Shown here piece by piece: positions 1-64,000 of a stretch of 64,000 bases of DNA (positions are counted from its first letter, which is position 1; every line of letters starts with the position of its first letter). Under the pieces are notes generated by a model, which saw only the letters and a list, made by a program, of their open reading frames with translations, made no database searches and was not told the origin of the DNA. Source of the DNA: Amycolatopsis sp. NBC_01480 (GTDB lineage: Bacteria > Actinomycetota > Actinomycetes > Mycobacteriales > Pseudonocardiaceae); the NCBI RefSeq assembly GCF_036227205.1, contig NZ_CP109442.1, positions 7,688,001 to 7,752,000 on the forward strand, written 5' to 3'. Both the position numbers and the translations under genes were made by a program.

Positions 1-2
1 TC

Positions 3-650
3 TACCCGGCCGGCGGCATCGACGGGTATCCGCGGGAGCAGTTCCTCGCCGACCTGGTGGACGGGGCGGAGGCCGACATCCGCCGCAGCCTCGACGCCGG
101 GGCGGACAGCGTCCAGATCGACTTCACCGAGGGGCGGCTCTCGCTCAAGCTCGACCCCTCCGGCGGGCTGCTGCGGCAGTTCGTCGACCTCAACAACGCC
201 GTCCTCGACCGGTTCACCGCCGAGGACCGCGCGAAGATCGGCGTGCACACGTGCCCGGGGGGCGACCAGGACTCGGTGCACAGCGCCGACGTCGACTACG
301 CGGACCTGCTGCCGGCACTGTTCGAGCTCACCGCGGGGAAGTTCTTCGTCCAGCTCGCCAGCGAACCCGAGCCGGAGCGGGTGCTGCGGATCATCGCCGC
401 GCACCTGAAGGCGGACCAGCGGGTCTTCGTCGGCGTCATCGACCCGATCGACCCGCGCGTGGAGACGCCCGAGGAGGTGCGCGACCGGGTCCTGACCGCG
501 GCGAAGCACCTGCCCGCCGACCGGCTCGGCACCTGCGACGACTGTGGATACTCGCCGTTCGCCGACGACACGTCCACCTCGCGAGACCTCGCGTTCGCCA
601 AGATCGCGGCGCGGGTCGAGGGCACGCGGCTGGCGGCGGATCAGCTCTGA
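3..650 (+). CDS. MetE-like methyltransferase, C-terminal part (5' end outside window)
   Basis: The reading frame is open from base 3, so the gene starts upstream of the window; about 215 residues are visible. The sequence has the TIM-barrel pattern of the C-terminal catalytic half of cobalamin-independent methionine synthase. Two Cys-containing stretches, GVHTCPGGD and GTCDDCGYSPF, sit where MetE places its zinc ligands. Known members transfer a methyl group from methyltetrahydrofolate to homocysteine or another thiol. The acceptor here is unknown. The gene points toward the YcaO gene but is separated from it by about 280 bases, so it may belong to the neighbouring locus or be housekeeping. 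The family call is fairly firm; the exact substrate is not. Confidence 0.75.
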   Translation, partial: YPAGGIDGYPREQFLADLVDGAEADIRRSLDAGADSVQIDFTEGRLSLKLDPSGGLLRQFVDLNNAVLDRFTAEDRAKIGVHTCPGGDQDSVHSADVDYADLLPALFELTAGKFFVQLASEPEPERVLRIIAAHLKADQRVFVGVIDPIDPRVETPEEVRDRVLTAAKHLPADRLGTCDDCGYSPFADDTSTSRDLAFAKIAARVEGTRLAADQL

Positions 651-780
651 CGGGATCGCTCCGCCACCTCGGACGCTGCCCGCCCCGGCGGCTCGCGCGG
701 TGGCGGGCGGCGGTCGGACGAGACCGGCGACGCGCCTGCGCTCTCCGGCGCGCCCGGTCGGCCCCTTTCGCGCCACGACC

Positions 781-836
781 GTGAAATTCGCATGGTTCGT
801 GCGTGTGCGCGGCACTGGCACCTGTGATTCCGCGGG
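781..836. promoter_or_regulatory. Possible operator repeats upstream of the YcaO operon
   Basis: GTGAAATTCGCAT (781-793) and GTGTGCGCGGCAC (803-815) lie 22 bases apart, with a weaker copy near 824. They match the 13-mer GTGCGTTCCGCAC seen near 11663 at about 9-10 of 13 positions. I aligned them by eye; in GC-rich DNA such matches can arise by chance. They are reported because the same spacing recurs at two other promoters in the window. Confidence 0.35.
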
Positions 837-881
837 GAGCAGGATCGAAGGCTCGTCCGGTTTCCGAGGGCAGGAGAGCGC

Positions 882-935
882 ATGCGCAAGACTGAGGCGG
901 AAGTCCCCGGCGGGCACCGGGCGGTGCGCGCATGA
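882..935 (+). CDS. Possible 17-residue leader ORF coupled to the YcaO gene
   Basis: An ATG at 882 follows a good Shine-Dalgarno sequence (GGCAGGAG, about 5 bases upstream) and opens a 17-codon frame, MRKTEAEVPGGHRAVRA. Its stop overlaps the ATG of the YcaO gene as ATGA. The YcaO start itself has no obvious ribosome site, so this mini-ORF may serve to couple translation. It contains no Cys or Ser core, so it is not a convincing precursor peptide. It could also be only the true ribosome entry site of a longer transcript leader. Confidence 0.35.
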   Translation: MRKTEAEVPGGHRAVRA

Positions 936-3181
936 CTCCCGGACCGCCGGGGCGCGCGCTGGGCTTCCGGCGCCACCTGCGTGCCGAGGTGAAGGCGGGC
1001 CGGGGCGCGTACCTGTTCTCCGAACGAGGGGTCATCGCCCTGCGCGGCTCGCACGTCGAGTCGCTGGCGGCGGTGCTCGACGGCTCGCGCGAGCTGGCGG
1101 ACCTGGTGCGCGAGCGGCCGGGAGGGATGCCGCCCGGGCAGCTCGCGGCGGTGCTCGCGCAGCTGGTCGACGCCGGTCTCGTGGCGATCCGGGAACAGGG
1201 GGAGCGCGAGGTGGACGAGCAGGCGCTGGCCTACTGGGACGCCTGCGGCATCGACGGCGAGGCGGTGGCCGAACGGGGCCGGACCGCGGCCGTGCGGCTG
1301 CTGGTGGTGGGGGACGAGGTCGACGCGGAACCCGTCGAGCGGGCGCTCGCGGACGCCCGGCTGGGGCTGGCCGGCGCGGCCGCGGACCTTTCCGTCGTCC
1401 TGTGCGCCGACTACCTCGACCCACGGCTGGCCGAGATCGACGCCGAGCACCGCCGCGACCGGCGGCCGTGGCTGCTCGCCCGGCCGTTCGGCGCGCAGGT
1501 GTGGATCGGCCCGGTGTTCCGGCCGGACGGTGCCTGCTGGCATTGCCTGGCGCACCGGCTGTGGGGTCACCGGCACGCGGAGGCGTGCGTGCAGGAGCTG
1601 CTCGGCCACTCGGGCCCGGCCCGGCGTCCGGTGTCCGCGCTGCCGCCGCTGACCTCGGCCGCCGCGCACCTGATCAGCCTCGAGGTGTGCAAGTGGCTGG
1701 CCGGGTACCGGTACCGCGGCCAGCAGTCCGTGTGGACCCTCGACACCCTGGACCTGCACGGCAGGTTGCACGAGTTGCGCCGCCGCCCGCAATGCGCGGC
1801 GTGTGGCGACAGCGGGCTGGTGGCCGCGCTGGCCGACCGGCCGGTCGTGCTCTCCCCGGCCCCGAAGGCTGCTTCCGGCGGCGGCGGGCACCGCACCGCG
1901 ACCCCGGCCGAGGTGCTCGCGGGCCACCGCCACCTGGTCAGCCCCGTCACCGGCATCATCAAGGCGATCGAGCCCGATCCGGCGGCGCCCCCGTTCGTCA
2001 ACGCGTTCCGCTCCGGCTTCAACGTCGCCCACGGGATCACCGGGATGGAGGCGTTCAAGGCGGGCATGCGCTACGAGAACGGCGGGAAGGGCACGACACC
2101 GCTCGACGCGGAGGTCGGCGCGCTGTGCGAAGGGGTCGAGCGCTTCTCCGGCAACTACCAGGGCGACGAACGCCGGGTCCGCGCGTCGTACGCCGAGCTC
2201 GGCGCGGAGGCCGTGCACCCCAACGAGTGCATGCTCTTCGCCGATCGCCAGTATGCCGAGCGGGCCGGCTGGAACCGCCGGCACGCCGCCTTCCAGCAAG
2301 TCTGCGATCCGTTCGACGTGCTGGCCGAGCTCGACTGGACTCCACTGTGGACGTTGAGCGGGGAGAAGCGCCACCTGCCGACCGGGCTGCTGTACTTCGG
2401 CGCGCCGGCGGAGGGCGGACCGGTCGTGTGCGCGGACTCCAACGGCAACGCCGCGGGCAGCAGCAGGGAGGACGCGATCCTGCAGGCGACACTGGAGCTG
2501 ATCGAGCGCGACGCGGTGGCGCTGTGGTGGTACAACCGCACGCCGCTGCCGGGGGTGGACGTGCTGTCGCTCGAGGACCCGTGGCTCGTGGAGCTGCTCG
2601 GCCAGTACGCGAGCATCGGCCGCGAGCTGTGGCTGCTCGACCTGACCTCGGACTTCGGCATTCCCGTGATGGCCGCGCTTTCGCGCCGCGTCGACGGTCC
2701 GCCCGAGCACATCGTGTTCGGTTTCGGCGCCCACTTCGATCCGCGGATCGCCGCGCGGCGCGCGGCCACGGAGCTGAACCAGCTGCTGCCGATGGTGCTC
2801 GAATGCGGCCACGAGCTCGACGACCCGGATGCCCGCCGCTGGCTGGAGCACGCGACCGTCGCCAATCAGCCGTACCTGCGGCCGCGGCCGGGCGTGCGCG
2901 CCAGTGTGGCCGCCGACTTCGGGTACGTCCACCGCGCCGACATCCGCGACGACATCACCGCACTGCGGAAGATGCTGGGCGCTCAGGGACTGGAGATGCT
3001 CGTGCTGGACCAGACCCGGCCGGACATCGGGCTGCCGGTGGTCAAGGTGGTGGTCCCGGGGCTGCGGCCGTTCTGGGCGCGGTTCGCCCCGGGGCGCCTG
3101 TTCACCGTGCCGGTGCGCCTGGGCCGGTTGGCCGGACCGACACCCTACGACCAGCTGAACCCGTTTCCGATGTTCCTTTGA
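932..3181 (+). CDS. Fused leader-peptide-binding / YcaO azoline cyclodehydratase
   Basis: The 749-residue protein joins two modules. The first ~300 residues resemble the ocin-ThiF-like (E1-like) leader-binding domain of azole-peptide synthetases, with CxxC pairs near residues 201-204 (GACWHC) and 288-291 (CAACGD) that probably bind zinc. The rest is a YcaO domain with the ATP-site stretch QATLELIERDAV around residue 520. YcaO enzymes use ATP to cyclise Cys/Ser/Thr of a ribosomal peptide into azolines, with the N-terminal module holding the leader. The C-terminus reads NPFPMFL instead of the usual PxPxP tail, which is a small oddity. The SagB dehydrogenase follows after 28 bases, and a candidate substrate peptide lies at 6504-6692. 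Family assignment is firm; the peptide substrate is inferred. Confidence 0.9.
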   Translation: MTPGPPGRALGFRRHLRAEVKAGRGAYLFSERGVIALRGSHVESLAAVLDGSRELADLVRERPGGMPPGQLAAVLAQLVDAGLVAIREQGEREVDEQALAYWDACGIDGEAVAERGRTAAVRLLVVGDEVDAEPVERALADARLGLAGAAADLSVVLCADYLDPRLAEIDAEHRRDRRPWLLARPFGAQVWIGPVFRPDGACWHCLAHRLWGHRHAEACVQELLGHSGPARRPVSALPPLTSAAAHLISLEVCKWLAGYRYRGQQSVWTLDTLDLHGRLHELRRRPQCAACGDSGLVAALADRPVVLSPAPKAASGGGGHRTATPAEVLAGHRHLVSPVTGIIKAIEPDPAAPPFVNAFRSGFNVAHGITGMEAFKAGMRYENGGKGTTPLDAEVGALCEGVERFSGNYQGDERRVRASYAELGAEAVHPNECMLFADRQYAERAGWNRRHAAFQQVCDPFDVLAELDWTPLWTLSGEKRHLPTGLLYFGAPAEGGPVVCADSNGNAAGSSREDAILQATLELIERDAVALWWYNRTPLPGVDVLSLEDPWLVELLGQYASIGRELWLLDLTSDFGIPVMAALSRRVDGPPEHIVFGFGAHFDPRIAARRAATELNQLLPMVLECGHELDDPDARRWLEHATVANQPYLRPRPGVRASVAADFGYVHRADIRDDITALRKMLGAQGLEMLVLDQTRPDIGLPVVKVVVPGLRPFWARFAPGRLFTVPVRLGRLAGPTPYDQLNPFPMFL

Positions 3182-3209
3182 GGGGACGAACCGTACTGGA
3201 GCGAGTCAG

Positions 3210-4640
3210 GTGAAGGCGCAGAACCCGGACGGCTCGGCCGAGACGGTGCGGCTGTGGTCCCTCACCGAGGAGACTGCCGTCGAGACCGGCGACGACGACT
3301 CACTCGTGATCGTCACGTGGTGGCGGGAGCACGACCTGCACCACGTGCCCGGCGCCGTCCGCGACTCGCTCCACCGGATGGCGCTGGGACCGGTCTCGAT
3401 GGCGAACCTGGCCGCCGCCGCGGGCAGCGGCCCGCCGGGACTGGACGAGGTGCTCGACCGGCTGACCGGCGCGGTGGTGCACTCGCTCGCGCTCACCGAC
3501 GGCCGCGGCCCGATCGTCTCGGCGGTCCCGGCCCGGCAGGCCCCGCGGTTCCGGGTCGCGGAGCTGGGCATGGACCGGCCCGTCAAGCTTTCGCGCTTCG
3601 CGGCGTTCCGCTCGGCGGACGGCACCCTGGTGCTCGAGTCGCCGCTGGCGGGCTACCGGGTGCTCCTGACGGACGTCTCCTCGGTCCGGGTCGCGACCGC
3701 GCTCGCCGCGGCCACCACGCCCCGCGGGGTGGCGGCGGCGACCGGCGTGCCACCACACATCACCGCGGACGTCCTGGCCTACCTGGTCGCCGCCGGCGTG
3801 GTCCTCGTGGCCGACGCGGAGGCGGAGTTCGCCGAGGACCATGACCCCGAACTGGCGGCCTGGTGCCACGACGACCTGATGTTCCACACGCGCAGCCGGA
3901 CCTGGCAGCGGACCGGGGAGCCGCCCGCCACCGGTCGTGACCCGGCCAGTGGCGGGCCGCCGATCGTCAAGCGCGGGTCCGGCGGCCCGGTCGTGCCGCT
4001 GGCCCGCCCCGACGTCGCGGAGCTGACCGCGGGCGGCCCGGCGCTGGCCGCGCTGCAGGAGGCCGATCACCACTGCCCGGCGTTCTCCGGGCGCACCCTC
4101 ACCGGCGAGCAGATCGGGGAGTTCCTGTTCCGCAGCGCCCGGGTCCGGTCAGTCGGCCCCGGGCACCTGCCGGGGGGACTGAGCCACGAAGCGTCGCAAC
4201 GGCCGTACTTCAGCGTGGCCGGCCTCTACGAGCTGGAGATCTACCTGACGGTCAACCGCTGTTCCGGCCTGGTCCGGGGGATCCACCACTACGACCCGCT
4301 GGACCATGCGCTGACGCTCGTCAACGACGACGAGGAGGACGTGGCGCAGATGCTCGACATGGCGATGATCGCGGGCGGCGGCCGGCACAGGCCGTCGGCG
4401 CTGCTGAACGTGACCGCCCGGGTGGCCCGCACGGGGTGGGTGCTCGGCTCCGCCGCTTACGCGACCACGTTGATGCACGTCGGCGCGCTGCAGCAGACCC
4501 TGTACCTCAACGCCAGGGCCATGGGCCTCGACGCGCACGCGCTGCCCGTGGACGCCGCCGACCGGGTGGACCGCGCGCTGAAGCTGGAGTGGCCCGCCGA
4601 GGTCGGGGTCGGCGAGTGCGCGCTCGATTTCCCGGACTAG
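3210..4640 (+). CDS. SagB-type FMN azoline dehydrogenase
   Basis: This 476-residue protein, starting at a GTG 28 bases after the YcaO gene, matches the SagB/ThcOx family of nitroreductase-fold enzymes that oxidise azolines to azoles using FMN. The C-terminal half carries the family signatures: an SVAGLYELEIYL stretch near residue 335 (the SxGxLYPLE region) and the HVGALQQTLYLNARAMGL helix near residue 425. The N-terminal ~250 residues are more divergent and may contact the leader or the cyclodehydratase. With the YcaO protein it gives the two enzymes needed for a thiazole/oxazole peptide. A hairpin at 4650-4691 closes the transcript, so this is a two-gene operon. No protease or dedicated exporter is adjacent. 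Confidence 0.88.
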   Translation: MKAQNPDGSAETVRLWSLTEETAVETGDDDSLVIVTWWREHDLHHVPGAVRDSLHRMALGPVSMANLAAAAGSGPPGLDEVLDRLTGAVVHSLALTDGRGPIVSAVPARQAPRFRVAELGMDRPVKLSRFAAFRSADGTLVLESPLAGYRVLLTDVSSVRVATALAAATTPRGVAAATGVPPHITADVLAYLVAAGVVLVADAEAEFAEDHDPELAAWCHDDLMFHTRSRTWQRTGEPPATGRDPASGGPPIVKRGSGGPVVPLARPDVAELTAGGPALAALQEADHHCPAFSGRTLTGEQIGEFLFRSARVRSVGPGHLPGGLSHEASQRPYFSVAGLYELEIYLTVNRCSGLVRGIHHYDPLDHALTLVNDDEEDVAQMLDMAMIAGGGRHRPSALLNVTARVARTGWVLGSAAYATTLMHVGALQQTLYLNARAMGLDAHALPVDAADRVDRALKLEWPAEVGVGECALDFPD

Positions 4641-4649
4641 CCCGCCGCG

Positions 4650-4691
4650 CCCGGCCGGGAGTGTCCTTTTCGGACTCTTCAGCCGGCCGGG
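4650..4691. terminator. Bidirectional terminator between SagB and response-regulator genes
   Basis: CCCGGCCGG (4650-4658) is complementary to CCGGCCGGG (4683-4691), and the interval can also pair through GTCC/GGAC around a TTTTC loop. It lies between two convergent genes that end at 4640 and 4696, as expected of a shared terminator. Confidence 0.6.
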
Positions 4692-4695
4692 CCGG

Positions 4696-5301
4696 TCACA
4701 GCCATTCCGCGTCCGAGGCGATCCGGATGGCGTGCACCCGGTTGGTGGCGTTGAGTTTCGTGACGACGGCGGCGAGGTAGTTGCGCACGGTGCCCGCGGA
4801 CAGGAACAGCTCCGCCGCGATGTCGGAGACGTTGCGCCCGCCGGCGGCCAGCGAGAGGATCTCGATCTCGCGCGGGGTGAGCGGGCAGTCGTCGGTTTCC
4901 CAGGCGGCCAGCGCGAGTTCGCTGTCGATGTAGCGCCTGCCCACCGAAACGGAGCGGACGGCGTCGGCGAGCTTGCCCGCCGGCGCGTCCTTCAGCAGGA
5001 ACCCTCCGACCTTGGCGTCGAGCGCGCGGCGGACGGTGCCGGGCCGGCCCAGGGAGGTCAGGATCAGCGTGCGGCACGAAGGGAGGTGCTCGTGGATCTC
5101 CTTCGCGGCGGTCAGGCCGTCCATGCCCGGCAGGTCGATGTCGATGACCGCGACGTCGGGGCGGGCCGATCGGGCCGCGGGCAGGATCCGGTCGCCCGCC
5201 GCGACTTCCGCCACGACTTCGATGTCCGCCTCGAGGTTCAGCAAAGCGACGAGCGCACCGCGGACCATGTGCATGTCCTCGGCCAGAAGTACCTTGATCA
5301 C
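4696..5301 (-). CDS. NarL/FixJ-type response regulator
   Basis: The 201-residue protein has a receiver domain (residues ~1-120, phosphoacceptor in VIDIDLPGMDG) and a LuxR/NarL-type helix-turn-helix (LTPREIEILSLAAGG...LSAGTVRNYL). It is a paralogue of the regulator at 6974-7579: the first residues MIKVL.AEDMH.VRGALVALL and the C-terminal NRV.AIRIA are shared. Such proteins are phosphorylated by HisKA_3 kinases like the one at 7803-10148. It lies 71 bases downstream of an AraC-type gene on the same strand and is probably cotranscribed with it. The likely role is sensing-dependent control of the azole-peptide genes; the signal is unknown. Confidence 0.88.
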   Translation of the reverse strand: MIKVLLAEDMHMVRGALVALLNLEADIEVVAEVAAGDRILPAARSARPDVAVIDIDLPGMDGLTAAKEIHEHLPSCRTLILTSLGRPGTVRRALDAKVGGFLLKDAPAGKLADAVRSVSVGRRYIDSELALAAWETDDCPLTPREIEILSLAAGGRNVSDIAAELFLSAGTVRNYLAAVVTKLNATNRVHAIRIASDAEWL

Positions 5302-5372
5302 GTACTCACTCCGGTCCCCCAGTGTGCGGTTTCCGTCCCGATCCTAGCCTCCCGGCCGGGGCCCGGAGCGGC

Positions 5373-6119
5373 TCAGACCGCGGCCCGCCGGCGCACCGGC
5401 ACCGCGCGGAGGTCCGGCAGGGCCAGCAATCGCGGCGGGTCGAGCCGGCGCCGCGGGTGCACCTGGACGTCGCCGATGCTCGCGGTGATGCCGGGGCCCG
5501 CGGTGAGCGGGCCGCCGATTCCGGTGTGGGCACAGGGATCCTGCTCGTGCGGCCCGGTCCCGAAGGTGTGCACGATGACGTGCCAGCGTCCCGTGGGGAC
5601 GTTCGGCAGCGAGTAGGGGCCCGGTGCGGGCAGGATCAGGGAGCGGACCGGCAGGCCTTCGAGGATCCGGGTGGGGAACAACCCGACGAAGGCGGGCCCG
5701 AACTCGACTCCGGGCGGGCAGTTCAGCTGTCCCCGCACGGTCGTGCCGGGGCCGGTCCGCGCCGGCCGCCCGGGAACGCGCCGCGGCCGCCCGCCGAGGC
5801 TGCGGTAGTGCGCCGGGGAGAACCCGACGCTGCCCCGGAAGCGGGTGCTGAACGTGCCCACGCTGTTGTAGCCGACCTGGTGGCTGATGTCGGCCACGGA
5901 GATCGGCGTGGTTACCAGCAGCCGCTTGGCCTCGGCCAGGCGGAGCGCGGCCAGGAACCGGCCCGGGGAAAGGCCGGTCGCCCGCTGGAAGACGCGGGTG
6001 AAGTGGAACTTGCTGAACATCGCCGAGCGGGCCAGGTCGTCGATGGTCAGGTGCTCACCGAGGTTTTCCTGCATGGCGACGATGGCCCGCGTGACCGCGT
6101 GCCGGATGCTCTCCTCCAT
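5373..6119 (-). CDS. AraC-family regulator with N-terminal HTH (paralogue 1)
   Basis: The 248-residue protein starts at the ATG at 6119, preceded by AGGAAGGGG. Unlike most AraC regulators, the two helix-turn-helix units come first (residues ~5-105, with MFSKFHFTRVFQRATGLSPGRF and VGYNSVGTFSTRFR). They are followed by a C-terminal domain of unknown ligand. The same layout and the same motifs occur in the regulator at 11837-12739, so the two are paralogues, one beside the azole-peptide genes and one beside the enediyne core. It is divergent from the peptide gene at 6504 and shares a 384-base promoter region that contains spaced repeats. Activation of that promoter is inferred from position. Confidence 0.85.
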   Translation of the reverse strand: MEESIRHAVTRAIVAMQENLGEHLTIDDLARSAMFSKFHFTRVFQRATGLSPGRFLAALRLAEAKRLLVTTPISVADISHQVGYNSVGTFSTRFRGSVGFSPAHYRSLGGRPRRVPGRPARTGPGTTVRGQLNCPPGVEFGPAFVGLFPTRILEGLPVRSLILPAPGPYSLPNVPTGRWHVIVHTFGTGPHEQDPCAHTGIGGPLTAGPGITASIGDVQVHPRRRLDPPRLLALPDLRAVPVRRRAAV

Positions 6120-6503
6120 GGTCGGCCCCTTCCTGCGCCGAACGGGCGGATCCCGTCGCGAAAACCGTAGAAGCCCCAAGGGCTACCTCTTAAGTGCTCA
6201 GAGCACGAACAGGCGTGGTTTTCGCAGCCGGCGGAAGTGCGTTTCGCATGTCGCCGGGCCGGCCCGTTCCCGCGGGAGCGCCGGGCCGGGCCGGGGGGTG
6301 ATCATCCGGAAAGCGCGGTGCCGAACCGCGGCGGCGACCGAAGCAGGCGGGCATTTCCTGCACCGAACGCACCAGTGCGCACCGCTGGTCGGCCTATGGG
6401 GAAATCAGCAGTACCCGATGAGCTGGGCACTGGCTCCGGATGAGTGCCGCGGTGGACGATGGCGGAAAGTGAACCGAACTGATTCGCCACTGGGAGAATT
6501 CGA
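6120..6503. promoter_or_regulatory. Divergent promoter region with ~22-bp-spaced repeats
   Basis: This 384-base stretch separates the AraC gene from the peptide gene and holds no convincing ORF. It contains GTGCTCAGAGCAC (6194-6206), GTGGTTTTCGCAG (6215-6227) and GTGCGTTTCGCAT (6237-6249), with start-to-start distances of 21 and 22 bases. The last matches GTGCGTTCCGCAC near 11663 at 11 of 13 positions. Repeats on one helix face at two-turn spacing are typical of activators such as SARP or AraC proteins. No clear -10/-35 pair was recognised. The first repeat is also a perfect palindrome. Confidence 0.5.
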
Positions 6504-6692
6504 ATGAGCATGAAAATTTCGGAAAAAGCCGCGGTGCTCTTTGCCGGCGTGGGTGTCGACCTGATTGACGCGGAGGTGCCGGTCGACCTCGTCATCGACC
6601 GCTTCGACCAGTGGGGCAACGACCGCCACGTCGGCAGGGGGCTTTCCTGCATTTGCGGCGCGGCCCCCGCCCGGGACCACCACTCGGCCTGA
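6504..6692 (+). CDS. Candidate azole-containing RiPP precursor peptide
   Basis: A 62-codon gene starts at an ATG with GGGAG seven bases upstream. The first ~45 residues are acidic and amphipathic (…VPVDLVIDRFDQWGND…), as leader peptides are. They are followed by a GR dipeptide and a short tail, GLSCICGAAPARDHHSA, with Ser-Cys-Ile-Cys as the only plausible residues for azole formation. Support for it being real: good ribosome site, two strong terminators directly downstream, lower GC than its neighbours, and location in a locus with YcaO and SagB but no other candidate substrate. I do not recognise a family for the sequence. Export and leader removal would need proteins elsewhere. Alternatively it could be a small regulator. 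Confidence 0.6.
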   Translation: MSMKISEKAAVLFAGVGVDLIDAEVPVDLVIDRFDQWGNDRHVGRGLSCICGAAPARDHHSA

Positions 6693-6740
6693 GTCCGGGC
6701 TTCGGCCCGTTGGCGTGAGCGGCGCGCCGAGCCGGTATGT

Positions 6741-6778
6741 CGAAGGCTGTTCCGGGCAGTGGCCCGGAACAGCCTTCG
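6741..6778 (+). terminator. Strong hairpin after the precursor peptide gene
   Basis: A perfect 17-bp stem (6741-6757 with 6762-6778) closes on the four-base loop AGTG. It begins 48 bases after the peptide stop codon. The long perfect stem suggests a stable 3' end for an abundant short transcript. Confidence 0.85.
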
Positions 6779-6821
6779 TCGTATGGACTGCGTTTCCGGC
6801 TCATCGAAATGACACAAAGTA

Positions 6822-6850
6822 GCCGGACGGCTCCGCATCCGGCATTTTTT
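6822..6850 (+). terminator. Intrinsic terminator with T-tract
   Basis: GCCGGA (6822-6827) pairs with TCCGGC (6838-6843) and is followed by ATTTTTT, a T-run that is rare in this GC-rich DNA. It is the second of two terminators in tandem behind the peptide gene and insulates the regulator gene at 6974. Confidence 0.7.
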
Positions 6851-6973
6851 CTCCACATCGGCCCGCTTATCCGCCGGCCGTCGGTCAGGTGCCCCGAATG
6901 GGGCAATGCCGTGGCTCCCCGGGGTGTTTAACTGAAGGTCGGGGGCTGGTGCAGATGTGAGGGGGCACACCTC

Positions 6974-7579
6974 GTGATCAAGGTGCTGATTGCCGAGGAC
7001 ATGCACATCGTTCGCGGCGCTCTGGTTGCGCTGCTGCGGCTCGAACCCGATATCGACGTCGTCGGCGAAGTGGCCACCGGTGACGAAATCGTCCCGGCGG
7101 TGCGGGCGCTGGGCGCCGAGGTCGCGGTCATCGACATCGACCTGCCCGGAAAGGATGGCCTGACGGCCGCCGGTGAGCTGCACACCGAGGTGCCGGGCTG
7201 CCGGACCCTGATCCTGACCAGCCTGGGCCGGCCCGGCACGCTTCGCCGGGCGCTGGCGGCCAAGGTGAGCGGGTTCCTGCTGAAGGACGCCCCGCCGAAC
7301 AAGCTGGCCAGCGCCGTGCGCGGGGTGGTCGCCGGGCGCCGGATAGTCGACGGCGAGCTCGCGCTGGCCGCATGGGACATCGAGGAGTGCCCGCTGACGG
7401 CGCGGGAGCTCGAGGTGCTGCGGCTCACCGCGGAGGGCAGCAGCACGGTCGAGGTCGCGGCTCGGCTGTACCTCTCGGCGGGCACGGTCCGCAACTACCT
7501 CACGAACACCGTCACGAAGCTCAACGCCCGCAACCGGGTCGACGCGATCCGCATCGCGAAGGAGACCGGCTGGCTCTGA
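6974..7579 (+). CDS. NarL/FixJ-type response regulator (paralogue 2)
   Basis: The 201-residue protein starts at a GTG (GAGGGGG about ten bases upstream). It has a receiver domain with the phosphoacceptor in VIDIDLPGKDG and a C-terminal LuxR-type HTH (LTARELEVLRLTAEG...LSAGTVRNYL). It is a close paralogue of 4696-5301 at the same length. It converges on the double histidine kinase gene, which is its most likely partner. The last 15 codons are included in a duplicated segment, so a second copy of its C-terminal end lies in the intergenic space. It is probably the output of the two-component system controlling this locus. Confidence 0.88.
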   Translation: MIKVLIAEDMHIVRGALVALLRLEPDIDVVGEVATGDEIVPAVRALGAEVAVIDIDLPGKDGLTAAGELHTEVPGCRTLILTSLGRPGTLRRALAAKVSGFLLKDAPPNKLASAVRGVVAGRRIVDGELALAAWDIEECPLTARELEVLRLTAEGSSTVEVAARLYLSAGTVRNYLTNTVTKLNARNRVDAIRIAKETGWL

Positions 7580-7831
7580 TCGCGGGCCGGTCGCGGTTCC
7601 GGGGATCCGGGGCCCGCGCGGGGGAGCGGCTCAGACCGGGACTTCCGCGCGCAGGCGGAGATCGGCTGGCTGTGATCGGGGGCTGGCCGGGGTTTGGAGG
7701 GCGGCTCGGGTCGACGCGATCCGCATCGCGAAGGAGACCGGCTGGCTCTGATCGCGGGCCGGTCGCGGTTCCGGGGATCCGGGGCCCGCGCGGGGGAGCA
7801 GCTCAGACCGGGACTTCCGCGCGCAGGCGGA
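7535..7831. repeat. Tandem duplication of the regulator/kinase gene junction
   Basis: Bases 7535-7659 are repeated at 7707-7831, 125 bases with one visible mismatch (G at 7628, A at 7800) at an offset of 172. The unit carries the last codons of the response regulator and the last ~10 codons of the convergent kinase, so each gene end exists twice. Both genes keep an intact end. The near-identity indicates a recent event. Confidence 0.95.
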
Positions 7832-10148
7832 AGCGGCCGTCGGCCTCCACCCCCGCGGTCAGCTTGCCGCCGAGGATGGCGACCCGGTGGGCCATGTTGT
7901 CGATGCCGCTGCCCGAGGGATCCTGCCGCAGGACCTTGGCCCCCGGCGGTCCCGAAGCCTCCGGGCGTCCGGTCACGCCGTCGTTGACGATGTCGAGGGC
8001 CACCCCGCCGCTGGTCCGCTCGACCGCGATCTCGCAGCTGTCCACGTTGCTGTGCCGCAGCACGTTCGTCACGCCCTCGCGCAGCACGACCGCCAGCACC
8101 GTGCGCACCGGCCCCGGCAGGTCCTCCTCGAGCATCTCGACCCGCACGCGGACGTCCGCCGCCGCGAGCACGGAGCGCGCCGAACGGGACTCGCTCTCCA
8201 GCGACAGCTCGCGGTTCCCGCTGGCCACCGAGCGCACGTCCGCCAGCGCCAGGCGGGTGAGCCCGAGCACCTCCTCCAGCTCCGCCCGGGCGCGGTCCTC
8301 GTCGACGGCCAGGACGCGCCTGGTGAGCTCGCTCTTGAGCGCGATCGCCGACAGCGTCATGCCGAGCAGGTCGTGCAGGTCGCGGGCGAACCGCAGCCGC
8401 TCCTCGGCGACGGCCATCCCGGCCAGCCGCCGCTGGGTGGAGTCGACCTCGGCGACCAGCCGGACCTGCCAGATCAGGCCGAACACCACGAGACTGGACA
8501 AGACCGCGCCGGTGCTGAAGAAGACGACCAGCCCGGGCGGGGTGCCGAGGCCGACCTGGATGGCGACGTAGGCGGCCGTGTTGAGCGCGAACACCGCCCA
8601 GCCGGCGACCGGGGGCAGGACCAGCAGGGCGCACCCGGCGACCAGCCCGGGCGCGGTGGCCCAGTTCTGCTGCAGCGGGATCGCGGGCAGGTAGACGAGG
8701 CAGGCCTGGACGGCCAGCACGCCGTAGCTCTGGGGCGAGCGCAGCTTCGTGGCCGGCCGGGTGAAGTAGGCCAGCTGGATCACCAGCAGCGCGGCGAGGT
8801 CCCCGACGGCGAGGGCGAGCTTCCAGAACTCGGTCGTCCCCGCGATCACCAGCACGACCGGCTGCGCGGCGAGCAGGCAGAACAAGGCGTTGAGCGTCGA
8901 GCGGAGGCCCGGCGCCCCGCTCGGCGGCGCGGACGGCAGCCCCTCGGCCAGCGCCGCCTCCGGGGGCGCGGCGAGCGGGAGGTCCAGGTGCAACCGGAAC
9001 CGGCCGTCCGGGCCGGGCCCCGCGGTGACCGCGCCGCCGAGCTCCCGCACCTCCTCGACGAGCGAGGCCATGCCGGCGCCGGGCGGCGGCCTCTCCTCCT
9101 GGGCGGCACCGTCGTTGACGATGTCGAGGGACACCCGGCCGTCTTCCTGGCGGACGGTGATTTCGCACTGTTCGACGTCGCTGTGGCGCAGGACGTCGGT
9201 GACTCCCTCGCGCAGCACCTTCGCCAGCGTGGTCCGCGTCCGCACCGGGAGGTCGCCCTGGTCGAGGTGGATCCGGACGGCGATGTCCGACGCGTTCAGC
9301 AGGGACTCGGCGGTGCGCGACTCCCGTTCGAGCGTCAGCTCGCGGTAGCCGTGGGCGACGGCCCGGACGTTCGACAGCGCGCGCTGCGCGATTTCGCTGA
9401 TCTCGCCGAGGGTGCCCTGGGCGCTTTCGGCGGACTTGCGGAGCTGCCGGTGGACGAGCTCGCCCTTGAGCGCGATCGCCGAGAGGCTCAGGCCGAGCAG
9501 GTCGTGCAGGTCCTTGGCGAAGGACAGCCGCTGCTCGGCGACGGCGCGGCGGGCCAGCTCGTCCCGGGCGCGGTACAGGTCCGCCACGGTCCGGGCCAGC
9601 CGGCTCAGCAGGTACACCACGAGCCCGTAATAGGGGATGTTCAGGCTGCTGTAGACGGTGTCGAGCACACTGGCGCCGGGCACGAAGGACATGATCACGA
9701 CGACACTCGCGACGCCGGCGCCGAAGACCGGCCAGGCGATCCGCGGCCGCAGGACCAGCAGGACGCTGCCCAGGAAGAAACTGATCTGGCCGATCCAGGC
9801 GTCCCCGAAAGTCAGGACCGGCACGTAGGCCAGCGCCGCCTGGCCGGCCAGCAGGAAATGGCTGGCCCTCGAGTCGAGCCTGCTCGTCTGCCTGCCGAAG
9901 TGCAGCACCTGGATCGCGACGAGCGCGAGAGCGCAGACCACCCCGTAGGCCGCCGCGACCGGCCCGATCGAGGACTCCAGCAGCGTGACGACGAGGTTGA
10001 GGGCGCCGCCGACGAACACGATCGCCACGATGGTCGTGGCCAGGCGCTGCGCCAGGCGAGGGCGCCGGTCGAAGGCGCGGGTGCCGGGTGGTGCCGGAGC
10101 CGAGCTCCGTTCCGTTGCGGAGGCGTCCGCCGAACCCCAGGAGATCAC
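7803..10148 (-). CDS. Tandem-fused double NarL-type histidine kinase
   Basis: The 781-residue protein (GTG at 10148, AAGGAAGG just upstream) consists of two complete kinase units in one chain. Each has four to six membrane segments, a HisKA_3 dimerisation domain (KDLHDLLGLSLSAIALK in the first, RDLHDLLGMTLSAIALK in the second) and an HATPase_c domain. The second ATPase has the normal N-box, REGVTNVLRHS. In the first the key Asn is Asp, REGVTDVLRHS, so it may bind ATP poorly. A covalent dimer in which one half catalyses and the other acts as regulatory or acceptor half is a reasonable model, but inferred. Likely targets are the paralogous NarL regulators at 4696 and 6974. The sensed signal is unknown; there is no large extracellular domain. 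Confidence 0.85.
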   Translation of the reverse strand: MISWGSADASATERSSAPAPPGTRAFDRRPRLAQRLATTIVAIVFVGGALNLVVTLLESSIGPVAAAYGVVCALALVAIQVLHFGRQTSRLDSRASHFLLAGQAALAYVPVLTFGDAWIGQISFFLGSVLLVLRPRIAWPVFGAGVASVVVIMSFVPGASVLDTVYSSLNIPYYGLVVYLLSRLARTVADLYRARDELARRAVAEQRLSFAKDLHDLLGLSLSAIALKGELVHRQLRKSAESAQGTLGEISEIAQRALSNVRAVAHGYRELTLERESRTAESLLNASDIAVRIHLDQGDLPVRTRTTLAKVLREGVTDVLRHSDVEQCEITVRQEDGRVSLDIVNDGAAQEERPPPGAGMASLVEEVRELGGAVTAGPGPDGRFRLHLDLPLAAPPEAALAEGLPSAPPSGAPGLRSTLNALFCLLAAQPVVLVIAGTTEFWKLALAVGDLAALLVIQLAYFTRPATKLRSPQSYGVLAVQACLVYLPAIPLQQNWATAPGLVAGCALLVLPPVAGWAVFALNTAAYVAIQVGLGTPPGLVVFFSTGAVLSSLVVFGLIWQVRLVAEVDSTQRRLAGMAVAEERLRFARDLHDLLGMTLSAIALKSELTRRVLAVDEDRARAELEEVLGLTRLALADVRSVASGNRELSLESESRSARSVLAAADVRVRVEMLEEDLPGPVRTVLAVVLREGVTNVLRHSNVDSCEIAVERTSGGVALDIVNDGVTGRPEASGPPGAKVLRQDPSGSGIDNMAHRVAILGGKLTAGVEADGRFRLRAEVPV

Positions 10149-10540
10149 GAAGCCTTCCTTCGGCGGGTCCACCGCCGCCGGGCGGACTCGTCGGGAGCCG
10201 GCCGGGCCCGACGGTAATGGTCGTGGGGCAGCATGAGCGTAGCTCACCCCCCGGTCCGCGCAGGCTGGTTCGGGCCGGTAGGGGTGGGGTGACCCCTACC
10301 GGCCCGGCGACCCGGCGCTGTCGGGCGGCCCGGGTCGGCGCCTCGGACTCAGCCGCTCCGTGCATCGTGACCGGCGGCGCTCAGCGAGGCCCGGCGCACC
10401 GGGGCGGTCAGCTCGAAGCCGAACCAGCCGGAATGTCTTGCAGCGCGCGAGGATCGTCGATCAGGCCGCCGGGCCGGAGGTGTGCGGCCGCCGCCCGCCG
10501 CACACGTCGGTTCGCGGCCCGCACGGTGGGCGCGGTCCGC
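10149..10540. other. Intergenic region with two inverted repeats
   Basis: This 392-base interval between the SARP gene and the kinase gene (both minus strand) holds no convincing gene. GGGCCGGTAGGGGT (10272-10285) and ACCCCTACCGGCCC (10292-10305) form a perfect 14-bp stem with a six-base loop. GTGTGCGGC (10480-10488) and GCCGCACAC (10497-10505) form a 9-bp stem 36 bases past the SARP stop and may terminate that transcript. The first hairpin lies 124 bases upstream of the kinase start and could be a terminator or a binding site. Confidence 0.5.
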
Positions 10541-11347
10541 TCAGTGGTGGCTGCCTTCGGTGATCAGCGCGCGGTGCAGGAGCTGGATCTCGTCGCAGGG
10601 CTCGACGCCGAGTTCGCCGGCCAGGCGGGAACGCAGGCCCCGGTAGACCGTCATCGCGTCGGAGCGCCTGCCGCTCCGGCCGAGCGCGCGCATCAGCTGC
10701 CCGTGCAGGGCTTCGTCGAGGGGGCTGTCCGTGGCCAGGCCGTGGAGCTCGCCGATGAGCTCCCGGTGGTGGCCGCCCGCGATCTCGGCCTCGATCCGCA
10801 GGTGGAGCACATTCCGCCGCAGTTCGGCGAGCTCGGTCCGGTAGGCCGAGAGGATCGGGCCGCAGTACAGGTTGGCCAGCGGCGCGCCCGACCACAGGTC
10901 GAGCGCGGCGCGGTAGCTGTCGGCGGCGCCGGCGTGGTCCCCGCGCGCCCGCCGGTCGTCGCCGACATGCTGCAGGACCCCGAAGTCGTGCACGTCCACC
11001 CAGGCGGGGTCGATCTGCAGGGCGTACCCGGACTGGCGCGTGATCAGCATTTCGTCCGGGTCCTTGGCGGGCTGCTTCGCGTCGAGGCAGCGGCGGAGGT
11101 GGTGGACGTAGGTGTGCAGGGTCGCGCGGACGGTCCGCGGCGGGTTGTCCGACCACAGCTCCCGGATCAGGGTGTCGATGTGCACCATCCGGCCAGGACG
11201 CATCAGCAGTACCGCGAGCAGCTGCAGCACCTTGGGCGTGCTGGGTGCGCGGTCGACGCCGTGGCGCCGGACCTCCAGCGGGCCGAGGACCCTGAACCGC
11301 ACGTCCTCGCCCGGGGTGCCCTCCGCTTCTCGTTGTCCGGAGCGCAT
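10541..11347 (-). CDS. SARP-family transcriptional activator
   Basis: The 268-residue protein starts at the ATG at 11347 behind AGGAGG. It has the two-domain SARP layout: an OmpR-like winged helix (FRVLGPLEVRRHG, ...LLAVLLMRPGRMVHIDTLIRELW, residues ~17-115) and a bacterial transcriptional activation domain (~120-265, VDVHDFGVLQHVGDD onward). SARPs of this short type switch on antibiotic clusters by binding direct repeats spaced in helical turns. Its own divergent upstream region contains such repeats (11488-11697). It is the best candidate for pathway-specific activator of the enediyne genes. Confidence 0.9.
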   Translation of the reverse strand: MRSGQREAEGTPGEDVRFRVLGPLEVRRHGVDRAPSTPKVLQLLAVLLMRPGRMVHIDTLIRELWSDNPPRTVRATLHTYVHHLRRCLDAKQPAKDPDEMLITRQSGYALQIDPAWVDVHDFGVLQHVGDDRRARGDHAGAADSYRAALDLWSGAPLANLYCGPILSAYRTELAELRRNVLHLRIEAEIAGGHHRELIGELHGLATDSPLDEALHGQLMRALGRSGRRSDAMTVYRGLRSRLAGELGVEPCDEIQLLHRALITEGSHH

Positions 11348-11836
11348 TCCTGGCCTCCTGCATCGTGAATGTCCTGACGATCCCCAGCGCACGCCTCGCC
11401 GATCGGGTGGAAGCCGAACTCCGGGCTTCTCCTCGAATGTGACAGAGCGCCGTGTCCGCGGCCAGTGAGCAGCCCACCGGACCCGCCGTGCGTTCGCCCC
11501 CGGCCCGGGTGCGTTCCGCAGGGAAGGCGAGTGCCGTTCGCCCGGCCGCCCCTCCGGCGCGGCCGGTCACCGGGGCTGTGCCGGGGTCCCCGGAACGGAC
11601 CAGGCGGGAGTGCGGCGGGGACACCCCCGCTCACGCAGGCGGGCGGGCCGCACCCCGGCGCGGTGCGTTCCGCACGGGCGGGGGATGCGTTCCGCACGGC
11701 CCGCCCCGGACCTGCGCACGGGCGGCCCCGGGCACGCTCCGGATTCCTCAATCGCTCGTCCATCGCCCCACAAGGAGTGGCGTCTTCCCTGGCACCACGA
11801 CACCTGCCCTCTGCGGAATCCGAGGTTCAACTGATC
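11348..11836. promoter_or_regulatory. Divergent SARP/AraC promoter region with direct-repeat operator array
   Basis: This 489-base stretch has no supported gene. It carries a 13-mer direct-repeat series: GTGCGTTCGCCCC (11488), GTGCGTTCCGCAG (11509), GTGCCGTTCGCCC (11531), then GTGCGTTCCGCAC (11663) and ATGCGTTCCGCAC (11685). Distances are 21, 22 and 22 bases, two helical turns. The core is itself an inverted repeat, GTGCG-TTC-CGCAC. This fits binding by the SARP or the AraC protein encoded on either side. Similar arrays lie at 6194-6249 and 781-836. Confidence 0.65.
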
Positions 11837-12739
11837 ATGGTGCGCTCCCTTGTGGCTGTCGGCAACGACAGCGATTTCGACGGCCTGGCCCGCGAACCGG
11901 CGATCGAGCGGGTGGCGAAACCGGTCCGGCCCGCGGTGCTGCAGGCGATTTCTTCGATCCAGCAGCGGTATTTCGAGCCGATCACGCTCGCCGACCTCTC
12001 GTCGGAGGTTTTCGTCAGCCGGTTCCACTTCTCGCGGATCTTCGCCGAGGCGACCGGGGTGACCCCCGGCCGGTTCCTCACCGCCGTGCGCCTGTTCGAG
12101 GCGAAACGGCTGCTGCTGACGACGTCGCTGAACGTGTCCGACATCGTGTGCAGCGTCGGCTACAGCAGCGTCGGCACGTTCACGAGCCGGTTCTCCCGGG
12201 CGGTCGGGATGACCCCGACCGAGTACCGGGACCCCCGGGTCGCCGAGCTGCTGGTGGCGGTTTCGCCGACGTTCCAACGGCTTCCGCCGCTGCGGACGCT
12301 GCCGGGGGCCGGCCGAGACGGCGTCCCGCCGGACCGCGGTGCGGGCACGCTTTCGCTGCGGCTGGACCTGCCGCGCGGCTCGGGGCCCGCGGACACCCTG
12401 GTCGGCTTGTTCCCCGACGCGGTGCCCCAGCGCGGCCCGGTCGCCTTCGGCGGGGCGGCCGGCCTGGGCTCGGGCGAGCTGGTCATCGAGGGCGCGCCGG
12501 CCGGGCGGTGGACGGCGATCGCGTTCGCCCAGCACCGGACCGGACCGGGCGATACCTGGCTCTCCATCGGGTATTCCGCCGTGCACGTGCCGCCGCACGG
12601 CCGGTCCGCCGCCCGGGTGGCGTTGCGCGCACCGGCCCCGACCGACACGCCGATCGCGATCACGCTGGCGGCGACGCGGCCGCCGTTCACCCAGCGCATG
12701 CCCGTCGCGCGCGTGCCGTATCCGCGCGCGGCCGCCTGA
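11837..12739 (+). CDS. AraC-family regulator with N-terminal HTH (paralogue 2)
   Basis: I place the start at the ATG at 11837, giving 300 residues. The HTH pair occupies residues ~35-140 (VFVSRFHFSRIFAEATGVTPGRF and VGYSSVGTFTSRFS). A C-terminal domain of unknown function follows. It is the same unusual N-terminal-HTH architecture as 5373-6119, and the two share most of the HTH residues. It is the first gene of the plus-strand enediyne block, 30 bases before a DUF1702 gene, and is probably cotranscribed with it. Control by the repeats upstream is inferred. Confidence 0.85.
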   Translation: MVRSLVAVGNDSDFDGLAREPAIERVAKPVRPAVLQAISSIQQRYFEPITLADLSSEVFVSRFHFSRIFAEATGVTPGRFLTAVRLFEAKRLLLTTSLNVSDIVCSVGYSSVGTFTSRFSRAVGMTPTEYRDPRVAELLVAVSPTFQRLPPLRTLPGAGRDGVPPDRGAGTLSLRLDLPRGSGPADTLVGLFPDAVPQRGPVAFGGAAGLGSGELVIEGAPAGRWTAIAFAQHRTGPGDTWLSIGYSAVHVPPHGRSAARVALRAPAPTDTPIAITLAATRPPFTQRMPVARVPYPRAAA

Positions 12740-12769
12740 TCCCCCCGACGAGAAAGGACGGCCTCGACG

Positions 12770-13768
12770 ATGTCCACCCTGATCGGCGTGCTGCGCAAGC
12801 GATTCCTCTCGCCCACCTTCGCCGCGGTCGGTTTCGCCGGACGCGGCTTCCCGGTCGCCCGCACCGACGCGACGGCCCGGTTGGAGGCGGTGCCCCAAGC
12901 GGTCGTCTGCGGTTTCGAATGGGCCGTCGAAGGGGCTTCGCTGTGGGAGGTCGAGCGCCGCCTCGCCCTGATCGAACCGGAGCAGCGCGGCTTCGCCTAC
13001 GAAGGCGCGACGATGGCTTTCACCATCCTCGACTCCATGCCCGGCGGCGGTCGCGACCGTACCCGTGAGCTGCTCGAAGGGCCGGCCCGCCCGCACATCT
13101 TCCTGACCTACATCGGGATCGGCTTCGCCATGGCGCGGCTTCCGCGGCCGCTGTGGAAGAACGTCCTGCCCGAGCTCTCCGGGGTGCCCTACCACCCGGT
13201 GATGAGCTGGCTCGCCGTCGACGGCTACGGCTTCGACCGCGCGTACTTCGACACCCGGCGGTGGGTCGGCGAGCAGGCCGAACCCGAGCCGTACCCGTGG
13301 GCCGGGTGCCCGGAGTACTTCGGCCGCGCGTTCGACCAGGGCGTCGGGCGGGCGCTGTGGTTCATCCACGGCGGCCGGCCCGCGGCCGTGGCCGAGGCGG
13401 TCGGCCGGTTCGCCGGGCGCCGGCGGCCGGACCTGTGGAGCGGGGTCGGGCTCGCCGCGACGTTCGCCGGCGGGGCCGGCCGGGCCGATCTCGGGCAGCT
13501 GCCGCGGGCGGCCGGGGAACACTACGACGAACTCGCCCTGGGGGTGGTGTTCGCGGTCAAGGCCCGGACCTACGCCGGGCATGTGCCCGCCCACACCCGG
13601 CTCGCCGCCGAGGTGCTCACCGGGCGTTCGGTGCCGGCGCTGCAGGAGGTCTCCGACCGGGCCGAGGCGCGAGGCGAGGACGAGGGCGGCCCGCTGCCGC
13701 GCTACGAGCTCTGGCGCGAGGGGATCCGGGCGGAATTCCGGCCCGCCGCGCGCCGGGCCGCAGGCTGA
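12770..13768 (+). CDS. DUF1702 enediyne-cassette protein (copy 1)
   Basis: The 332-residue soluble protein belongs to the DUF1702 family, which is found almost exclusively in enediyne clusters (one of the conserved Unb/E2-E3 type cassette proteins; which label applies I cannot decide by eye). Shared marks with the next gene are RGFAYEGA, MARLPR, DGYGF..AYF and the stretch FDQGVGRALWF. The biochemical role is not established; the family is needed for enediyne core maturation after the PKS step. Position between the AraC gene and a second DUF1702 gene, all on the plus strand, agrees with that. Confidence 0.85.
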   Translation: MSTLIGVLRKRFLSPTFAAVGFAGRGFPVARTDATARLEAVPQAVVCGFEWAVEGASLWEVERRLALIEPEQRGFAYEGATMAFTILDSMPGGGRDRTRELLEGPARPHIFLTYIGIGFAMARLPRPLWKNVLPELSGVPYHPVMSWLAVDGYGFDRAYFDTRRWVGEQAEPEPYPWAGCPEYFGRAFDQGVGRALWFIHGGRPAAVAEAVGRFAGRRRPDLWSGVGLAATFAGGAGRADLGQLPRAAGEHYDELALGVVFAVKARTYAGHVPAHTRLAAEVLTGRSVPALQEVSDRAEARGEDEGGPLPRYELWREGIRAEFRPAARRAAG

Positions 13769-13879
13769 TTTCGCCGTTCCGCCGCCGGCGGCAAACGTGG
13801 AGTAGACCGCGGCCCGCGCCACCTGTGATCGTGGAACGGACCTCGAAAAACAAATGGCAACCCGTGAGGGGGAAGTGCG

Positions 13880-14863
13880 TTGGGCGACGGTTGGCGCGGG
13901 TTGAGGCGCCGGATACTCACCCCTGATGATTCCGAGACTTCGCTGGAAAAACGTGGGTTCCACGTGAAGAGCCCGCAGTCCCGGGAGTTGCTGGAAACAG
14001 TGGGAAAGAAATTCTTGCTCGGTTATGCGCACGCTATGGAGGCGCGCACCCCCGAACAGTGCGAGGAGTGGCTGGGGCGCATTCCGGTGCAGTTCCGAGG
14101 GTTCGCGTACGAGGGCGCGGGAATGGGCTACGCGATGCTCGACGGCCTGCCTTTCGGCGGACGCGAGCACGTCGGCGGCTTCCTGGCCCGTCCCGGTGGC
14201 GAACTGCAGCAGTACATCGTCCTGGTCGGCGCCGGCTGGGCAATGGCGCGCCTGCCGCGCTTCGCCTGGCCTGCCGCGGACCGGTTCGACCCGCTGCTGC
14301 GCTGGCTGGTGCTCGACGGCTACGGCTTCCACCAGGCGTACTTCAAGACCGGGAAGTACGTCCGGCAGCAGTACCGGGAGCCGGGCTTCCCGTGGCCGTC
14401 GCGCAGGCACGGCGATTACGCGCTGCGGGCGATCGACCAGGGCATCGGCCGCGCGCTGTGGTTCGTCTGCGGCACCGACGTCGGACTGGTGACCAGGACG
14501 GTCGCCGGCTTCGACCCGGCCCGCCACGGTGACCTCTACGCCGGGATCGGCCTGGCGGCGACGTATGCCTGCGGGGCGAGCGAGGAGGAACTGGGCGAAC
14601 TCGCCCGGCGTGCGGGCGAGCACCGCGGGCAACTGGCCCAGGGCAGCGCTTTCGCGGCCGACGCCCGGGTTCGCGCCGGCCTGCTGCTGCCCGAGACCGA
14701 CGTCGCCACCCGCGCGCTGTGCGGCCTGTCCGCCGAACGCGCGGCGGCGATCACCCGGGAGGTGCGCCCGGCCGTGTCCGCCGACGGCGAGCTCCCGGCA
14801 TTCGAAGTCTGGCGGCAGCGGATCGCCGGCGCGGTGCTGACCCACGGAGGTGCGAACACATGA
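13880..14863 (+). CDS. DUF1702 enediyne-cassette protein (copy 2)
   Basis: The 327-residue protein starts at a TTG (13880) with GAGGGGGAA five bases upstream. It is a paralogue of the preceding gene and shares RGFAYEGAGMGYAMLDGLPFGG, MARLPR, LDGYGFHQAYF and AIDQGIGRALWF with it or with the family. It contains no membrane segment or recognised catalytic motif. Two adjacent DUF1702 genes followed by unbV and unbU is the conserved order of enediyne cassettes. Its stop overlaps the unbV start as ATGA, so the two proteins are probably made in fixed ratio. Confidence 0.85.
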   Translation: MGDGWRGLRRRILTPDDSETSLEKRGFHVKSPQSRELLETVGKKFLLGYAHAMEARTPEQCEEWLGRIPVQFRGFAYEGAGMGYAMLDGLPFGGREHVGGFLARPGGELQQYIVLVGAGWAMARLPRFAWPAADRFDPLLRWLVLDGYGFHQAYFKTGKYVRQQYREPGFPWPSRRHGDYALRAIDQGIGRALWFVCGTDVGLVTRTVAGFDPARHGDLYAGIGLAATYACGASEEELGELARRAGEHRGQLAQGSAFAADARVRAGLLLPETDVATRALCGLSAERAAAITREVRPAVSADGELPAFEVWRQRIAGAVLTHGGANT

Positions 14864-16833
14864 GCAGGACCTCACACCGGCTGCGCCGGCAGCTGGCGGG
14901 CATAGTGGCGATCGCGCTGATGCTGACGCTGTTCTTCGTCGCCCGGCTGCCGGGCGTCTCGGCCGCCGAACAGGACCGGATGGCGGACCGGTTCCGCTTC
15001 ACGCCGATGACGATCGCGCTCCCCGCGGCGGCGAAGTCGCAGTACGTCCGGACGCTGAACAAGCAGTACCAGCACATCTCCGCCTGGATGTCGTCGACCG
15101 GTGCCGCGATCGCGATGAACGACCTCGACGGCGACGGGAAGGCGAACGACCTCTGCCTGGTGGACCCGCGCAGCGACCAGGTCGTCGTGACTCCCACGCC
15201 GGGACCGGGCGACCATCGCTACCCGCCGTTCGCGCTCGACCCGGCGCCGCTGCCGACGTGGGACTACATGGCCCCGATGGGCTGCGTCCCCGGCGACTTC
15301 AACGAGGACGGCCGGATGGACATCCTGGTCTACTACTGGGGCCGCACGCCGGTCGTGTTCCTGCAGAAGGCCGGCGCCACCGGGCTCTCGCCCGCGGCCT
15401 ACGAGCCGGTCGAGCTGGTGCCGGGGAACAAGCGCGGCCCGGACGGCAAGTACAACGGTCCACTGTGGAACAGCAACGCCGCGACCATCGGCGACTTCGA
15501 CGGGGACGGGCACGTGGACGTCTTCATCGGCAACTACTTCCCGGACAGCAAGGTGCTCGACCCGAACGCCGACGGCGGCATCACGATGAACCAGTCGATG
15601 TCGCACGCGACGAACGGCGGCGGCAAGTACCTCTACCGCTGGACCGGCGCCACCGCGGGGACGAAGCCGACCGTGTCGTTCGCGGACGCTTCGAACGCCA
15701 TTCCCGAGGGCGACCGCACCGGGTGGTCGCTGGGCGCCAGCGCCACCGACATCGACGCCGACGGCCTGCCCGAGCTCTACATCGCCAACGACTTCGGGCA
15801 CGACCACCTGCTCTACAACAAGTCCCGGCCGGGCCACCTGGAATTCGGCGAGGTCACCGGGGTCCGCGGGCCGTCCGAGCCGAAGTCCAAAGTGCTCGGC
15901 AACGACTCGTTCAAGGGCATGGGCGTGGACTTCGGGGACTTCAACCACGACGGGCTCTACGACCTGTTCGTCAGCAACATCACGACCTCGTGGGGCGTCG
16001 AGGAGTCGAACCTCCAGTTCGTGAACACCGCGAAGGACATCGCGGACCTGCGCGGCCGGCTGCGGCAGGGCGTGGCCCCGTTCCACGACGAGAGCGGGGA
16101 CACGGGGACGGCGTGGTCGGGCTGGGGCTGGGACCCGAAGATCGAGGACTTCGACAACAGCGGTGACGTCCAGATCGCCCAGGCGACCGGGTTCATCAAA
16201 GGCCAGGTCAACCGGTGGCCCCAGCTGCAGGAGCTGGCGGTGGCCAACGACGGCGTGACGTCGAACCCGTTCTGGTGGCCCAACGCCCAGCCCGGGGACG
16301 ACCTCGCCGGCGACCAGGCGCTGCACTTCTTCGTGAAGCGCTCGGACGGCACCTACGTCGACCTCGCGCCGAAGCTCGGCCTGGCCGTCCCGGTGCCCAC
16401 CCGCGGCATCGGCGTCGGGGACGCGGACGGCGACGGCCTGCCCGAGTTCGCCGTCGCGCGGCAGTGGGCGGAGCCGGTCTTCTACCACAACGACAGTCCC
16501 AAGACCGGCAAGTTCCTGCAGCTGAAGCTGACCACCGACGCCCCCGTGGCGCCCGGCCCGCTGCCCTCGGCCGGCTCGCCGGCGATCGGCGCCGAGGCCA
16601 CCGTCACCACGGCGGACGGCAAGAAGTACCTGGGCCGGGTCGACGGCAGCAGCGGCCACTCCGGCCGCCGCAGCTTCGACGTGCAGATCGGGCTCGGCCC
16701 GGACGTCGCCGGCCCGCTCGCGGTGCACCTGCAATGGCGGGACCGCACCGGGCAGCTGCGCAGCCAGGACTTGAAGCTCGCGCCGGGCTGCCACGCGTTC
16801 CGGCTCGGTTCCCAGGCGAAGGAAGAGATGTGA
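14860..16833 (+). CDS. unbV: UnbV-like FG-GAP/ASPIC repeat protein of enediyne cassette
   Basis: The 657-residue protein begins with a signal-type hydrophobic segment (IVAIALMLTLFFVARLPGVSAA), so it is probably exported or anchored outside the membrane. The body has repeated calcium-binding-like FG-GAP/VCBS motifs (DLDGDGKAND, DFNEDGRMDI, DFDGDGHVDV, DIDADGLPEL, DFNHDGLYDL, DADGDGLPEF), a beta-propeller. The last ~100 residues match the ASPIC/UnbV C-terminal module. UnbV proteins are conserved in enediyne clusters; their precise role is not known. It overlaps the DUF1702 gene upstream and is four bases from unbU, so the three are one translational unit. Confidence 0.9.
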   Translation: MSRTSHRLRRQLAGIVAIALMLTLFFVARLPGVSAAEQDRMADRFRFTPMTIALPAAAKSQYVRTLNKQYQHISAWMSSTGAAIAMNDLDGDGKANDLCLVDPRSDQVVVTPTPGPGDHRYPPFALDPAPLPTWDYMAPMGCVPGDFNEDGRMDILVYYWGRTPVVFLQKAGATGLSPAAYEPVELVPGNKRGPDGKYNGPLWNSNAATIGDFDGDGHVDVFIGNYFPDSKVLDPNADGGITMNQSMSHATNGGGKYLYRWTGATAGTKPTVSFADASNAIPEGDRTGWSLGASATDIDADGLPELYIANDFGHDHLLYNKSRPGHLEFGEVTGVRGPSEPKSKVLGNDSFKGMGVDFGDFNHDGLYDLFVSNITTSWGVEESNLQFVNTAKDIADLRGRLRQGVAPFHDESGDTGTAWSGWGWDPKIEDFDNSGDVQIAQATGFIKGQVNRWPQLQELAVANDGVTSNPFWWPNAQPGDDLAGDQALHFFVKRSDGTYVDLAPKLGLAVPVPTRGIGVGDADGDGLPEFAVARQWAEPVFYHNDSPKTGKFLQLKLTTDAPVAPGPLPSAGSPAIGAEATVTTADGKKYLGRVDGSSGHSGRRSFDVQIGLGPDVAGPLAVHLQWRDRTGQLRSQDLKLAPGCHAFRLGSQAKEEM

Positions 16834-16837
16834 GGTC

Positions 16838-17836
16838 ATGGCGACGCCCATAGCGACGACAGCGGACACTGCACCGCCGAAGCGGACCAACAAGGTCACC
16901 ACGGCCCTACGCCGCTTCGCCATCTCCATCACGATTTTCAACATCGCCGGCTACACCTTCCTCGGGTTCGAGCAGCCGTGGCTGTACCCGTTCATCGCGC
17001 TGGCGACGGCGTACGCCACGGAGCTCCTGCTGGAGACCATCAACGCCCGGGTGACCGGCCGGGAGGTCCGGTTCCGCGGCAACGGGTTCAAGGGCCTGGC
17101 GGAGTTCCTGCTGCCCGCCCACATCACCGCCCTGGCGCTGAACATGCTGACCTACGTCAACGACCACGTCTGGGCGATGGTCTTCGGGGTCGTCGTCGCG
17201 GTCGGCGCGAAGTGGGTCCTGCAAGCGCCGGTGTACGGCCGGATGCGGCACTACATGAACCCGTCCAACTTCGGGATCACGGTCATGCTGCTGGTGTTCC
17301 CGTGGGTCAACATGACGCCGCCGTACCACTTCTCGGAGAACATCGACACCTGGGGCGGCTGGCTGATCGTGGGGATCATCATGGTGTCGGGCACGGTGCT
17401 CAACTCGCTGCTGACCGGCCGGATGTGGCTGATCGCGGGCTGGCTGTCGTTCTTCGTGGTCCAGGCGGTCCTGCGCGGGGTGCTGTTCGGCACGGCCATC
17501 CCCGGGGCGCTGGCGATGGGCACCGGGATCGCGTTCGTGCTCTACACGAACTACATGGTGACCGACCCCGGCACGTCGCCCTCGAAGCCGGTCCCGCAGT
17601 TCGCCTTCGGGGCCGGGGTCGCGCTGATGTACGGGTTCTTCGTGGCCGCGCACATCGCCTACGGGCTGTTCTTCGCCACGGCGAGCGTCTGCCTGATCCG
17701 CGGGATGTTCCTGTGGAGCCTGCACTTCTCGAACAAGGCGCGGATCAAGTTCGAGGCCGGGCGGGCCGCGGCGCGGGTGCGGGAACCCGAGGCACAGCCG
17801 GCTCCGGCCGAGGACGGCAAGCCCCTCGCGGCGTGA
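16838..17836 (+). CDS. unbU: UnbU-like membrane protein of enediyne cassette
   Basis: The 332-residue protein has about eight to ten membrane helices, starting near residue 28 (FAISITIFNIAGYTFLGF), and resembles the NqrB/RnfD-like UnbU proteins found in enediyne clusters. The loop NPSNFGITVMLL is the region where related NqrB/RnfD proteins carry their flavin-attachment or conserved residues. It may pass electrons at the membrane or help move the polyene intermediate; neither is proven. It sits directly behind unbV. A charged C-terminal tail rich in Ala/Pro ends the protein. Confidence 0.88.
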   Translation: MATPIATTADTAPPKRTNKVTTALRRFAISITIFNIAGYTFLGFEQPWLYPFIALATAYATELLLETINARVTGREVRFRGNGFKGLAEFLLPAHITALALNMLTYVNDHVWAMVFGVVVAVGAKWVLQAPVYGRMRHYMNPSNFGITVMLLVFPWVNMTPPYHFSENIDTWGGWLIVGIIMVSGTVLNSLLTGRMWLIAGWLSFFVVQAVLRGVLFGTAIPGALAMGTGIAFVLYTNYMVTDPGTSPSKPVPQFAFGAGVALMYGFFVAAHIAYGLFFATASVCLIRGMFLWSLHFSNKARIKFEAGRAAARVREPEAQPAPAEDGKPLAA

Positions 17837-17884
17837 CCGCGGGCGGGGACAGTTCCACTTCGGACAGACTGAGGAGGCAGGCCG

Positions 17885-18442
17885 GTGAACGGCGAAGAAG
17901 AGGTCAAGGTGGAGACCCTGGAGGCGTACGCCGACACGATCATCCCGGGGGAGAAGCGGTTCCCGGGCGATCGCGCGGTGGCCGGCGTCTCGCCGGGGCC
18001 GGGAGCGGTGGCGGCCGGTGCGCTGGACCTGGTCGGGTACGAGGCCACCGGCATCACCGCCGGCCTGCCGTACCTGGTGCAGTCGCTGAACGACCACGCG
18101 AAGTCCTACGCCGGCGAGTGCGGGCTGGAGCTCGACGGTGACGTGCCGCCGTTCGTGGCGCTGCCGTACGAGCACCGGCGGGCCCTGGTGCAGCGGCTGA
18201 CCGGGCCCGGCCACCCGGAGAAGGAGGGGTGGGTCAGCCTGGCGCTGTTCTGCAACATGGCCTTCGACAGCGCCGCGCACCTGCACACCGCCGACGCGAT
18301 CAGGGACGGGCACCCGGGCCTGCTGGCGCTGGGCTACCGGGCGCCGGACCCGGACGGGCTCTGGCGGTTCCCGAAGTTCTCCTACGGCCGCAAGCTGGCC
18401 GAGCTCCACCCCGGCACGACGCCGTCCGGGAGCCCCGCATGA
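17885..18442 (+). CDS. Small partner protein of GMC oxidoreductase (DUF5987-like)
   Basis: The 185-residue protein starts at a GTG 48 bases after unbU. It resembles the small-subunit type proteins (gluconate-dehydrogenase subunit-3-like, DUF5987) that accompany flavin GMC oxidoreductases. Features are an acidic N-terminus with ETLEAYADTIIPGEK and a C-terminal GLWRFPKFSYGRKLAEL. No signal peptide is visible. Its stop codon overlaps the start of the GMC gene as ATGA, which strongly suggests that the two proteins form a complex. It may stabilise or export its partner; the reaction is unknown. Confidence 0.7.
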   Translation: MNGEEEVKVETLEAYADTIIPGEKRFPGDRAVAGVSPGPGAVAAGALDLVGYEATGITAGLPYLVQSLNDHAKSYAGECGLELDGDVPPFVALPYEHRRALVQRLTGPGHPEKEGWVSLALFCNMAFDSAAHLHTADAIRDGHPGLLALGYRAPDPDGLWRFPKFSYGRKLAELHPGTTPSGSPA

Positions 18443-20109
18443 ACGCGATCGAGAAGACCGACGTCGTCATCGTCGGCAGCGGTTTCGGCGGCTCCATCCC
18501 CGCCTACCACCTCGCGGCGGGCGGCGCGAAGGTGGTCGTGCTCGAGCGCGGGCCGTGGCTGGCCGCGGCCGAGTTCGAGCACGACTACCTGCTCGGGTCC
18601 TCCTACACCCGCGTGTTCGACTTCGTCGCGGGCGACGGGATGAGCGTGCTCGGGGGCAACTGCGTGGGCGGCGGCAGCGTGGTGTACTTCGCGGCGATGC
18701 CGCGGGCGCCGAAGTTCGTCTTCGACCGCCGGGGCGGCATCGGCCGGCGGATGTGGCCGGCGGAGATCAGCCGGGACTCCCTGGAACCGTGGTACGACCG
18801 GGTGGAGGAGTCGATCCCGGTGTCCACACAGGACTGGAATGACGTCTCCTACGCGGGCGGGCTGTGGGCCGCGGCCTGCCACCACTCGGGCCGCACGGCG
18901 AACCCGGCGCCGGTGGCGGTGGACAACCACACCTGCGTCAACTGCAACTTCATGATGGCCGGCTGCCGGTTCGACGCGAAGCGGTCGATGTTGACGAACT
19001 ACCTGCCCGCCGCGCTGGCGCACGGCGCGCAGATCCGGCCGCTGCACGAGGTCGAGCGGCTGGAGCGCACCGAGGACGGTGGCTACCGGGTCCACTTCGA
19101 CCTGATCGACGAAGTGGACTACCGGGTGCACACCGGCAGCGGCGTGATCGAGGCGAAGATCGTCATCATCGCCGCCGGCGCCGGGGCGACCCCGGTGATC
19201 CTGCAGCGCTCGGAATCCTCGCTGGGCACCATGCCGCACGGCGTCGGCCGGTACTTCTCCGGCAACGGCGAGCGGCTCAACACCGCGATCATCGACGAGG
19301 ACCGGGTGCGCGAGGTGCTCGGGCTCTCCGGCGCGGACGGCGCGGTCTACGGCGCCAACCACATCGGCAAGGGCCCGACGGTGGCGAACTGGGACAAGCT
19401 CGACGGCTCGCTGCCGGAGTACGAACGGTATTCCCTGGAGCAGCTGTACTTCCCGCCCGGGCTCGGCACGATCCTGGCGCAGGTCCCCGGCGGCGAGGAG
19501 CCGCGATGGTTCGGCGCCCAGAAGAAGGAGATCCTCAAGCAGTGGTCGAACTGGCTGACGATCTTCCTGATGACCGAGGACGACAACGAAGGCGTCTTCG
19601 GGGCTCCGCCGCCCACCGGCAACGCGTACCGCATCTCGCAGCAGATGCTGGGCCGCGGGCCCCTGCGCTACGAGCCGACGGCGAACACCCGGCACGGCTG
19701 GGCGCTGGCGGACGCGGACTGCAAAGCCATCATCGAGAAGGACGGCCTGGCGAAGGTCGCGCCCTGGACCAACGACGTCGTCGGCGCGTACACCGTGCAC
19801 CCATTGGCTTCCTGCCGCATCGGTGACGACGCGGCGACTTCCGCGCTGCGGCCCGACCACGAGCTGCGCGGCCACGCCGGCATCTTCGTCACCGACAGCG
19901 CTTCGGTGCCCGGTGCGCTGACGGTCAACCCGGCCATGACGATCGCGGCACTGGCCGAACGGGCGGTGCCCGGCATCGTCCGCGCGTTGCAGGACCGCGG
20001 GGTCGAGGTCAAGTACGGCGCCCCGGCGCCGGACGGCTCCGTCACGGGCCGCCGGTCAGTGTCCAAATTGGACATAGTGGCGAGCGGCCGGCTCCCGGTG
20101 CGCCCGTGA
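18439..20109 (+). CDS. GMC-family FAD oxidoreductase
   Basis: The 556-residue protein has an N-terminal FAD-binding fold (VVIVGSGFGGSIPAYHLA), a GNCVGGGS stretch, and the C-terminal HPLASCRIG and NPAMTIAALAERA motifs of cholesterol-oxidase-like GMC enzymes. A four-Cys stretch, CVNCNFMMAGC, near residue 160 is typical of the gluconate/alcohol dehydrogenase branch and might bind metal or form disulfides. The enzyme would oxidise an alcohol or dehydrogenate a polyene-derived intermediate. Comparable oxidoreductases occur in enediyne core cassettes, which fits its place between unbU and the PKS. A gap of 219 bases without a supported gene follows. Confidence 0.85.
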   Translation: MNAIEKTDVVIVGSGFGGSIPAYHLAAGGAKVVVLERGPWLAAAEFEHDYLLGSSYTRVFDFVAGDGMSVLGGNCVGGGSVVYFAAMPRAPKFVFDRRGGIGRRMWPAEISRDSLEPWYDRVEESIPVSTQDWNDVSYAGGLWAAACHHSGRTANPAPVAVDNHTCVNCNFMMAGCRFDAKRSMLTNYLPAALAHGAQIRPLHEVERLERTEDGGYRVHFDLIDEVDYRVHTGSGVIEAKIVIIAAGAGATPVILQRSESSLGTMPHGVGRYFSGNGERLNTAIIDEDRVREVLGLSGADGAVYGANHIGKGPTVANWDKLDGSLPEYERYSLEQLYFPPGLGTILAQVPGGEEPRWFGAQKKEILKQWSNWLTIFLMTEDDNEGVFGAPPPTGNAYRISQQMLGRGPLRYEPTANTRHGWALADADCKAIIEKDGLAKVAPWTNDVVGAYTVHPLASCRIGDDAATSALRPDHELRGHAGIFVTDSASVPGALTVNPAMTIAALAERAVPGIVRALQDRGVEVKYGAPAPDGSVTGRRSVSKLDIVASGRLPVRP

Positions 20110-20328
20110 AGAGAAGACCCGGCCCGTCCCGGTCGGCCATGCTCGGCAGAGGCGGACCGGACGCCGGAGCACTGCAGCTCCGGACGGCCGGGCGGGCCGG
20201 CTCGCCGCGGTCCGCCTGCCCCCGGCCGCCGCACGCCGTACCCCCCTTGCACCGCGTGCGGCGGCCGCCGGGGCACCACAAGCCGGTGCACCACAAGGAA
20301 AGCGAACCACGCGAGAGGACGGCACAGG

Positions 20329-21123
20329 GTGACTGACACGACAGGCGTGATCGCCGATCTGACCGCCGAGGCCGCCGAGGTCGACGCGCTGGTGGCCGGT
20401 CTCGCGGAGGACGGGTGGGAGACCCCGAGCCCCGCGCCGGGCTGGCGCGTGCGGGACCAGATCGCCCACCTCGCCTTCATCTTCCGCATCGCCGGGCTGG
20501 CCGCGGCGCAGCCGGAGGCCTTCGTCGCGATGACGGGGTCGCTCACCGGCGGGCTCGACGCGGCCGTCAACGCGGCGCTCGGGGAGTTCGAGCACGACCC
20601 GGCCGAGGTGCTGCTCACGAAGTGGCGGGCCGAGCGGGACGCCTCGATCAAGGCGCTCGCCGCGGTGCCGGGCGACCGGCTCGTGCCGTGGCTGGTGGCC
20701 CCGCTGCCGCCGTACGTGCTCGCGTGCGCCGGGATGATGGAGCTGTTCGCGCACGGCCAGGACGTGGCCGACGCGCTCGGGGTGCGGCCGGTCCGCACCG
20801 ACCGGCTGGCCCACCTCGTCGGGTTCGCCGTCCGGGTCCGGGACTTCGGTTACCAGTCCCGGAACCTCACGCCGCCGGAGGCCGAGTTCCGGTTCGAGAT
20901 CACCGGGCCCTCGGGCGCCCGCTGGACGTTCGGGCCGCCGGACTCGTCGGAGCGGATCACCGGCAGCGCCGAGGACTTCTGCCTGCTGGTCACCCGGCGG
21001 CGGCACCGCGACGACCTCGACGTGCGGGCCGAGGGCGGGCTGGCCGACCGGTGGCTCGACCTCGCGCAGGCCTACCGCGGCCCGGCCGGCGAGGGCCGGC
21101 GGCCGGGGCAGTTCGCCGGCTGA
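20329..21123 (+). CDS. DinB/MDMPI-fold protein (TIGR03084-like)
   Basis: The 264-residue protein starts at a GTG. Residues 1-~150 are a DinB-like four-helix bundle of the mycothiol-dependent maleylpyruvate isomerase family, with His residues in RDQIAHLAF and MELFAHGQDVADAL placed as metal ligands. The C-terminal half is the wHTH-like extension of the TIGR03084 group. Members bind zinc and some use mycothiol as a cofactor. In an enediyne locus a mycothiol-linked enzyme might act in thiol transfer or self-protection, but that is speculation. It lies 135 bases upstream of the PKS on the same strand. Confidence 0.7.
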   Translation: MTDTTGVIADLTAEAAEVDALVAGLAEDGWETPSPAPGWRVRDQIAHLAFIFRIAGLAAAQPEAFVAMTGSLTGGLDAAVNAALGEFEHDPAEVLLTKWRAERDASIKALAAVPGDRLVPWLVAPLPPYVLACAGMMELFAHGQDVADALGVRPVRTDRLAHLVGFAVRVRDFGYQSRNLTPPEAEFRFEITGPSGARWTFGPPDSSERITGSAEDFCLLVTRRRHRDDLDVRAEGGLADRWLDLAQAYRGPAGEGRRPGQFAG

Positions 21124-21257
21124 ACGACGTCCGTCCACCTTGGACCGGGGGACCCGCCGCCGCGCGCGGCCGGCCCGGGCGCGGGTACGGGAATGAATAC
21201 GCGACCGGCGGGCCAGGCCGGTCACCGGGCACGAGAAGCCAGTGGGAGTGCGGTGGC

Positions 21258-24200
21258 ATGAGTGGTGAGCGGATTTCGATCGTGGGTATCGGGCTTCGGT
21301 ACCCGGACGCGGGTTCCCCCGACGAGCTCTGGGAGAACGTGCTGGCCGGCCGCCGGGCGTTCCGCCGGCTGCCCGACGAGCGGATGAACCGGGCGGACTA
21401 CTACTCGGCCGACCCCGGCGCGCCGGACCGCTTCTACGCGCAGAAGGCCGCCGTGCTGCGGGACTACGAGTTCGACCGGGTCGCCTTCAAGGTGGCGGGC
21501 AGCACCTTCCGGGCCACCGACACCACGCACTGGCTCGCGCTCGAGGTCGCCGCGCAGGCCCTCGCCGACGCCGGGTTCCCCGGCGGCGAGGGCGCGCCGA
21601 AGACGGCCGCCGGTGTGGTCATCGGGAACAGCCTGACCGGCGAGTTCTCCCGGGCGAACGCGCTGCGGCTGCGCTGGCCGTACGTCCGGCGCACGGTCGC
21701 GGCCGCGCTGGGCCGGCGCGACTGGGGCGAGGACGAGACCGCGGACTTCCTGCGCGAGCTGGAAGTCCAGTACAAGGCGCCGTTCCCGGAGATCAACGAG
21801 GACTCCCTCGCCGGCGGGCTGGCGAACACCATCGCCGGGCGGGTCTGCAACCACTTCGACTTCGCCGGCGGCGGGTTCACAGTGGACGGTGCCTGCTCGT
21901 CCTCGCTGCTGTCGGTGGTCAGTGCCGCCAACTCGCTCGTGCAGGGCGACCTCGACCTCGCCGTGGCCGGCGGCGTCGACCTCTCGATCGACCCGTTCGA
22001 GGTGATCGGGTTCGCGAAGACCGGCGCGCTGGCGAAGCGCGAGATGAAGGTCTACGACGCCGATTCGAACGGGTTCTGGCCCGGCGAGGGCTCGGGCATG
22101 CTCGTGCTGATGCGCGAGGCCGACGCGATCGAGCAGGGCAAGCGGATCTACGCGAACGTGGCCGGCTGGGGTGTCTCGTCGGACGGCAAGGGCGGCATCA
22201 CGCGGCCCGAGGCGGCGGGGCACCGGCTCGCGCTCGAGCGGGCGTACGCCCGCGCGGGCTACGGCGTGGAGACCGTGTCCTACTTCGAGGGCCACGGCAC
22301 CGGCACCGCGCTCGGCGACGCCACGGAGATCGCCGCGCTCTCGGGCGCCCGCCGCGACGCGGACCCGCTGGCCGCGCCGGCCGCGCTGTCCACGATCAAG
22401 GGCAACATCGGGCACACCAAGGCCGCGGCGGGGGTCGCCGGGCTGATCAAGGCGACCCTCGCCGTCCACCACCAGCTGATCCCGCCCGCCACCGGGCACT
22501 ACGACCCGCACGAGTCGCTGACCGGTGACTCCGCCCGGATGTACGTGCCGCTCGAGGCCGGGCTGTGGCCGGCGGACCGGCCGGTGCGCGCCGGGGTGTC
22601 CGCGATGGGATTCGGCGGGATCAACTCGCACGTCGCGGTCGCGGAGGCGCCGGACGCGCCGCGCCGCCGAGAGGTCGACGAGCGCTCGCGCGCGCTCGTC
22701 GCCGGACGGCAGGACGCCGAGCTGCTGGTCTTCGACGCCGACGACGTCACCGCCCTGCGCGCCAAGCTCGCCGCGCTCCTGGAAGTGGCGCCGAAGCTGT
22801 CGTTCGCCGAGCTGACCGACCTGGCGGGCGCGCTGGCGGGCGAGCTGTCGGGCAAGCCGGTGCGGGCCGCGGTCGTCGCGGCGGACCCCGAGCAGGCCGA
22901 GCGGAAACTGACCCGGCTGCTCGCCCTGCTCGAAGACGGCGACTCGGTGTTCGAGGAGGCGGACGGGATCTTCGCGAGCTCGCGCAAGCCCGCGCCGAGG
23001 ATCGGATTCCTGTTCCCCGGCCAGGGTTCCGGGCGCGGGGGAGACAACGCGCTGCGCCGGCGGTTCACCTCGGCCGGCGAGATCCACGACGCCGCGGCGC
23101 TGCCGCGGGCGGGCGACCAGGCCACGACCGAGGTGGCGCAGCCGCGGATCGTCACCGGCTCCCTCGCCGGGTTGCGCGTGCTGCGAGCGTTCGGCGTGGC
23201 GGCGGCCACCGCGGCCGGGCACAGCCTCGGTGAGCTGACCGCCCTGCACTGGGCCGGCGCGATCGGCGAGCGCGACGTGCTGAAGCTCGCCAAGATCCGG
23301 GGCCGGGTGATGGCGACCGAGGTCGCGCCGGGAACCGGGGCGATGGCGGGCATCGCGGCGTCGCCCACCCGGACCGAAGCGCTCGGGCTGGGCCGGGACG
23401 TCGTCATCGCCGGCTACAACACCCCCCGCCAGACCGTGGTCTCCGGGCCGGTCGCCGCCGTCGACCGGGTGATCGCCGCGGCGAAGGCGGCGGGCCTCGA
23501 CGCGACCCGGGTCAAGGTGTCGCACGCGTTCCACTCCCCGGCGCTCGAACCCGCCTCGGTCGCGATGATCGAGCGGCTCGGCGAGTTCGCCTTCGCCCGG
23601 CTCGAACGGCCTGTGGTGTCCACAGTGACCGGTGACGTCCTGCACGCCGCGGAGAACCTGCCGGAGCTGCTGCGCGATCAGATCGTGCTGCCGGTCCGGT
23701 TCCGCGAGGCGGCGGCGAAGCTCGCCGAGCGCAGCGACCTGGTGGTCGAGGTCGGCCCCGGCCGGGTGCTCACCGGGCTGTTCGAACAGATCGCGCCGGG
23801 TGTGCCGGTGCTGGCGTTCGACACCGACAGCGGCTCCCTCGCCGGTCTCCTGCGGGTGCTCGGCGCGGCGTTCACCCTGGGCGCGCCGGTCGACCCCACG
23901 CGGCTGTTCGAGGGCCGGGCCGTCCGCGGCCTGCCCGCCGACGGCGTGTACCGGTTCCTGGCCAGCCCCTGCGAGGCGGCGCCTTCGATCGACGCCGGCC
24001 TCGCCGCGGAGCCGTCGGCCGGGGCGGCGCAGCCCACCGGCGTCGAGGACTCCGGCGAGGCCGGCAGCGGCACCACGCTCGACCTGCTCCGCAAGCTCGC
24101 CACCGAGCGCGTCGAGCTGCCGCTGGAGGCGGTCACCGCCGACACCCACCCGCTCGACGACCTGCACCTGTCGTCGATCACGGTGGGGCAGCTGGTCAAC

Positions 24201-27080
24201 GACGTCACCCGGGCGCTGGGCCGGCCGGCCCTGGAGGGCATGCCGAACTTCGCCACGGTCCGGCTCGGCGAGCTCGCCGGGATGATCGACGAGCTGGCGC
24301 AGACGGAAGGGCCGGGCCACTCCGCGGCCAAGGGCGCCGTGCCGGGGGTCGGCCCCTGGGTCCGGCCGTTCTCGGTCGAGCAGGTGCCGTCCCCACGGCC
24401 CGCCGCGGACCTCCCCGAACGGCCGGAGCCCTCCGAATGGCAGGTGTTCTCGACGCCGGGGCACCCGCTCGCCGAGCCGCTGCGGGCCGCGCTCGCCCGT
24501 TCGGGCGCGGGGGACGGCGTGGTGCTCTGCCTGCCCGCCGACTGCGAACCCGGCCACGTGGGGCTGTTCCTGGACGCGGCCCGGGCGCTGCTGTCCGCAC
24601 CGGAGGGCACCCGGTTCGCCGTCGTCCACCACGGGTACGGCGCGTCCGGCCTGGCGAAGACGCTGCGGCTGGAGGCCCCGTCGGCGAAGACCACGATCGT
24701 CGACCTGGCCGACCCGGCCCCGGCCGGCCCGGCGGCGATCGAGGCGGCGGCGACCGTGGCCGCCGAGGTCGCCGCGACCACGGACTTCGCCGAAGCGCAC
24801 TACGACGCCGAGGGCCGCCGCACGGTGCCGCGGCTGGCCGCGCTGCCCGCCGCTCCGGCCGGGCCGGTCCCGGAGGCCCTCGGCCGGACCGACGTCCTGC
24901 TGGTCACCGGCGGCGGCAAGGGCATCACCGCGGAGAGCGCGCTGGCGCTGGCGAAGGACTCCGGCGCGAACCTCGCCCTCGTCGGGCGCAGCGATCCGGA
25001 GCAGGACACCGAGCTGGCGGAGAACCTCGGCCGCATGGCGGCGGCGGGCATCCGCTACCGCTACGAGCGCGCCGACGTCACCGACGCCGAGCAGGTGGCC
25101 CGCGTCGTCGCCCGGATCGAAGCCGACCTCGGCCCGGTCACGGCGGTCCTGCACGGTGCGGGCCGCAACGAGCCGGCGGCGTTGTCCACCCTGACCGAGG
25201 ACGCCTTCCGCCGGACGCTGGCGCCGAAGGTCGACGGGCTCCGCGCGGTGCTCGACGCGGTCGACCAGGACCGCGTCAAGCTGCTGGTCACGTTCGGCAG
25301 CATCATCGGGCGCGCCGGCCTCCGCGGCGAGGCGCACTACTCCACGGCGAACGACTGGATGACCGAGGCGACCGTGCGGTTCGGCCGCGAGCACCCGCGA
25401 GCGCGGGCGATCGCGCTGGAGTGGTCGGTCTGGTCCGGCACCGGCATGGGGGAGCGGCTGGGGGTGGTCAGCGCGCTCCGGCGAGACGGCATCACGCCGA
25501 TCCCGACCGAGGCGGGCATCCCACTGCTGCGCCGGCTGGTCTCCGGCCCCGGAGTCCCGCCGGTGCTGGTGATCTGCGGCCGGATGGCGGGCCTGCCCAC
25601 GCTGCCGATCCAGCGCCGCGAGCTCCCGCTGACCCGGTTCATCGACCGCGTGGTCGTGCACTTCCCCGGGGTCGAGCTGATCACCGAAGCGGAGCTGTCC
25701 GCGGGCAGCGACCCGTACCTGGCCGACCACCGGCTCGACGGCCAGCTGCTGTTCCCGGCCGTGCTGGGCATGGAAGCGATGATGCAGGTCGCGTCGGCGA
25801 CGCTCGGCCGGAGCACCGCCCCCACCCTCGAGGACGTCGAGTTCCTCCGGCCCGTCGTCGTCCCGCCGGGCCGCTCGACCACGATCCGGCTGGCCGCGCT
25901 CGTGCGGGACGCCGACACCGTGGACGTGGTGATCCGCAGCGAGGAGACCGGGTTCGGCGCGGACCACTTCCGGGCGCGGCTGAACTTCGCCCGCCCGCCG
26001 GTGCTCGGCGAAGCGGTGGTGCGGGAGACCGGGCTGCCGGCGGTCCCGGTGGAGCCGATCCGGGAGCTGTACGGCACGGTTTTGTTCCAGGGCAAGCGGT
26101 TCCAGCGCGTCGTCGGCTACCGCAGGGCCGTCGCCCGGCACGCCGTCGCGGAGATCGCGACCACCGCGAACGTCGCGTGGTTCGCGCCGTTCCTGCCGCA
26201 GGAGCTGCTGCTCGCCGACCCCGGGACGCGGGACGCGATGATGCACGCGATCCAGTGCTGCGTGCCGAACGCGACCCTGCTGCCCCAGGGCATCGAGAAG
26301 CTCCACCTGGCCGAGCCGGGCGCCCAGCACGACGAGTACGTGCTGCTCGACGCCCGCGAACGGGCCCAGGACGGCGACAGCTACGTCTACGACCTCGACG
26401 TGCGCAACCCCGACGGCACCCTCGTCGAACGCTGGGAGGGCCTGAAGCTGCGGGCCGTGCGCGAGCGCGACGGTGCCGGGCCGTGGGTCCCGTCGATGCT
26501 CGGCTCCCACCTGGAGCGGGCGTGCGAGCGGATGCTCGGCGGGACGCGGTCGGTGGTGGTCGAGCCGGATCCGGTCGGCCACCCGGCCGAGGGCACCGCC
26601 GGGCGGCGGGCCCAGACCGCGCTCGCGGCGAGCCGCACCGTCGACCGGCCGCTCCGGATCCGCTACCGGCCCGACGGCAGACCGGAGGCGGACGGGCTCG
26701 CGGTGACCGCGTCGCACACCGCGGGGCTGACGCTGGCTGTGACCGGCGCCGGGCAGCTCGCGTGCGACATGGAGAGCGTGGCCGAGCGCAGCGGCGAGGA
26801 CTGGGCCGGGCTGCTGGGCGAGGAGCTCGTCGCCGTCGGCAGGCTGCTGGTCGCGGAGACCGGGGAGCCGGCCGCGGTGGCCAACACCCGGGTCTGGTGC
26901 GCGCTGGAGTGCGTGCGCAAGACCGGCGGGCTGACCCAAGCGCTCACCGTCCGCCGGGTCGAACCCGGCGGCTGGGCGCTGCTCGCCAGTGGCGAGGCCC
27001 TGATCGCGACGTGGCGGACCACGGTCAACGACCGCCGGGACCCGGTGGTCTTCGCGGTGCTGCAGGCGGAGGGGGAGTGA
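21258..27080 (+). CDS. pksE: Iterative enediyne polyketide synthase (PKSE)
   Basis: The 1940-residue enzyme has the length and domain order diagnostic of enediyne PKSs. KS spans ~1-450, with Cys213 (DGACSSSL), His346 (HGTGT) and His386 (KGNIGHTK). AT follows at ~570-870, with Ser656 in GHSLGEL. ACP is at ~945-1020, with phosphopantetheine Ser in DLHLSSITVG (972 or 973). KR is at ~1210-1420 (LVTGGGKGITAE). DH is near 1485 (DHRLDGQLLFPAVLG). A C-terminal phosphopantetheinyl transferase, LACDMESVAERSG near 1837, modifies its own ACP. It builds a C15-type polyene from malonyl-CoA in repeated rounds and hands it to the thioesterase encoded one base later. All catalytic residues appear intact. Confidence 0.97.
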   Translation: MSGERISIVGIGLRYPDAGSPDELWENVLAGRRAFRRLPDERMNRADYYSADPGAPDRFYAQKAAVLRDYEFDRVAFKVAGSTFRATDTTHWLALEVAAQALADAGFPGGEGAPKTAAGVVIGNSLTGEFSRANALRLRWPYVRRTVAAALGRRDWGEDETADFLRELEVQYKAPFPEINEDSLAGGLANTIAGRVCNHFDFAGGGFTVDGACSSSLLSVVSAANSLVQGDLDLAVAGGVDLSIDPFEVIGFAKTGALAKREMKVYDADSNGFWPGEGSGMLVLMREADAIEQGKRIYANVAGWGVSSDGKGGITRPEAAGHRLALERAYARAGYGVETVSYFEGHGTGTALGDATEIAALSGARRDADPLAAPAALSTIKGNIGHTKAAAGVAGLIKATLAVHHQLIPPATGHYDPHESLTGDSARMYVPLEAGLWPADRPVRAGVSAMGFGGINSHVAVAEAPDAPRRREVDERSRALVAGRQDAELLVFDADDVTALRAKLAALLEVAPKLSFAELTDLAGALAGELSGKPVRAAVVAADPEQAERKLTRLLALLEDGDSVFEEADGIFASSRKPAPRIGFLFPGQGSGRGGDNALRRRFTSAGEIHDAAALPRAGDQATTEVAQPRIVTGSLAGLRVLRAFGVAAATAAGHSLGELTALHWAGAIGERDVLKLAKIRGRVMATEVAPGTGAMAGIAASPTRTEALGLGRDVVIAGYNTPRQTVVSGPVAAVDRVIAAAKAAGLDATRVKVSHAFHSPALEPASVAMIERLGEFAFARLERPVVSTVTGDVLHAAENLPELLRDQIVLPVRFREAAAKLAERSDLVVEVGPGRVLTGLFEQIAPGVPVLAFDTDSGSLAGLLRVLGAAFTLGAPVDPTRLFEGRAVRGLPADGVYRFLASPCEAAPSIDAGLAAEPSAGAAQPTGVEDSGEAGSGTTLDLLRKLATERVELPLEAVTADTHPLDDLHLSSITVGQLVNDVTRALGRPALEGMPNFATVRLGELAGMIDELAQTEGPGHSAAKGAVPGVGPWVRPFSVEQVPSPRPAADLPERPEPSEWQVFSTPGHPLAEPLRAALARSGAGDGVVLCLPADCEPGHVGLFLDAARALLSAPEGTRFAVVHHGYGASGLAKTLRLEAPSAKTTIVDLADPAPAGPAAIEAAATVAAEVAATTDFAEAHYDAEGRRTVPRLAALPAAPAGPVPEALGRTDVLLVTGGGKGITAESALALAKDSGANLALVGRSDPEQDTELAENLGRMAAAGIRYRYERADVTDAEQVARVVARIEADLGPVTAVLHGAGRNEPAALSTLTEDAFRRTLAPKVDGLRAVLDAVDQDRVKLLVTFGSIIGRAGLRGEAHYSTANDWMTEATVRFGREHPRARAIALEWSVWSGTGMGERLGVVSALRRDGITPIPTEAGIPLLRRLVSGPGVPPVLVICGRMAGLPTLPIQRRELPLTRFIDRVVVHFPGVELITEAELSAGSDPYLADHRLDGQLLFPAVLGMEAMMQVASATLGRSTAPTLEDVEFLRPVVVPPGRSTTIRLAALVRDADTVDVVIRSEETGFGADHFRARLNFARPPVLGEAVVRETGLPAVPVEPIRELYGTVLFQGKRFQRVVGYRRAVARHAVAEIATTANVAWFAPFLPQELLLADPGTRDAMMHAIQCCVPNATLLPQGIEKLHLAEPGAQHDEYVLLDARERAQDGDSYVYDLDVRNPDGTLVERWEGLKLRAVRERDGAGPWVPSMLGSHLERACERMLGGTRSVVVEPDPVGHPAEGTAGRRAQTALAASRTVDRPLRIRYRPDGRPEADGLAVTASHTAGLTLAVTGAGQLACDMESVAERSGEDWAGLLGEELVAVGRLLVAETGEPAAVANTRVWCALECVRKTGGLTQALTVRRVEPGGWALLASGEALIATWRTTVNDRRDPVVFAVLQAEGE

Positions 27081-27081
27081 G

Positions 27082-27534
27082 ATGACGGACTACTACGAGC
27101 TCCGCCACACGGTCGGCTTCGAAGAGACCAACATGGTGGGCAACGTCTACTACGTCAACTACGTGCGATGGCAGGGGCGCTGCCGCGAGATGTTCCTCGT
27201 GGAGCGGGCTCCGGCGGTGCTGGAGGACATCCGCGGCGACCTCAAGCTCTACACGCTGAAGGTCGAGTGCGAGTTCTTCGCGGAGATCACCGGTTTCGAC
27301 GAGCTGTCCATCCGGATGCGCCTGGAAGAGCTGACCCAGACCCAGCTGCAGTTCACCTTCGACTACGTGCACCTGCACCCGGACGGTGAGCGGCCGGTGG
27401 CGCGCGGGCGGCAGCGGATCGCGTGCATGCGCGGGCCCAATTCCGCCACCGTGCCGGAACGGGTGCCCGAGGCGCTGCTGGAGGCGCTGGCGCCGTACTC
27501 GGCCGCCTCCGTGCTCGACGGCAAGGGGGCGTGA
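27082..27534 (+). CDS. Enediyne hotdog thioesterase (E10/CalE7 type)
   Basis: The 150-residue protein is a single hotdog domain of the 4HBT class. It begins YYELRHTVGFEETNMVGNVYYVNYVRWQGRCRE, within which the NVYYVNYVRWQG segment is the substrate-channel helix of CalE7/SgcE10-type enzymes. Members lack the usual acidic catalytic residue and release the PKSE-bound polyene, giving a heptaene or related product. The start lies one base past the PKS stop, so PKS and thioesterase are tightly coupled. This pair is the best evidence that the locus makes an enediyne. Confidence 0.93.
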   Translation: MTDYYELRHTVGFEETNMVGNVYYVNYVRWQGRCREMFLVERAPAVLEDIRGDLKLYTLKVECEFFAEITGFDELSIRMRLEELTQTQLQFTFDYVHLHPDGERPVARGRQRIACMRGPNSATVPERVPEALLEALAPYSAASVLDGKGA

Positions 27535-27535
27535 A

Positions 27536-28105
27536 GTGGTCCAGGCAGGAGGGAGCCCCGCCGAGCGGACACCGCTGAGGCGGTCCGCGCCGGCTCGCCG
27601 GGACCCGTCGCCGGAGCCGGCCCTGCGGCAGGTGATGGCGCAGTTCGCGACCGGCGTCACGATCCTCACCGTCGGCGGCGAAGGCGCCCACGGCATGACG
27701 GCGAACGCGTTCACGTCGGTTTCGCTGGACCCGCCGCTGGTGCTGTGCTGCGTGTCCAGGGCGGCCCGGATGCACTCGTCGATCGTCGCCGCGGGCTCCT
27801 TCGCGGCGAACATCCTGGCGTCCGGCCAGCAGCACCTGTCGCGGTACTTCACCGACTGGCGGCGGCCGGACGGAATGGCCCAGTTCGAACCGGTGGGCTG
27901 CACGGTGGGGGCGCGCACCGGCGCGCCGCTGATCACCGGCGCGCTGGCCTGGCTCGAGTGCGAGGTCGCCGAGGTGCTCGACGGCGGCGACCACTCCATC
28001 TTCCTGGGCCGCGTGGTCGCGGCCGCCCGGGAAGCCGGCGAGGGCGCCCTCGTCTTCTACGACGGCGGCTACCACCACGTGCGGGGCCGGGCCCGGGCGG
28101 CTTGA
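27536..28105 (+). CDS. Flavin reductase, HpaC/E6-like
   Basis: The 189-residue protein (GTG at 27536, AAGGGGG upstream, one base after the thioesterase stop) is a flavin-reductase-domain protein. The core is FATGVTILTVGG, MTANAFTSVSLDPPLVLCCVS and a C-terminal YHHVRGR. It would reduce FAD or FMN with NAD(P)H for a partner oxygenase. Flavin reductases of this type (E6) occur next to the PKS in several enediyne clusters. A partner could be the FAD monooxygenase at 46886-48316, or another enzyme. The first ~30 residues are a Pro/Arg-rich extension. Confidence 0.88.
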   Translation: MVQAGGSPAERTPLRRSAPARRDPSPEPALRQVMAQFATGVTILTVGGEGAHGMTANAFTSVSLDPPLVLCCVSRAARMHSSIVAAGSFAANILASGQQHLSRYFTDWRRPDGMAQFEPVGCTVGARTGAPLITGALAWLECEVAEVLDGGDHSIFLGRVVAAAREAGEGALVFYDGGYHHVRGRARAA

Positions 28106-28165
28106 CCGGAAGCACGACGGACGCCCAGGCGAGCCTGGGCCCGTGATGACGGAGGAGGACAACCC

Positions 28166-28336
28166 TTGACTTCCCGTGAAGCAGAACGTCCCGACGACGG
28201 CGCGGGACGCGTGCGGCTCGTTCCCACCGGGATCCCCCCGCGCTCCGTTCCGCGGCTCGACCACGGTGTGGTCTGGTCCGAGGTCGTGGCCGAGATCGAG
28301 CGTGACCTGCAGGAGCGGATGCGGGGCGCCGCGTGA
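28166..28336 (+). CDS. Small 56-residue protein upstream of the carboxylase subunit
   Basis: A TTG at 28166 lies five bases after GGAGGAGGAC, a very strong ribosome site. The frame reads LTSREAERPDDGAGRVRLV and ends in a helical tail VVWSEVVAEIERDLQERM, with its stop overlapping the GTG of the carboxyltransferase (GTGA). The strong ribosome site and coupling argue that it is translated. I do not recognise the family. It may be an accessory subunit of the carboxylase or a coupling peptide. A small hairpin, GCCCAGGC-GA-GCCTGGGC, lies at 28123-28140 in the leader. Confidence 0.6.
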   Translation: MTSREAERPDDGAGRVRLVPTGIPPRSVPRLDHGVVWSEVVAEIERDLQERMRGAA

Positions 28337-30048
28337 GCAGTTCCCCGGGCCGCGGTGCCCAGCGCGCCGACGGCGCGGACGTGGTGCCCGTGCCGCCGGA
28401 GGCCCGCGCCGGGCGCCGCCGGCCCGCCCGGCCGGACGACGGTGGAGAGGCCCGCGTGATCGCGCTCGCCGGCGCGACCGACCGGGTGCCCGCACCGCCG
28501 GCGGGCATGCCGGTGCTGCGGCAGCGGTTGCGCGAACTGCGCGAGCGCGTCGTCGACGGGGACCTCGACGCGGTGCGGCGCCAGCACTCCCGCGACAAGC
28601 TCACCGCCCGCGAGCGGCTGGCGCTGCTGCTCGACCGAGGGTCCTTCGTCGAGCTCGGGCCGTACCGGCGGCACCGGCCGGCCACGCCCGGACTGGCCGG
28701 GGACCGGCCGCACACCGACGGCGTCGTCACCGGCTCCGGCACCATCGACGGGCGGCGCGTTTTCGTCTACGCACAGGACTTCACGCTCTTCGGCGGCTCA
28801 CTGGGGGAGGCCCACGCGGCGAAGATCCACCAGGTGCTCGACCTCGCGGTCGAGAACGGCGCGCCGGTGATCGGCCTGAACGACGGCGGCGGCGCGCGCA
28901 TCCAGGAGGGTGTGCTCGCGCTGGACGGCTACGGCGGCATCTTCCGCCGCCAGGTCGGCGCCTCCGGCGTGGTCCCCCAGATCAGCGTGGTCCTCGGGCC
29001 GTGCGCGGGCGGCGCGGCGTACTCGCCGGCGCTGGCGGATTTCACGTTCATGGTCCGCGGTACCGCGCGCATGTACCTGACCGGCCCCGACGTGGTCGAG
29101 GCGGTGACCGGCAGCCGGGTCGGCCACGAGGAGCTCGGCGGCGCCGAGGTCCACGGCACGCGCTCAGGCGTCGCCACGGTCGTGCACGACGACGAGCAGG
29201 ACTGCCTCGCCGACGTCCGCTACCTGGTCTCCCTGCTGCCGTCGAACTACCTCGACCCACCGCCGGCGACGGCGCCGACCGGGGCCGCGCGCGACCACCG
29301 CCCGCGGCTGGCGGACCTCGTCCCGGCGGAGCCGAACCGGCCCTACGACATGCGCGAGGTGTTCGCCGAGATCGCCGACGACGGGGAGTTCTTCGAGCTG
29401 CACGCGGGCTGGGCGGCCAACGTGCTGTGCGCGCTGGCGCGCGTGGACGGCCGCGTGGTCGGGCTGGTCGGCAACCAGCCGTCGGTGCTGGCCGGGGTGC
29501 TCGACGGGCCCGCCGCCCAGAAGGCCGCGCGGTTCGTCCGGTTCTGCGACGCGTTCGGCATCCCGCTGGTCAGCCTGGTCGACGTGCCCGGCTTCCTGCC
29601 CGGAGCCGACCAGGAGCTGGCCGGCATCATCCGCAGCGGCGCGCAGCTGCTGCACGCCTACTGCGAGGCGACGGTGCCGCGGATCCAGGTGATCGTGCGC
29701 AAGGCCTACGGCGGCGCCTACATCGTCATGGACTCGCGGTCCATCGGGTGCGACCTGTCGCTGGCCTGGCCGACGAACGAGATCGCGGTGATGGGCGCCG
29801 AGGGGGCGGTGAACGTGCTGCACCGCCGTGAGCTCGCCGCCGCGGCGGACCCGGACGCGGTGCGCGCCCGGCTCGTCGCGCAGTACGCGCGGGAGTACCT
29901 CGACCCGCAGTACGCGGCCGAGCGGGGCCTGGTCGACGACGTCATCGACCCGGCCGACACCCGGGCCGCCATCGCCCGCGGGCTGGCCGTGCTGCAGGAC
30001 AAGCGCAAGCCCGGGCCCGCCCGCAAGCACGGCAACCTGCCCCTCTGA
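28333..30048 (+). CDS. Acyl-CoA carboxylase carboxyltransferase (beta) subunit
   Basis: The 571-residue protein is the biotin-dependent carboxyltransferase of actinobacterial acyl-CoA carboxylases. After a ~60-residue disordered extension it has the RDKLTARERLALLLDRGSF start, the first oxyanion-hole loop INDGGGARIQ-like (LNDGGGARIQEGV), GPCAGGAAYSPAL, and the second domain with VDVPGFLPG and RKAYGGAYIVM. It carboxylates acetyl-, propionyl- or longer acyl-CoA using carboxybiotin from a separate alpha subunit, which is not in the window. It may feed malonyl-CoA to the PKS or make a special extender or acyl group. An epsilon subunit is encoded 24 bases downstream. Confidence 0.92.
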   Translation: MSSSPGRGAQRADGADVVPVPPEARAGRRRPARPDDGGEARVIALAGATDRVPAPPAGMPVLRQRLRELRERVVDGDLDAVRRQHSRDKLTARERLALLLDRGSFVELGPYRRHRPATPGLAGDRPHTDGVVTGSGTIDGRRVFVYAQDFTLFGGSLGEAHAAKIHQVLDLAVENGAPVIGLNDGGGARIQEGVLALDGYGGIFRRQVGASGVVPQISVVLGPCAGGAAYSPALADFTFMVRGTARMYLTGPDVVEAVTGSRVGHEELGGAEVHGTRSGVATVVHDDEQDCLADVRYLVSLLPSNYLDPPPATAPTGAARDHRPRLADLVPAEPNRPYDMREVFAEIADDGEFFELHAGWAANVLCALARVDGRVVGLVGNQPSVLAGVLDGPAAQKAARFVRFCDAFGIPLVSLVDVPGFLPGADQELAGIIRSGAQLLHAYCEATVPRIQVIVRKAYGGAYIVMDSRSIGCDLSLAWPTNEIAVMGAEGAVNVLHRRELAAAADPDAVRARLVAQYAREYLDPQYAAERGLVDDVIDPADTRAAIARGLAVLQDKRKPGPARKHGNLPL

Positions 30049-30072
30049 CGCCCCGGCCGCGGAGGGTCCACA

Positions 30073-30267
30073 GTGGTCGAGACCGGTGAACTGGTGGTGC
30101 TGCGGGGAAATCCGGACGACGTGGGCCTGGCCGCGCTGGTGGCGGTGCTGGCGCGGTGCCGGGCCGCGCGGCACGGGGGATTCCCGCGGTCGGCGTGTTC
30201 GGCATGGGCTGGCGAGCCGTGGGGTCGTGTCCCCGGCGCCTGGCGGCGGTCTGCGATGCCGCGGTGA
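30073..30267 (+). CDS. accE: Acyl-CoA carboxylase epsilon-like subunit
   Basis: The 64-residue protein (GTG at 30073, GGAGGG six bases upstream) begins GELVVLRGNPDDVGLAALVAVL, the characteristic motif of AccE/epsilon peptides (L.V.RG.P...E.AAL.AVL.). Epsilon subunits bind and stimulate actinobacterial acyl-CoA carboxylases. It follows the beta subunit after 24 bases, completing two of the three expected components. A degenerate second copy follows in a duplicated segment. This copy has the ribosome site and is probably the functional one. Confidence 0.8.
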   Translation: MVETGELVVLRGNPDDVGLAALVAVLARCRAARHGGFPRSACSAWAGEPWGRVPGAWRRSAMPR

Positions 30268-30377
30268 GTTCCGGCGATCGCGGCCGGGCGCCCGGCGTCA
30301 CGGGTGGTCCACGCCGCGCCCCGCCAGCCGGCTGCCGATGTTCCGGGCGGCGGCCATGCTGGCCCAGCTCGCCAGCA

Positions 30378-30617
30378 GTGGTCGCGACCGGTGAACTGGT
30401 GGTGCTGCGGGGAAGTCCGGACGACGTGGGCCTGGCCGCGCTGGTGGTGCTGCGGGGGAATCCGGACGACGCGGGCCTGGCCGCACTGGTGGCAGTGCTG
30501 GCGCGGTGCCCGGCCGCACGGCCCCGGGGATCCCCGCGTCCGGCGCGTTCGCCCTGGGCCGGCGAGCTGTGGGACCGCACCCCCGGCGCTTGGCGGCGGT
30601 CTGCGATGCCGCGGTGA
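30378..30617 (+). pseudogene. Duplicated accE-like copy without ribosome site
   Basis: The frame from GTG 30378 encodes 79 residues similar to the preceding epsilon subunit. It is enlarged by a 15-residue in-frame repeat: the unit LVVLRG.PDD.GLAA is present twice. The upstream bases come from the tail of the AhpD-like gene and contain no Shine-Dalgarno sequence, so efficient translation is doubtful. The reading frame is nevertheless intact to the shared C-terminal end PGAWRRSAMPR. It is either a dead copy or an epsilon variant translated by reinitiation. Confidence 0.65.
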
Positions 30618-30657
30618 GTTCCGGCGGTCCGGGGCGGGCGCTCGTGCGCGCCCGGCC

Positions 30658-31677
30658 TCACGGGTGGTCCGCGCCGCGCCCCGCCAGCCGGCTGCCGATC
30701 TTCCGTGCGGCCGCCATGCTCGCCCAGCTCGCGAGCTCGATCAGCGTGTCGTCGCCCGGGGCGGTGGCGCGGAAGGCGTTCACCAGCCCGTCGTCGACCT
30801 GGTAGGACGCCAAGGCGATCGCGAGGGCGAGCCGGCCCGCCGGGCGGTCGGCCGGGGCGAGCCCGGCCACCGCCTGGTCGAGCCAGCCGCGGCTGAGTCC
30901 CGGGGCCTGCCCCGTCCACGCGGCCAGCCGGCCGTGCGTGAGGTCGCGGACGGACCGCGGCACCGACCGGGCACCCGCGGCTTCGGTCACGGCGCAGGCG
31001 CGGGCGAACGCGTCGGCCACGACCGGGTTCGCCCGCGCCCAGCCCAGGTCTTCCGGCACCGGGACGGACGGCAGCAGTCCGAGCGACGCGCCCGGCCGCG
31101 GGCCCGCCGCCGAGGGCCGCAGTACATTGCCGAGCACACGGCGGGCCCTCGGTTTGGCGGACTCCGGCACGTGCGCCGGGAACGGCGAATCGGGCAGGAA
31201 CACGTTGACCACGCGGTTGTAGTACTGGAACGCCACCGCGACGCCGATCAGCTCGGGCGCCTGCGCCGGCAGGAACGGCGGCGCGGGCGCGGGCACCCCG
31301 CTCGCCGACGCGCGCGCCCACGCCTCGAGCGGCTCCCAGCCGTCGCCGTCGATCGCGGCCAGGGTCATCCCGTGCACGTCGACGCAGTACGGGCAGCTGT
31401 TGGCCGCGGAGACCCCGGTGGCCACCGCCTCCTTGGCCGCCCGGGCGGCGAGTCCTTGCGCCAGCAGGGTTTCCCGCAGCACCAGCCACGCCGCGGCCAT
31501 CGTCTCCGGCGCCGCCGAGTGCAGCGCGACCGGCGGGGCGAGCATGCCGAAGTCCCGCTCGACCTGCCGGTAGACCTCGGCGACCAGGCCATGGGCCCGG
31601 CCCGGCGGCACGACCCGGACGTGCAGGGTGTCCCGCAGCGACCTGCGCACGGCGAAACGGACCAGACCGGCGACCAC
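30658..31677 (-). CDS. AhpD-like (carboxymuconolactone decarboxylase fold) protein
   Basis: The 339-residue protein, starting at GTG 31677, contains the AhpD active-site pattern SCPYCVDVHG near residue 105, with two Cys and a His. Such proteins reduce peroxides or handle reactive species through a Cys pair. The length suggests a fused double-helical-bundle form, with a C-terminal half lacking the Cys motif. It is the last gene of the minus-strand block and starts nine bases after the methyltransferase stop. A copy of its last 26 codons exists in the repeat at 30298. A protective redox role beside an enediyne pathway is plausible but inferred. Confidence 0.75.
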   Translation of the reverse strand: MVAGLVRFAVRRSLRDTLHVRVVPPGRAHGLVAEVYRQVERDFGMLAPPVALHSAAPETMAAAWLVLRETLLAQGLAARAAKEAVATGVSAANSCPYCVDVHGMTLAAIDGDGWEPLEAWARASASGVPAPAPPFLPAQAPELIGVAVAFQYYNRVVNVFLPDSPFPAHVPESAKPRARRVLGNVLRPSAAGPRPGASLGLLPSVPVPEDLGWARANPVVADAFARACAVTEAAGARSVPRSVRDLTHGRLAAWTGQAPGLSRGWLDQAVAGLAPADRPAGRLALAIALASYQVDDGLVNAFRATAPGDDTLIELASWASMAAARKIGSRLAGRGADHP

Positions 31678-31686
31678 GCGCGGCTC

Positions 31687-32892
31687 CTATCGGGTCGTGT
31701 CCGCGCGGGCGATCACGGCGCCCACCACGAAGTCCGGGTATTCCTCGGCGATGGCGTCCACGTCGGGGAGGATGGTCACATCGGTGAGGCCGGCCGCTTC
31801 GAACGTGGCGCGCCACGCGGCCGGCGTGAGGAAGCCGTGGGTCGGCCGCTTCACGGGGTCGGTGATGACGTCGGTGAAGCTGTCGAGGAAGTCGAAGATG
31901 ATCTCGGCGTGGATGGGCCGGGCGAGCTTCGTCGGGCGCACGCACTCGGACACGACGACCGCCCCGCCCGGCTTCAGCGCCTTGACCGCTTCCGCGACGA
32001 CGAAGTCGAGGTCCGGCGCCACGTGGAAGCAGTTGACCGCGTACACCGCGTCGAACGTGCCCGGCTCGACGCCCTGCGACGCCCACGGCAGCGTCATGTC
32101 GAGGCGAGCCGGCTCGACGGTCGTCTCCGGGGCCGCGGCCGCGGCGGCCGCGCGCTCCCCGTGCCGGGCGAACGTCTCCGCCACCTCGGTGAACCGGTAG
32201 CGGGTGATGCCGGAGCCGAGCGTGCGGAGCGCCTCTTCCGCGCCGCTGCCGCAGCCGCCGCCGATTTCGAGCACCTCGAACGCCCCGCCCGCCGGTGGCA
32301 GCAGGCGGGCCAGTGCCTCGGCCCCGACCTTGTTGTTGATGGCGTACAACAGGTTTCCGTTGGAGAAGTACTCCAGCCACAACGGCAGCTTGTCGGGCGC
32401 GAAGAGGATCTCGTCGCCGGTCGCTTCGCCGGAGAAGAACCGCTTCGCCTCGTCCACCAGCGTCCGGAGGATGTCGGCGGCGACCGCGGCGCCCGGTTCC
32501 CGGGCGGCGAGCTCGGCCGCGACGTCGTCGAACTCCGCGACCGGCGCCGCGCCGGGGACGTAGCCGCCGTTCTCCCGCGCGAGCACCCCGGCGTCCGCGA
32601 GCTTCTCGTAGCAGAAGTGCAGGGGAACCGTTTTGCGCCAAGGGATCGACAGGTCCTGCTTGGCCTGCCGGACGGAGGTCCCGCCCGGGCCCGGCAGCGC
32701 GCCGACCGCGGAAAGGATCCCGTAGGCGGCCGCGTCCACGAGGCGGGCGAACGCCTCGTTGGCCGCGAGGAACCGGAACGGGAAGTGCGCGCGGACCCGC
32801 TCGTCGGCGATGGCGGCCCGAAGGCGCTCGAATTCCGCCGCCTTCGGGTGCTGCTCCGGCTCGAGGCAGGCGTCCTGCGTCGGCTCGCTCAT
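31687..32892 (-). CDS. Class I SAM-dependent methyltransferase
   Basis: The 401-residue protein carries a Rossmann SAM-binding motif, VLEIGGGCGSGAEEAL, near residue 205, and motif IV-like AVYAVNCFHVAPDL. The first ~190 residues form an N-terminal helical domain, as in small-molecule O- and C-methyltransferases; I see no winged-helix dimerisation signature. The C-terminal stretch LTPAAWRATFEAAGLTDVTILP is common in polyketide C-methyltransferases. I choose the ATG at 32892; a GTG nine bases earlier is an alternative. It lies between the P450 and AhpD-like genes in an operon that probably tailors an appended acyl or aryl group. Confidence 0.82.
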   Translation of the reverse strand: MSEPTQDACLEPEQHPKAAEFERLRAAIADERVRAHFPFRFLAANEAFARLVDAAAYGILSAVGALPGPGGTSVRQAKQDLSIPWRKTVPLHFCYEKLADAGVLARENGGYVPGAAPVAEFDDVAAELAAREPGAAVAADILRTLVDEAKRFFSGEATGDEILFAPDKLPLWLEYFSNGNLLYAINNKVGAEALARLLPPAGGAFEVLEIGGGCGSGAEEALRTLGSGITRYRFTEVAETFARHGERAAAAAAAPETTVEPARLDMTLPWASQGVEPGTFDAVYAVNCFHVAPDLDFVVAEAVKALKPGGAVVVSECVRPTKLARPIHAEIIFDFLDSFTDVITDPVKRPTHGFLTPAAWRATFEAAGLTDVTILPDVDAIAEEYPDFVVGAVIARADTTR

Positions 32893-32922
32893 GGTGTGCA
32901 CTCGCTTTCAGACGTCGGGCGC

Positions 32923-34302
32923 TCAGGCCGCGAACCGGCCGGCGTCCGGGAAAGAGCGGACGGTGAGGGGGAGCCCGCCGCCGAGGCGCAGCGACATCAT
33001 CGGCTCGGGGGTGACCTCGGCGCCGGGCACGGTGTCGAACCGGAGGTCCCGCAGCAGGGCCGAGATGACGAAGGCGGCCTCCATCATCCCGAGGTGGTTG
33101 CCCACGCAGAACCGGGGACCGGCGCCGAACGGGATGTGCGCGTACCGCGGCCGGTCCGCCGGCGCGTCCGGGTCGAACCGGCCCGGGTCGAACCGGTCGG
33201 GCTCCGGCCAGTAGCGCGGGTGCCGGTGCAGGGTGAACGGGCAGATCAGCACCTCCGCGCCGGCCGGCACGTGGTACCCGCCGACCTCGTCGTCGGCGAT
33301 CGCGCGGCGCGGCAGGATCCACACCGGCGGGTACAGCCGCATGGCCTCCTGCAGCACCATGTGCGTGTAGCGCAACCGGTTCAGATCCGCGTAGCCGGGA
33401 CGGTTCCCGCCGTAGACCGCGACCGCCTCCTCGTGCAGCCGGTCCTGGACGTCCGGGTGCCTGCTCACCAGGTGCAGTGTCCAGCCGACGGTGCTGGCCG
33501 TCGTCTCGTGCCCGGCCAGCAGCAGGGTCACCAGCTCGTCGCGCATGCGGCGCGCGGCGGCCCGTTCGTCGGCCTCCCCGGCGGTCGAGGCGATGAGCCG
33601 GGTGAGGACGTCGTCGCCGGTCGCGGACGGGCGGGCCTTCCGGTTCTCCACCAGGACGCCCACCACGCGCTCGAGGTGGTCGCGGGCCGAGCGGAACGCC
33701 CGCTGGCCCGGCAGCGGCAGCCACCGGGGCACCAGGCCGAGGGTCTCCATCTCGAACATGGCCTGGTCCTGGACCGCCTGGAACGAGTGCTCGACCCCGT
33801 CGAACGCGTCGAGGTCGGAGTCCAGCAGCGTGCTGCCGAGCACGCCGAGGGTGAGCGCGGTGACCTCGGACAGCACGTCCACCGGCCGTCCGGTGTCGCG
33901 GTGCGCGCCGAGGCGCTCGACCAGGCCGAGCGCCTCGGCGACGATCACGCCGGCCCGTGCGGCGATCCGCTTGTGCTGGAACACCGGCTGGATGGTGCGC
34001 CGCTGCTCCTTCCACAACGCGCCTTCCGACGTCAGCAGGCCGTCGCCCAGCGCCCGCTTGGCCTCGGTGTAGCCGATGCCCTTGTGGTAGTTGGCCGCGT
34101 TGTCGGCGAGCACGTGCTTGGCGTGGTCGGGGTGGTTGAAGATGTAGAGCGTCTTCGGCCCGATCGCCACGCGCACCGCGTCGCCGTACTCGCGGACCGC
34201 CTCGGTCATCAGCCCGAGCCGGTCCGTGCGCAGCTTGTGGAGGATCCCGGGGGCCGCCCGGCGCGGCGGTCCCGGCGGCACGCGGCGGACGGCGCCGGTC
34301 AC
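32923..34302 (-). CDS. Cytochrome P450 with canonical I-helix
   Basis: The 459-residue P450 starts at a GTG that overlaps the stop of the SnoaL-like gene (GTGA). It has the I-helix motif LLLAGHETTAS, an ExxR helix (ALRYPPVW region, EAMRLYPP), and the haem ligand loop IPFGAGPRFCVGNHLG. The PRFCVG loop and the length place it near the CYP102/CYP4-like class common in actinomycete metabolite clusters, not the short CYP105/107 type. It hydroxylates or desaturates an intermediate. The neighbours on the same strand suggest it works on the appended group, not the warhead. Confidence 0.92.
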   Translation of the reverse strand: MTGAVRRVPPGPPRRAAPGILHKLRTDRLGLMTEAVREYGDAVRVAIGPKTLYIFNHPDHAKHVLADNAANYHKGIGYTEAKRALGDGLLTSEGALWKEQRRTIQPVFQHKRIAARAGVIVAEALGLVERLGAHRDTGRPVDVLSEVTALTLGVLGSTLLDSDLDAFDGVEHSFQAVQDQAMFEMETLGLVPRWLPLPGQRAFRSARDHLERVVGVLVENRKARPSATGDDVLTRLIASTAGEADERAAARRMRDELVTLLLAGHETTASTVGWTLHLVSRHPDVQDRLHEEAVAVYGGNRPGYADLNRLRYTHMVLQEAMRLYPPVWILPRRAIADDEVGGYHVPAGAEVLICPFTLHRHPRYWPEPDRFDPGRFDPDAPADRPRYAHIPFGAGPRFCVGNHLGMMEAAFVISALLRDLRFDTVPGAEVTPEPMMSLRLGGGLPLTVRSFPDAGRFAA

Positions 34303-34739
34303 GGTGCCGGCGTGGTCGTGCCGGGCTTCGGCAGGGTCTGCCCGGCGGGCGTGTTCTGGTAGGCCGCGAGCCGCCACCGGCCCTCGGCGCGGACGACGAG
34401 CCAGGAGGCCCGGATGGCCTGGGCGCCGGACACCTCGGTCTCGCCGGCCGCCAGCACACCGCCCGAGGAGAGCAGCAACGCGGTGTCGGGGCCGAGGAAC
34501 CGCAGCCCGATCGGCGTTCCGACGACCTGGGTGCCGGCGTAGTCGCCGTCGAACGCCTCGCTGAAGTAGTCCTTGATGTCCTGACGGCCCTGCCGGAAGA
34601 CCCCGGGCAGGATCAGCGTGCCGTCCTCGGTGAACAGGTCGGCGATCGGCGCGGCGTCGTGGCGGGCCCAGGCCTCGAGCAGCTGCTGCGGGACGGCTGC
34701 GACGGCCGCCTGGTCGGCGGGCGACTCTCCGGTGGTCAT
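34299..34739 (-). CDS. SnoaL/NTF2-like protein
   Basis: The 146-residue protein is a cone-shaped NTF2-fold domain of the SnoaL-like group (LLEAWARHDAAPIADLFTEDGTL at the start, then a beta-rich C-terminal half). Members are cyclases, isomerases, hydratases or simple binding proteins in polyketide clusters. The ATG at 34739 is chosen because the longer open frame upstream has no family similarity. The stop overlaps the P450 start. The exact activity cannot be read from the sequence. A 203-base space without a gene separates it from the molybdoenzyme gene. Confidence 0.75.
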   Translation of the reverse strand: MTTGESPADQAAVAAVPQQLLEAWARHDAAPIADLFTEDGTLILPGVFRQGRQDIKDYFSEAFDGDYAGTQVVGTPIGLRFLGPDTALLLSSGGVLAAGETEVSGAQAIRASWLVVRAEGRWRLAAYQNTPAGQTLPKPGTTTPAP

Positions 34740-34942
34740 GGTGCATCCTTTCGGCGCGAACGAGGGGATGGCGCTCGGGTGGGAACAGCGGGCGGGTGCG
34801 GGGGTGGTCCGCACCGGCTCATCCCACGGTCGCACCGGCCGGCGCCCGGCCACGTCTCCCGTGGTGCGGAGGCGGGGCCGGGCTCCGCGGGCGCAGCGCG
34901 GCCCGGAGTGTCCTATCAGGACGGACCGGTCGGCTGCTTTCG

Positions 34943-37117
34943 TTACGCGGCGGCCGGGCTCACGGTGACGGGCACGCCGTTGAAGACCGCGTTGCCCGAC
35001 GGCACGTCCACCACGAGCTCGTCGGTCAGCACGTTCGCGCTGACTCCCGGGTCGCGAGCCGCGACGCGCTGGCTTCGGCCGGTGTGGCCCCAGCCGTGCG
35101 GGAGGCTCACGACGCCCGGCATGATCGTCTCGGTCGGCTCGACGTCCACGATCACCTCGCCGGCCGACGAACGCACCACCGCGCGCTCGCCCAGGCCCAG
35201 CCTGCTGACGTCCGACGGGTTGACGTGCAGCGTGCACCGGTTGCTGCCGCCCCGGAGCGAGGAAACGTTGTGCAGCCAGCTGTTGTTGGACCGCAGCTGG
35301 CGCCGCCCGATCAGCAGCACCTCCGGGACCGGGGCGGCGAGCCGGGCGCGCAGCCGTTCGAAGTCGGCGACGATCGGGGCCGGGGCGAGCTCGACCTTGC
35401 CGGACGGGGTGCGCAGCAGTTCGGCGAGGCGCGGTTCGAGCGGGCCGAGGTCGATGCCGTGCGGCTGCTCCTTCAGCTTCGCCAGGGAGAGGCCGTGGGG
35501 GCCGAACTTCAGCAGGGTGTCCAGAATCCGCTCCGGACCGTCTTCGCCCTCGATCATGCCGCGCAGCACGGCGACGTCCATCCCCTCCACCGGGGAGCCG
35601 GGCATCTGCGTGGCGCCGGTGAGCAGCTGGCCGATGACCGTCTCGTCCACCCCGGCGGGAGGGGCGGCCGCGCCCGCGCCCGCCGCGATCAGCGTCAGCC
35701 GCGCCAGGATCTCCGCCTCCGACCGCTGGTCCGGCTCGAGCGGCAGGGCCGCGGGGGAGTAGCGGGCGTAGTTGCGCACCATGACGATCTGCATGAGGAA
35801 GTCGTAGTGCGGCGTCTGCAGGATGCGGGGCGGCGGCAGGATCACGTCGGCGTGCTCGGTGGTCTCGTTGAGGTACGGGTCGACGCACACCATGAAGTCG
35901 AGGGCGTCGAACGCCCGGCCGAACCGCGGTCCGTTGGGCGCCGCCAGCACCTGGTTGGCGCCGATGTTGAGCAGCGCCCGGACCCGTCCCTCACCGGGTG
36001 TCTCGATCTCGTCGGGCAGCGCGGCCGTCGGCAGTTCGCCGAGCACCTCGGGGAAGCCCTTGACGCGGCTGCGCCAGCGGTCCCACTCGAACGGCTGCCC
36101 GGTGCGGAACACCTCGAGCGCGGCGGTCCGCGCGAACATGGGGCCACCGGGGCGGTCCAGGTTGCCGGTCAGGACGTTGACCACGTCGACCAGCCACTGC
36201 GTGATCGTCCCGAACTCCACCACCGAACCGCCCATGCGGGAGTACACGACGGCGGTCGGCGCCGCGGCCAGCTCGCGGGCGAGGCGGGCGATGTCCCGGG
36301 CGGGCACCCCGCACACCCGCTCCGCCGCCTCGGGCGAGAACTCCTCGACCAGCGCGCGGAGCTCGTCGAGCCCGGCGACGTCGAGGGTCACCGTGGCGAG
36401 GTCTTCGTGCAGCAGGGTGTGGACGATTCCCAGCAGCAGCACCGAATCCGTGCCCGGCCGGACGAAGAAGTGCTCGTCGCTGTGCTTCGCCGTGCGCGTG
36501 CGGCGCGGGTCGACGACCACCAGTTTGCCGCCGCGCTCGCGCAAAGCCCGTAGCCGGGCGGGCATATCGGGCGCGCAGAACAGGGAACCGTGCGATTCCA
36601 TGGGGTTCGCGCCGAGGATGAGCAGGTAGTCGGTCCGGTCGACGTCCGGCACCGCGATGGCGAACGGGTCGCCGTAGAGGTGCGCGCAAGCGACGTGCTT
36701 GGGCATGTGGTCGATGGTGCCGGACGAGTACACGTTCTTCGACGCCAGCGCCTGGATCAGCGGGACGCGGTACAGGAACCCGGCCATCGTGTGGTAGGTC
36801 GGGTTGCCGAAGTAGACCGCGACCGCGTCCCGGCCGTGCTTTTCGAGGACGCCGGTGATCCCGCGCTCGACGGCTTCGAACGCCTCGTCCCACGAGACTT
36901 CGCGCCACTCGTCGCCTTCGCGGACCATCGGGTGGCGCAGCCGGTCCGGGTCCTCGTCGAGGGCGCCGAGGCTGGCGCCCTTCGGGCAGAGGTAGCCGGC
37001 GGTGAACGGGTCCTCGGCGTCACCGCGCACGCCCGTGACGCGGCCGGCCGGGTCGAGGTCGATCTTCAGGCCGCAGACGGAGTCGCAGATGGGACAGGTC
37101 CGGTGCGCGGTGGTCAT
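34943..37117 (-). CDS. Molybdopterin-dependent oxidoreductase (DMSO-reductase family)
   Basis: The 724-residue protein begins with the 4Fe-4S motif CPICDSVCGLKIDL and closes the cluster with GYLCPKG at residue ~55, then shows the molybdopterin-guanine-dinucleotide folds of the DMSO-reductase family up to a C-terminal beta-barrel. There is no Tat signal peptide, so it acts in the cytoplasm. Known relatives transfer oxygen or hydrate unsaturated substrates. In the segment TIDHMPKHVACAHLYG I cannot assign the metal ligand with confidence. Start chosen at ATG 37117 (GGAG five bases upstream). Such a gene is uncommon in enediyne loci. Confidence 0.85.
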   Translation of the reverse strand: MTTAHRTCPICDSVCGLKIDLDPAGRVTGVRGDAEDPFTAGYLCPKGASLGALDEDPDRLRHPMVREGDEWREVSWDEAFEAVERGITGVLEKHGRDAVAVYFGNPTYHTMAGFLYRVPLIQALASKNVYSSGTIDHMPKHVACAHLYGDPFAIAVPDVDRTDYLLILGANPMESHGSLFCAPDMPARLRALRERGGKLVVVDPRRTRTAKHSDEHFFVRPGTDSVLLLGIVHTLLHEDLATVTLDVAGLDELRALVEEFSPEAAERVCGVPARDIARLARELAAAPTAVVYSRMGGSVVEFGTITQWLVDVVNVLTGNLDRPGGPMFARTAALEVFRTGQPFEWDRWRSRVKGFPEVLGELPTAALPDEIETPGEGRVRALLNIGANQVLAAPNGPRFGRAFDALDFMVCVDPYLNETTEHADVILPPPRILQTPHYDFLMQIVMVRNYARYSPAALPLEPDQRSEAEILARLTLIAAGAGAAAPPAGVDETVIGQLLTGATQMPGSPVEGMDVAVLRGMIEGEDGPERILDTLLKFGPHGLSLAKLKEQPHGIDLGPLEPRLAELLRTPSGKVELAPAPIVADFERLRARLAAPVPEVLLIGRRQLRSNNSWLHNVSSLRGGSNRCTLHVNPSDVSRLGLGERAVVRSSAGEVIVDVEPTETIMPGVVSLPHGWGHTGRSQRVAARDPGVSANVLTDELVVDVPSGNAVFNGVPVTVSPAAA

Positions 37118-37194
37118 CGGCACTCCACGGGTGGGATCGCCCGGACAGGCCGGGCTGGGGAACGGTCGGGGGTGGTCGTGCGCCCGGCGGAAGG

Positions 37195-37233
37195 ACGGGC
37201 GGGGGCGCGGGGTCGACCGGCGCCCCCGCCCGT
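37195..37233. terminator. Long GC-rich hairpin between acyltransferase and molybdoenzyme genes
   Basis: ACGGGCGGGGGCGC (37195-37208) and GCGCCCCCGCCCGT (37220-37233) form a perfect 14-bp stem around an 11-base loop that contains the palindrome GGTCGACC. It lies in the 138-base gap inside the minus-strand series and probably ends the upstream transcript or attenuates it. Confidence 0.7.
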
Positions 37234-37255
37234 CACGTCTGCGCGGGCAACCGGG

Positions 37256-38524
37256 CTAGGCGGCGGGATTCTCCTTTCCGCCCAAGGCGTCGCGCCGGCG
37301 CACGTGCTCGGGGCCGGCCCGGCGGAGGGAGTAGTCGACCGACACCGGGATGAACTGCCCCTTGGTGTCCGGCCGCCCGGTCGGGTCGGGCGGGGAGAAC
37401 CGGCGCAGCATCGGCCGCTCCACCAGGATGTACAGCAGGTAGGCCAGCCCGGTGGTGAGTCCCAGCAAGGCCACCAGAGCGGCGATGGCGGTCGGGATCG
37501 TCCAGGGCACCTTGGCCCCGAACCCGGAGATGAACACCTCCAGCACGATGCGGTGCAACAGGTAGAAGGCGTAGGAGACGCCGCCCAGCCACACCAGCAC
37601 CGGGTGGTTCAGCACCGTGCGCTGCCCGCGGATGTCCGCCTGGGTCAGCGCGACCGTCAGCAGCAGCATCGGCGGGGCGAGCACCAGGACGATGCCGTAG
37701 AAGTTGATCGGCAGGAAGAAGATGCTGAACGCGTACACCCCGGCGACCACCGGCAGCACGTACCGCAACCGCAGGGCCGGGAGCTTGCCGTGCAGCAGGA
37801 GCCGCGCGGCCAGGCTGCCCAGGAAGCACTCGAGGCACCGGGTGAGCGGGCTGTCGTAGACGAGCCACCACTGCCACGCCGAGGTCGGCCTCCCGATGAG
37901 CGCGTCCGGCAGCATCGGCTGGCTCGGCAGCTGGGCGGCGATGAACGGCACGAGCAGCATCAGCCCGAACACGCCCGCCGCGTAGTACCACAGCCGGTCC
38001 GGGCGGATCCGGTTGAGCAGCTTCAGCCAGAAGGGGAACAACAGCAGGAAGAACGCGTCGACCGACAGCGACCAGCTGACCGCGTTGGCGCCGATCATCA
38101 CGAAGGGGTCCGGCGACCAGGCGTGCACCAGCAGGACCGACTGCCAGACCCCGGTTGCCTGGGCCCGGTACGGCAGCAGGTGCGTGAAGTCCAGCAGCAC
38201 CACCATGATCGCCAGCGTGATCAGGTGGTTGGGGTAGAGCCGGACGAACCGCCGCAGCCAGAACCGGCCCTTGGTGTCCTTCGGCCGCGCGGACCAGGTC
38301 AGCAGGAAACCGGTGAGGATGAAGAAGAACGACAGCCCGGACCCGCCCACGTTGCGCAGTGCGAACGGGACGGCCTCGGGGAACACGGTGGTGGGGAACA
38401 TGAACGGGCCGGTGGCGTGGTACATGAAGACGCCGACCGCGGCCACCCAGCGCAGCCCGGCCAGCGACGGCAGCCGGGCCCGCGTCAGGGTGGTGTTCAG
38501 CGTGACGGTCTGGGATCGCGACAT
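37256..38524 (-). CDS. Membrane acyltransferase, OatA/Acyltransf_3 type (copy 1)
   Basis: The 422-residue membrane protein has about ten hydrophobic segments and the acyltransferase-3 pattern: N-terminal LRWVAAVGVFMYHATGPF with the catalytic His, a GFLLTWSAR motif, and LYPNHLITL. Such enzymes O-acylate sugars or macrolide aglycones using acyl-CoA at the membrane. A second protein of the same family lies at 50816-51994. In this operon it is a good candidate for attaching the acyl group made by the neighbouring ligase and dehydrogenase. A stable hairpin follows the gene. Confidence 0.88.
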   Translation of the reverse strand: MSRSQTVTLNTTLTRARLPSLAGLRWVAAVGVFMYHATGPFMFPTTVFPEAVPFALRNVGGSGLSFFFILTGFLLTWSARPKDTKGRFWLRRFVRLYPNHLITLAIMVVLLDFTHLLPYRAQATGVWQSVLLVHAWSPDPFVMIGANAVSWSLSVDAFFLLLFPFWLKLLNRIRPDRLWYYAAGVFGLMLLVPFIAAQLPSQPMLPDALIGRPTSAWQWWLVYDSPLTRCLECFLGSLAARLLLHGKLPALRLRYVLPVVAGVYAFSIFFLPINFYGIVLVLAPPMLLLTVALTQADIRGQRTVLNHPVLVWLGGVSYAFYLLHRIVLEVFISGFGAKVPWTIPTAIAALVALLGLTTGLAYLLYILVERPMLRRFSPPDPTGRPDTKGQFIPVSVDYSLRRAGPEHVRRRDALGGKENPAA

Positions 38525-38533
38525 GGGGGGCCG

Positions 38534-39298
38534 TCAGCTTGCCCGGACGTCCGGGTCGGTGTCCCCCGGGGTGCTCAGGCAGGTTTCCGCGGGGCTCTTG
38601 GTCTTCGCCAGGAAGATGGTCTGCGCCATCATCTTGTAGCCCGACATGCCCTCACGCAGCGTCTCGATCGACTCCTCGGGGTGCACCGAGTCGATCACGG
38701 CGTTCGGGCCGACCGCGTTGAACTGGTGGGACACCCCGCGCGGGACCTGGAGATCGACCCAGGAGTTGGGCGGGACGATGGCGTTGTGCCGCACCTGCGG
38801 CTCCGCGGCGGGATCGTCGGCGGACGCGAGCTCGTCCACGAACGTCCGAAGCGGCTTGCCCGTCCAGCTGGGCGTGCCCAGCACCTCGATGGGGGACAGG
38901 CTGGAGACCCGGATCGTCGTGCCGGGACCGGTCATCATCCGGACGAAGCGCAGGCCGGTGTGCATGTGCATGCGGGAGCAGATGTCCCGCGCCTTGACGT
39001 CGTAGAAGTCCATCAGGTAGCGGTCGGCGAAGTAGCCCTCGAACGGCGCCTCCAGCATGTACACGTCGCCCTCTTCGAACTGCTGGGCGCGCCGGATCTG
39101 CCCGTCCGGGGTCGGGCTCAGCGCCTCCTGGCGGTGGCCCTCCCGCACCACGCCGGTGAGCGCCTCGACGATCGCGAGCGCGATCTCCGGCGGGAACTGC
39201 ACGACCGGGGTCATCCGGTTGTAATCGCCGTCGACGTGCTCTTCCACCCGCCGCCACTCGTCTTCGTGGTCGGCCGAAACCTTCATCTTTTCCGACAT
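38534..39298 (-). CDS. Cupin-like protein of unknown function
   Basis: The 254-residue protein starts at the ATG at 39298 (AGGAGCGAAGGA upstream). The middle, MHMHTGLRFVRMMTGPGTTIRV, and later WVDLQVPRGVSHQFNAVG, resemble the two beta-barrel motifs of cupins, with His residues that could bind metal. I do not recognise a specific enzyme family. It lies between the adenylation-methyltransferase fusion and the acyltransferase on the same strand, so it probably belongs to the same pathway. A role in oxygenation or isomerisation is possible but not shown. Confidence 0.55.
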   Translation of the reverse strand: MSEKMKVSADHEDEWRRVEEHVDGDYNRMTPVVQFPPEIALAIVEALTGVVREGHRQEALSPTPDGQIRRAQQFEEGDVYMLEAPFEGYFADRYLMDFYDVKARDICSRMHMHTGLRFVRMMTGPGTTIRVSSLSPIEVLGTPSWTGKPLRTFVDELASADDPAAEPQVRHNAIVPPNSWVDLQVPRGVSHQFNAVGPNAVIDSVHPEESIETLREGMSGYKMMAQTIFLAKTKSPAETCLSTPGDTDPDVRAS

Positions 39299-39351
39299 GG
39301 TCCTTCGCTCCTGATCGATCGTTCTCACGGCGGGGGCAGGCGGACCGGCTT

Positions 39352-41481
39352 TCAGCCGCGTGCCCAGACGACGCCCCCCAGGTCATGTTCTCCGGCCCGC
39401 AGCACGGAAAAGCCGGGCTCGCGCAGGCCGGCGGAGTCCAGCAAGGCCAACCACTCCCATCGGTCGGCGAACCCGCCCCGGTCCCACCAGCCGTCCCAGA
39501 GCGAGAACAGGAAGTCCAGCGCCCACGGCGTGCCCGCCGGATCCGTCGTGCCGGCCCCTTCCGCCAGCACGAGGCGGCCGCCCTCGGACAGCGACGAGCG
39601 CAGCGCCGCGAGCGTCTTGCGCTTGTCGGCGACGCAGTGCAGGACGTTGGTGGCGAGGATGGTGTCGAAGCGGCCGAGGCCGGCGGGCGGCTCGGCGTCG
39701 TCGAGGTCGTAGACCACGCCGCGTCCCGGCCAGCCGCCGCGCTCGACGAGCCCGGCCACCCGGTCGGAGAACACGAACTCGCCGTCCACCAGCCCGGCCA
39801 CGCGCACGGAGGTGTTGCCCACGCCGGAGCCGAGTTCGAGCACCCGGCCCCGCAGGAAGTCCCCGGCCCGCAGCACGTCGACCATGGCGTCCGCGTAGCT
39901 GACCATCGGCCACTCGGTCATCAGCCGCTTCCAGAGGCCCCGGTGCCCGTGCATCAGATCGTCCCCGGTGGCCGAGCCGGCGGCGATCGCCGGCCACGAC
40001 TCCACCAGCAGGTCGAGGCAGTCGTGCGCGGCGGTGCGCGGGAACGACTGGCCGCCCGGCGCGCCCTGGCGCGCGCCGGCCAGCGCCCGGGCCTGGTCGT
40101 GGATGACCGCGGCCCGGCCGCCTCCCGGCCGGGCGCCGGCCAGCACGGCCCTGGCCGCGCTCGCGGCGTAGTCGAGCAGTTCGGGGTACCGCTGCGCGTT
40201 GTCCCGCTTCACCGCGAGCCGTTTGCCCATCCGGGTCCGCTGCGGTTTGCCGGTCGAGGTGGCGAGGAAGTCCCCGGACTGGACGGCCGCGGGCCGCGGG
40301 CCCCGGCCGAGCACCAGCTCCTTGGCCGCGGTGACCGGCTGCCCGTCCAGGACGAGGCCGATCTCGGTGCCCAGCGAGGGTTCCGGGACCGGCACCGCGG
40401 CGAACGTGCCGGAGAGGCCGGCGCGGCGCCAGCGGCCTTCGAGCGCGAGCGGGTAGTACTTCTCGCCGCCCCGGTTGATCAGCTCGGTCCGCCGTCCGTG
40501 CAGGACGAGGTACCCGTCCCGCAGCTCGCCGAGGTCCCCGGAGCGCAGCCAGCCGTCCGCGCCGAGCGTCTTCGCGGTGGTTTCCGGGTCTTCCCAGTAC
40601 CCGCTCATCATCTCCGGCGAGCGGATCCACACCTCACCGTCCTCGATGCGCAGTTCGGTGCCCGGCACGGGAAGCCCGGCGGGCGGCTTGGCCTCGACGT
40701 ACTGCTTCACGAACCCGGCGTCGTCGAGCAGCGGCATCAGGGTGCTGAAGTTGATCGTCTCGGTGAGGCCGAAACCCTGGCGCAGCCGCGGTCCGTACAG
40801 CTCGTGGAACCGCGCGGCGAGGTCACTGGTGATCGGGGCGGCCGCGCTGATCAGGTAGTCGAGGGATCCCGGCCACGGCGGGGCGGCCTCGACCAGCTCG
40901 GTGAGCAGGGCGGGCACGATCGAGGCCGTGCGCGCGCCCTTCGCGTCCAGGAGGGCGAAGTAGCCCTCCGGGGTCCGCCACTGGTCGAGCACGAGGCTGC
41001 TGCCGGTGAGGTAGGTGCCGTACAACGACATCACCAGCGCGTTGACGTGGAAGAGCGGGAGGCACGTCCCGTGCGGGCGCTCCGGGGTGATCCGGTGCAG
41101 CTGCGCGGTTTTGCGCGCGTTGCCGAGTACCGCGTCGCGGCTGAGCTTCACGCCCTTCGGCCGCCCGGTGGAGCCTGAGGTGAAGATGATCAGCGCCAGG
41201 CCGGTCGCCTCGGGGGACGGGCGGCCGGCGAGTTCGGTGGTCCCGGACTCGCCGTCCACGATGAGCGAGGCCGAGACCCGCTCGGCGATCGCGGCGAGCT
41301 CGTCGTCGTCGGTGCGGGGGTGGACCGGCACGGCCACCAGATTCGCTTCCAGGCACGCGATCAGCAGGGCGGCCAGCGGCTCACCGCCGGGGTGGCGGAT
41401 GACCACCCGGTCCCCGGCGGAGCAGCCGGACAGCGCGGCCCCCCACTCCGACCGGGCCGCCCGGTTCTCGTTGGTAGTCAA
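39352..41481 (-). CDS. Adenylation (acyl-CoA ligase-like) / methyltransferase fusion
   Basis: The 709-residue protein joins an AMP-forming adenylation domain to a SAM methyltransferase. The first ~400 residues have the phosphate loop FTSGSTGRPKGVKLS, the ATP motif GYWEDPETT and RSGDLGELRDG, the hinge RTELINRGGEKYYP, and the catalytic Lys in STGKPQRTRMGK. From ~430 it is a methyltransferase with VLELGSGVGNTSVRVAGL and LATNVLHCV, of the type embedded in polyketide synthases. There is no carrier domain or condensation domain. I start at TTG 41481 (GGAGGGA seven bases upstream); a GTG at 41511 overlaps the preceding gene's stop and is an alternative. It may activate and methylate one acyl substrate. 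Confidence 0.85.
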   Translation of the reverse strand: MTTNENRAARSEWGAALSGCSAGDRVVIRHPGGEPLAALLIACLEANLVAVPVHPRTDDDELAAIAERVSASLIVDGESGTTELAGRPSPEATGLALIIFTSGSTGRPKGVKLSRDAVLGNARKTAQLHRITPERPHGTCLPLFHVNALVMSLYGTYLTGSSLVLDQWRTPEGYFALLDAKGARTASIVPALLTELVEAAPPWPGSLDYLISAAAPITSDLAARFHELYGPRLRQGFGLTETINFSTLMPLLDDAGFVKQYVEAKPPAGLPVPGTELRIEDGEVWIRSPEMMSGYWEDPETTAKTLGADGWLRSGDLGELRDGYLVLHGRRTELINRGGEKYYPLALEGRWRRAGLSGTFAAVPVPEPSLGTEIGLVLDGQPVTAAKELVLGRGPRPAAVQSGDFLATSTGKPQRTRMGKRLAVKRDNAQRYPELLDYAASAARAVLAGARPGGGRAAVIHDQARALAGARQGAPGGQSFPRTAAHDCLDLLVESWPAIAAGSATGDDLMHGHRGLWKRLMTEWPMVSYADAMVDVLRAGDFLRGRVLELGSGVGNTSVRVAGLVDGEFVFSDRVAGLVERGGWPGRGVVYDLDDAEPPAGLGRFDTILATNVLHCVADKRKTLAALRSSLSEGGRLVLAEGAGTTDPAGTPWALDFLFSLWDGWWDRGGFADRWEWLALLDSAGLREPGFSVLRAGEHDLGGVVWARG

Positions 41482-41507
41482 CGGCTTTCCCTCCGTCGGG
41501 TGGCGGT

Positions 41508-42773
41508 TCACCGCGCGCCGCCGTCCCGGCCGGCGCGCACGCTGATGTAGTCGTTGTCCCGGCGCAGGCCCAGCGCCTGGGCGCTGAGGAACTCGACCGC
41601 GTCGAGGTGGGTGTAGGGCTGCATGAACGCGCCGGCCCGCACGTCCCGGTAGAGCCGGGAGAGGGGGTGGGCGGCCGAATAGGACATGCCGCCGACCGCG
41701 ATGAGGCTGTCGTTGACGATCTTGGGGCCGAGCTGGTTGACCGTGGCCTTCGCGCACTGGAACGGGAGCATCATGGCCCGGCCGCGCTCCTCCTGGTCGC
41801 CGGTGAGGTCCGTCGTCCGCGCGTCCGCCTCCGCGAGCGCCGCGGTGACCGCGGCCCGCAGCGTGAAGAGATCGGTTTCGATCCCGGCGATCAGCGTGCG
41901 CACCGCGGCGGGCGGCTCGGCGTGGCCCGCGTACCGGCCGACCGCGAGGTCGCGCGCCGCGCCGGCGATCCCGGCGTAGATCCCGAGCATGGTGATGGAG
42001 CTGACCGTCTGGCCCGCGAGCGCCGCGTCCGTGCCCTCGCCCGCCTGCCCGCGCACGATGACGTCCTCGTCCGGGACCGGGCAGTCCTCGAACAGCACGT
42101 CGACGGTGCCCGAGGCACACATCCCCACGCCGGCAACGGTTTCGAGCACCTTGACCCCCGGCGTGTGCTTGGACACCACCGGCGTGGTGAGCGTGATGCC
42201 GCCGTCGGCGCGCCGCCAGAGCGCGTGGACCACGAAATCGGTGGCCACCGTCGCCATGGTGACGAGTGTCTTGCGGCCGTTCAGCACCCAGCCGCCCGCC
42301 TCGTCCGGAGTCAGCGTGGTGACAGTGGAGTGGTGGTCCTTGACGGTCCCGCAGATCAGCGAAGTCCCTTCACCCATGCCGGACAACAGCTTCCGCGCCA
42401 GCGCGCGGCCGGTGGCGGTCGCGCCGTGCCGCCAGTCGTGGGTCAGGGTCAGGCCCCGGCTGAACTGCACGTGCAGCGCCAGCGCGGTGGACGCGTCCAC
42501 GGCGGCCACCGTGGCCAGCGCCAGCGCGACGTCGTGGAGCCGGTCGACGCCGAGCCCGCCGAGCTCGGCCGGCGCGGTGGCGCCGAGGACGCCGTCCTCG
42601 GCGAAGGCCTCGAAGATGTCCGTCGGGAACCGGCCGGTGCGATCGTTTTCCCTTGCGGTGTCGGCGATCCGCGGCAGGTGGCGGTCGAGCAGGCCCAGCA
42701 GCCGCCGACCGGCCGCGGTGGCGGGCGAGCGGAGCAGCCCGGCGGGAACCGGCCGCGGGGTTCTGCTCGCCAT
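41508..42773 (-). CDS. Acyl-CoA dehydrogenase family protein
   Basis: The 421-residue flavoprotein has the helical-beta-helical acyl-CoA dehydrogenase layout (TAPAELGGLGVDRLHDVALALATVAAVD early, VLNGRKTLVTMATVA in the middle domain, VGGMSYSAAHPLSRLYRDVRA at the end). It would desaturate or oxidise an acyl thioester, or act as an N- or C-hydroxylase as some cluster relatives do. It is the first gene of the minus-strand operon, upstream of the ligase-methyltransferase fusion. It faces a divergent P450 gene across a 207-base region that I consider the main promoter zone here. Confidence 0.88.
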   Translation of the reverse strand: MASRTPRPVPAGLLRSPATAAGRRLLGLLDRHLPRIADTARENDRTGRFPTDIFEAFAEDGVLGATAPAELGGLGVDRLHDVALALATVAAVDASTALALHVQFSRGLTLTHDWRHGATATGRALARKLLSGMGEGTSLICGTVKDHHSTVTTLTPDEAGGWVLNGRKTLVTMATVATDFVVHALWRRADGGITLTTPVVSKHTPGVKVLETVAGVGMCASGTVDVLFEDCPVPDEDVIVRGQAGEGTDAALAGQTVSSITMLGIYAGIAGAARDLAVGRYAGHAEPPAAVRTLIAGIETDLFTLRAAVTAALAEADARTTDLTGDQEERGRAMMLPFQCAKATVNQLGPKIVNDSLIAVGGMSYSAAHPLSRLYRDVRAGAFMQPYTHLDAVEFLSAQALGLRRDNDYISVRAGRDGGAR

Positions 42774-42980
42774 GGTGCGCTCCGATTCCTCGGTGGACAG
42801 TGGGCCCGACGCCGCACCGAACTATGCCGATCGCCGCCGGGGCGGCACATCCTCCTGAGTGCGCAATGGATCCCGCCCGGGCTACGCCGCCGAAAGATGT
42901 GCGTTTGGGAGAAACGAGTACGGCCGTCCGGCTTACGGTGGCGGGATCCGATCAAGAAACCGCTTTCTGGGGAGCCCTCG

Positions 42981-44174
42981 ATGACCGTCGTGCCGCACCC
43001 GCTGACCCTGCCCACTCATCGGGAGAACCTGTTCGACCCGCCGCACGAGCTGGCCGGTGTTCCCCCGATCAGCCCGCTGCGGCTGGCCGGCGGCGTGACC
43101 GGGTGGCTGGTCACCGGCCACGCCCTCGCCAAGGAACTGCTGTCGGGCGACGCGATGAGCTCGGAGCTCCGAAACGTCACCATGGCGGACCCGCGGCTGG
43201 ACGAGCAGTTCAAGCAGGTCGTCTCGGCGCCGGGCGACTTCGTGAACACCGACCCGCCGGAGCACACCCGCTACCGGAAACTGCTCACCGGGCAGTTCAC
43301 CGTGCGGCGGATGAAGGTGCTGGAGCCGCGGATCCGCGAACTGGTCGACACTCGCCTGGACGCCCTCGCCGCGGCGGGGCCGGGCAGCGACCTGGTCCGC
43401 GAGTTCGCGATTCCGGTCTCCTCCACGGCGATCTGCGAACTGCTCGGTGTGCCGGAGGCCGATCGCGGCGAGTTCCAGGACGTCGCCCAGGCGATCCTGC
43501 ACTTCGACACCGACCCGCAGGAGGTCGCCGCGGGGCACGGGAAGCTGCGCGAATTCGTGGGCCGGCTGGTCGCCGCCAAGCGGGCCGCGCCCGGGGACGA
43601 CTTGGTCTCCGGGCTGATCGCGAACAGCGAGCTGGCCGACGCCGAGCTGGTCACCATCGCGAACCTGCTGCTGATCGCCGGCCACGAGACGACGGCCAAC
43701 ATGTTCGGCCTCGGCACCTTCGCGCTGCTGCGCCACCGCGACCAGTGGGAGGCGCTGCGGAACGATCCCGGCCTGATGCCGCAAGCGGTCGAGGAGCTGA
43801 TGCGGTACCTGACGATCGTCGGCGGTTCGAGCGGCCTGCCACGGGTCGCGAAGGTGGACCTGCGCCTCGGCGGGGCGCACATCCGCGCCGGGCAGACGGT
43901 GCTCGTCGCGCTGCCCACGGTGAACCGGGATCCGGCGCTGGCGGAGAACCCCGGGTCGTTCGACGTGACCCGGCCGCGCACGCACCACCTCGCGTTCGGG
44001 TACGGCATCCACCAGTGCCTCGGCCAGCAGCTGGCCCGGGTGGAGCTGCAGATCGGCTTCACCCGGCTGGTCGAGCGCTTCCCGGACCTCCGCCTCGCGG
44101 TGCCCGACGAGCAGGTCCCGCTCCGCACGGACATGCTGATCTACGGCGTGCACGCGCTTCCGGTCACCTGGTGA
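42981..44174 (+). CDS. Cytochrome P450 with canonical I-helix
   Basis: The 397-residue P450 has an I-helix LLIAGHETTANMF, the ExxR helix (EELMRYLT) and the haem motif LAFGYGIHQCLGQQLARVE, all intact, as in CYP105/107-type actinomycete enzymes. It starts at ATG 42981 and is the only plus-strand gene between two minus-strand groups. It ends at a hairpin shared with the methyltransferase on the other strand. It probably hydroxylates an enediyne or sugar intermediate; the position is not known. Confidence 0.93.
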   Translation: MTVVPHPLTLPTHRENLFDPPHELAGVPPISPLRLAGGVTGWLVTGHALAKELLSGDAMSSELRNVTMADPRLDEQFKQVVSAPGDFVNTDPPEHTRYRKLLTGQFTVRRMKVLEPRIRELVDTRLDALAAAGPGSDLVREFAIPVSSTAICELLGVPEADRGEFQDVAQAILHFDTDPQEVAAGHGKLREFVGRLVAAKRAAPGDDLVSGLIANSELADAELVTIANLLLIAGHETTANMFGLGTFALLRHRDQWEALRNDPGLMPQAVEELMRYLTIVGGSSGLPRVAKVDLRLGGAHIRAGQTVLVALPTVNRDPALAENPGSFDVTRPRTHHLAFGYGIHQCLGQQLARVELQIGFTRLVERFPDLRLAVPDEQVPLRTDMLIYGVHALPVTW

Positions 44175-44177
44175 ACC

Positions 44178-44207
44178 CCGGGGGCGCGCCGGGCGGCGCG
44201 CCCCCGG
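44178..44207. terminator. Bidirectional terminator between convergent genes
   Basis: CCGGGGGCGCGCC (44178-44190) and GGCGCGCCCCCGG (44195-44207) form a perfect 13-bp stem with a GGGC loop, directly between the P450 (ends 44174) and the methyltransferase (ends 44214) genes. Confidence 0.85.
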
Positions 44208-44213
44208 CGGGCC

Positions 44214-45116
44214 TCACCCGGCTCGGTACAGTGCCTGCCGGTAGTAGCTCCACGGCACCGCCGGTGCCTCGGCCACGAGTTCCCAGCCCTCGTCGGGCCG
44301 ATAGGCCTCGACGAACGCGGCGAGCTGGCCGGCGATCGCCTCGCTGTCGTGCACGTCGATGATCGTCCGCAGCGGCCCGGTCCCGAGCGCCAGCCGCACG
44401 ATCTCGTCGCCCTGCGCGTGGTCGTCCAGGCTCTTGTCGAGGTACTTGCCGACCGGGTTGTTCACGTACAGGTGCCGGCAGTGCCGGGCGACCAGCCCGA
44501 GATAGGCCCGCACCGTCGCCGCGTCCATCTCGGCGAAGGAGTCGATGTTGACGCAGAGGTCGAACCGCTGCCCGGCGAGCCGGTCCTCCACCGCGCCGGC
44601 GAGCACGAAGCGGATCTTGGCGAACTGCCGGTCCTCGAGCACCGTCCGCAGGTAGTCCTCGGCGAGCGCGAGCGAGTTCGGCAGGTCCACGATGGTGTAG
44701 GAGGCGACGTCGTGGTTGGCCAGCACCGCGTGGCAGGTGCGGCCGTAGCCGGCGCCGATCTCCAGCACCGCCGCCGCGCCCAGGTCGAGGTGGCGGTCGA
44801 GGAAGCCGAGTTCGAACACCGCCTGCAGGTAGTCCATGCACACGGTTTCGCCGTGGCAGCGGACCGAGATGGGGTCGCCGACGTCGCGGTTGCGGATCGC
44901 GCGCAGCCGGGCCAGATCGCGCTCGCCGAGCCCGGACGCGAGGTGGTAGATCAGCGCCTTGAGATACCGCACGCCGTTCGTGCGCGGATCCCACAGCGCC
45001 AGCTTGTAGTTGACCGCGCCGGACTTGAAGGCCGCGAGGTCCCCGGGGACGTGCTCGACGACGTTCGTCCGGTTGTTGGCCTCCCACAACGGGCTTCGGC
45101 CGTACTTCGCATTCAT
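44214..45116 (-). CDS. Putative sugar O-methyltransferase
   Basis: The 300-residue protein matches the putative sugar O-methyltransferase group. Residues ~1-100 hold the N-terminal WDPRTNGVRYLKALIYHLASGL-type region; the SAM site is VLEIGAGYGRTCHAVLA, followed by YTIVDLPNSLALAEDYL and a FDLCVNIDSFAEMD stretch. Members methylate hydroxyls of sugars or cyclitols. A sugar substrate agrees with the dehydratase, ketoreductase and glycosyltransferase encoded further on. It is transcribed divergently from the dioxygenase at 45327 across a 210-base region. Confidence 0.82.
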   Translation of the reverse strand: MNAKYGRSPLWEANNRTNVVEHVPGDLAAFKSGAVNYKLALWDPRTNGVRYLKALIYHLASGLGERDLARLRAIRNRDVGDPISVRCHGETVCMDYLQAVFELGFLDRHLDLGAAAVLEIGAGYGRTCHAVLANHDVASYTIVDLPNSLALAEDYLRTVLEDRQFAKIRFVLAGAVEDRLAGQRFDLCVNIDSFAEMDAATVRAYLGLVARHCRHLYVNNPVGKYLDKSLDDHAQGDEIVRLALGTGPLRTIIDVHDSEAIAGQLAAFVEAYRPDEGWELVAEAPAVPWSYYRQALYRAG

Positions 45117-45326
45117 GGCACTCCCACGCGATTCTTCCCGACAGCGGACTCCGGCCCGGGGTGGGCGAGCCCACGGTAGTGGCCGCAGGCGCCGCCGCGC
45201 GTCTCGAAAACTGCGCTCGGCCGGCCCTTCTCGCCGGGTGCGGAATTGCCGTTTTCCCGATCCCCGCCGCCGGGACCGGGTTATCGTCGGGGCACATCCG
45301 TTGTGCCCCGAACCATGGAGGAATCC

Positions 45327-46001
45327 ATGCGACCGACTGTGCACCAGTACGACCAGGGCAAGTTCGATTTCGCCGCCGCGTTTCGCGAAATATACCGGGT
45401 CGACGATCTTTCGACCCTGCACGCCGATTCCCCGATGGAGGTGCTGACCTGGCAGACCGACCAGGCGACGGTGTTCCACCGGCAGTTCTACGCCGCGTTC
45501 GACGAGCACATCCGGAGCCGCTACCGCGGGTTCGTGGCGGCGGTCGCCCCGAAGGTCCTGGGCACCGGCGAGTTCTGCTTCCAGCGCGTCCCGACCGTGC
45601 GGGTCCACCTCCCGGGCAACCTCGCCGTCGGCGAGTTCCACACGGACGGCGACTACAACCACAAGCAGCGGGAGGTGAACTTCTGGGTGCCGGTCACCCC
45701 CACCTGGGGCTCGAATTCGGTCTGGATCGAGCAGGAGCTCGGGCAGCACGACTACGCGCCGGTTTCGCTCGCCCCAGGGGAGATGATCGTGTTCGACGCG
45801 GTGAACTGGAGCCACGGCAACAAGATCAACGAAACCGGGGCCTGCCGGGTGAGCTTCGACTTCCGCTGCATCCGGCTCTCGGAGTACGAGGAGACCGGCC
45901 TGCGCAGCGTCGACGCCGGGAAGGGCATGTGGATCGGCGACTATTTCGACGTCCTCACCGAGCAGGAGCTCGCCGGCGCCGGCGGCACGCAGGCGGCGTG
46001 A
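45327..46001 (+). CDS. StrG-like Fe(II)/2-oxoglutarate dioxygenase
   Basis: The 224-residue protein resembles streptomycin-cluster StrG and phytanoyl-CoA-type dioxygenases. The metal triad is likely His-x-Asp in EFHTDGDYN (residues ~105-107) with the distal His in NWSHGNKI (~residue 165), and an Arg in CRVSFDFR for 2-oxoglutarate. The ATG at 45327 follows GGAGGAATCC; an ATG at 45315 is less likely because the ribosome site would then lie within the gene. It may hydroxylate a sugar or the aglycone. An SDR gene follows 76 bases downstream. Confidence 0.78.
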
Positions 46002-46077
46002 ACGGCGGTCCGTGCTCCGCCCGGGGTCGGCAACGCGGAAGACGTCAGGCGGTGCGGTCCTGCGTGAAACTGGCGCC

Positions 46078-46851
46078 ATGGCTGAATTCGAGGGCAAGAC
46101 CGTGCTCATCACCGGCGGCGGCAGCGGGATCGGCTTGGCCACCGCCCGCGTGCTCGTCGGGTCCGGGGCGTCCGTCGTGCTCGCCGGCCGGCGAGCCGAC
46201 CGCGTGGACGCCGCGGCCAAGGAACTGGACCCGGCGGGTGAACGGGTGCTCGCCGTGGCGGCGGACGTTTCCCGCACCGAGGACGTCGAGGAGCTGACGG
46301 CCGCGATCAGGAATCGGTTCGGCCGGCTCGACGGTGCGTTCGTCAACGCCGGAATTGCTTTTTCCGCGTTGAGCTCGGACGTGCGCGAGGACGATTTCGA
46401 CCGCGTATTCGGGGTCAACGTCAAAGGCGCCTTCTTCACCGTCCAACAGGCCGTTTCGCTGTTCGACGACGGCGGGTCCATCGTGCTCAACGGCACCTGC
46501 CTCACCCACCGCGGAATGGGCTTCGCCTCGGTGTACGCCGCGACGAAGGCCGCCGCGACCAACCTGGCCCGCTCGCTCGCTTCCGAGCTCGCTCCGCGCG
46601 GGATCCGGGTGAACTCCGTCAGCCCCGGTTTCATCCGGACGGACATGCTCGACGAGATCGCGCCGACCGAGCAGGCTAAGGCCGGCATCCGGGCGATGGT
46701 GCCGCTGGACCGGCTCGGGCGCCCGGAGGAGGTCGCCGCGGCGGTGGCGTTCTTGCTCTCCCCGGCCGCGGCGTACATCACCGGCCAGGACCTCGGCGTC
46801 GACGGCGGGCTGACCAGCTCCATCCCGATGGCGGCGCCCGCCGGACCGTGA
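46078..46851 (+). CDS. Short-chain dehydrogenase/reductase
   Basis: The 257-residue protein has the classical SDR nucleotide motif TGGGSGIG, the NAG motif in AFVNAG, and Tyr/Lys in YAATK. In the usual catalytic-Ser position, 13 residues before the Tyr, the sequence has Thr within NGTCLTHRG, an uncommon but tolerated change. The C-terminal [13 protein letters not shown] is typical. It would oxidise or reduce a hydroxyl or ketone with NAD(P). It follows the dioxygenase gene and precedes the FAD monooxygenase gene on the same strand, so the three may act in sequence. Confidence 0.85.
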
Positions 46852-46885
46852 AATCCCTACCAGGTGCAGAGGACGTGACCGACAG

Positions 46886-48316
46886 ATGAGTGAAGAGGTT
46901 GGGACCCGCGCAGTGGTGCTCGGCGGCAGCATCGCCGGGCTGTTCGCGGCGAGGGTGCTCGCCGAGGCGTACGACGAGGTGCGGATCGTGGACCGCGACG
47001 TGCTGGTGGGCACGCGGGGCCCGCGGAAGCACTGCCCGCAGACCTACCAGGCCAACGGCCTGCTCGCCCGGGGGGTGCAGATCCTGGAGGAGCTCTTCCC
47101 GGGGATCGTGGACGAGCTGGTCCGCCAGGGCGCGCACCGCGGCGACCTGTCCGGCACGTGCCGGTGGTACGCCCAGGGCAACCGCCTCGCGCAGCAGGTC
47201 GGCGGCCTGACCACGCTGGGCGTGCTGCGCCCGGAGATGGAGTACCAGATCCGGGAGCGCGTCCAGCAGCTGCCGAACGTGGAGTTCGTCGAGCAGCACG
47301 ACATCCTCGGCCTGGCGACCACGGCGGACCGCAGCCGGGTCACCGGCGCCCGGGTGCAGGCCCACGGTGCGCCGGAGGAGCGGGTGCTCGAAGCCGACCT
47401 CGTGGTCGACGCGACCGGCCGCGGGTCGCGCACCCCGGTGTGGCTCGCCGAACTCGGGTACGAGAAGCCGGCGGAGGAGCGCAAGAAGCTCGACTTGGTG
47501 TACGTCACGCAGCATTTCAAGCTGCGCGAGGGGGCCGATCCGTTCGCGGGCGACGTGGCCATCAACCAGATCCCGTTCCCGGCGCAGCCCCGCGGGCACG
47601 TCTTCTTCAAGACCGACCGCGGCCTGCTCGAGATGACGACCTACGGCATGCTCGGCGATCACCCGCCGACCGACCAGGACGGCCTCTACGAGTGGCTGAA
47701 GTCGTTCGGGGCCAAGGATGTCTACAACACGCTCCGGTACGCCGACCCGGTCGACGAGGCCGTCGCGTTCCGGTTCCCGACCACGCTGCGCCGGCACTAC
47801 GAGCAGCTGGCGCGGTTCCCCGGCGGCCTGCTGGTCACCGGGGACGCGGTCACCTGCTTCAACCCGGTCTACGCCGGCGGGATGACCGTGGCGGCGCTGT
47901 GCGCGCTGACCATGCGGGACCACCTGCACAGCGGGGCCGCCCCGGTGCCGCAGGACTACTTCCGCGACCTCGCCCGTGACGCGATCGACGCGCCGTGGGA
48001 CATGACCAACACGGTCGACCTGAGCTTCCCCGGGGTCCAGGGGGAGCGGCCGTTCAGCGTGCGGTTCGGCAACTGGTTCCTCAAGCGGGTCCAGATCGCC
48101 GCGACCCACGACGGCTCCATCACCGCCAAGTACTTCACCGCGGCGGGCCTGATCGCCTCGCCCGATTCGCTCAAGCGGCCCGGGTTCGTGCTCAAGGTGC
48201 TGTGGAAGTCGCTGTTCGGGCCGTCCGCGAGGAGCCGGGAACCCTACGTGTACCAGGTTCCGCCCGGGGTCGAGCCGGCCATCCCCGAGCCGACCGGCCT
48301 GTCCGAAGCGGCCTGA
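46886..48316 (+). CDS. FAD-dependent monooxygenase/oxidoreductase
   Basis: The 476-residue flavoprotein has the dinucleotide motif VVLGGSIAGLFAARVLAE and the second FAD motif VTGDAVTCFNPVYAGGM of the p-hydroxybenzoate-hydroxylase-like/halogenase superfamily. A long C-terminal region ends near VLWKSLFGP. I see no halogenase signature WxWxIP, so a monooxygenase or an epoxidase role is more likely. The flavin reductase at 27536 may help supply reduced flavin, though enzymes of this class usually use NAD(P)H directly. It starts 34 bases after the SDR gene. Confidence 0.82.
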   Translation: MSEEVGTRAVVLGGSIAGLFAARVLAEAYDEVRIVDRDVLVGTRGPRKHCPQTYQANGLLARGVQILEELFPGIVDELVRQGAHRGDLSGTCRWYAQGNRLAQQVGGLTTLGVLRPEMEYQIRERVQQLPNVEFVEQHDILGLATTADRSRVTGARVQAHGAPEERVLEADLVVDATGRGSRTPVWLAELGYEKPAEERKKLDLVYVTQHFKLREGADPFAGDVAINQIPFPAQPRGHVFFKTDRGLLEMTTYGMLGDHPPTDQDGLYEWLKSFGAKDVYNTLRYADPVDEAVAFRFPTTLRRHYEQLARFPGGLLVTGDAVTCFNPVYAGGMTVAALCALTMRDHLHSGAAPVPQDYFRDLARDAIDAPWDMTNTVDLSFPGVQGERPFSVRFGNWFLKRVQIAATHDGSITAKYFTAAGLIASPDSLKRPGFVLKVLWKSLFGPSARSREPYVYQVPPGVEPAIPEPTGLSEAA

Positions 48317-48329
48317 GGCGCCGCGGCCG

Positions 48330-48851
48330 TCAGCTCCACCGGTAGCGGGTCTGGGAGGACTCGCTACCGGTGGCGAAGGCGAAGCCCTTGTCCGGCTGGA
48401 CCCGGTAGAGCTGCACGTTGCCGGTCCGGACGGCGTCGCCCAGCTGGTACCAGGTGCCGTCCTCCCGGGTGAGCTGCCAGCCGTAGGCCTCTTCGAACGC
48501 GGTCGCGGCGGCTTCCCGGGTGGCCGGGTCGGCGACCAGGCTCGCGGTGCCCTCGATGATGTAGTCCATGCCGGTGAGCGTGTCGGTCCCGGTGGTCAAA
48601 ATGCAGCGCTGGTTGGCACTGAGGTTCTTGGCTTTCTGCTCGTTGTCGCCGGTGGTGAACCACATCGCGCCGAGCGCCCAGATCGCCAGCAGCGGCGTCA
48701 CGTGGGGCCGGCCGTCCCGGCGCACCGTGCACAGGTGGTACTTCTGGATCCGCCGCAGGGCCCACTCCGTCGCCTCCCACGGCGTCGCAGTGGCGCCCGG
48801 CGACGAGAACGGGCCGAGGCTGGTGTGCGGCGCGGCCTGCTGAGCGGACAT
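48330..48851 (-). CDS. Pyridoxamine-5'-phosphate-oxidase-like split-barrel protein
   Basis: The 173-residue protein shows the FMN- or F420-binding split barrel (YHLCTVRRDGRPHVTPLLAIW and MWFTTGDNEQKAKNL, ending FATGSESSQTRYRW). Such proteins oxidise or reduce small molecules using flavin or deazaflavin cofactors. Its place between the FAD monooxygenase and serine hydrolase suggests a tailoring role, but its substrate is not evident. The 55-base space to the hydrolase gene suggests a two-gene operon on the minus strand. Confidence 0.75.
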   Translation of the reverse strand: MSAQQAAPHTSLGPFSSPGATATPWEATEWALRRIQKYHLCTVRRDGRPHVTPLLAIWALGAMWFTTGDNEQKAKNLSANQRCILTTGTDTLTGMDYIIEGTASLVADPATREAAATAFEEAYGWQLTREDGTWYQLGDAVRTGNVQLYRVQPDKGFAFATGSESSQTRYRWS

Positions 48852-48906
48852 GATCGTCTCCTCGTGATCGGCGTGGATTCTCCCGCCGCCGGCCCGGCGG
48901 GGGAGC

Positions 48907-49995
48907 TCAGCGGTCCCCGGCGAGGTGCTCGGCCAGAATCCCGCTGACGGACAGCGCGGTGTCGAAGCTCGGCACGAGCCGGTTCTTCGTGAGCGCGAAG
49001 GAAATCCCGCGCGCGGGATCCGCGTAGGCGTAGCTTCCGCCCCCGCCGGGCCAGCCGAAGGCCGCCGAGTGCTCCTCCTCGGGCGCGCCCATCCGGCCGA
49101 TCGGGAAGCCCAGCGCCATCCGGGCCGGGTTGCCCACGACCTGGTCCGTGCCCTCGAAGGCGAGCGCGGACAGCTCGGCCAGCTGCGCGGGGTCCACGAG
49201 TTTGTGCAGGAGCCCGTCGAACATGGCGGCGAGGCCGTGCGCGGTGGCGGTGGCGACCGAAGGCACGTCGGCGCGCAGGAGTGTGCGGTCGTTGCCGAAA
49301 TCGGCGCTCGGCCCGCCTTCCCACGGCGCGAACACGGCGTCGTCGTCCGGCGTTTGCGTGGGCCACTCCCGGGCTCGCTGCTCCAGGTGCGCCAGCCGTG
49401 GCAACGCCTCCTCCGGCGCCCCGAAGCAGAGCTGCCCCTCGATGCCGAGCGGCTCGGTGACCCACTCGCGAAGCAGTTCGGACACCGGCCGCCCGGTCGC
49501 CCGCCGGGCCACCTCGCCGGCGAGGTAGCCGAAGGTGTAGGAGTGGTAGCCCATGGCGGTACCCGGTTCCCAGCGCGGTTCCGCCGCGGCCAGCGCGGCG
49601 CACACCCTGGACCAGTCGGGCAGCTCGCGCGGGGTGATCTCGCGCGGCAGCGCGGGCAGGCCCACGGTGTGGGTCAGCACGTGGCGCAGGGTCGCCTTGT
49701 CCTTGCCGTGCGCGCCGAACTCCGGCCAGAAATCGGTGATCAGGCTGTCGTAGCCGGCGAAACCGCGGGCCACGAGCAGGTTCGTGAGCACGGCGGTGAT
49801 GTTCTTGCCGGTGGAGAAGCTGAAGATCGGCGTCCCGGAGGTCACCGGCCGCCCGGTGGCCGGGTCGGCGGTGCCGGCCACGGCGTCGACGACCGGGTCC
49901 CCGTCCCGGAAGACGGCGACCTGCAGCCCGGTCTCCGCGCCCGTGCCGACCAGCTCGTCGAGGTGGCGCTGGATCTTCTGCTGGAGCTCACTCAT
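48907..49995 (-). CDS. Beta-lactamase-fold serine hydrolase
   Basis: The 362-residue protein is a class C beta-lactamase/esterase-like enzyme. The nucleophile motif SxxK is in FSFSTGKNI near residue 60, a Tyr motif follows in the GYHSYTFGYLAGEV stretch, and a C-terminal GGGGSYAYAD takes the KTG position. It lacks a signal peptide, so it probably acts inside the cell as an esterase or acyltransferase. In natural-product loci, relatives transfer or remove acyl groups. It could act with the acyltransferases on the product. The start at 49995 is the one that fits the family N-terminus. Confidence 0.82.
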   Translation of the reverse strand: MSELQQKIQRHLDELVGTGAETGLQVAVFRDGDPVVDAVAGTADPATGRPVTSGTPIFSFSTGKNITAVLTNLLVARGFAGYDSLITDFWPEFGAHGKDKATLRHVLTHTVGLPALPREITPRELPDWSRVCAALAAAEPRWEPGTAMGYHSYTFGYLAGEVARRATGRPVSELLREWVTEPLGIEGQLCFGAPEEALPRLAHLEQRAREWPTQTPDDDAVFAPWEGGPSADFGNDRTLLRADVPSVATATAHGLAAMFDGLLHKLVDPAQLAELSALAFEGTDQVVGNPARMALGFPIGRMGAPEEEHSAAFGWPGGGGSYAYADPARGISFALTKNRLVPSFDTALSVSGILAEHLAGDR

Positions 49996-50204
49996 CACTG
50001 TCCTCGTCGCTTGCCCGCCACCTGCCGGTGCCTGCCGGCCCAGCATGCCAAAGCCGCCACGGCCCCGCCGCCGGACACGCCCACCACACGGGGGAACCCC
50101 CGCCGATGGCGCACGATGGAAGTAGACCCCTTGCCACGAACGGGAATCATGGGCGGCAACGGCCTCCGGGATCGGGGCCACCACCTGTCGACCGGAGGCA
50201 ATCC

Positions 50205-50588
50205 ATGCTCGCGACCACCACCGCGTCCGCCACCTTCGCGGTCCGCGACCTCGCCGCCGCCAAGGAGTTCTACGGCGACGTGCTCGGGCTGCGGGTCACC
50301 GAGGCGTACGGCGGCGCCATCCTGCAGCTGCACCTCGCCGGGGGGATGCAGGTCCTGGTCTACGCCAAGCAGGACCACACCCCGGCCGCCTTCACCCTGC
50401 TGACCTTCCACGTCGAGGACCTCCGCGCGGTCGTGGCGGAGCTGGCCGGCAAGGGCGTCAAGCTGGAGCGCCCGGACGGGCTCGAGCTCGACGACGAGGG
50501 CATCCTGCACGCGCCGGGGCACGACGCGGCCTGGTTCACCGACCCGTCGGGCAACACGATTTCGCTTACCCAGAACCGGGATTCCTGA
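50205..50588 (+). CDS. VOC/glyoxalase-fold protein
   Basis: The 127-residue protein has the paired beta-alpha-beta modules of the vicinal oxygen chelate family (FAVRDLAAAKEFYGDVLGLRV, then FTDPSGNTISLTQ). Members include glyoxalases, dioxygenases and drug-binding resistance proteins such as bleomycin resistance. In an enediyne locus, a self-resistance or product-binding role is attractive, but only inference. RBS GGAGG lies six bases before the ATG. It is divergent from the serine hydrolase across a 209-base region without another gene. Confidence 0.75.
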   Translation: MLATTTASATFAVRDLAAAKEFYGDVLGLRVTEAYGGAILQLHLAGGMQVLVYAKQDHTPAAFTLLTFHVEDLRAVVAELAGKGVKLERPDGLELDDEGILHAPGHDAAWFTDPSGNTISLTQNRDS

Positions 50589-50815
50589 CCGGGCGCGGAC
50601 ACCGCAACCAGTGAGGTGCCCGGCCCCGCCCGCCCGGCGAGAATTCCCCTCGTCCGGGCGGACGCCGGTGCGGCGCGGCGCCCGGGCGCCCAGCCAGCCG
50701 GTGTGACGTGATCCGACACGTCCGCGGTCCTGCCGGCCAGGGGCACCGGAGCATCCGGTGGTTCCCGGCGGCACACCCCCGCCTCCGGCGCAGACCCCGA
50801 CCGGAGGCGGATGCA

Positions 50816-51994
50816 GTGTCTTCCCCAGATCTCGCGGCGGCCCGGACGGCAGCGGGGGCCGGTGAGCGCATTCCCGCGCTGACCGGGCTCCGCTGGTGGG
50901 CCGCCCTCAGCGTGTTCCTCTACCACGCGTTCAGCGTGCCGGGGCTCTTCCCGCCCGGGGTGTTCGGCAGCGTCGTGCCGCTCGTCCTCGGCCCGGGCGG
51001 CGCGGTCGGCGTCTCGTTCTTCTTCGTCCTGAGCGGTTTCGTGCTCACCTGGTCGGCGCGCCGGCCCGAGGCCGCGCGGTCGTTCTGGCGGCGGCGCTTC
51101 TTCCGCATCGTGCCCAACCACTGGGTGTGCTGCCTGCTGGTGCTGGCCCTGATGCTGTGGACGGCGAACACCCGGGACCTGCACCACGTCGTGCAGACCC
51201 TGCTGCTGGTCCAGGCCTGGTCGCCGGACTTCATGGCGGCGATCGGGCTCAACGGGGTCAGCTGGACGCTGTCCTGCGAGGTCGTCTTCTACTTCTGTTT
51301 CCCGCTGCTGCTCTGGCTGGTCAAGAAGATCCGGCCGGGCCGGTTGTGGCTTTGGGCGGGTGTCACCGTGCTCGCGGTCTTCGCCTTCCCGCTCATCGCG
51401 AGCCTGTTCCCGGCCCAGCCGGCGATGCCGTTCGGGCCCCCGGTGTCCGAAGCGGCGGTCTGGTTCGTGGAGCGCCTTCCCCTAACCCGCATGGCGGAGT
51501 TCGTGCTCGGCATCCTGCTGGCGCGCATCGTGCAGGAGCGGCGGTGGATCCGCTTGCCGCTGTGGGGCGCGTGGCTGACGGCGGCGGCCGGGTACACCGT
51601 GGCGGTGTTCACGCAGGGCAGCCTGTACGGCCGGGTCGCGGTGATGCTGGTACCGATCGCGCTGCTGATCCCGGCGGTCGCCCAGCGGGACATCGACGGC
51701 CGCCCCAGCCTGACCGCGCGGCGGCCGATGGTGTGGCTCGGGAACCTCGCCTTCGCGTTCTACTTGCTGCACCTGATGGTCCTCGAGCACCTCGCTTTCC
51801 TGTTCGGCGTGGACCCGGGCTGGACCACCTCCGGCTCGGTCGCGCTGATCGCCCTGGCCGGCGGGGTGGCCGTCCTTTCGGCCTGGCTGCTGCACAACCT
51901 GGTCGAACAGCCGGTGTACCGGCGGTTCGCCCGCCCGGCCAAGCGCAAGGCGCCGGACGAGGCGGCTGCTCGCGCGGAGTCGCCGGCCGGGTGA
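50816..51994 (+). CDS. Membrane acyltransferase, OatA/Acyltransf_3 type (copy 2)
   Basis: The 392-residue protein starts at a GTG (GGAGGCGG upstream) and has about ten membrane segments. It shares the pattern LTGLRWWAALSVFLYHAF, FVLSGFVLTWSARRP and FRIVPNHWVCCL with the acyltransferase at 37256-38524, and is a paralogue of it. O-acylation of the sugar or aglycone is the expected function. Having two such enzymes in one locus suggests that two positions are acylated, or that one of them has another target. A strong hairpin ends the transcript. Confidence 0.87.
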   Translation: MSSPDLAAARTAAGAGERIPALTGLRWWAALSVFLYHAFSVPGLFPPGVFGSVVPLVLGPGGAVGVSFFFVLSGFVLTWSARRPEAARSFWRRRFFRIVPNHWVCCLLVLALMLWTANTRDLHHVVQTLLLVQAWSPDFMAAIGLNGVSWTLSCEVVFYFCFPLLLWLVKKIRPGRLWLWAGVTVLAVFAFPLIASLFPAQPAMPFGPPVSEAAVWFVERLPLTRMAEFVLGILLARIVQERRWIRLPLWGAWLTAAAGYTVAVFTQGSLYGRVAVMLVPIALLIPAVAQRDIDGRPSLTARRPMVWLGNLAFAFYLLHLMVLEHLAFLFGVDPGWTTSGSVALIALAGGVAVLSAWLLHNLVEQPVYRRFARPAKRKAPDEAAARAESPAG

Positions 51995-52005
51995 GCGCAG
52001 CCCGG

Positions 52006-52048
52006 CGAAAAGCCGGGCCGGGACTTGGTGTCCCGGCCCGGCTTTTCG
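52006..52048. terminator. Bidirectional terminator (19-bp perfect stem)
   Basis: The 19-base arms 52006-52024 and 52030-52048 are perfectly complementary around the loop TTGGT. The arm begins CGAAAAGCCGGG, so on each strand the stem ends in a short T-run. It lies between the convergent genes ending at 51994 and 52065. Confidence 0.92.
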
Positions 52049-52064
52049 TTGCGCTGTCAGGACT

Positions 52065-53291
52065 TCACCCCGTGCCAGGGGGCTCCGGCACAGGCTCGGG
52101 TGAGCTCTCCGCGCGCAGCCGCGGCAACCAGAACGGCACCGACGCCAGCATCAGCAGCGTCTTGGCCAGCACTCCGCCGAAAGTGGCGATCAGGTTGCCC
52201 GGCACGGTGTTCTGGTACCGGTCCACGCCCTGCACCAGTTCGTACAGCGGCACCAGGTAGAGCACCACAGTGACCGCGAACACGACCCTGGGCAGCAGGA
52301 CGCGGCCGCGCTGCCACCGGGCGTGGCAGAGCCAGAGCAGCCCCGGCACGATCCAGATGGCGTGCATGGCCCAGACGATCGGGGAGACGACCAGGCTCGT
52401 GAACGCGACCACCAGCAGGCCCACCAGTTCCTGGCCGCGGCGATGCGCCCGGACGCCCAGCGCCAGGCCGAGCACGCCGGCCAGCACGGTCACCGGCCAG
52501 GTCCAGCCGGGGGCCACGTCGGTGCCGGCGAGCCGGGCGAAGAACCCCGGCAGGGACTGGTTGACCGCGATGGAGTGCAGGGTCCGGCCCGATTGGAAGA
52601 CGACGCCGTGCACCCAGTACCGCACCGAATCTGAGGGCAGCAGCAGAAAACCGAACGCGATGGTGCCCGCGAAGCTCAGCCCCGCGCGCAATGCCGTCTT
52701 CCCGCGGCCGGTGCACGCCAGGTACACGATGAAGATCAGCGGGATCAGCTTCACGCCCGCCGCGATGCCGAGGGCGATTCCCCGCCATCGTTCCGGGAGC
52801 ACGCGGGAGAAATCGAGCAGCACCAGGGCGGCGACGATGATGTTGATCTGGCCGACCGCGAGGTTGAGCACCACCGGGTCGAGCACCAGGACCGCGACCG
52901 TCCAGCCCGCGGTCAGCAGGCCGCGCCGGCGGACCCGCAGCAGGCCCAGCGTCAGCCACACCACCGCGGCCAGGCTGGCGAAGTTCACCACCGTCCAGGC
53001 GACGGAGGCGCCGGCCGGGCCCAGCGAGGTGAGCGGGACGAACACGAGCGCGGCGAACGGGGAGTAGGTGAACGGGAACGGGATCTCCGCGGTGCCGAAG
53101 TTCAGGTCGTAGAGCGGAGTTCCTTCGAGCACGGCCCGGCCGCCGGCGTAGTACACCGAGAAGTCGGCCATCCACGCGCCGGGGATCAGCCCGGAGAGCC
53201 ATAACCGCAGCGCGAGGAGGGCCGCGACGACGACGCACCCCGCCGCTGCCGGTGCCCAGCGGCGCTTGCCGGTGATCGGTTGTGTCAGCAC
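52065..53291 (-). CDS. GT87/DUF2029-like polytopic membrane glycosyltransferase
   Basis: The 408-residue protein has about ten hydrophobic segments and the pattern DFSVYYAGGRAVLEGTPLYD with FPFTYSPFAALVFVPL, typical of DUF2029/GT87 polyprenyl-phosphate-sugar-dependent glycosyltransferases. In other organisms these act on cell-envelope glycans. The gene is nine bases after the deoxysugar ketoreductase on the same strand and so appears to belong to the sugar operon, where its role is unclear. Its start, a GTG at 53291, lacks an evident Shine-Dalgarno sequence and may be translated by coupling. Confidence 0.78.
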   Translation of the reverse strand: MLTQPITGKRRWAPAAAGCVVVAALLALRLWLSGLIPGAWMADFSVYYAGGRAVLEGTPLYDLNFGTAEIPFPFTYSPFAALVFVPLTSLGPAGASVAWTVVNFASLAAVVWLTLGLLRVRRRGLLTAGWTVAVLVLDPVVLNLAVGQINIIVAALVLLDFSRVLPERWRGIALGIAAGVKLIPLIFIVYLACTGRGKTALRAGLSFAGTIAFGFLLLPSDSVRYWVHGVVFQSGRTLHSIAVNQSLPGFFARLAGTDVAPGWTWPVTVLAGVLGLALGVRAHRRGQELVGLLVVAFTSLVVSPIVWAMHAIWIVPGLLWLCHARWQRGRVLLPRVVFAVTVVLYLVPLYELVQGVDRYQNTVPGNLIATFGGVLAKTLLMLASVPFWLPRLRAESSPEPVPEPPGTG

Positions 53292-53300
53292 TGCTGCACA

Positions 53301-54326
53301 CTAATCAGAAGCGTTGCCGGGCAACCACTTTCCCGTTGCTGACTTGCCGCCGGACACCAGCTCCGCCGCCAGGCGCGACAGCCCGGCCGGCCGGGGGACC
53401 CGCGGCCGCCACCCGGTGACCGACCGGAACGCCGAGGCGTCGACCACCATGCTCGCCAGGTCGGTCGGGGCGGCCTCGGGCGGCGGCGGCACGGATCGGA
53501 CCGCCACCGGGGGATCGCCGGTCAGCTCCGCCACGGTCCGGGCGATCGCCTGGAACACCTCGTGCAGCGAGGCCGCCTCGCCGCTGCCGACCACCCAGTG
53601 CCCCGGGCTCAGGTCCCCGGCCCGGTCCACCGCGCAGGCGAACGCGGCCGCCGCGTCCGTGACGTGCAGGAAGTCCCGCAGGATCGGACCGGCCTGCCAG
53701 ACGGTCAGCGGCCGGCCCTCGAGCGCGCGCCGCGTCATCGCCGCGAGCACACCGCGGTCGGGCGCCCCGCCCGGCGGGCCGCAGCCGTACACTGTGGACA
53801 GACGGAGGGTGGTGCCCCGCACCACGTTCTCCCGGGCCGCGGCCGTGAGCAGCCGCTCGGCGGCGAGTTTGTGCCGGTCGTAATCGCTGGCGGGGCGGTC
53901 GGTTCCGGTGCCGTCGACCGGCAGCCGGGCCGGCACGCCGACCTGCGAGGTCGAACCGGCGAGCACGACGGCGGGCCGCGAGCCGGCGGCCGCGAAGTGG
54001 TCGAGCAGCTCGCGCACCACGCCGACGATGACGCGCTCGCCCTCGCCGCCGCGGCCACCGCGCCAGCCGTCCGACGGGAGAAGCAGGTCGACCACCGCGT
54101 CCGACCCGGCGAGCGCGGACCGCAGCTCGGTGCGCACGGTGACGTCCGCGGTGCGCGTCTCGACCGCCGCGCGGGCGCCGGTGGGAACGGCCGGGGGACG
54201 GCGCGAGACCGCCCGCAGCCGGATCGGGCGGCGGGCCAGCTCCGCGACGACCGCCGAGCCGAGGAAGCCCGAGGCGCCGAGCACGGTGACCAGTGGCGCG
54301 GCCGAGCGGGCACCGGGGAGGTTCAC
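53301..54326 (-). CDS. NDP-deoxysugar ketoreductase (extended SDR)
   Basis: The 341-residue protein is an extended SDR with VTVLGASGFLGSAVVAEL at the N-terminus and the catalytic YDRHK (Tyr-x3-Lys) near residue 150. The stretch TVYGCGPPGG and LHVTDAAAAFACAVD resemble the 4-ketoreductases of deoxysugar pathways such as EryBIV-like enzymes. It likely reduces a 4-keto group of a 2,6-dideoxyhexose nucleotide after the 2,3-dehydratase encoded at 62589. It starts at a GTG that overlaps the stop of the P450 upstream. The C-3 reductase partner is not in the window. Confidence 0.82.
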   Translation of the reverse strand: MNLPGARSAAPLVTVLGASGFLGSAVVAELARRPIRLRAVSRRPPAVPTGARAAVETRTADVTVRTELRSALAGSDAVVDLLLPSDGWRGGRGGEGERVIVGVVRELLDHFAAAGSRPAVVLAGSTSQVGVPARLPVDGTGTDRPASDYDRHKLAAERLLTAAARENVVRGTTLRLSTVYGCGPPGGAPDRGVLAAMTRRALEGRPLTVWQAGPILRDFLHVTDAAAAFACAVDRAGDLSPGHWVVGSGEAASLHEVFQAIARTVAELTGDPPVAVRSVPPPPEAAPTDLASMVVDASAFRSVTGWRPRVPRPAGLSRLAAELVSGGKSATGKWLPGNASD

Positions 54327-55552
54327 TTGCGCGGGCCGCCGAGCAGCACCGGGAGCTCCTGCTTGCCGTTCATGATGAACGTCGCCTCCGGCCGCAGCTC
54401 GCCCGGCGGCACCGCCAGCGAGAGGTCGGGGAAGCGCTCGAACAGCATCGAGAGCGCGACTTCGGCCTCGAGCAGCGCCAGCGGCCGGCCGATGCAGCGG
54501 TAGATCCCGTGCCCGAACGACAGGTGCCGCTTGTCTTCGCGGTTCAGCTCGAACGTCCCGGCGCTCTCGCCGTGGATCGCCGGATCACGGCCGATCGCGG
54601 CGAACGCCATCAGGACCGGGGACCCGCGCGGGATGGTGACGCCCGCGATGTCCACGTCCTCGACGGTGAACCGGAAGGGCAGGTGCGCGACCGGCGCGTC
54701 GTAGCGGAGGGTCTCCTCGATCACGTCGCGCCAGGTGGCCCGGCCGGTGCGGACCAGCTCGTGCTGGCCGGGATGGGCGAGCAGGGCGGCGACGGCGTTC
54801 GTGATCAGGTTCATCGCCGGCGTGGTGCCGGTGGCGAGCAGCAGGTGAAGCGTGCCCAGCAGCTCGCCCTCGGTCAGCCGGGAGCCGTCTTCGCGGGCCC
54901 GCAGCAGGTCCGAGGTGAGGTCGTCGCCCGGCTCGCGGCGCTTCGACTCGGCGAACTCCCGCATCAGGCGGTCCCACTCCAGGAAGTTCGCCGCCGATTC
55001 CTCCGGGCTGATCGTGGTGTCCGCGTTGACCTCGCCGCCGCGGAGCATGGCGTCCCGCGATTCCTCCGGCACGCCGAACAGCTCGCAGATCACCCGCGCG
55101 GGCAGCGGGTGCGTGAACCCGGCCCGCAGGTCGACCGCGCCGGCGGACCCGCGCAGGGCCAGCTCGTCGAGCAGCCCGGTGGCGGTCTTCTCCACACTGG
55201 GCCGCATCGCGTCCACCCGCCTCGGGGTGAAGGCGCTCGCGGTGAGCTTGCGGAGCCGGGAGTGGTCGCGGCCGTGGCTGGTCGTCAGGTTCTCCATCAG
55301 GATCCAGCCGATGAACGGGAAGTCGTCCCCGATCTCGCCGTTGGCGTAAGCGGGCCAGTGCTTGCGCGGGTCCTTGGAGAACCGCTGGTCCGACAGCGCC
55401 TGCACCCCCGCCTCGTAGCCGGCGATCGACCAGGCCGCCGTGCCGCCGGGCAGCTCGATCCTCGCGACCTGCCCCTCGGCGCGGATGCGCGCGGCTTCGG
55501 CGTGGATGTCCTCGCCGGTCCGGTCGATGACGATCGGCGTGTGCTCGCCCAT
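54323..55552 (-). CDS. Cytochrome P450 with atypical I-helix (GTTPA)
   Basis: The 409-residue P450 has a normal ExxR helix and haem motif LSFGHGIYRCIGRPLALLE. In the I-helix, however, where others read AGHETT, it reads LLATGTTPAMNL, so the acidic residue is Thr and the following canonical Thr is Pro. The family norm uses this acid/Thr pair to protonate the iron-bound oxygen. It may therefore need a substrate hydroxyl or run a different reaction. The ATG at 55552 has AGGAGG upstream. It heads a three-gene operon with the ketoreductase and GT87 protein. Confidence 0.9.
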   Translation of the reverse strand: MGEHTPIVIDRTGEDIHAEAARIRAEGQVARIELPGGTAAWSIAGYEAGVQALSDQRFSKDPRKHWPAYANGEIGDDFPFIGWILMENLTTSHGRDHSRLRKLTASAFTPRRVDAMRPSVEKTATGLLDELALRGSAGAVDLRAGFTHPLPARVICELFGVPEESRDAMLRGGEVNADTTISPEESAANFLEWDRLMREFAESKRREPGDDLTSDLLRAREDGSRLTEGELLGTLHLLLATGTTPAMNLITNAVAALLAHPGQHELVRTGRATWRDVIEETLRYDAPVAHLPFRFTVEDVDIAGVTIPRGSPVLMAFAAIGRDPAIHGESAGTFELNREDKRHLSFGHGIYRCIGRPLALLEAEVALSMLFERFPDLSLAVPPGELRPEATFIMNGKQELPVLLGGPRK

Positions 55553-55726
55553 GGGATCCTCCTGCCGGTCTTTGCCGGAAAACTACGGAACCGCCCGGCC
55601 CGCCCGCATCCTCGTGCTTGCGGAGCGCCCCGCACGCAGGAAGACGCCGGCCCGCGCTGCCGGAGGGACGATCTACGACGTTGTCCGGCACGCCCGTGCC
55701 CGGCCGGTGTCGAGCGGGAGGAACCC

Positions 55727-56446
55727 TTGTCCCAGAGCACAACGACAGCCGATCCCGCCCCCGCCGACGACCCGGGTCCCGCCGCGCGCCGCCGCCCCGG
55801 CGGCCGGATGCGGTCGTGGACGGTGCTGATCGCGACCATCTCGCTGATCTACCTGGCGGACGTGCTGCCGCCCTACCTGACCCTGGACCCGGCGCAGTCC
55901 CGGGCCGAGATCCGGCCGGACGTCCCGCTCCACTACCCGCTGCTGCTGCTGCACATCACGTGCGGCACGATCGCCTTCCTGACGATGTGCCTGCAGATCT
56001 GGCCGTGGCTGCGGCGCGCGCACCCGGCGGTGCACCGCGTCTCCGGGACCGTCTACGTCTTCGCCGGCGCGCTGCCCACCGCGGTGCTGGCGGTGGTGCT
56101 CACTTCGCTGGAGAAGGGGTGGGCTGCCGACTTCGGGACGGTCGCGCACGCGTCGCTGTGGTTCACCACCTCGCTGGTCGGATACCGGATGGCCCGCCGG
56201 CGGCGGTGGATCGAGCACCAGCGCTGGATGCTGTACAGCGTGGCGCTGCTCCTGGGGATCATCTGGGGCCGGGGCACCGTCGACTTCTACACCCTGACGC
56301 CGTTCAAGTTCGACGTCCACTACATCTTCGAAATCGCGCGCTGGGCGGGCTGGATGGTCAACCTGATCATCGTCCAGATCTACGTCGAACTGCGGCTGCA
56401 GCCGAAACTGCGGCGCCGGGCGCTGACCGGCTCCGAGACGCGATAG
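55727..56446 (+). CDS. DUF2306 membrane protein (copy 1)
   Basis: The 239-residue protein starts at a TTG (GGGAGGAACCC upstream) and has about six membrane helices. It is a DUF2306-type protein and a paralogue of 61590-62345: both have CLQ.WPWLRR..P..HR.SG..YVFAG. The function of the family is not known. It is 11 bases upstream of the glycosyltransferase on the same strand. A role in export or membrane redox chemistry can be considered, but nothing in the sequence decides it. Confidence 0.78.
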   Translation: MSQSTTTADPAPADDPGPAARRRPGGRMRSWTVLIATISLIYLADVLPPYLTLDPAQSRAEIRPDVPLHYPLLLLHITCGTIAFLTMCLQIWPWLRRAHPAVHRVSGTVYVFAGALPTAVLAVVLTSLEKGWAADFGTVAHASLWFTTSLVGYRMARRRRWIEHQRWMLYSVALLLGIIWGRGTVDFYTLTPFKFDVHYIFEIARWAGWMVNLIIVQIYVELRLQPKLRRRALTGSETR

Positions 56447-56457
56447 GCGCGGGAGCC

Positions 56458-57741
56458 ATGCGCGTCCTCTTCGTCGCGGCACCGTTCGCCTCGCACCTGT
56501 ACGTCCAGGTGCCGATCGCGTGGGCCCTGCGCACCGCGGGCCACGAGGTCCGGGTGGCGGGATCGCCCGGCCTGCAGGGCGCCATCGCGGGCACCGGGCT
56601 GACCCCGGTGCCCATCGGCGAGGAAGTCGACCTCCGCAGCCAGCTGAGCCTCGCGGAGGCAGAGCTGTCCGTGCAGAGCCGGGATCCGCGGCGGCCGCGG
56701 GGCGTCCAGCGCGACTACGGCGGGGACGACCCCGCCGCCGAGCTCGCCTCGAGCATCGCGGGCTGCCGCTGGCTGTTCACCCCGGACTCGGCGTTCACCG
56801 ACGTCGTGGAGCTCGCCCGGGCCTGGCGGCCGGACCTGGTCGTCTGGGACACGTTCAACTACGCCGGCGCGGTGGCCGCCGAGGTCACGGGGGCGGCCAG
56901 CGCGAGGATCCTGTTCGGCGCCGACGGCCACGCGCAGCTGCGGTCCGCCTGCCGTGCCCGCTCCGCCGGGTGGCCGGGGGAGGGCGCCGACCCGCTGCGG
57001 GAGTGGCTCGGCCCGGTCCTGAGTGGACACGGCGCCGGCTTCACCGAGCGGACGGTGCTCGGCGACTGGACGATCTTCCCGATGCCCTCGTGGATCTGGC
57101 GGCCCGGCGGGGTGCAGTACGTGCCCGTGCGGCACCTCCCGTACCACGGGACGGCCCCGGTGCCGGGGTGGTTGTCCGAGCCGCCCGAGCGGCCCCGGGT
57201 CTGCGTCACCATGGGCCTTTCCCACCGCGAGAACAACATCGGGATCGAGGCCCCGGCCACCGACCTGTTCGACGCCGTCGCGGACCTGGACGTGGAAGTG
57301 ATCGCCACGCTCGACGCCCGGCAGATCGAGCGGGTGTCCCGCCACCCGGACAACGTCCGGGTGGCGGGCTTCGTCCCGCTGGAGGCCCTCCTGCCCACCT
57401 GCTCGGCGATCGTCCACAGTGGAGGGGCCGGCACGTTCGCCGCGGCGGTGCGCCACGCGGTGCCGCAGCTGATCGTGCCGAACTGCTACTTCGCCGAGAA
57501 GTGGTGGGGCCCGATCTCGATGGCGAACGGGGTCGAGGAGCAGGGTGCCGGCCGCTACGTCGGCGACGCCGACCAGATGACGGCCGACGGCCTGCGGAAG
57601 GACCTTCGCGCGGTCCTGGAGGAGCCCTCGTTCGCGGACAACGCGCGCCGGCTGAGCGTGGGACTCGAGGCGATGCCGACGCCGAACGATCTCGTGCCGG
57701 TCCTCGAGGCATTGACCACGCAGCACCGACGCCCGGGCTGA
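56458..57741 (+). CDS. GT1-type (EryCIII/DesVII-like) glycosyltransferase
   Basis: The 427-residue protein begins MRVLFVAAPFASHLYVQVPIAWALR and ends with the donor-binding region VRVAGFVPLEALLPTCSAIVHSGGAGTFAAAV, the HxGGxGT signature of actinomycete macrolide-type glycosyltransferases. It transfers a nucleotide deoxysugar to the enediyne aglycone. The conserved AxxW-like segment is normal. No auxiliary EryCII-like activator is visible in the window. It is convergent with the epoxide hydrolase gene across a hairpin. Confidence 0.9.
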   Translation: MRVLFVAAPFASHLYVQVPIAWALRTAGHEVRVAGSPGLQGAIAGTGLTPVPIGEEVDLRSQLSLAEAELSVQSRDPRRPRGVQRDYGGDDPAAELASSIAGCRWLFTPDSAFTDVVELARAWRPDLVVWDTFNYAGAVAAEVTGAASARILFGADGHAQLRSACRARSAGWPGEGADPLREWLGPVLSGHGAGFTERTVLGDWTIFPMPSWIWRPGGVQYVPVRHLPYHGTAPVPGWLSEPPERPRVCVTMGLSHRENNIGIEAPATDLFDAVADLDVEVIATLDARQIERVSRHPDNVRVAGFVPLEALLPTCSAIVHSGGAGTFAAAVRHAVPQLIVPNCYFAEKWWGPISMANGVEEQGAGRYVGDADQMTADGLRKDLRAVLEEPSFADNARRLSVGLEAMPTPNDLVPVLEALTTQHRRPG

Positions 57742-57753
57742 GCAGCCACCGTC

Positions 57754-57791
57754 CCGAAGCCGCCGGCGCCCTGTGGCTCCGGCGGCTTCGG
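57754..57791. terminator. Bidirectional terminator
   Basis: CCGAAGCCGCCGG (57754-57766) pairs with CCGGCGGCTTCGG (57779-57791), a 13-bp stem with a 12-base loop that can pair further through GCC/GGC. It lies between the convergent glycosyltransferase and epoxide hydrolase genes. Confidence 0.8.
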
Positions 57792-57799
57792 CCCGCTCC

Positions 57800-58963
57800 C
57801 TAGTCGTTTGCCACGGGGCGCAGGGATTTCGCGAACGCGCGCACGTCGGCGAGGTAGTGGTGGGGGACCTCCAACGCGGGGAAGTGCCCGCCGCGGTCGA
57901 ACTCGCTCCACTGCGTGATGGTCGGGATGTCCCGGTCGGCGAGCCGCCGGATCGGGGCGAAGCAGTCGTCGGGGAACACCGCGACGGCGACCGGCACGGT
58001 GATCGGCCCGTCCACGGCCGGGGCCTGCCGCTTCAGCTGCACGTCCTCGTAGTAGAACTGGGCCGACGAGGCGACGGTGCCGGTGAACCAGTAGGTGCTC
58101 ACGGTGGTGAGCAGGCGGTCGATGTCGATCGCCTGGTCCAGGTCCGAGGCGGGCGAGGTCCACTCCCGGTACCGTTCGACGATCCACGCGAGCAGGCCCA
58201 CCGGCGAGTCGGTGAACGCGTGGGCCGAGGTCCGCGGCCGGGTCATCATCACCTTCATGTAGGCGGACCCGTCCGCCTCGAACTTCCCCAGCTGCGCCAG
58301 CCTTCCCAGGTCCTGCTCGCTGAGGCCGTCCAGCTCGCCGGGCGTGCCCGAGGGGACCGTGAGCAGCAGGCTGGTGTGCACCCCGAGGACGTGCTCCGGG
58401 TCGATCCGGCCCAGTTCCAGCGAGACGAACGAGCCGAAGTCGCCGCCCTGGGCGAGGTACCGCTCGTAGCCGAGCTCGCTCATCAGCGCGGCCCAGGCCC
58501 GCGCGGTGCGGGGGATGTTCCAGCCGTGGTGGCGCAGCGGACCGGAGAACCCGTAGCCGGGGATGGACGGGATGACCAGGTGGAACGCCTCGCTCGCGCG
58601 GCCCCCGTGCGCCACCGGGTCGGTCAGCGGGCCGATGACGTCCAGGAACTCGGCGGCCGAGCTGGGCCAGCCGTGGGTCAGCAGCAGCGGTGTCGCGGCC
58701 GGCTCGGGTGAGCGCACGTGGAGGAAGTGCACCCGCTCGCCGTCGATCTCCGTGCGGAACTGGGGACAGCGGTTGAGCTCCGCTTCCGCGGCGCGCCAGT
58801 CGAACTCGGTGCGCCAGTACTCGGCCAGCCGCTGCAGGTAGTCCTGGGGCACCCCGCGCTCCCAGCCGGTGCCCGGGGGATCGGCCGACCAGCGCGTGCC
58901 GGCGATCCTCCGGTCCAGCTCGTCCAGCTCGTGCTGGGGCACGTCGATGCGGAACTCGTCCAT
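57800..58963 (-). CDS. Epoxide hydrolase (EHN/alpha-beta hydrolase)
   Basis: The 387-residue protein has the N-terminal EHN domain ([17 protein letters not shown]), the oxyanion motif HGWP near residue 98, the nucleophile Asp in AQGGDFGSF near residue 175, and the C-terminal His in GGHFPAL near 360. This is the full triad of microsomal-type epoxide hydrolases. Enediyne clusters such as those for C-1027 and neocarzinostatin carry related enzymes that open an enediyne epoxide to a diol. It follows the P450 at 59010 in the same minus-strand operon, so epoxidation and opening may be paired. Confidence 0.92.
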
Positions 58964-59009
58964 GGAGTGCTCCTGTCGTGGTTCGGGGTGGTTTCGGCGC
59001 CGCCCGGCT

Positions 59010-60233
59010 TCAGCTCCCCGGGGGCGGCTCAGGCTCGTGCCAGCGGACCGGCACCGCGACCAGGCTTCGCATGTTCGGCGCGGCGAACCAGTCCAGTTCT
59101 TCCTCCGGGACCGCTAGGCGCATTCGCGGTGTGTGCTGCACCAGCGCGCGCAGCGCCGCGTTGATCTCGAGCCGTGCGAGGTGCGCGCCGATGCAGTGGT
59201 GGGTTCCGTGCCCGAACGCGAGGTGCCGCGTGCGCCCGCGGTCCGGGAGGAAGACGTCCGCGCGGTCGAACACCGCCTCGTCCCGGTTGGCGATCGGGAT
59301 CGCGGCCACCACCTCGTCACCCGCCCGGATGGCCGCGCCGCCGAAGGTGAGGTCGACGCCGGCGATCCTGGTCATGCTGAGGGTGACCGACGGGCTGTAG
59401 CGCAGGGCTTCCTCGATCACCGGGCCGAGCAGAGCGGTGTTCTCGCGCACCGCCGCGAACAGCCCGGGCCGCCGCAGCAGGCACAGGACGGTGGTGGCGA
59501 TCTGGGCGGCCGCCAGCGCGTGACCGTCGAAGAACAACGACGAGGCCAGCCCGGTCAGCTCGGCGGGGGAGAGCAGGCCGTCTTCCCGGTGCGCCCGGAC
59601 CAGGTCCGCGAGCAGCCCGGCGGGGAGCGCCGGATCGGCGAGCAGGTCCGTGACCTCTTCGTGCAGGGCCAGTTCGGCGCGGTAAGTCTGTTCCGGGCAC
59701 GCCGCGCCGGGCTGTCCGAGCCGGGCCAGCGAGGTGCGCCGGATCGCCTCGCGGCGAGCCGGGGGCACGCCGAGCACCTCGCAGTGCGCCGCGAAGGTCA
59801 GCGGAGCGCAGACGTCGGCGACGAGGTCGCCGCCCGGTCCGCGGGCGACCGCCTGCCGCAGCACCGTTTCCGCGAGCCGCTCGATGCGTGGGCGCAGCTG
59901 CTCGACGTGCCGGGCCGCGAACGCCCCGCCGATCAGCGTGCGGATCCGGGTGTGCAGCGGCCGGTCCATCTCGGTGATGGACATCCGGAGCGCGGGCCCG
60001 CGGAACGGGCCGGCCTGGGAGGCTTCGGCCCGGCTGAACCGGTTGTCCCGCAGGAATTCCCGGGCGAGCTGGTAGCCGGAGACGAGCCAGGTTGTGGTGC
60101 CTCCGTGCTGGTGGGCCACCGTGACGCCGTTGGAATACGCCTCGATCGGCCGCCCTACGAGGTGCCGGGCGGTCACTCCGTCGACGAAGCTCGCGCCGCC
60201 GCGACCGTGCGCGGTGGTGGCCGCATCCGTCAC
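59010..60233 (-). CDS. Cytochrome P450 with atypical I-helix (GHALA)
   Basis: The 407-residue P450 starts at GTG 60233, overlapping the stop of a truncated duplicate of its own N-terminus. The haem loop [19 protein letters not shown] and ExxR (EEALRYSP) are normal. The I-helix reads [12 protein letters not shown] where GHETT is usual, so both the acid and the Thr are absent. It may catalyse an unusual step, perhaps epoxide formation or a coupling that does not need the proton relay; that is inference. It lies upstream of the epoxide hydrolase and downstream of the exporter. Confidence 0.9.
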
Positions 60234-60421
60234 GTCGGGGTCCTTTCGTTGTGCGGCGTGGGCCCGCGGAACGGGTCGGCCCGGCTGAACCTGTTGTCCC
60301 ACAAGAACTCGCGGGCGAGCTGGTAGCTCTCGATCGGCTGCCCCACGAGGTGCCGGGCGCCCACGCCGTCCACGAAGCTCGCGCCGCCGCGACCGTGCGC
60401 GGTGGTGGCCGCATCCGTCAC
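60230..60421 (-). pseudogene. Truncated duplicate of P450 N-terminus fused to an MFS-tail copy
   Basis: A 63-codon frame from GTG 60421 begins [19 protein letters not shown], the same start as the P450 at 60233. It then loses about 20 residues (after PIES) and a further six, and ends in [11 protein letters not shown], a copy of the exporter's C-terminus (GPVPHRERTTT). Its GTG overlaps the exporter stop and its own stop overlaps the real P450 start. It is thus a tandem duplication of the exporter/P450 junction followed by internal deletions. It retains translational coupling and may act as a linker peptide, but it has no P450 activity. Confidence 0.9.
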
Positions 60422-61587
60422 GTCGTGGTCCTTTCCCGGTGCGGCACGGGCCCGATCCGCGTGGCGAGCACGCAGACCACCGCGCTGATCGGGATCAGCC
60501 CGAGCAGTGCCGTGCGGAGGCCGGCGACGCCGCTGAGCTGGCCGACCAGCGCCGGGCCGAGCAGCAGGCCGACGTTCGCCAGCGAGGCGGTGGCCCCGAG
60601 CACGGCGCCCCGGGTGCCCGGCGGCGCGCCGCGTCCGGCAAGCCCGTACGAGACGGGCGTCACGAGCGAGATCCCGGCGCCCGTGACGGCCACGCCGGCC
60701 AGCGCGGCCGGCGGCGAACCGGCGGTGGCCACGAGCAGGACGCCGGTGCCCGCGCAGGCGCCGGCGGCGAGCAGCACGGTCCGCTCCCGGAACCGTGTGG
60801 TGAGCCGGTGACCGCTCAGCCGGCCACCGGCCATGGCGGCGGCGAAGACGCCCGGTGCCGCGGCCGCGATCGCCAGCGAGGTGGCCGTGAGGTCGCGCAA
60901 GGCGATGGCGCTCCACTGCTGGACCCCGCTTTCGACCACCATCGCCAGCCCGGCGAGCAGGCACAGCAGCAGGGACGGCCGGACCCGCCGGCGCCCCGGC
61001 CGCGGTGGCGCTGCGGCGCGCCGGGGCACCGCCCGGCGCACCGCGAAGGCCCACACCACCACCGCGGCCGACAGCGTGCCCGAGACGGCCACCGGTGAAA
61101 CGCCGACCGTCCCGGCGAGCCCGGTCCCGGTGCTGACCAGCAGGACGCCGACACTGAACAACCCGTGGGCCTTGGCCAGCACCTTCGTCCGGCCGTCACT
61201 CTCCACAGTGGACGCGAGCGCCACGATCGCCACGTTGTACGCGCCGGACCCGATGCCGAAGAGCGCTAGCGAGACGACCAAGGCGGGCAGGGAGCCCGCC
61301 AGCAGCGGCAGCACGGCGACGACGCCGAACGAAGCCAGGGCCGGGACCGCCGCCGCCCGGCCGAACCGGTCGAGCAGCCTGCCCACCACCGCCATCGGCA
61401 GGATGGCCGCGATCGCCCCGGCCAGCAGGGCCAGGCCCAGCTGGCCGCTGTCGGCACCGGTGGCCGCGCGGATCTGCGGCATCGCGGCGAGGTAGGGCCC
61501 CCACAGCGCCCCGTAGGCGGCGAACCCGGCCAGCACCACTGCCGTCCGGGGCGGCGCGGCGGCGGGCGCCAGGACCCCGTTCGCCAC
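60418..61587 (-). CDS. MFS transporter
   Basis: The 389-residue membrane protein has about twelve helices in two halves, with VLAGFAAYGALWGPYLAAMPQIR at the start and the loop VVGRLLDRFGRAAAV (DRFGRR-like motif A). It is a major facilitator of the sugar/drug efflux type and the best candidate for product export. GTG 61587 lies three bases after the DUF2306 stop, so the two genes are coupled. Its C-terminal end is duplicated with the P450 start in the next interval. Confidence 0.87.
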   Translation of the reverse strand: MANGVLAPAAAPPRTAVVLAGFAAYGALWGPYLAAMPQIRAATGADSGQLGLALLAGAIAAILPMAVVGRLLDRFGRAAAVPALASFGVVAVLPLLAGSLPALVVSLALFGIGSGAYNVAIVALASTVESDGRTKVLAKAHGLFSVGVLLVSTGTGLAGTVGVSPVAVSGTLSAAVVVWAFAVRRAVPRRAAAPPRPGRRRVRPSLLLCLLAGLAMVVESGVQQWSAIALRDLTATSLAIAAAAPGVFAAAMAGGRLSGHRLTTRFRERTVLLAAGACAGTGVLLVATAGSPPAALAGVAVTGAGISLVTPVSYGLAGRGAPPGTRGAVLGATASLANVGLLLGPALVGQLSGVAGLRTALLGLIPISAVVCVLATRIGPVPHRERTTT

Positions 61588-61589
61588 GG

Positions 61590-62345
61590 TCAGCCCCCGG
61601 CCGAGGGAGCGTTCCCGGCGAGGCCGGCCGGGGTGCTCCGCTGCGCGGCGGCGAGGCGCTTGCGGCGCAGGCGGGCAGGCCGGCGCAGCCACCAGAGCGC
61701 GATGCCGAGGTTGATCATCCAGCTGAGCCAGGCGCTTTCGAGCTCCGCGTTGGTGAAGCTGACGATGTGCGGGCCGATGCCCGGGATGCTGAACACCCCG
61801 TAGGTGAACACCCGGCTGGTGATGACGTTGGCCGCCAGCGCGAAGCTGAGCACCATCCAGGTGCGGTGGGCCGCGTAGCGCCGCTGCCGGGCCCGCACGT
61901 AGCCCATGACCGTGGTGCCCAGCGAAAGCCCGATCCAGATGTCGCTGCCGAGCTTCCCGAACAGGTCCAGCGCGCTGATCGCGACCAGCGGGATGGCCAG
62001 CAGCACCGAGGGCAGGAAGCCGGCGAAGACGTAGAGCCGTCCGCTGATCCGGTGCGCGCGCGGGCTACGCCGGCGCAGCCATGGCCAGAGCTGCAGGCAC
62101 GCCGTGACGAACGTGACGGTGCCGAACGCGATGTGCGCGACGATCGTGGCGTAGTTCTGGGGGAACCCCGGGTCCATCGGAACGGGGGTGTGGTCCGGGT
62201 CGAAGTTGAGCCAGCCCGGGAGCTTCCACACGAGGAACGCGCCGAGCACCAGCGGGATGAACCAGGGGCGGCGCCACCACGGCTTGGCGGTCTTCGGCGC
62301 CGGGGGCCGGTTCCCCGCCGGGGAGTCCGGCAGCACTTGTGACAT
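61590..62345 (-). CDS. DUF2306 membrane protein (copy 2)
   Basis: The 251-residue protein starts at ATG 62345, with about six membrane segments from residue ~28. It shares CLQLWPWLRR and HRISGRLYVFAG with the DUF2306 protein at 55727. It is the first gene of the minus-strand operon that continues with the exporter, the P450s and the epoxide hydrolase. No function is assigned to the family. Its presence twice beside export and glycosylation genes hints at a membrane role in this locus, but it is not proven. Confidence 0.78.
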   Translation of the reverse strand: MSQVLPDSPAGNRPPAPKTAKPWWRRPWFIPLVLGAFLVWKLPGWLNFDPDHTPVPMDPGFPQNYATIVAHIAFGTVTFVTACLQLWPWLRRRSPRAHRISGRLYVFAGFLPSVLLAIPLVAISALDLFGKLGSDIWIGLSLGTTVMGYVRARQRRYAAHRTWMVLSFALAANVITSRVFTYGVFSIPGIGPHIVSFTNAELESAWLSWMINLGIALWWLRRPARLRRKRLAAAQRSTPAGLAGNAPSAGG

Positions 62346-62588
62346 CTGCTTTTCCCTTCGGTGCGAACAATCCGTGGCGAGGCCACCGCGAGACCCAGGG
62401 CGCCCAGGGCTGAATGGTAGGGCTTCGCGGCAGCGCCGGATTCTCGGAAAGTGCTGTGCCGCCAACAAAGAGCGCCGCACTCACGGAGAGGATCCGCGGT
62501 CGCGCCCGGCGATACGGTGGTGGCCCGCCGATGGCCGGGCGACGGCGTCGTCCTCGCCGGAAGGAGGTCGGCTCTGACCAGGGACGGT

Positions 62589-64000
62589 TTGTCCACTCAG
62601 GACACTGTGAATCCGCGAAGCGTTACCGGGCGCCAGAGCGCCCTCCCGCGGGTGCTGCGGGCGCGCGAGGACGACGACCTCGCCGCCCGGTTCGCCGCGT
62701 CCGCCGCGACCACCGGCGTCGGCGTCGACCTGGCGACGGGCGAATGCCTCGACTGGGTCGCCAAGCGCGCGCTGGCGAACCCGTGCCGGGTCAGCCGGAT
62801 CCCGTTCGCCGGACTGGCCGGCTGGAGCTTCCAGCGGGACACCGGGAACCTCGTGCACGACAGCGGGAAGTTCTTCAGCGTCGAGGGACTGCACGTCACC
62901 GTGGACGACGGGGCGACCGGCGAATGGCAGCAGCCCATCATCGTGCAGCCCGAGATCGGCATGCTCGGCTTGCTCGCCAAGGAGTTCGGCGGGGTGCTGC
63001 ACTTCCTCATGCAGGTGAAGATGGAGCCGGGCAACCCCGGGCTGTTCCAGCTGTCGCCGACCGTGCAGGCCACCCGGAGCAACTACACGAAGGTGCACCG
63101 GGGCCACGCGGTGAAGCACCTGGACCGGTTCCTCGACCCGGGCCGGGGCCGGGTGCTGGTCGACGTCCTGCAGTCGGAGCACGGCGCCTGGTTCTTCCGG
63201 AAGGCGAACCGGAACATGATCGTCGAGGTGTTCGACGACGTTCCGGTGGACGACGACTACCGCTGGCTCTCCCTCGGCCAGATCGGCGAGCTGCTGCACC
63301 ACCCGAACCTGGTGAACATGGACTCGCGCACGGTGCTGGCCTGCGCGCCGAGCCTGCCGCAGGAGCAGCGGGCACTGCGCTCGGACACCGAGCTGCGGTC
63401 GTGGTTCACCGCCGAGCGCGCCCGGCACGACCTGTGGTCCCGGCGGATCCCGCTGGCCGCGGTGGCGAACTGGCGGCGCGGCGCGACCGCGATCGAGCAC
63501 GAGCTCAACCGGTTCTTCCGGGTGGTCGCGGTCTCGGTGACCGCGCGGAACCGCGAGGTCGGCGGCTGGACCCAGCCGCTGTTCGAGCCGATCGGCACCG
63601 GGGTGGCCGCGTTTGTCGTCCGCCGCCTGCAGGGGGTGCCGCACGTGCTGGCCGATGCGCGGATCGAGGGCGGTTTCCAGAACACCGTCGAGCTGGGCCC
63701 GACCGTGCAGTGCACACCCGAGTTCCACGAGGACGGCTCGGACCGGCTGAAGTTCGTCGACCTGGTGCTGTCGGCGACCGGCGACCGGGTCCGCTACGAC
63801 GCCGTCCACTCGGAGGAAGGCGGGCGCTTCTTCCGCGCGGAGACCCGGTACCTGATCGTCGAGGCGGACGAGGCGCAGGCTCCCGCGGCGGCCCCGCCCG
63901 GCTACCAGTGGGTGACGCCGGGCCAGCTGAGCGCGCTGGTCAAGCACGGCAACTACGTCAACGTGCAGGCCCGCACCCTGCTTTCGGTGCTGACCAGCGG
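62589..64000 (+). CDS. NDP-hexose 2,3-dehydratase (3' end outside window)
   Basis: About 470 residues are visible and the frame runs off the window. The sequence matches the tandem-repeat NDP-4-keto-6-deoxyhexose 2,3-dehydratases (TylCVI/EryBVI type). Each half has a W.SLGQ or WVTPGQL motif near its end and an FFSVEGLHV or RFFRAETRYL strand, and the centre contains QPIIVQPEIGMLG with the Gln/Glu catalytic area. The enzyme removes the 2-hydroxyl to start a 2,6-dideoxysugar. The start is uncertain: I take TTG 62589, but AAGGAGG at 62561-62567 is best spaced for a CTG at 62574. GTG 62607 is another choice. Confidence 0.88.
   Translation, partial: MSTQDTVNPRSVTGRQSALPRVLRAREDDDLAARFAASAATTGVGVDLATGECLDWVAKRALANPCRVSRIPFAGLAGWSFQRDTGNLVHDSGKFFSVEGLHVTVDDGATGEWQQPIIVQPEIGMLGLLAKEFGGVLHFLMQVKMEPGNPGLFQLSPTVQATRSNYTKVHRGHAVKHLDRFLDPGRGRVLVDVLQSEHGAWFFRKANRNMIVEVFDDVPVDDDYRWLSLGQIGELLHHPNLVNMDSRTVLACAPSLPQEQRALRSDTELRSWFTAERARHDLWSRRIPLAAVANWRRGATAIEHELNRFFRVVAVSVTARNREVGGWTQPLFEPIGTGVAAFVVRRLQGVPHVLADARIEGGFQNTVELGPTVQCTPEFHEDGSDRLKFVDLVLSATGDRVRYDAVHSEEGGRFFRAETRYLIVEADEAQAPAAAPPGYQWVTPGQLSALVKHGNYVNVQARTLLSVLTS

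Follow-up and report, generated by a model that had tools for sequence, protein, structure and literature searches.

A conserved azole-peptide module beside an enediyne cluster in Amycolatopsis: a candidate autoinducer locus

Background

Many antibiotic clusters of actinobacteria, including those for the DNA-damaging enediynes, show little or no expression under laboratory conditions. In Amycolatopsis sp. NBC_01480, genes for two azole-forming enzymes and a short peptide lie next to an enediyne cluster, within a 64,000-nucleotide stretch of contig NZ_CP109442.1 (positions 7,688,001 to 7,752,000; hereafter ‘the window’, in which all coordinates are given). This arrangement raises the question of whether the two sets of genes are neighbors by accident or work together and, if the latter, what the peptide contributes.

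The azole-forming enzymes and their precursor peptide

The following features form the biosynthetic part of the locus.

932–3181, + strand: YcaO heterocyclase of the LynD/TruD/MusD type (749 aa), with a leader-binding/E1-like part and a YcaO domain
3210–4640, + strand: SagB/ThcOx-type azoline oxidase (TIGR03605 above cut-off; PF22767 ThcOx)
6504–6692, + strand: precursor peptide (62 aa), with leader motif LVIDRFDQW and tail GLSCICG
6735–6784, + strand: very stable hairpin lacking a T tract (−42 kcal/mol, z −10)

Both enzymes named in an initial annotation of this DNA proved to be real, as judged by family models and structure-linked matches. In profile searches the YcaO protein matched PF02624 (E 4e-99) and scored above cut-off for both TIGR03604 and TIGR03882, and the LynD structure (4v1t) matched it across residues 11–747 (E 7e-151); by homology it is a heterocyclase of the LynD/TruD type along its full length. 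On the same type of evidence, SagB is a CyaGox-like oxidase (5lq4, E 4e-37). The locus therefore encodes a YcaO protein with a leader-binding part and an azoline dehydrogenase (TIGR03605, CyaGox), as expected of an azole RiPP (TOMM/LAP) locus.

The peptide gene was likewise present as described, encoding 62 residues with a Ser-Cys-Ile-Cys tail, with a candidate ribosome site (GGGAGA, 6492–6497) positioned 6 nt 5′ of its ATG. Relatives of the peptide flank other YcaO genes (best E 6.9e-6; tblastn, 85 loci), and an HMM built from 26 rows, of which this peptide is itself one, picked out only the peptide at 6504–6692 (E 9e-20; next match 0.43) from the whole 10.1-Mb genome. Seven of eight ortholog pairs of relatives displayed dN<dS, while the eighth carried four nonsynonymous and no synonymous changes. 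By sequence comparison, the reading frame is more than a chance ORF, and its product belongs to a precursor family with an LxIDxFD-like leader motif and a variable core. A family member could be assigned at 65 of 80 YcaO loci, and a loose expression for the leader was matched by 58 of those 65 precursors. The core contains Cys in 51 of these 58 motif-bearing relatives; the remaining seven (L005, L018, L020, L025, L026, L029 and L062) would need cyclization of Ser or Thr, or are non-substrates. A precursor with a conserved leader and a Cys/Ser/Thr core is thus found near the enzymes.

Across 80 genomes of the genus, the HMM detected the peptide in 59 of 61 genomes that carry the YcaO gene versus none of 19 that lack it (p 2e-16); in a 60th YcaO-bearing genome it was recognized by eye and not by the HMM. 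The co-occurrence check proposed in the initial annotation therefore favored its assignment of the precursor, and YcaO genes at other loci do have peptide homologs nearby, the opposite of the outcome that would have counted against it. Its remark that the leader family is unrecognized also stands: Pfam and NCBIfam models assigned the peptide to no family, and a protein database search with it returned nothing beyond the query itself. Copies of the peptide lacking module neighbors were seen separately (L098–L105).

A 17-aa ORF at 882–935, which overlaps the YcaO start, was considered as an alternative precursor and rejected, since it has no leader motif and no counterpart in relatives: none of 15 relatives checked contained an ORF resembling it, and three of them had different short frames at that position. 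Of the two strong terminators earlier placed behind the peptide gene, one corresponds to the very stable hairpin listed above, although a scan of 6180–6973 located no T tract on the + strand; the other, the first hairpin behind the gene (within 6690–6720), is no more stable than shuffled sequence (z −0.9).

A two-component system and further regulators accompany the enzymes

The genes interspersed with and following the peptide gene are mostly regulatory.

4696–5301, − strand: LuxR/NarL-type response regulator RR1
5373–6179, − strand: AraC-type regulator 1 (AraC1), conserved beside the peptide gene in relatives
6974–7579, + strand: LuxR/NarL-type response regulator RR2
7803–10247, − strand: double histidine kinase, with two HisKA_3 stretches and nine hydrophobic segments (simple hydropathy script)
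10541–11392, − strand: SARP regulator (BTAD and Trans_reg_C)
11837–12739, + strand: AraC-type regulator 2 (AraC2), heading the enediyne-side gene run (HTH_18 and HTH_AraC above cut-off)

Enzymes and peptide do lie within 882–6692, the extent originally given, but the locus continues to about 12.7 kb, and the dominance there of two-component, SARP and AraC regulators shifts its likely role from a second product to a signal. Because our first gene caller mislabelled genes, module counts are based on tblastn with the window proteins, a method to which genes absent from the window are invisible. (One such error was a 1102-aa antisense ORF called over AraC2/DUF1702.) Among 80 YcaO loci, a response regulator (at least 55% identity) was found at 68, the histidine kinase at 65 and the SARP at 46, with precursor and response regulator together at 58. 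Peptide, kinase and response regulator are co-conserved across these loci, as would be expected for an autoinducing-peptide system. The kinase, regulator and SARP part of the module was found again beside other types of cluster in other actinobacteria.

Matches to the AraC-type proteins are nearly confined to enediyne-linked loci (L061 being a weak exception), where AraC2 is conserved in front of the DUF1702 genes. Both AraC-type proteins carry a further C-terminal region, which would suit a role for the modified peptide as an intracellular co-regulator of AraC, SARP or response regulator proteins rather than a secreted signal. The lack of an exporter or protease among the module genes is in keeping with that role. 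Histidine kinases (65 of 80 loci), however, are more constant companions of the YcaO gene than are AraC proteins, and we regard an intracellular role as very improbable. The absence of a protease and an exporter, already pointed out in the initial annotation, holds for the named genes at 932–12739 of the window, and the genes read further on for an exporter are those of AraC2, DUF1702, UnbV-like and UnbU-like proteins. In some relatives, at loci of the L045 and L038 types, MFS transporter genes are found nearby.

Conserved linkage to the enediyne cluster

On the enediyne side, the window contains the following genes.

12770–13768 and 13880–14863, + strand: two DUF1702 genes
14860–17836, + strand: UnbV-like (FG-GAP/ASPIC) and UnbU-like (RnfD-like, below cut-off) genes
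21258–27080, + strand: enediyne polyketide synthase (PKSE), with DynE8 among its matches
27082–27534, + strand: enediyne thioesterase of the SgcE10/CalE7/DynE7 type (4i4j, E 1e-72)

A PKSE gene accompanied by its thioesterase, the combination that marks an enediyne cluster, is therefore present. In the 80 genomes of the genus, the C-terminal part of a PKSE is located 14.6–75 kb from 57 of 66 YcaO copies, and in all 57 cases it lies downstream of the YcaO gene on the same strand. The initial annotation knew of no enediyne loci that include a YcaO/SagB/peptide set; within this genus, 57 genomes contain such a locus. The same order recurs in Actinopolyspora, Haloechinothrix, Saccharopolyspora and Actinokineospora, and in a first set of 50 genomes the two genes share a contig in 25. 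In 19 genomes a peptide match lies 24–31 kb from the YcaO gene with the PKSE in between; a response regulator and a histidine kinase accompanied such separated peptides in each of three genomes read, and loci L013 and L016 contain a second block (response regulator, histidine kinase and peptide) beyond the PKSE.

Actinobacterial clusters are often adjacent, and five of the 66 YcaO copies are unlinked second copies in PKSE-bearing genomes of the genus, so that an unrelated RiPP locus might have come to lie beside an enediyne cluster by chance. The uniform order and strand of all 57 linked copies, the recurrence of that order across five genera and the operator-like sites shared by the two sides (below) make such a coincidence, which the initial annotation had allowed for, extremely improbable. 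The linkage of the azole-peptide module to the enediyne cluster is conserved and not accidental.

Conserved linkage, together with the 19 genomes in which the PKSE separates YcaO from precursor, would also agree with a direct partnership, in which all or part of the azole peptide goes into the enediyne as a building block, carries it or protects it. That idea is quite improbable given that the same YcaO family occurs without a PKSE match (at 1e-100) in 14 of the 50 first-set genomes, and that 17 PKSE copies in the genus, two of them probably reflecting contig breaks, have no linked YcaO gene.

An operator-like motif common to both sides

A conserved motif (RTGAAAANNNCAY-like) is found 5′ of the precursor, YcaO, displaced SagB and SARP genes; its matches in the module are as follows.

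781–794, − strand: operator site upstream of YcaO, CATGCGAATTTCAC (14.0 bits; genome-wide pattern match)
6237–6250, − strand: operator site upstream of the peptide gene, CATGCGAAACGCAC (15.0 bits, the top score in the 64-kb window; pattern match)
11663–11676, − strand: weak operator-like site between the SARP and AraC2 genes, CGTGCGGAACGCAC (6.9 bits; pattern match)
11685–11698, − strand: second weak operator-like site between the SARP and AraC2 genes, CGTGCGGAACGCAT (9.4 bits; pattern match), 22 bp from the 11663–11676 site

The position weight matrix was seeded by an EM run whose input contained four regions of the window, and was then re-trained with the window left out. The motif reached a log-likelihood of 254 (versus 70.5–86.4 in eight shuffled sets), and 109 positions scored at least 15 bits, versus 12 in reversed sequence. 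A palindromic form of the motif was rejected, as a palindrome-constrained search yielded only weak log-likelihoods (at most 137 versus 356 unconstrained). In all six loci where SagB is encoded on the opposite strand, an operator precedes it by 94–161 nt. The gap between SARP and YcaO genes holds an operator of at least 11 bits in 38 loci, and tandem operators are spaced by 22–23 bp, the 22-bp spacing of the window pair also occurring elsewhere.

Presence of the response regulator and of the operator were associated in held-out loci (32/3/3/9, p 3e-5). Loci L016, L030, L043 and L044 have the regulator and no operator of at least 15 bits, and L013, L051 and L079 have such an operator and no regulator. 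This co-occurrence suggests that the response regulator may bind the motif 5′ of the peptide gene.

A genome-wide operator pattern, composed after three of its four window matches had already been seen, occurs nine times in the 10.1-Mb genome (once in a backward control), with four of the nine in this module. The five matches elsewhere lie inside genes (as placed by a crude caller) and score 4.4–10.1 bits; they look like chance occurrences, although two of them (8.6 and 10.1 bits) are on a par with the SARP/AraC2 sites.

Nine enediyne clusters contained 30 sites of at least 11 bits, versus three in the control; 13 of these sites are beside AraC1/RR2 and one is 180 nt before a PKSE match. Sites of at least 11 bits before AraC2 are not conserved in loci L013–L027, so direct control of the head of the enediyne gene run may be strain-specific, with the SARP as the usual link. 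Co-regulation of the module and the enediyne cluster, a guess of the initial annotation, is well supported by the operator-like sites that they have in common.

Simple co-regulation would also suffice if the azole peptide were a second antibiotic, made alongside the enediyne under one two-component switch whose kinase senses something else, such as envelope stress, the enediyne or growth phase. Known YcaO/SagB loci often make antibiotics, and the variable precursor cores fit that role. We nevertheless think it unlikely, since the same company of kinase, response regulator and SARP recurs at other types of cluster, the module genes of the window include no recognized exporter or immunity gene, and the cores are short, many with only one or two ring-forming residues.

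A proposed signaling mechanism

From the conservation of the module beside the enediyne cluster, and from the DNA control sites that the two apparently share, we take the peptide to be a probable signal for turning on that cluster. We accordingly lean, by a modest degree, toward reading the locus as an azole-peptide autoinducer and two-component module that controls the adjoining enediyne genes. Going by homology, YcaO would bind the 62-aa precursor through its LVIDRFDQW leader and cyclize the Cys residues, and possibly Ser/Thr, of the SCIC tail, and SagB would oxidize the resulting azolines to azoles; the two enzymes thus probably build sulfur-containing rings into the peptide. A protease and an exporter encoded elsewhere in the genome would cut the product down to a short azole peptide and secrete it. 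Gene order and co-conservation suggest that the multi-pass histidine kinase senses this peptide and phosphorylates RR1 and RR2. A response regulator might then bind the RTGAAAANNNCAY-type operators before the YcaO and peptide genes, generating positive feedback, as well as the two weaker tandem sites in the gap from SARP to AraC2, the leading gene on the enediyne side. SARP/AraC and the response regulator would thereafter raise enediyne gene expression.

A broader reading, which we put forward tentatively and hold to be nearly as probable as its opposite, is that YcaO/SagB azole peptides form a widespread class of actinobacterial pheromones. A single transferable module, comprising the precursor, the heterocyclase and oxidase, the kinase, a LuxR regulator, its own operator and often a SARP, would have been joined to enediyne clusters, to type II PKS-like ones and to others for antibiotics, and would determine when each is expressed, with the core providing strain-specific signaling. 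Our searches of open-access papers turned up no description of such a module. If an azole peptide is indeed the cognate inducer, a cluster would have a defined trigger encoded by a gene, and the clusters that respond to it could be predicted from the operator motif. This would also bring a further ring chemistry to peptide signaling and assign a function to the many YcaO/SagB loci that currently lack one.

Comparison with known systems

The locus resembles those of linear azol(in)e peptides/TOMMs (of the goadsporin, plantazolicin and streptolysin S type) in its YcaO cyclodehydratase fused to a leader-binding part, its SagB-type dehydrogenase and its precursor composed of a leader and a Cys/Ser/Thr core. 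It differs from them in its short cores, in having no recognized exporter, protease or immunity gene in the window module, and in the constant company of a histidine kinase, a LuxR response regulator and often a SARP. The terms SARP, LuxR, histidine kinase, Amycolatopsis and enediyne do not occur in the main text of Cox et al. 2015 (PMC4603692).

Full-length sequence relatives of YcaO and SagB are found in the cyanobactin enzymes LynD, TruD and CyaGox. Unlike cyanobactin loci, the named module genes (932–12739) include no PatA/PatG-type gene and have regulatory neighbors, and the cyanobactin leader motif differs from the LVIDRFDQW-type motif of the window peptide. Precursors of the related module in some Streptomyces loci match the putative TOMM peptide model TIGR04351 (nitrile-hydratase-like leader; cut-off 65), with 84.7 bits for L045 and, below the cut-off, 57.7 for L048 and 36.4 for L063; they carry an LxIEEL/LxIDHL-like motif N-terminal to the core. 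The window peptide differs in matching no Pfam or NCBIfam model.

Peptide pheromones that act through two-component systems include those of the agr type and autoinducing lantibiotics. Unlike these, the module described here would form azole rings and has no recognized AgrB- or LanT-like gene; its sensing of the peptide is predicted. What it has in common with them is the union of a peptide gene, a modifying enzyme, a kinase and a response regulator in one module, with a putative operator in front of the peptide gene.

Organization of the module and the adjoining cluster

The genome containing the window is 10.1 Mb in size. The YcaO module and the genes beyond it are laid out as follows.

932–3181: YcaO
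3210–4640: SagB
4696–5301, minus strand: RR1, a LuxR/NarL-type response regulator
5373–6179, minus strand: AraC1, an AraC-type regulator
6504–6692: precursor peptide
6974–7579: RR2, a second LuxR/NarL-type response regulator
7803–10247, minus strand: double histidine kinase
10541–11392, minus strand: SARP
11837–12739: AraC2, an AraC-type regulator
after AraC2, plus strand: two DUF1702 genes
after the DUF1702 genes, plus strand: UnbV-like and UnbU-like genes
between the UnbU-like gene and the PKSE, plus strand: GMC oxidoreductase
21258–27080, plus strand: enediyne polyketide synthase (PKSE)
27082–27534, plus strand: enediyne thioesterase

UnbV and UnbU are used here as presumed designations for these window genes; of the wording, ‘ASPIC and UnbV’ is a Pfam name. 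The thioesterase matches CalE7, DynE7 and 4i4j (E 1e-72; record title ACP-polyene thioesterase), the last of which we take to be SgcE10, and this set of matches makes the cluster one of the enediyne kind. The kinase consists of two fused sensor-kinase halves, each with a DLHDLLG box. There is a 125-base direct repeat (99%), whose first copy (7535–7659) extends across the end of the RR2 gene and whose second copy (7707–7831) extends across the end of the kinase gene.

Residues 11–747 of YcaO align with LynD (E 7e-151), and TruD and MusD also align; SagB aligns with CyaGox (E 4e-37). Judged from sequence, the two enzymes would form azoles from Cys (or Ser/Thr). The source genome holds a second YcaO (L082, C1:1938845–1941094; 45% identical) with an adjoining SagB-like match (35%).

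The precursor family and its co-occurrence with YcaO

YcaO loci were compared using the best 80 of 395 relatives found in genome contigs, the nearest of which come from Amycolatopsis, and the peptide was searched by tblastn against these 80 loci and five loci of the source genome. Its relatives sit either immediately before YcaO or ∼5 kb past it, between AraC1 and RR2. On the basis of motif, ribosome site and inspection by eye, a precursor was assigned in 65 of the 80 loci and none in the other 15 (L013, L015, L016, L028, L034, L038, L041, L043, L044, L046, L065, L072, L076, L079 and L080). A loose leader expression fits 58 of the assigned precursors, the remaining seven being leader variants (L037, L042, L054, L055, L064, L070 and L073). 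A [CST]x[CW] core occurs in 45 of those 58, and seven of the 58 have a core lacking Cys (L005, L018, L020, L025, L026, L029 and L062). Cores are repeated in some precursors (e.g. L032, L047, L056, L063, L068 and L071), and multi-unit relatives, with units such as TICRAEPV and QFTFCAQPDP, occur in L032, L047, L056, L068 and L107. Several of these many-core loci (L032, L047 and L056) are among those without a kinase or response regulator, and no operator was found within the stretch examined either. Streptomyces-type relatives of the module (L045, L048, L050, L057–L060, L062–L064, L066, L067, L070, L071 and L073) have longer precursors, in which a leader that appears by eye to be nitrile-hydratase-like precedes an LxIE/D-like motif; L045 alone exceeded the TIGR04351 cut-off among three such precursors scanned.

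The initial annotation had paired the peptide with the YcaO and SagB enzymes as their candidate precursor. A 26-row HMM and a YcaO threshold of 1e-250, applied to 80 Amycolatopsis genomes, bear out their co-occurrence: YcaO is present in 61, and the peptide was detected in 59 of these and in none of the 19 genomes lacking YcaO (p 2e-16). The two exceptions are G122, where a peptide was recognized by eye between RR2 and AraC1, and G109, where none was found. The HMM also revealed additional copies elsewhere in several genomes of the genus. In several Amycolatopsis genomes, loci L098–L105 carry lone extra precursors, most with a GCFTGACC-like core; the window YcaO, kinase and response regulators were unmatched within 15–17 kb around each, and these precursors may be modified in trans.

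Linkage to the enediyne polyketide synthase

In a first set of 50 genomes from which YcaO loci were drawn, a PKSE match at 1e-100 was obtained in 36 (just 34–44% identical in a few), and hand comparison placed both genes on one contig in 25, with the PKSE ∼12 to 71 kb downstream; genera represented include those of Actinopolyspora righensis, two Haloechinothrix, Saccharopolyspora indica and Actinokineospora xionganensis. Across the 80 Amycolatopsis genomes, 60 contain both, one YcaO alone, four PKSE alone and 15 neither (Fisher 9e-12, uncorrected for genome kinship). Of the 66 YcaO copies, 57 (each in a different genome) have the PKSE C-terminal part at a distance of 14.6–75 kb, downstream on the same strand in every case. 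Of the nine unlinked copies, two have the PKSE on a different contig, one is in a PKSE-less genome, and six, 55–58% identical, are on other contigs or >1 Mb away. Conversely, 17 PKSE copies have no nearby YcaO: the two contig cases (76–78% identity) and 15 at 49–70%. In 19 genomes a cluster-side peptide match lies 24–31 kb from YcaO, always with the PKSE between them, and the displaced peptide is accompanied by a response regulator and kinase in all three loci read (L095, L096 and L097).

A shared operator-like motif

Expectation maximization on precursor-upstream regions yielded an ATGAAAA..CAT motif. In many loci, spread over different genera, it lies ∼110–130 nt upstream of the precursor start; in the L001 type it sits near −300. 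Re-trained on 33 regions excluding the window, it gave a log-likelihood of 254, versus 70.5–86.4 for eight first-order random sets. The 64-kb window has matches >9 bits at 777 (both strands), 6233 and 11681, each in a module promoter gap. Across the 80 loci, 109 positions score at least 15 bits, versus 12 in reversed sequence.

Response regulators (at least 55% identity to RR1/RR2) and operators occur together in 64 loci, the regulator alone in four, the operator alone in three and neither in nine; held-out loci, some closely related to training loci, gave 32, 3, 3 and 9. The operator lies 94–161 nt before SagB in all six loci where SagB is on the opposite strand (L036, L065, L068, L069, L074 and L077), a site of at least 11 bits occupies the divergent SARP–YcaO gap in 38 loci, and the operator precedes a displaced SARP in L019, L039 and L052. 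Second copies cluster at a spacing of 22–23 bp.

When the window sites were condensed into a degenerate pattern, it had nine matches in the whole genome versus one in a backward control. Four are in the window (781, 6237, 11663 and 11685), the last two forming a weak SARP/AraC2 pair 22 bp apart and 139–174 nt upstream of AraC2; the other five are inside called genes (4.4–10.1 bits), two of them scoring as high as that pair. Nine other enediyne clusters (400 kb) contain 30 sites of at least 11 bits versus three in the control, 13 adjoining AraC1/RR2 and 17 elsewhere. In one genome (G108) a 14.7-bit site lies 180 nt upstream of where the PKSE match begins; since 70 kb separates PKSE from module there, some operator-like sites in that stretch may belong to other genes.

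Because the linkage is conserved and operator-like sites are shared, we read the module as a regulatory part of the enediyne locus.

Regulatory company and proposed role

By tblastn with window proteins, the 80 YcaO loci include a response regulator in 68, a kinase in 65, SagB in 54 and SARP in 46. A scan of 10 representative proteins placed the module elsewhere in the company of other clusters, close to ketosynthase, polyketide cyclase, PPTase, NRPS-like and MFS genes. A 9-kb contig titled Candidatus Melainabacteria (L051), perhaps a binning error, carries actinobacterial-type genes for YcaO, DUF1702, an UnbV-like protein and a double kinase, with operators in the DUF1702/YcaO interval and the peptide/UnbV gap.

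Among the open-access papers searched, none presents in its title or abstract a signalling module of YcaO with SARP/two-component genes, and YcaO with enediyne matched one thiopeptide genome-mining paper. The main text of a 2016 enediyne survey (PMC5181780) mentions neither YcaO, cyclodehydratase nor Amycolatopsis.

The main alternative for the peptide is a second antibiotic co-regulated with the enediyne. The kinase and response regulator, and often SARP, are constant while the adjoining cluster varies, and the simplest role for the peptide is therefore that of a signal: the modified azole peptide would be sensed by the module kinase, with feedback on its own gene.
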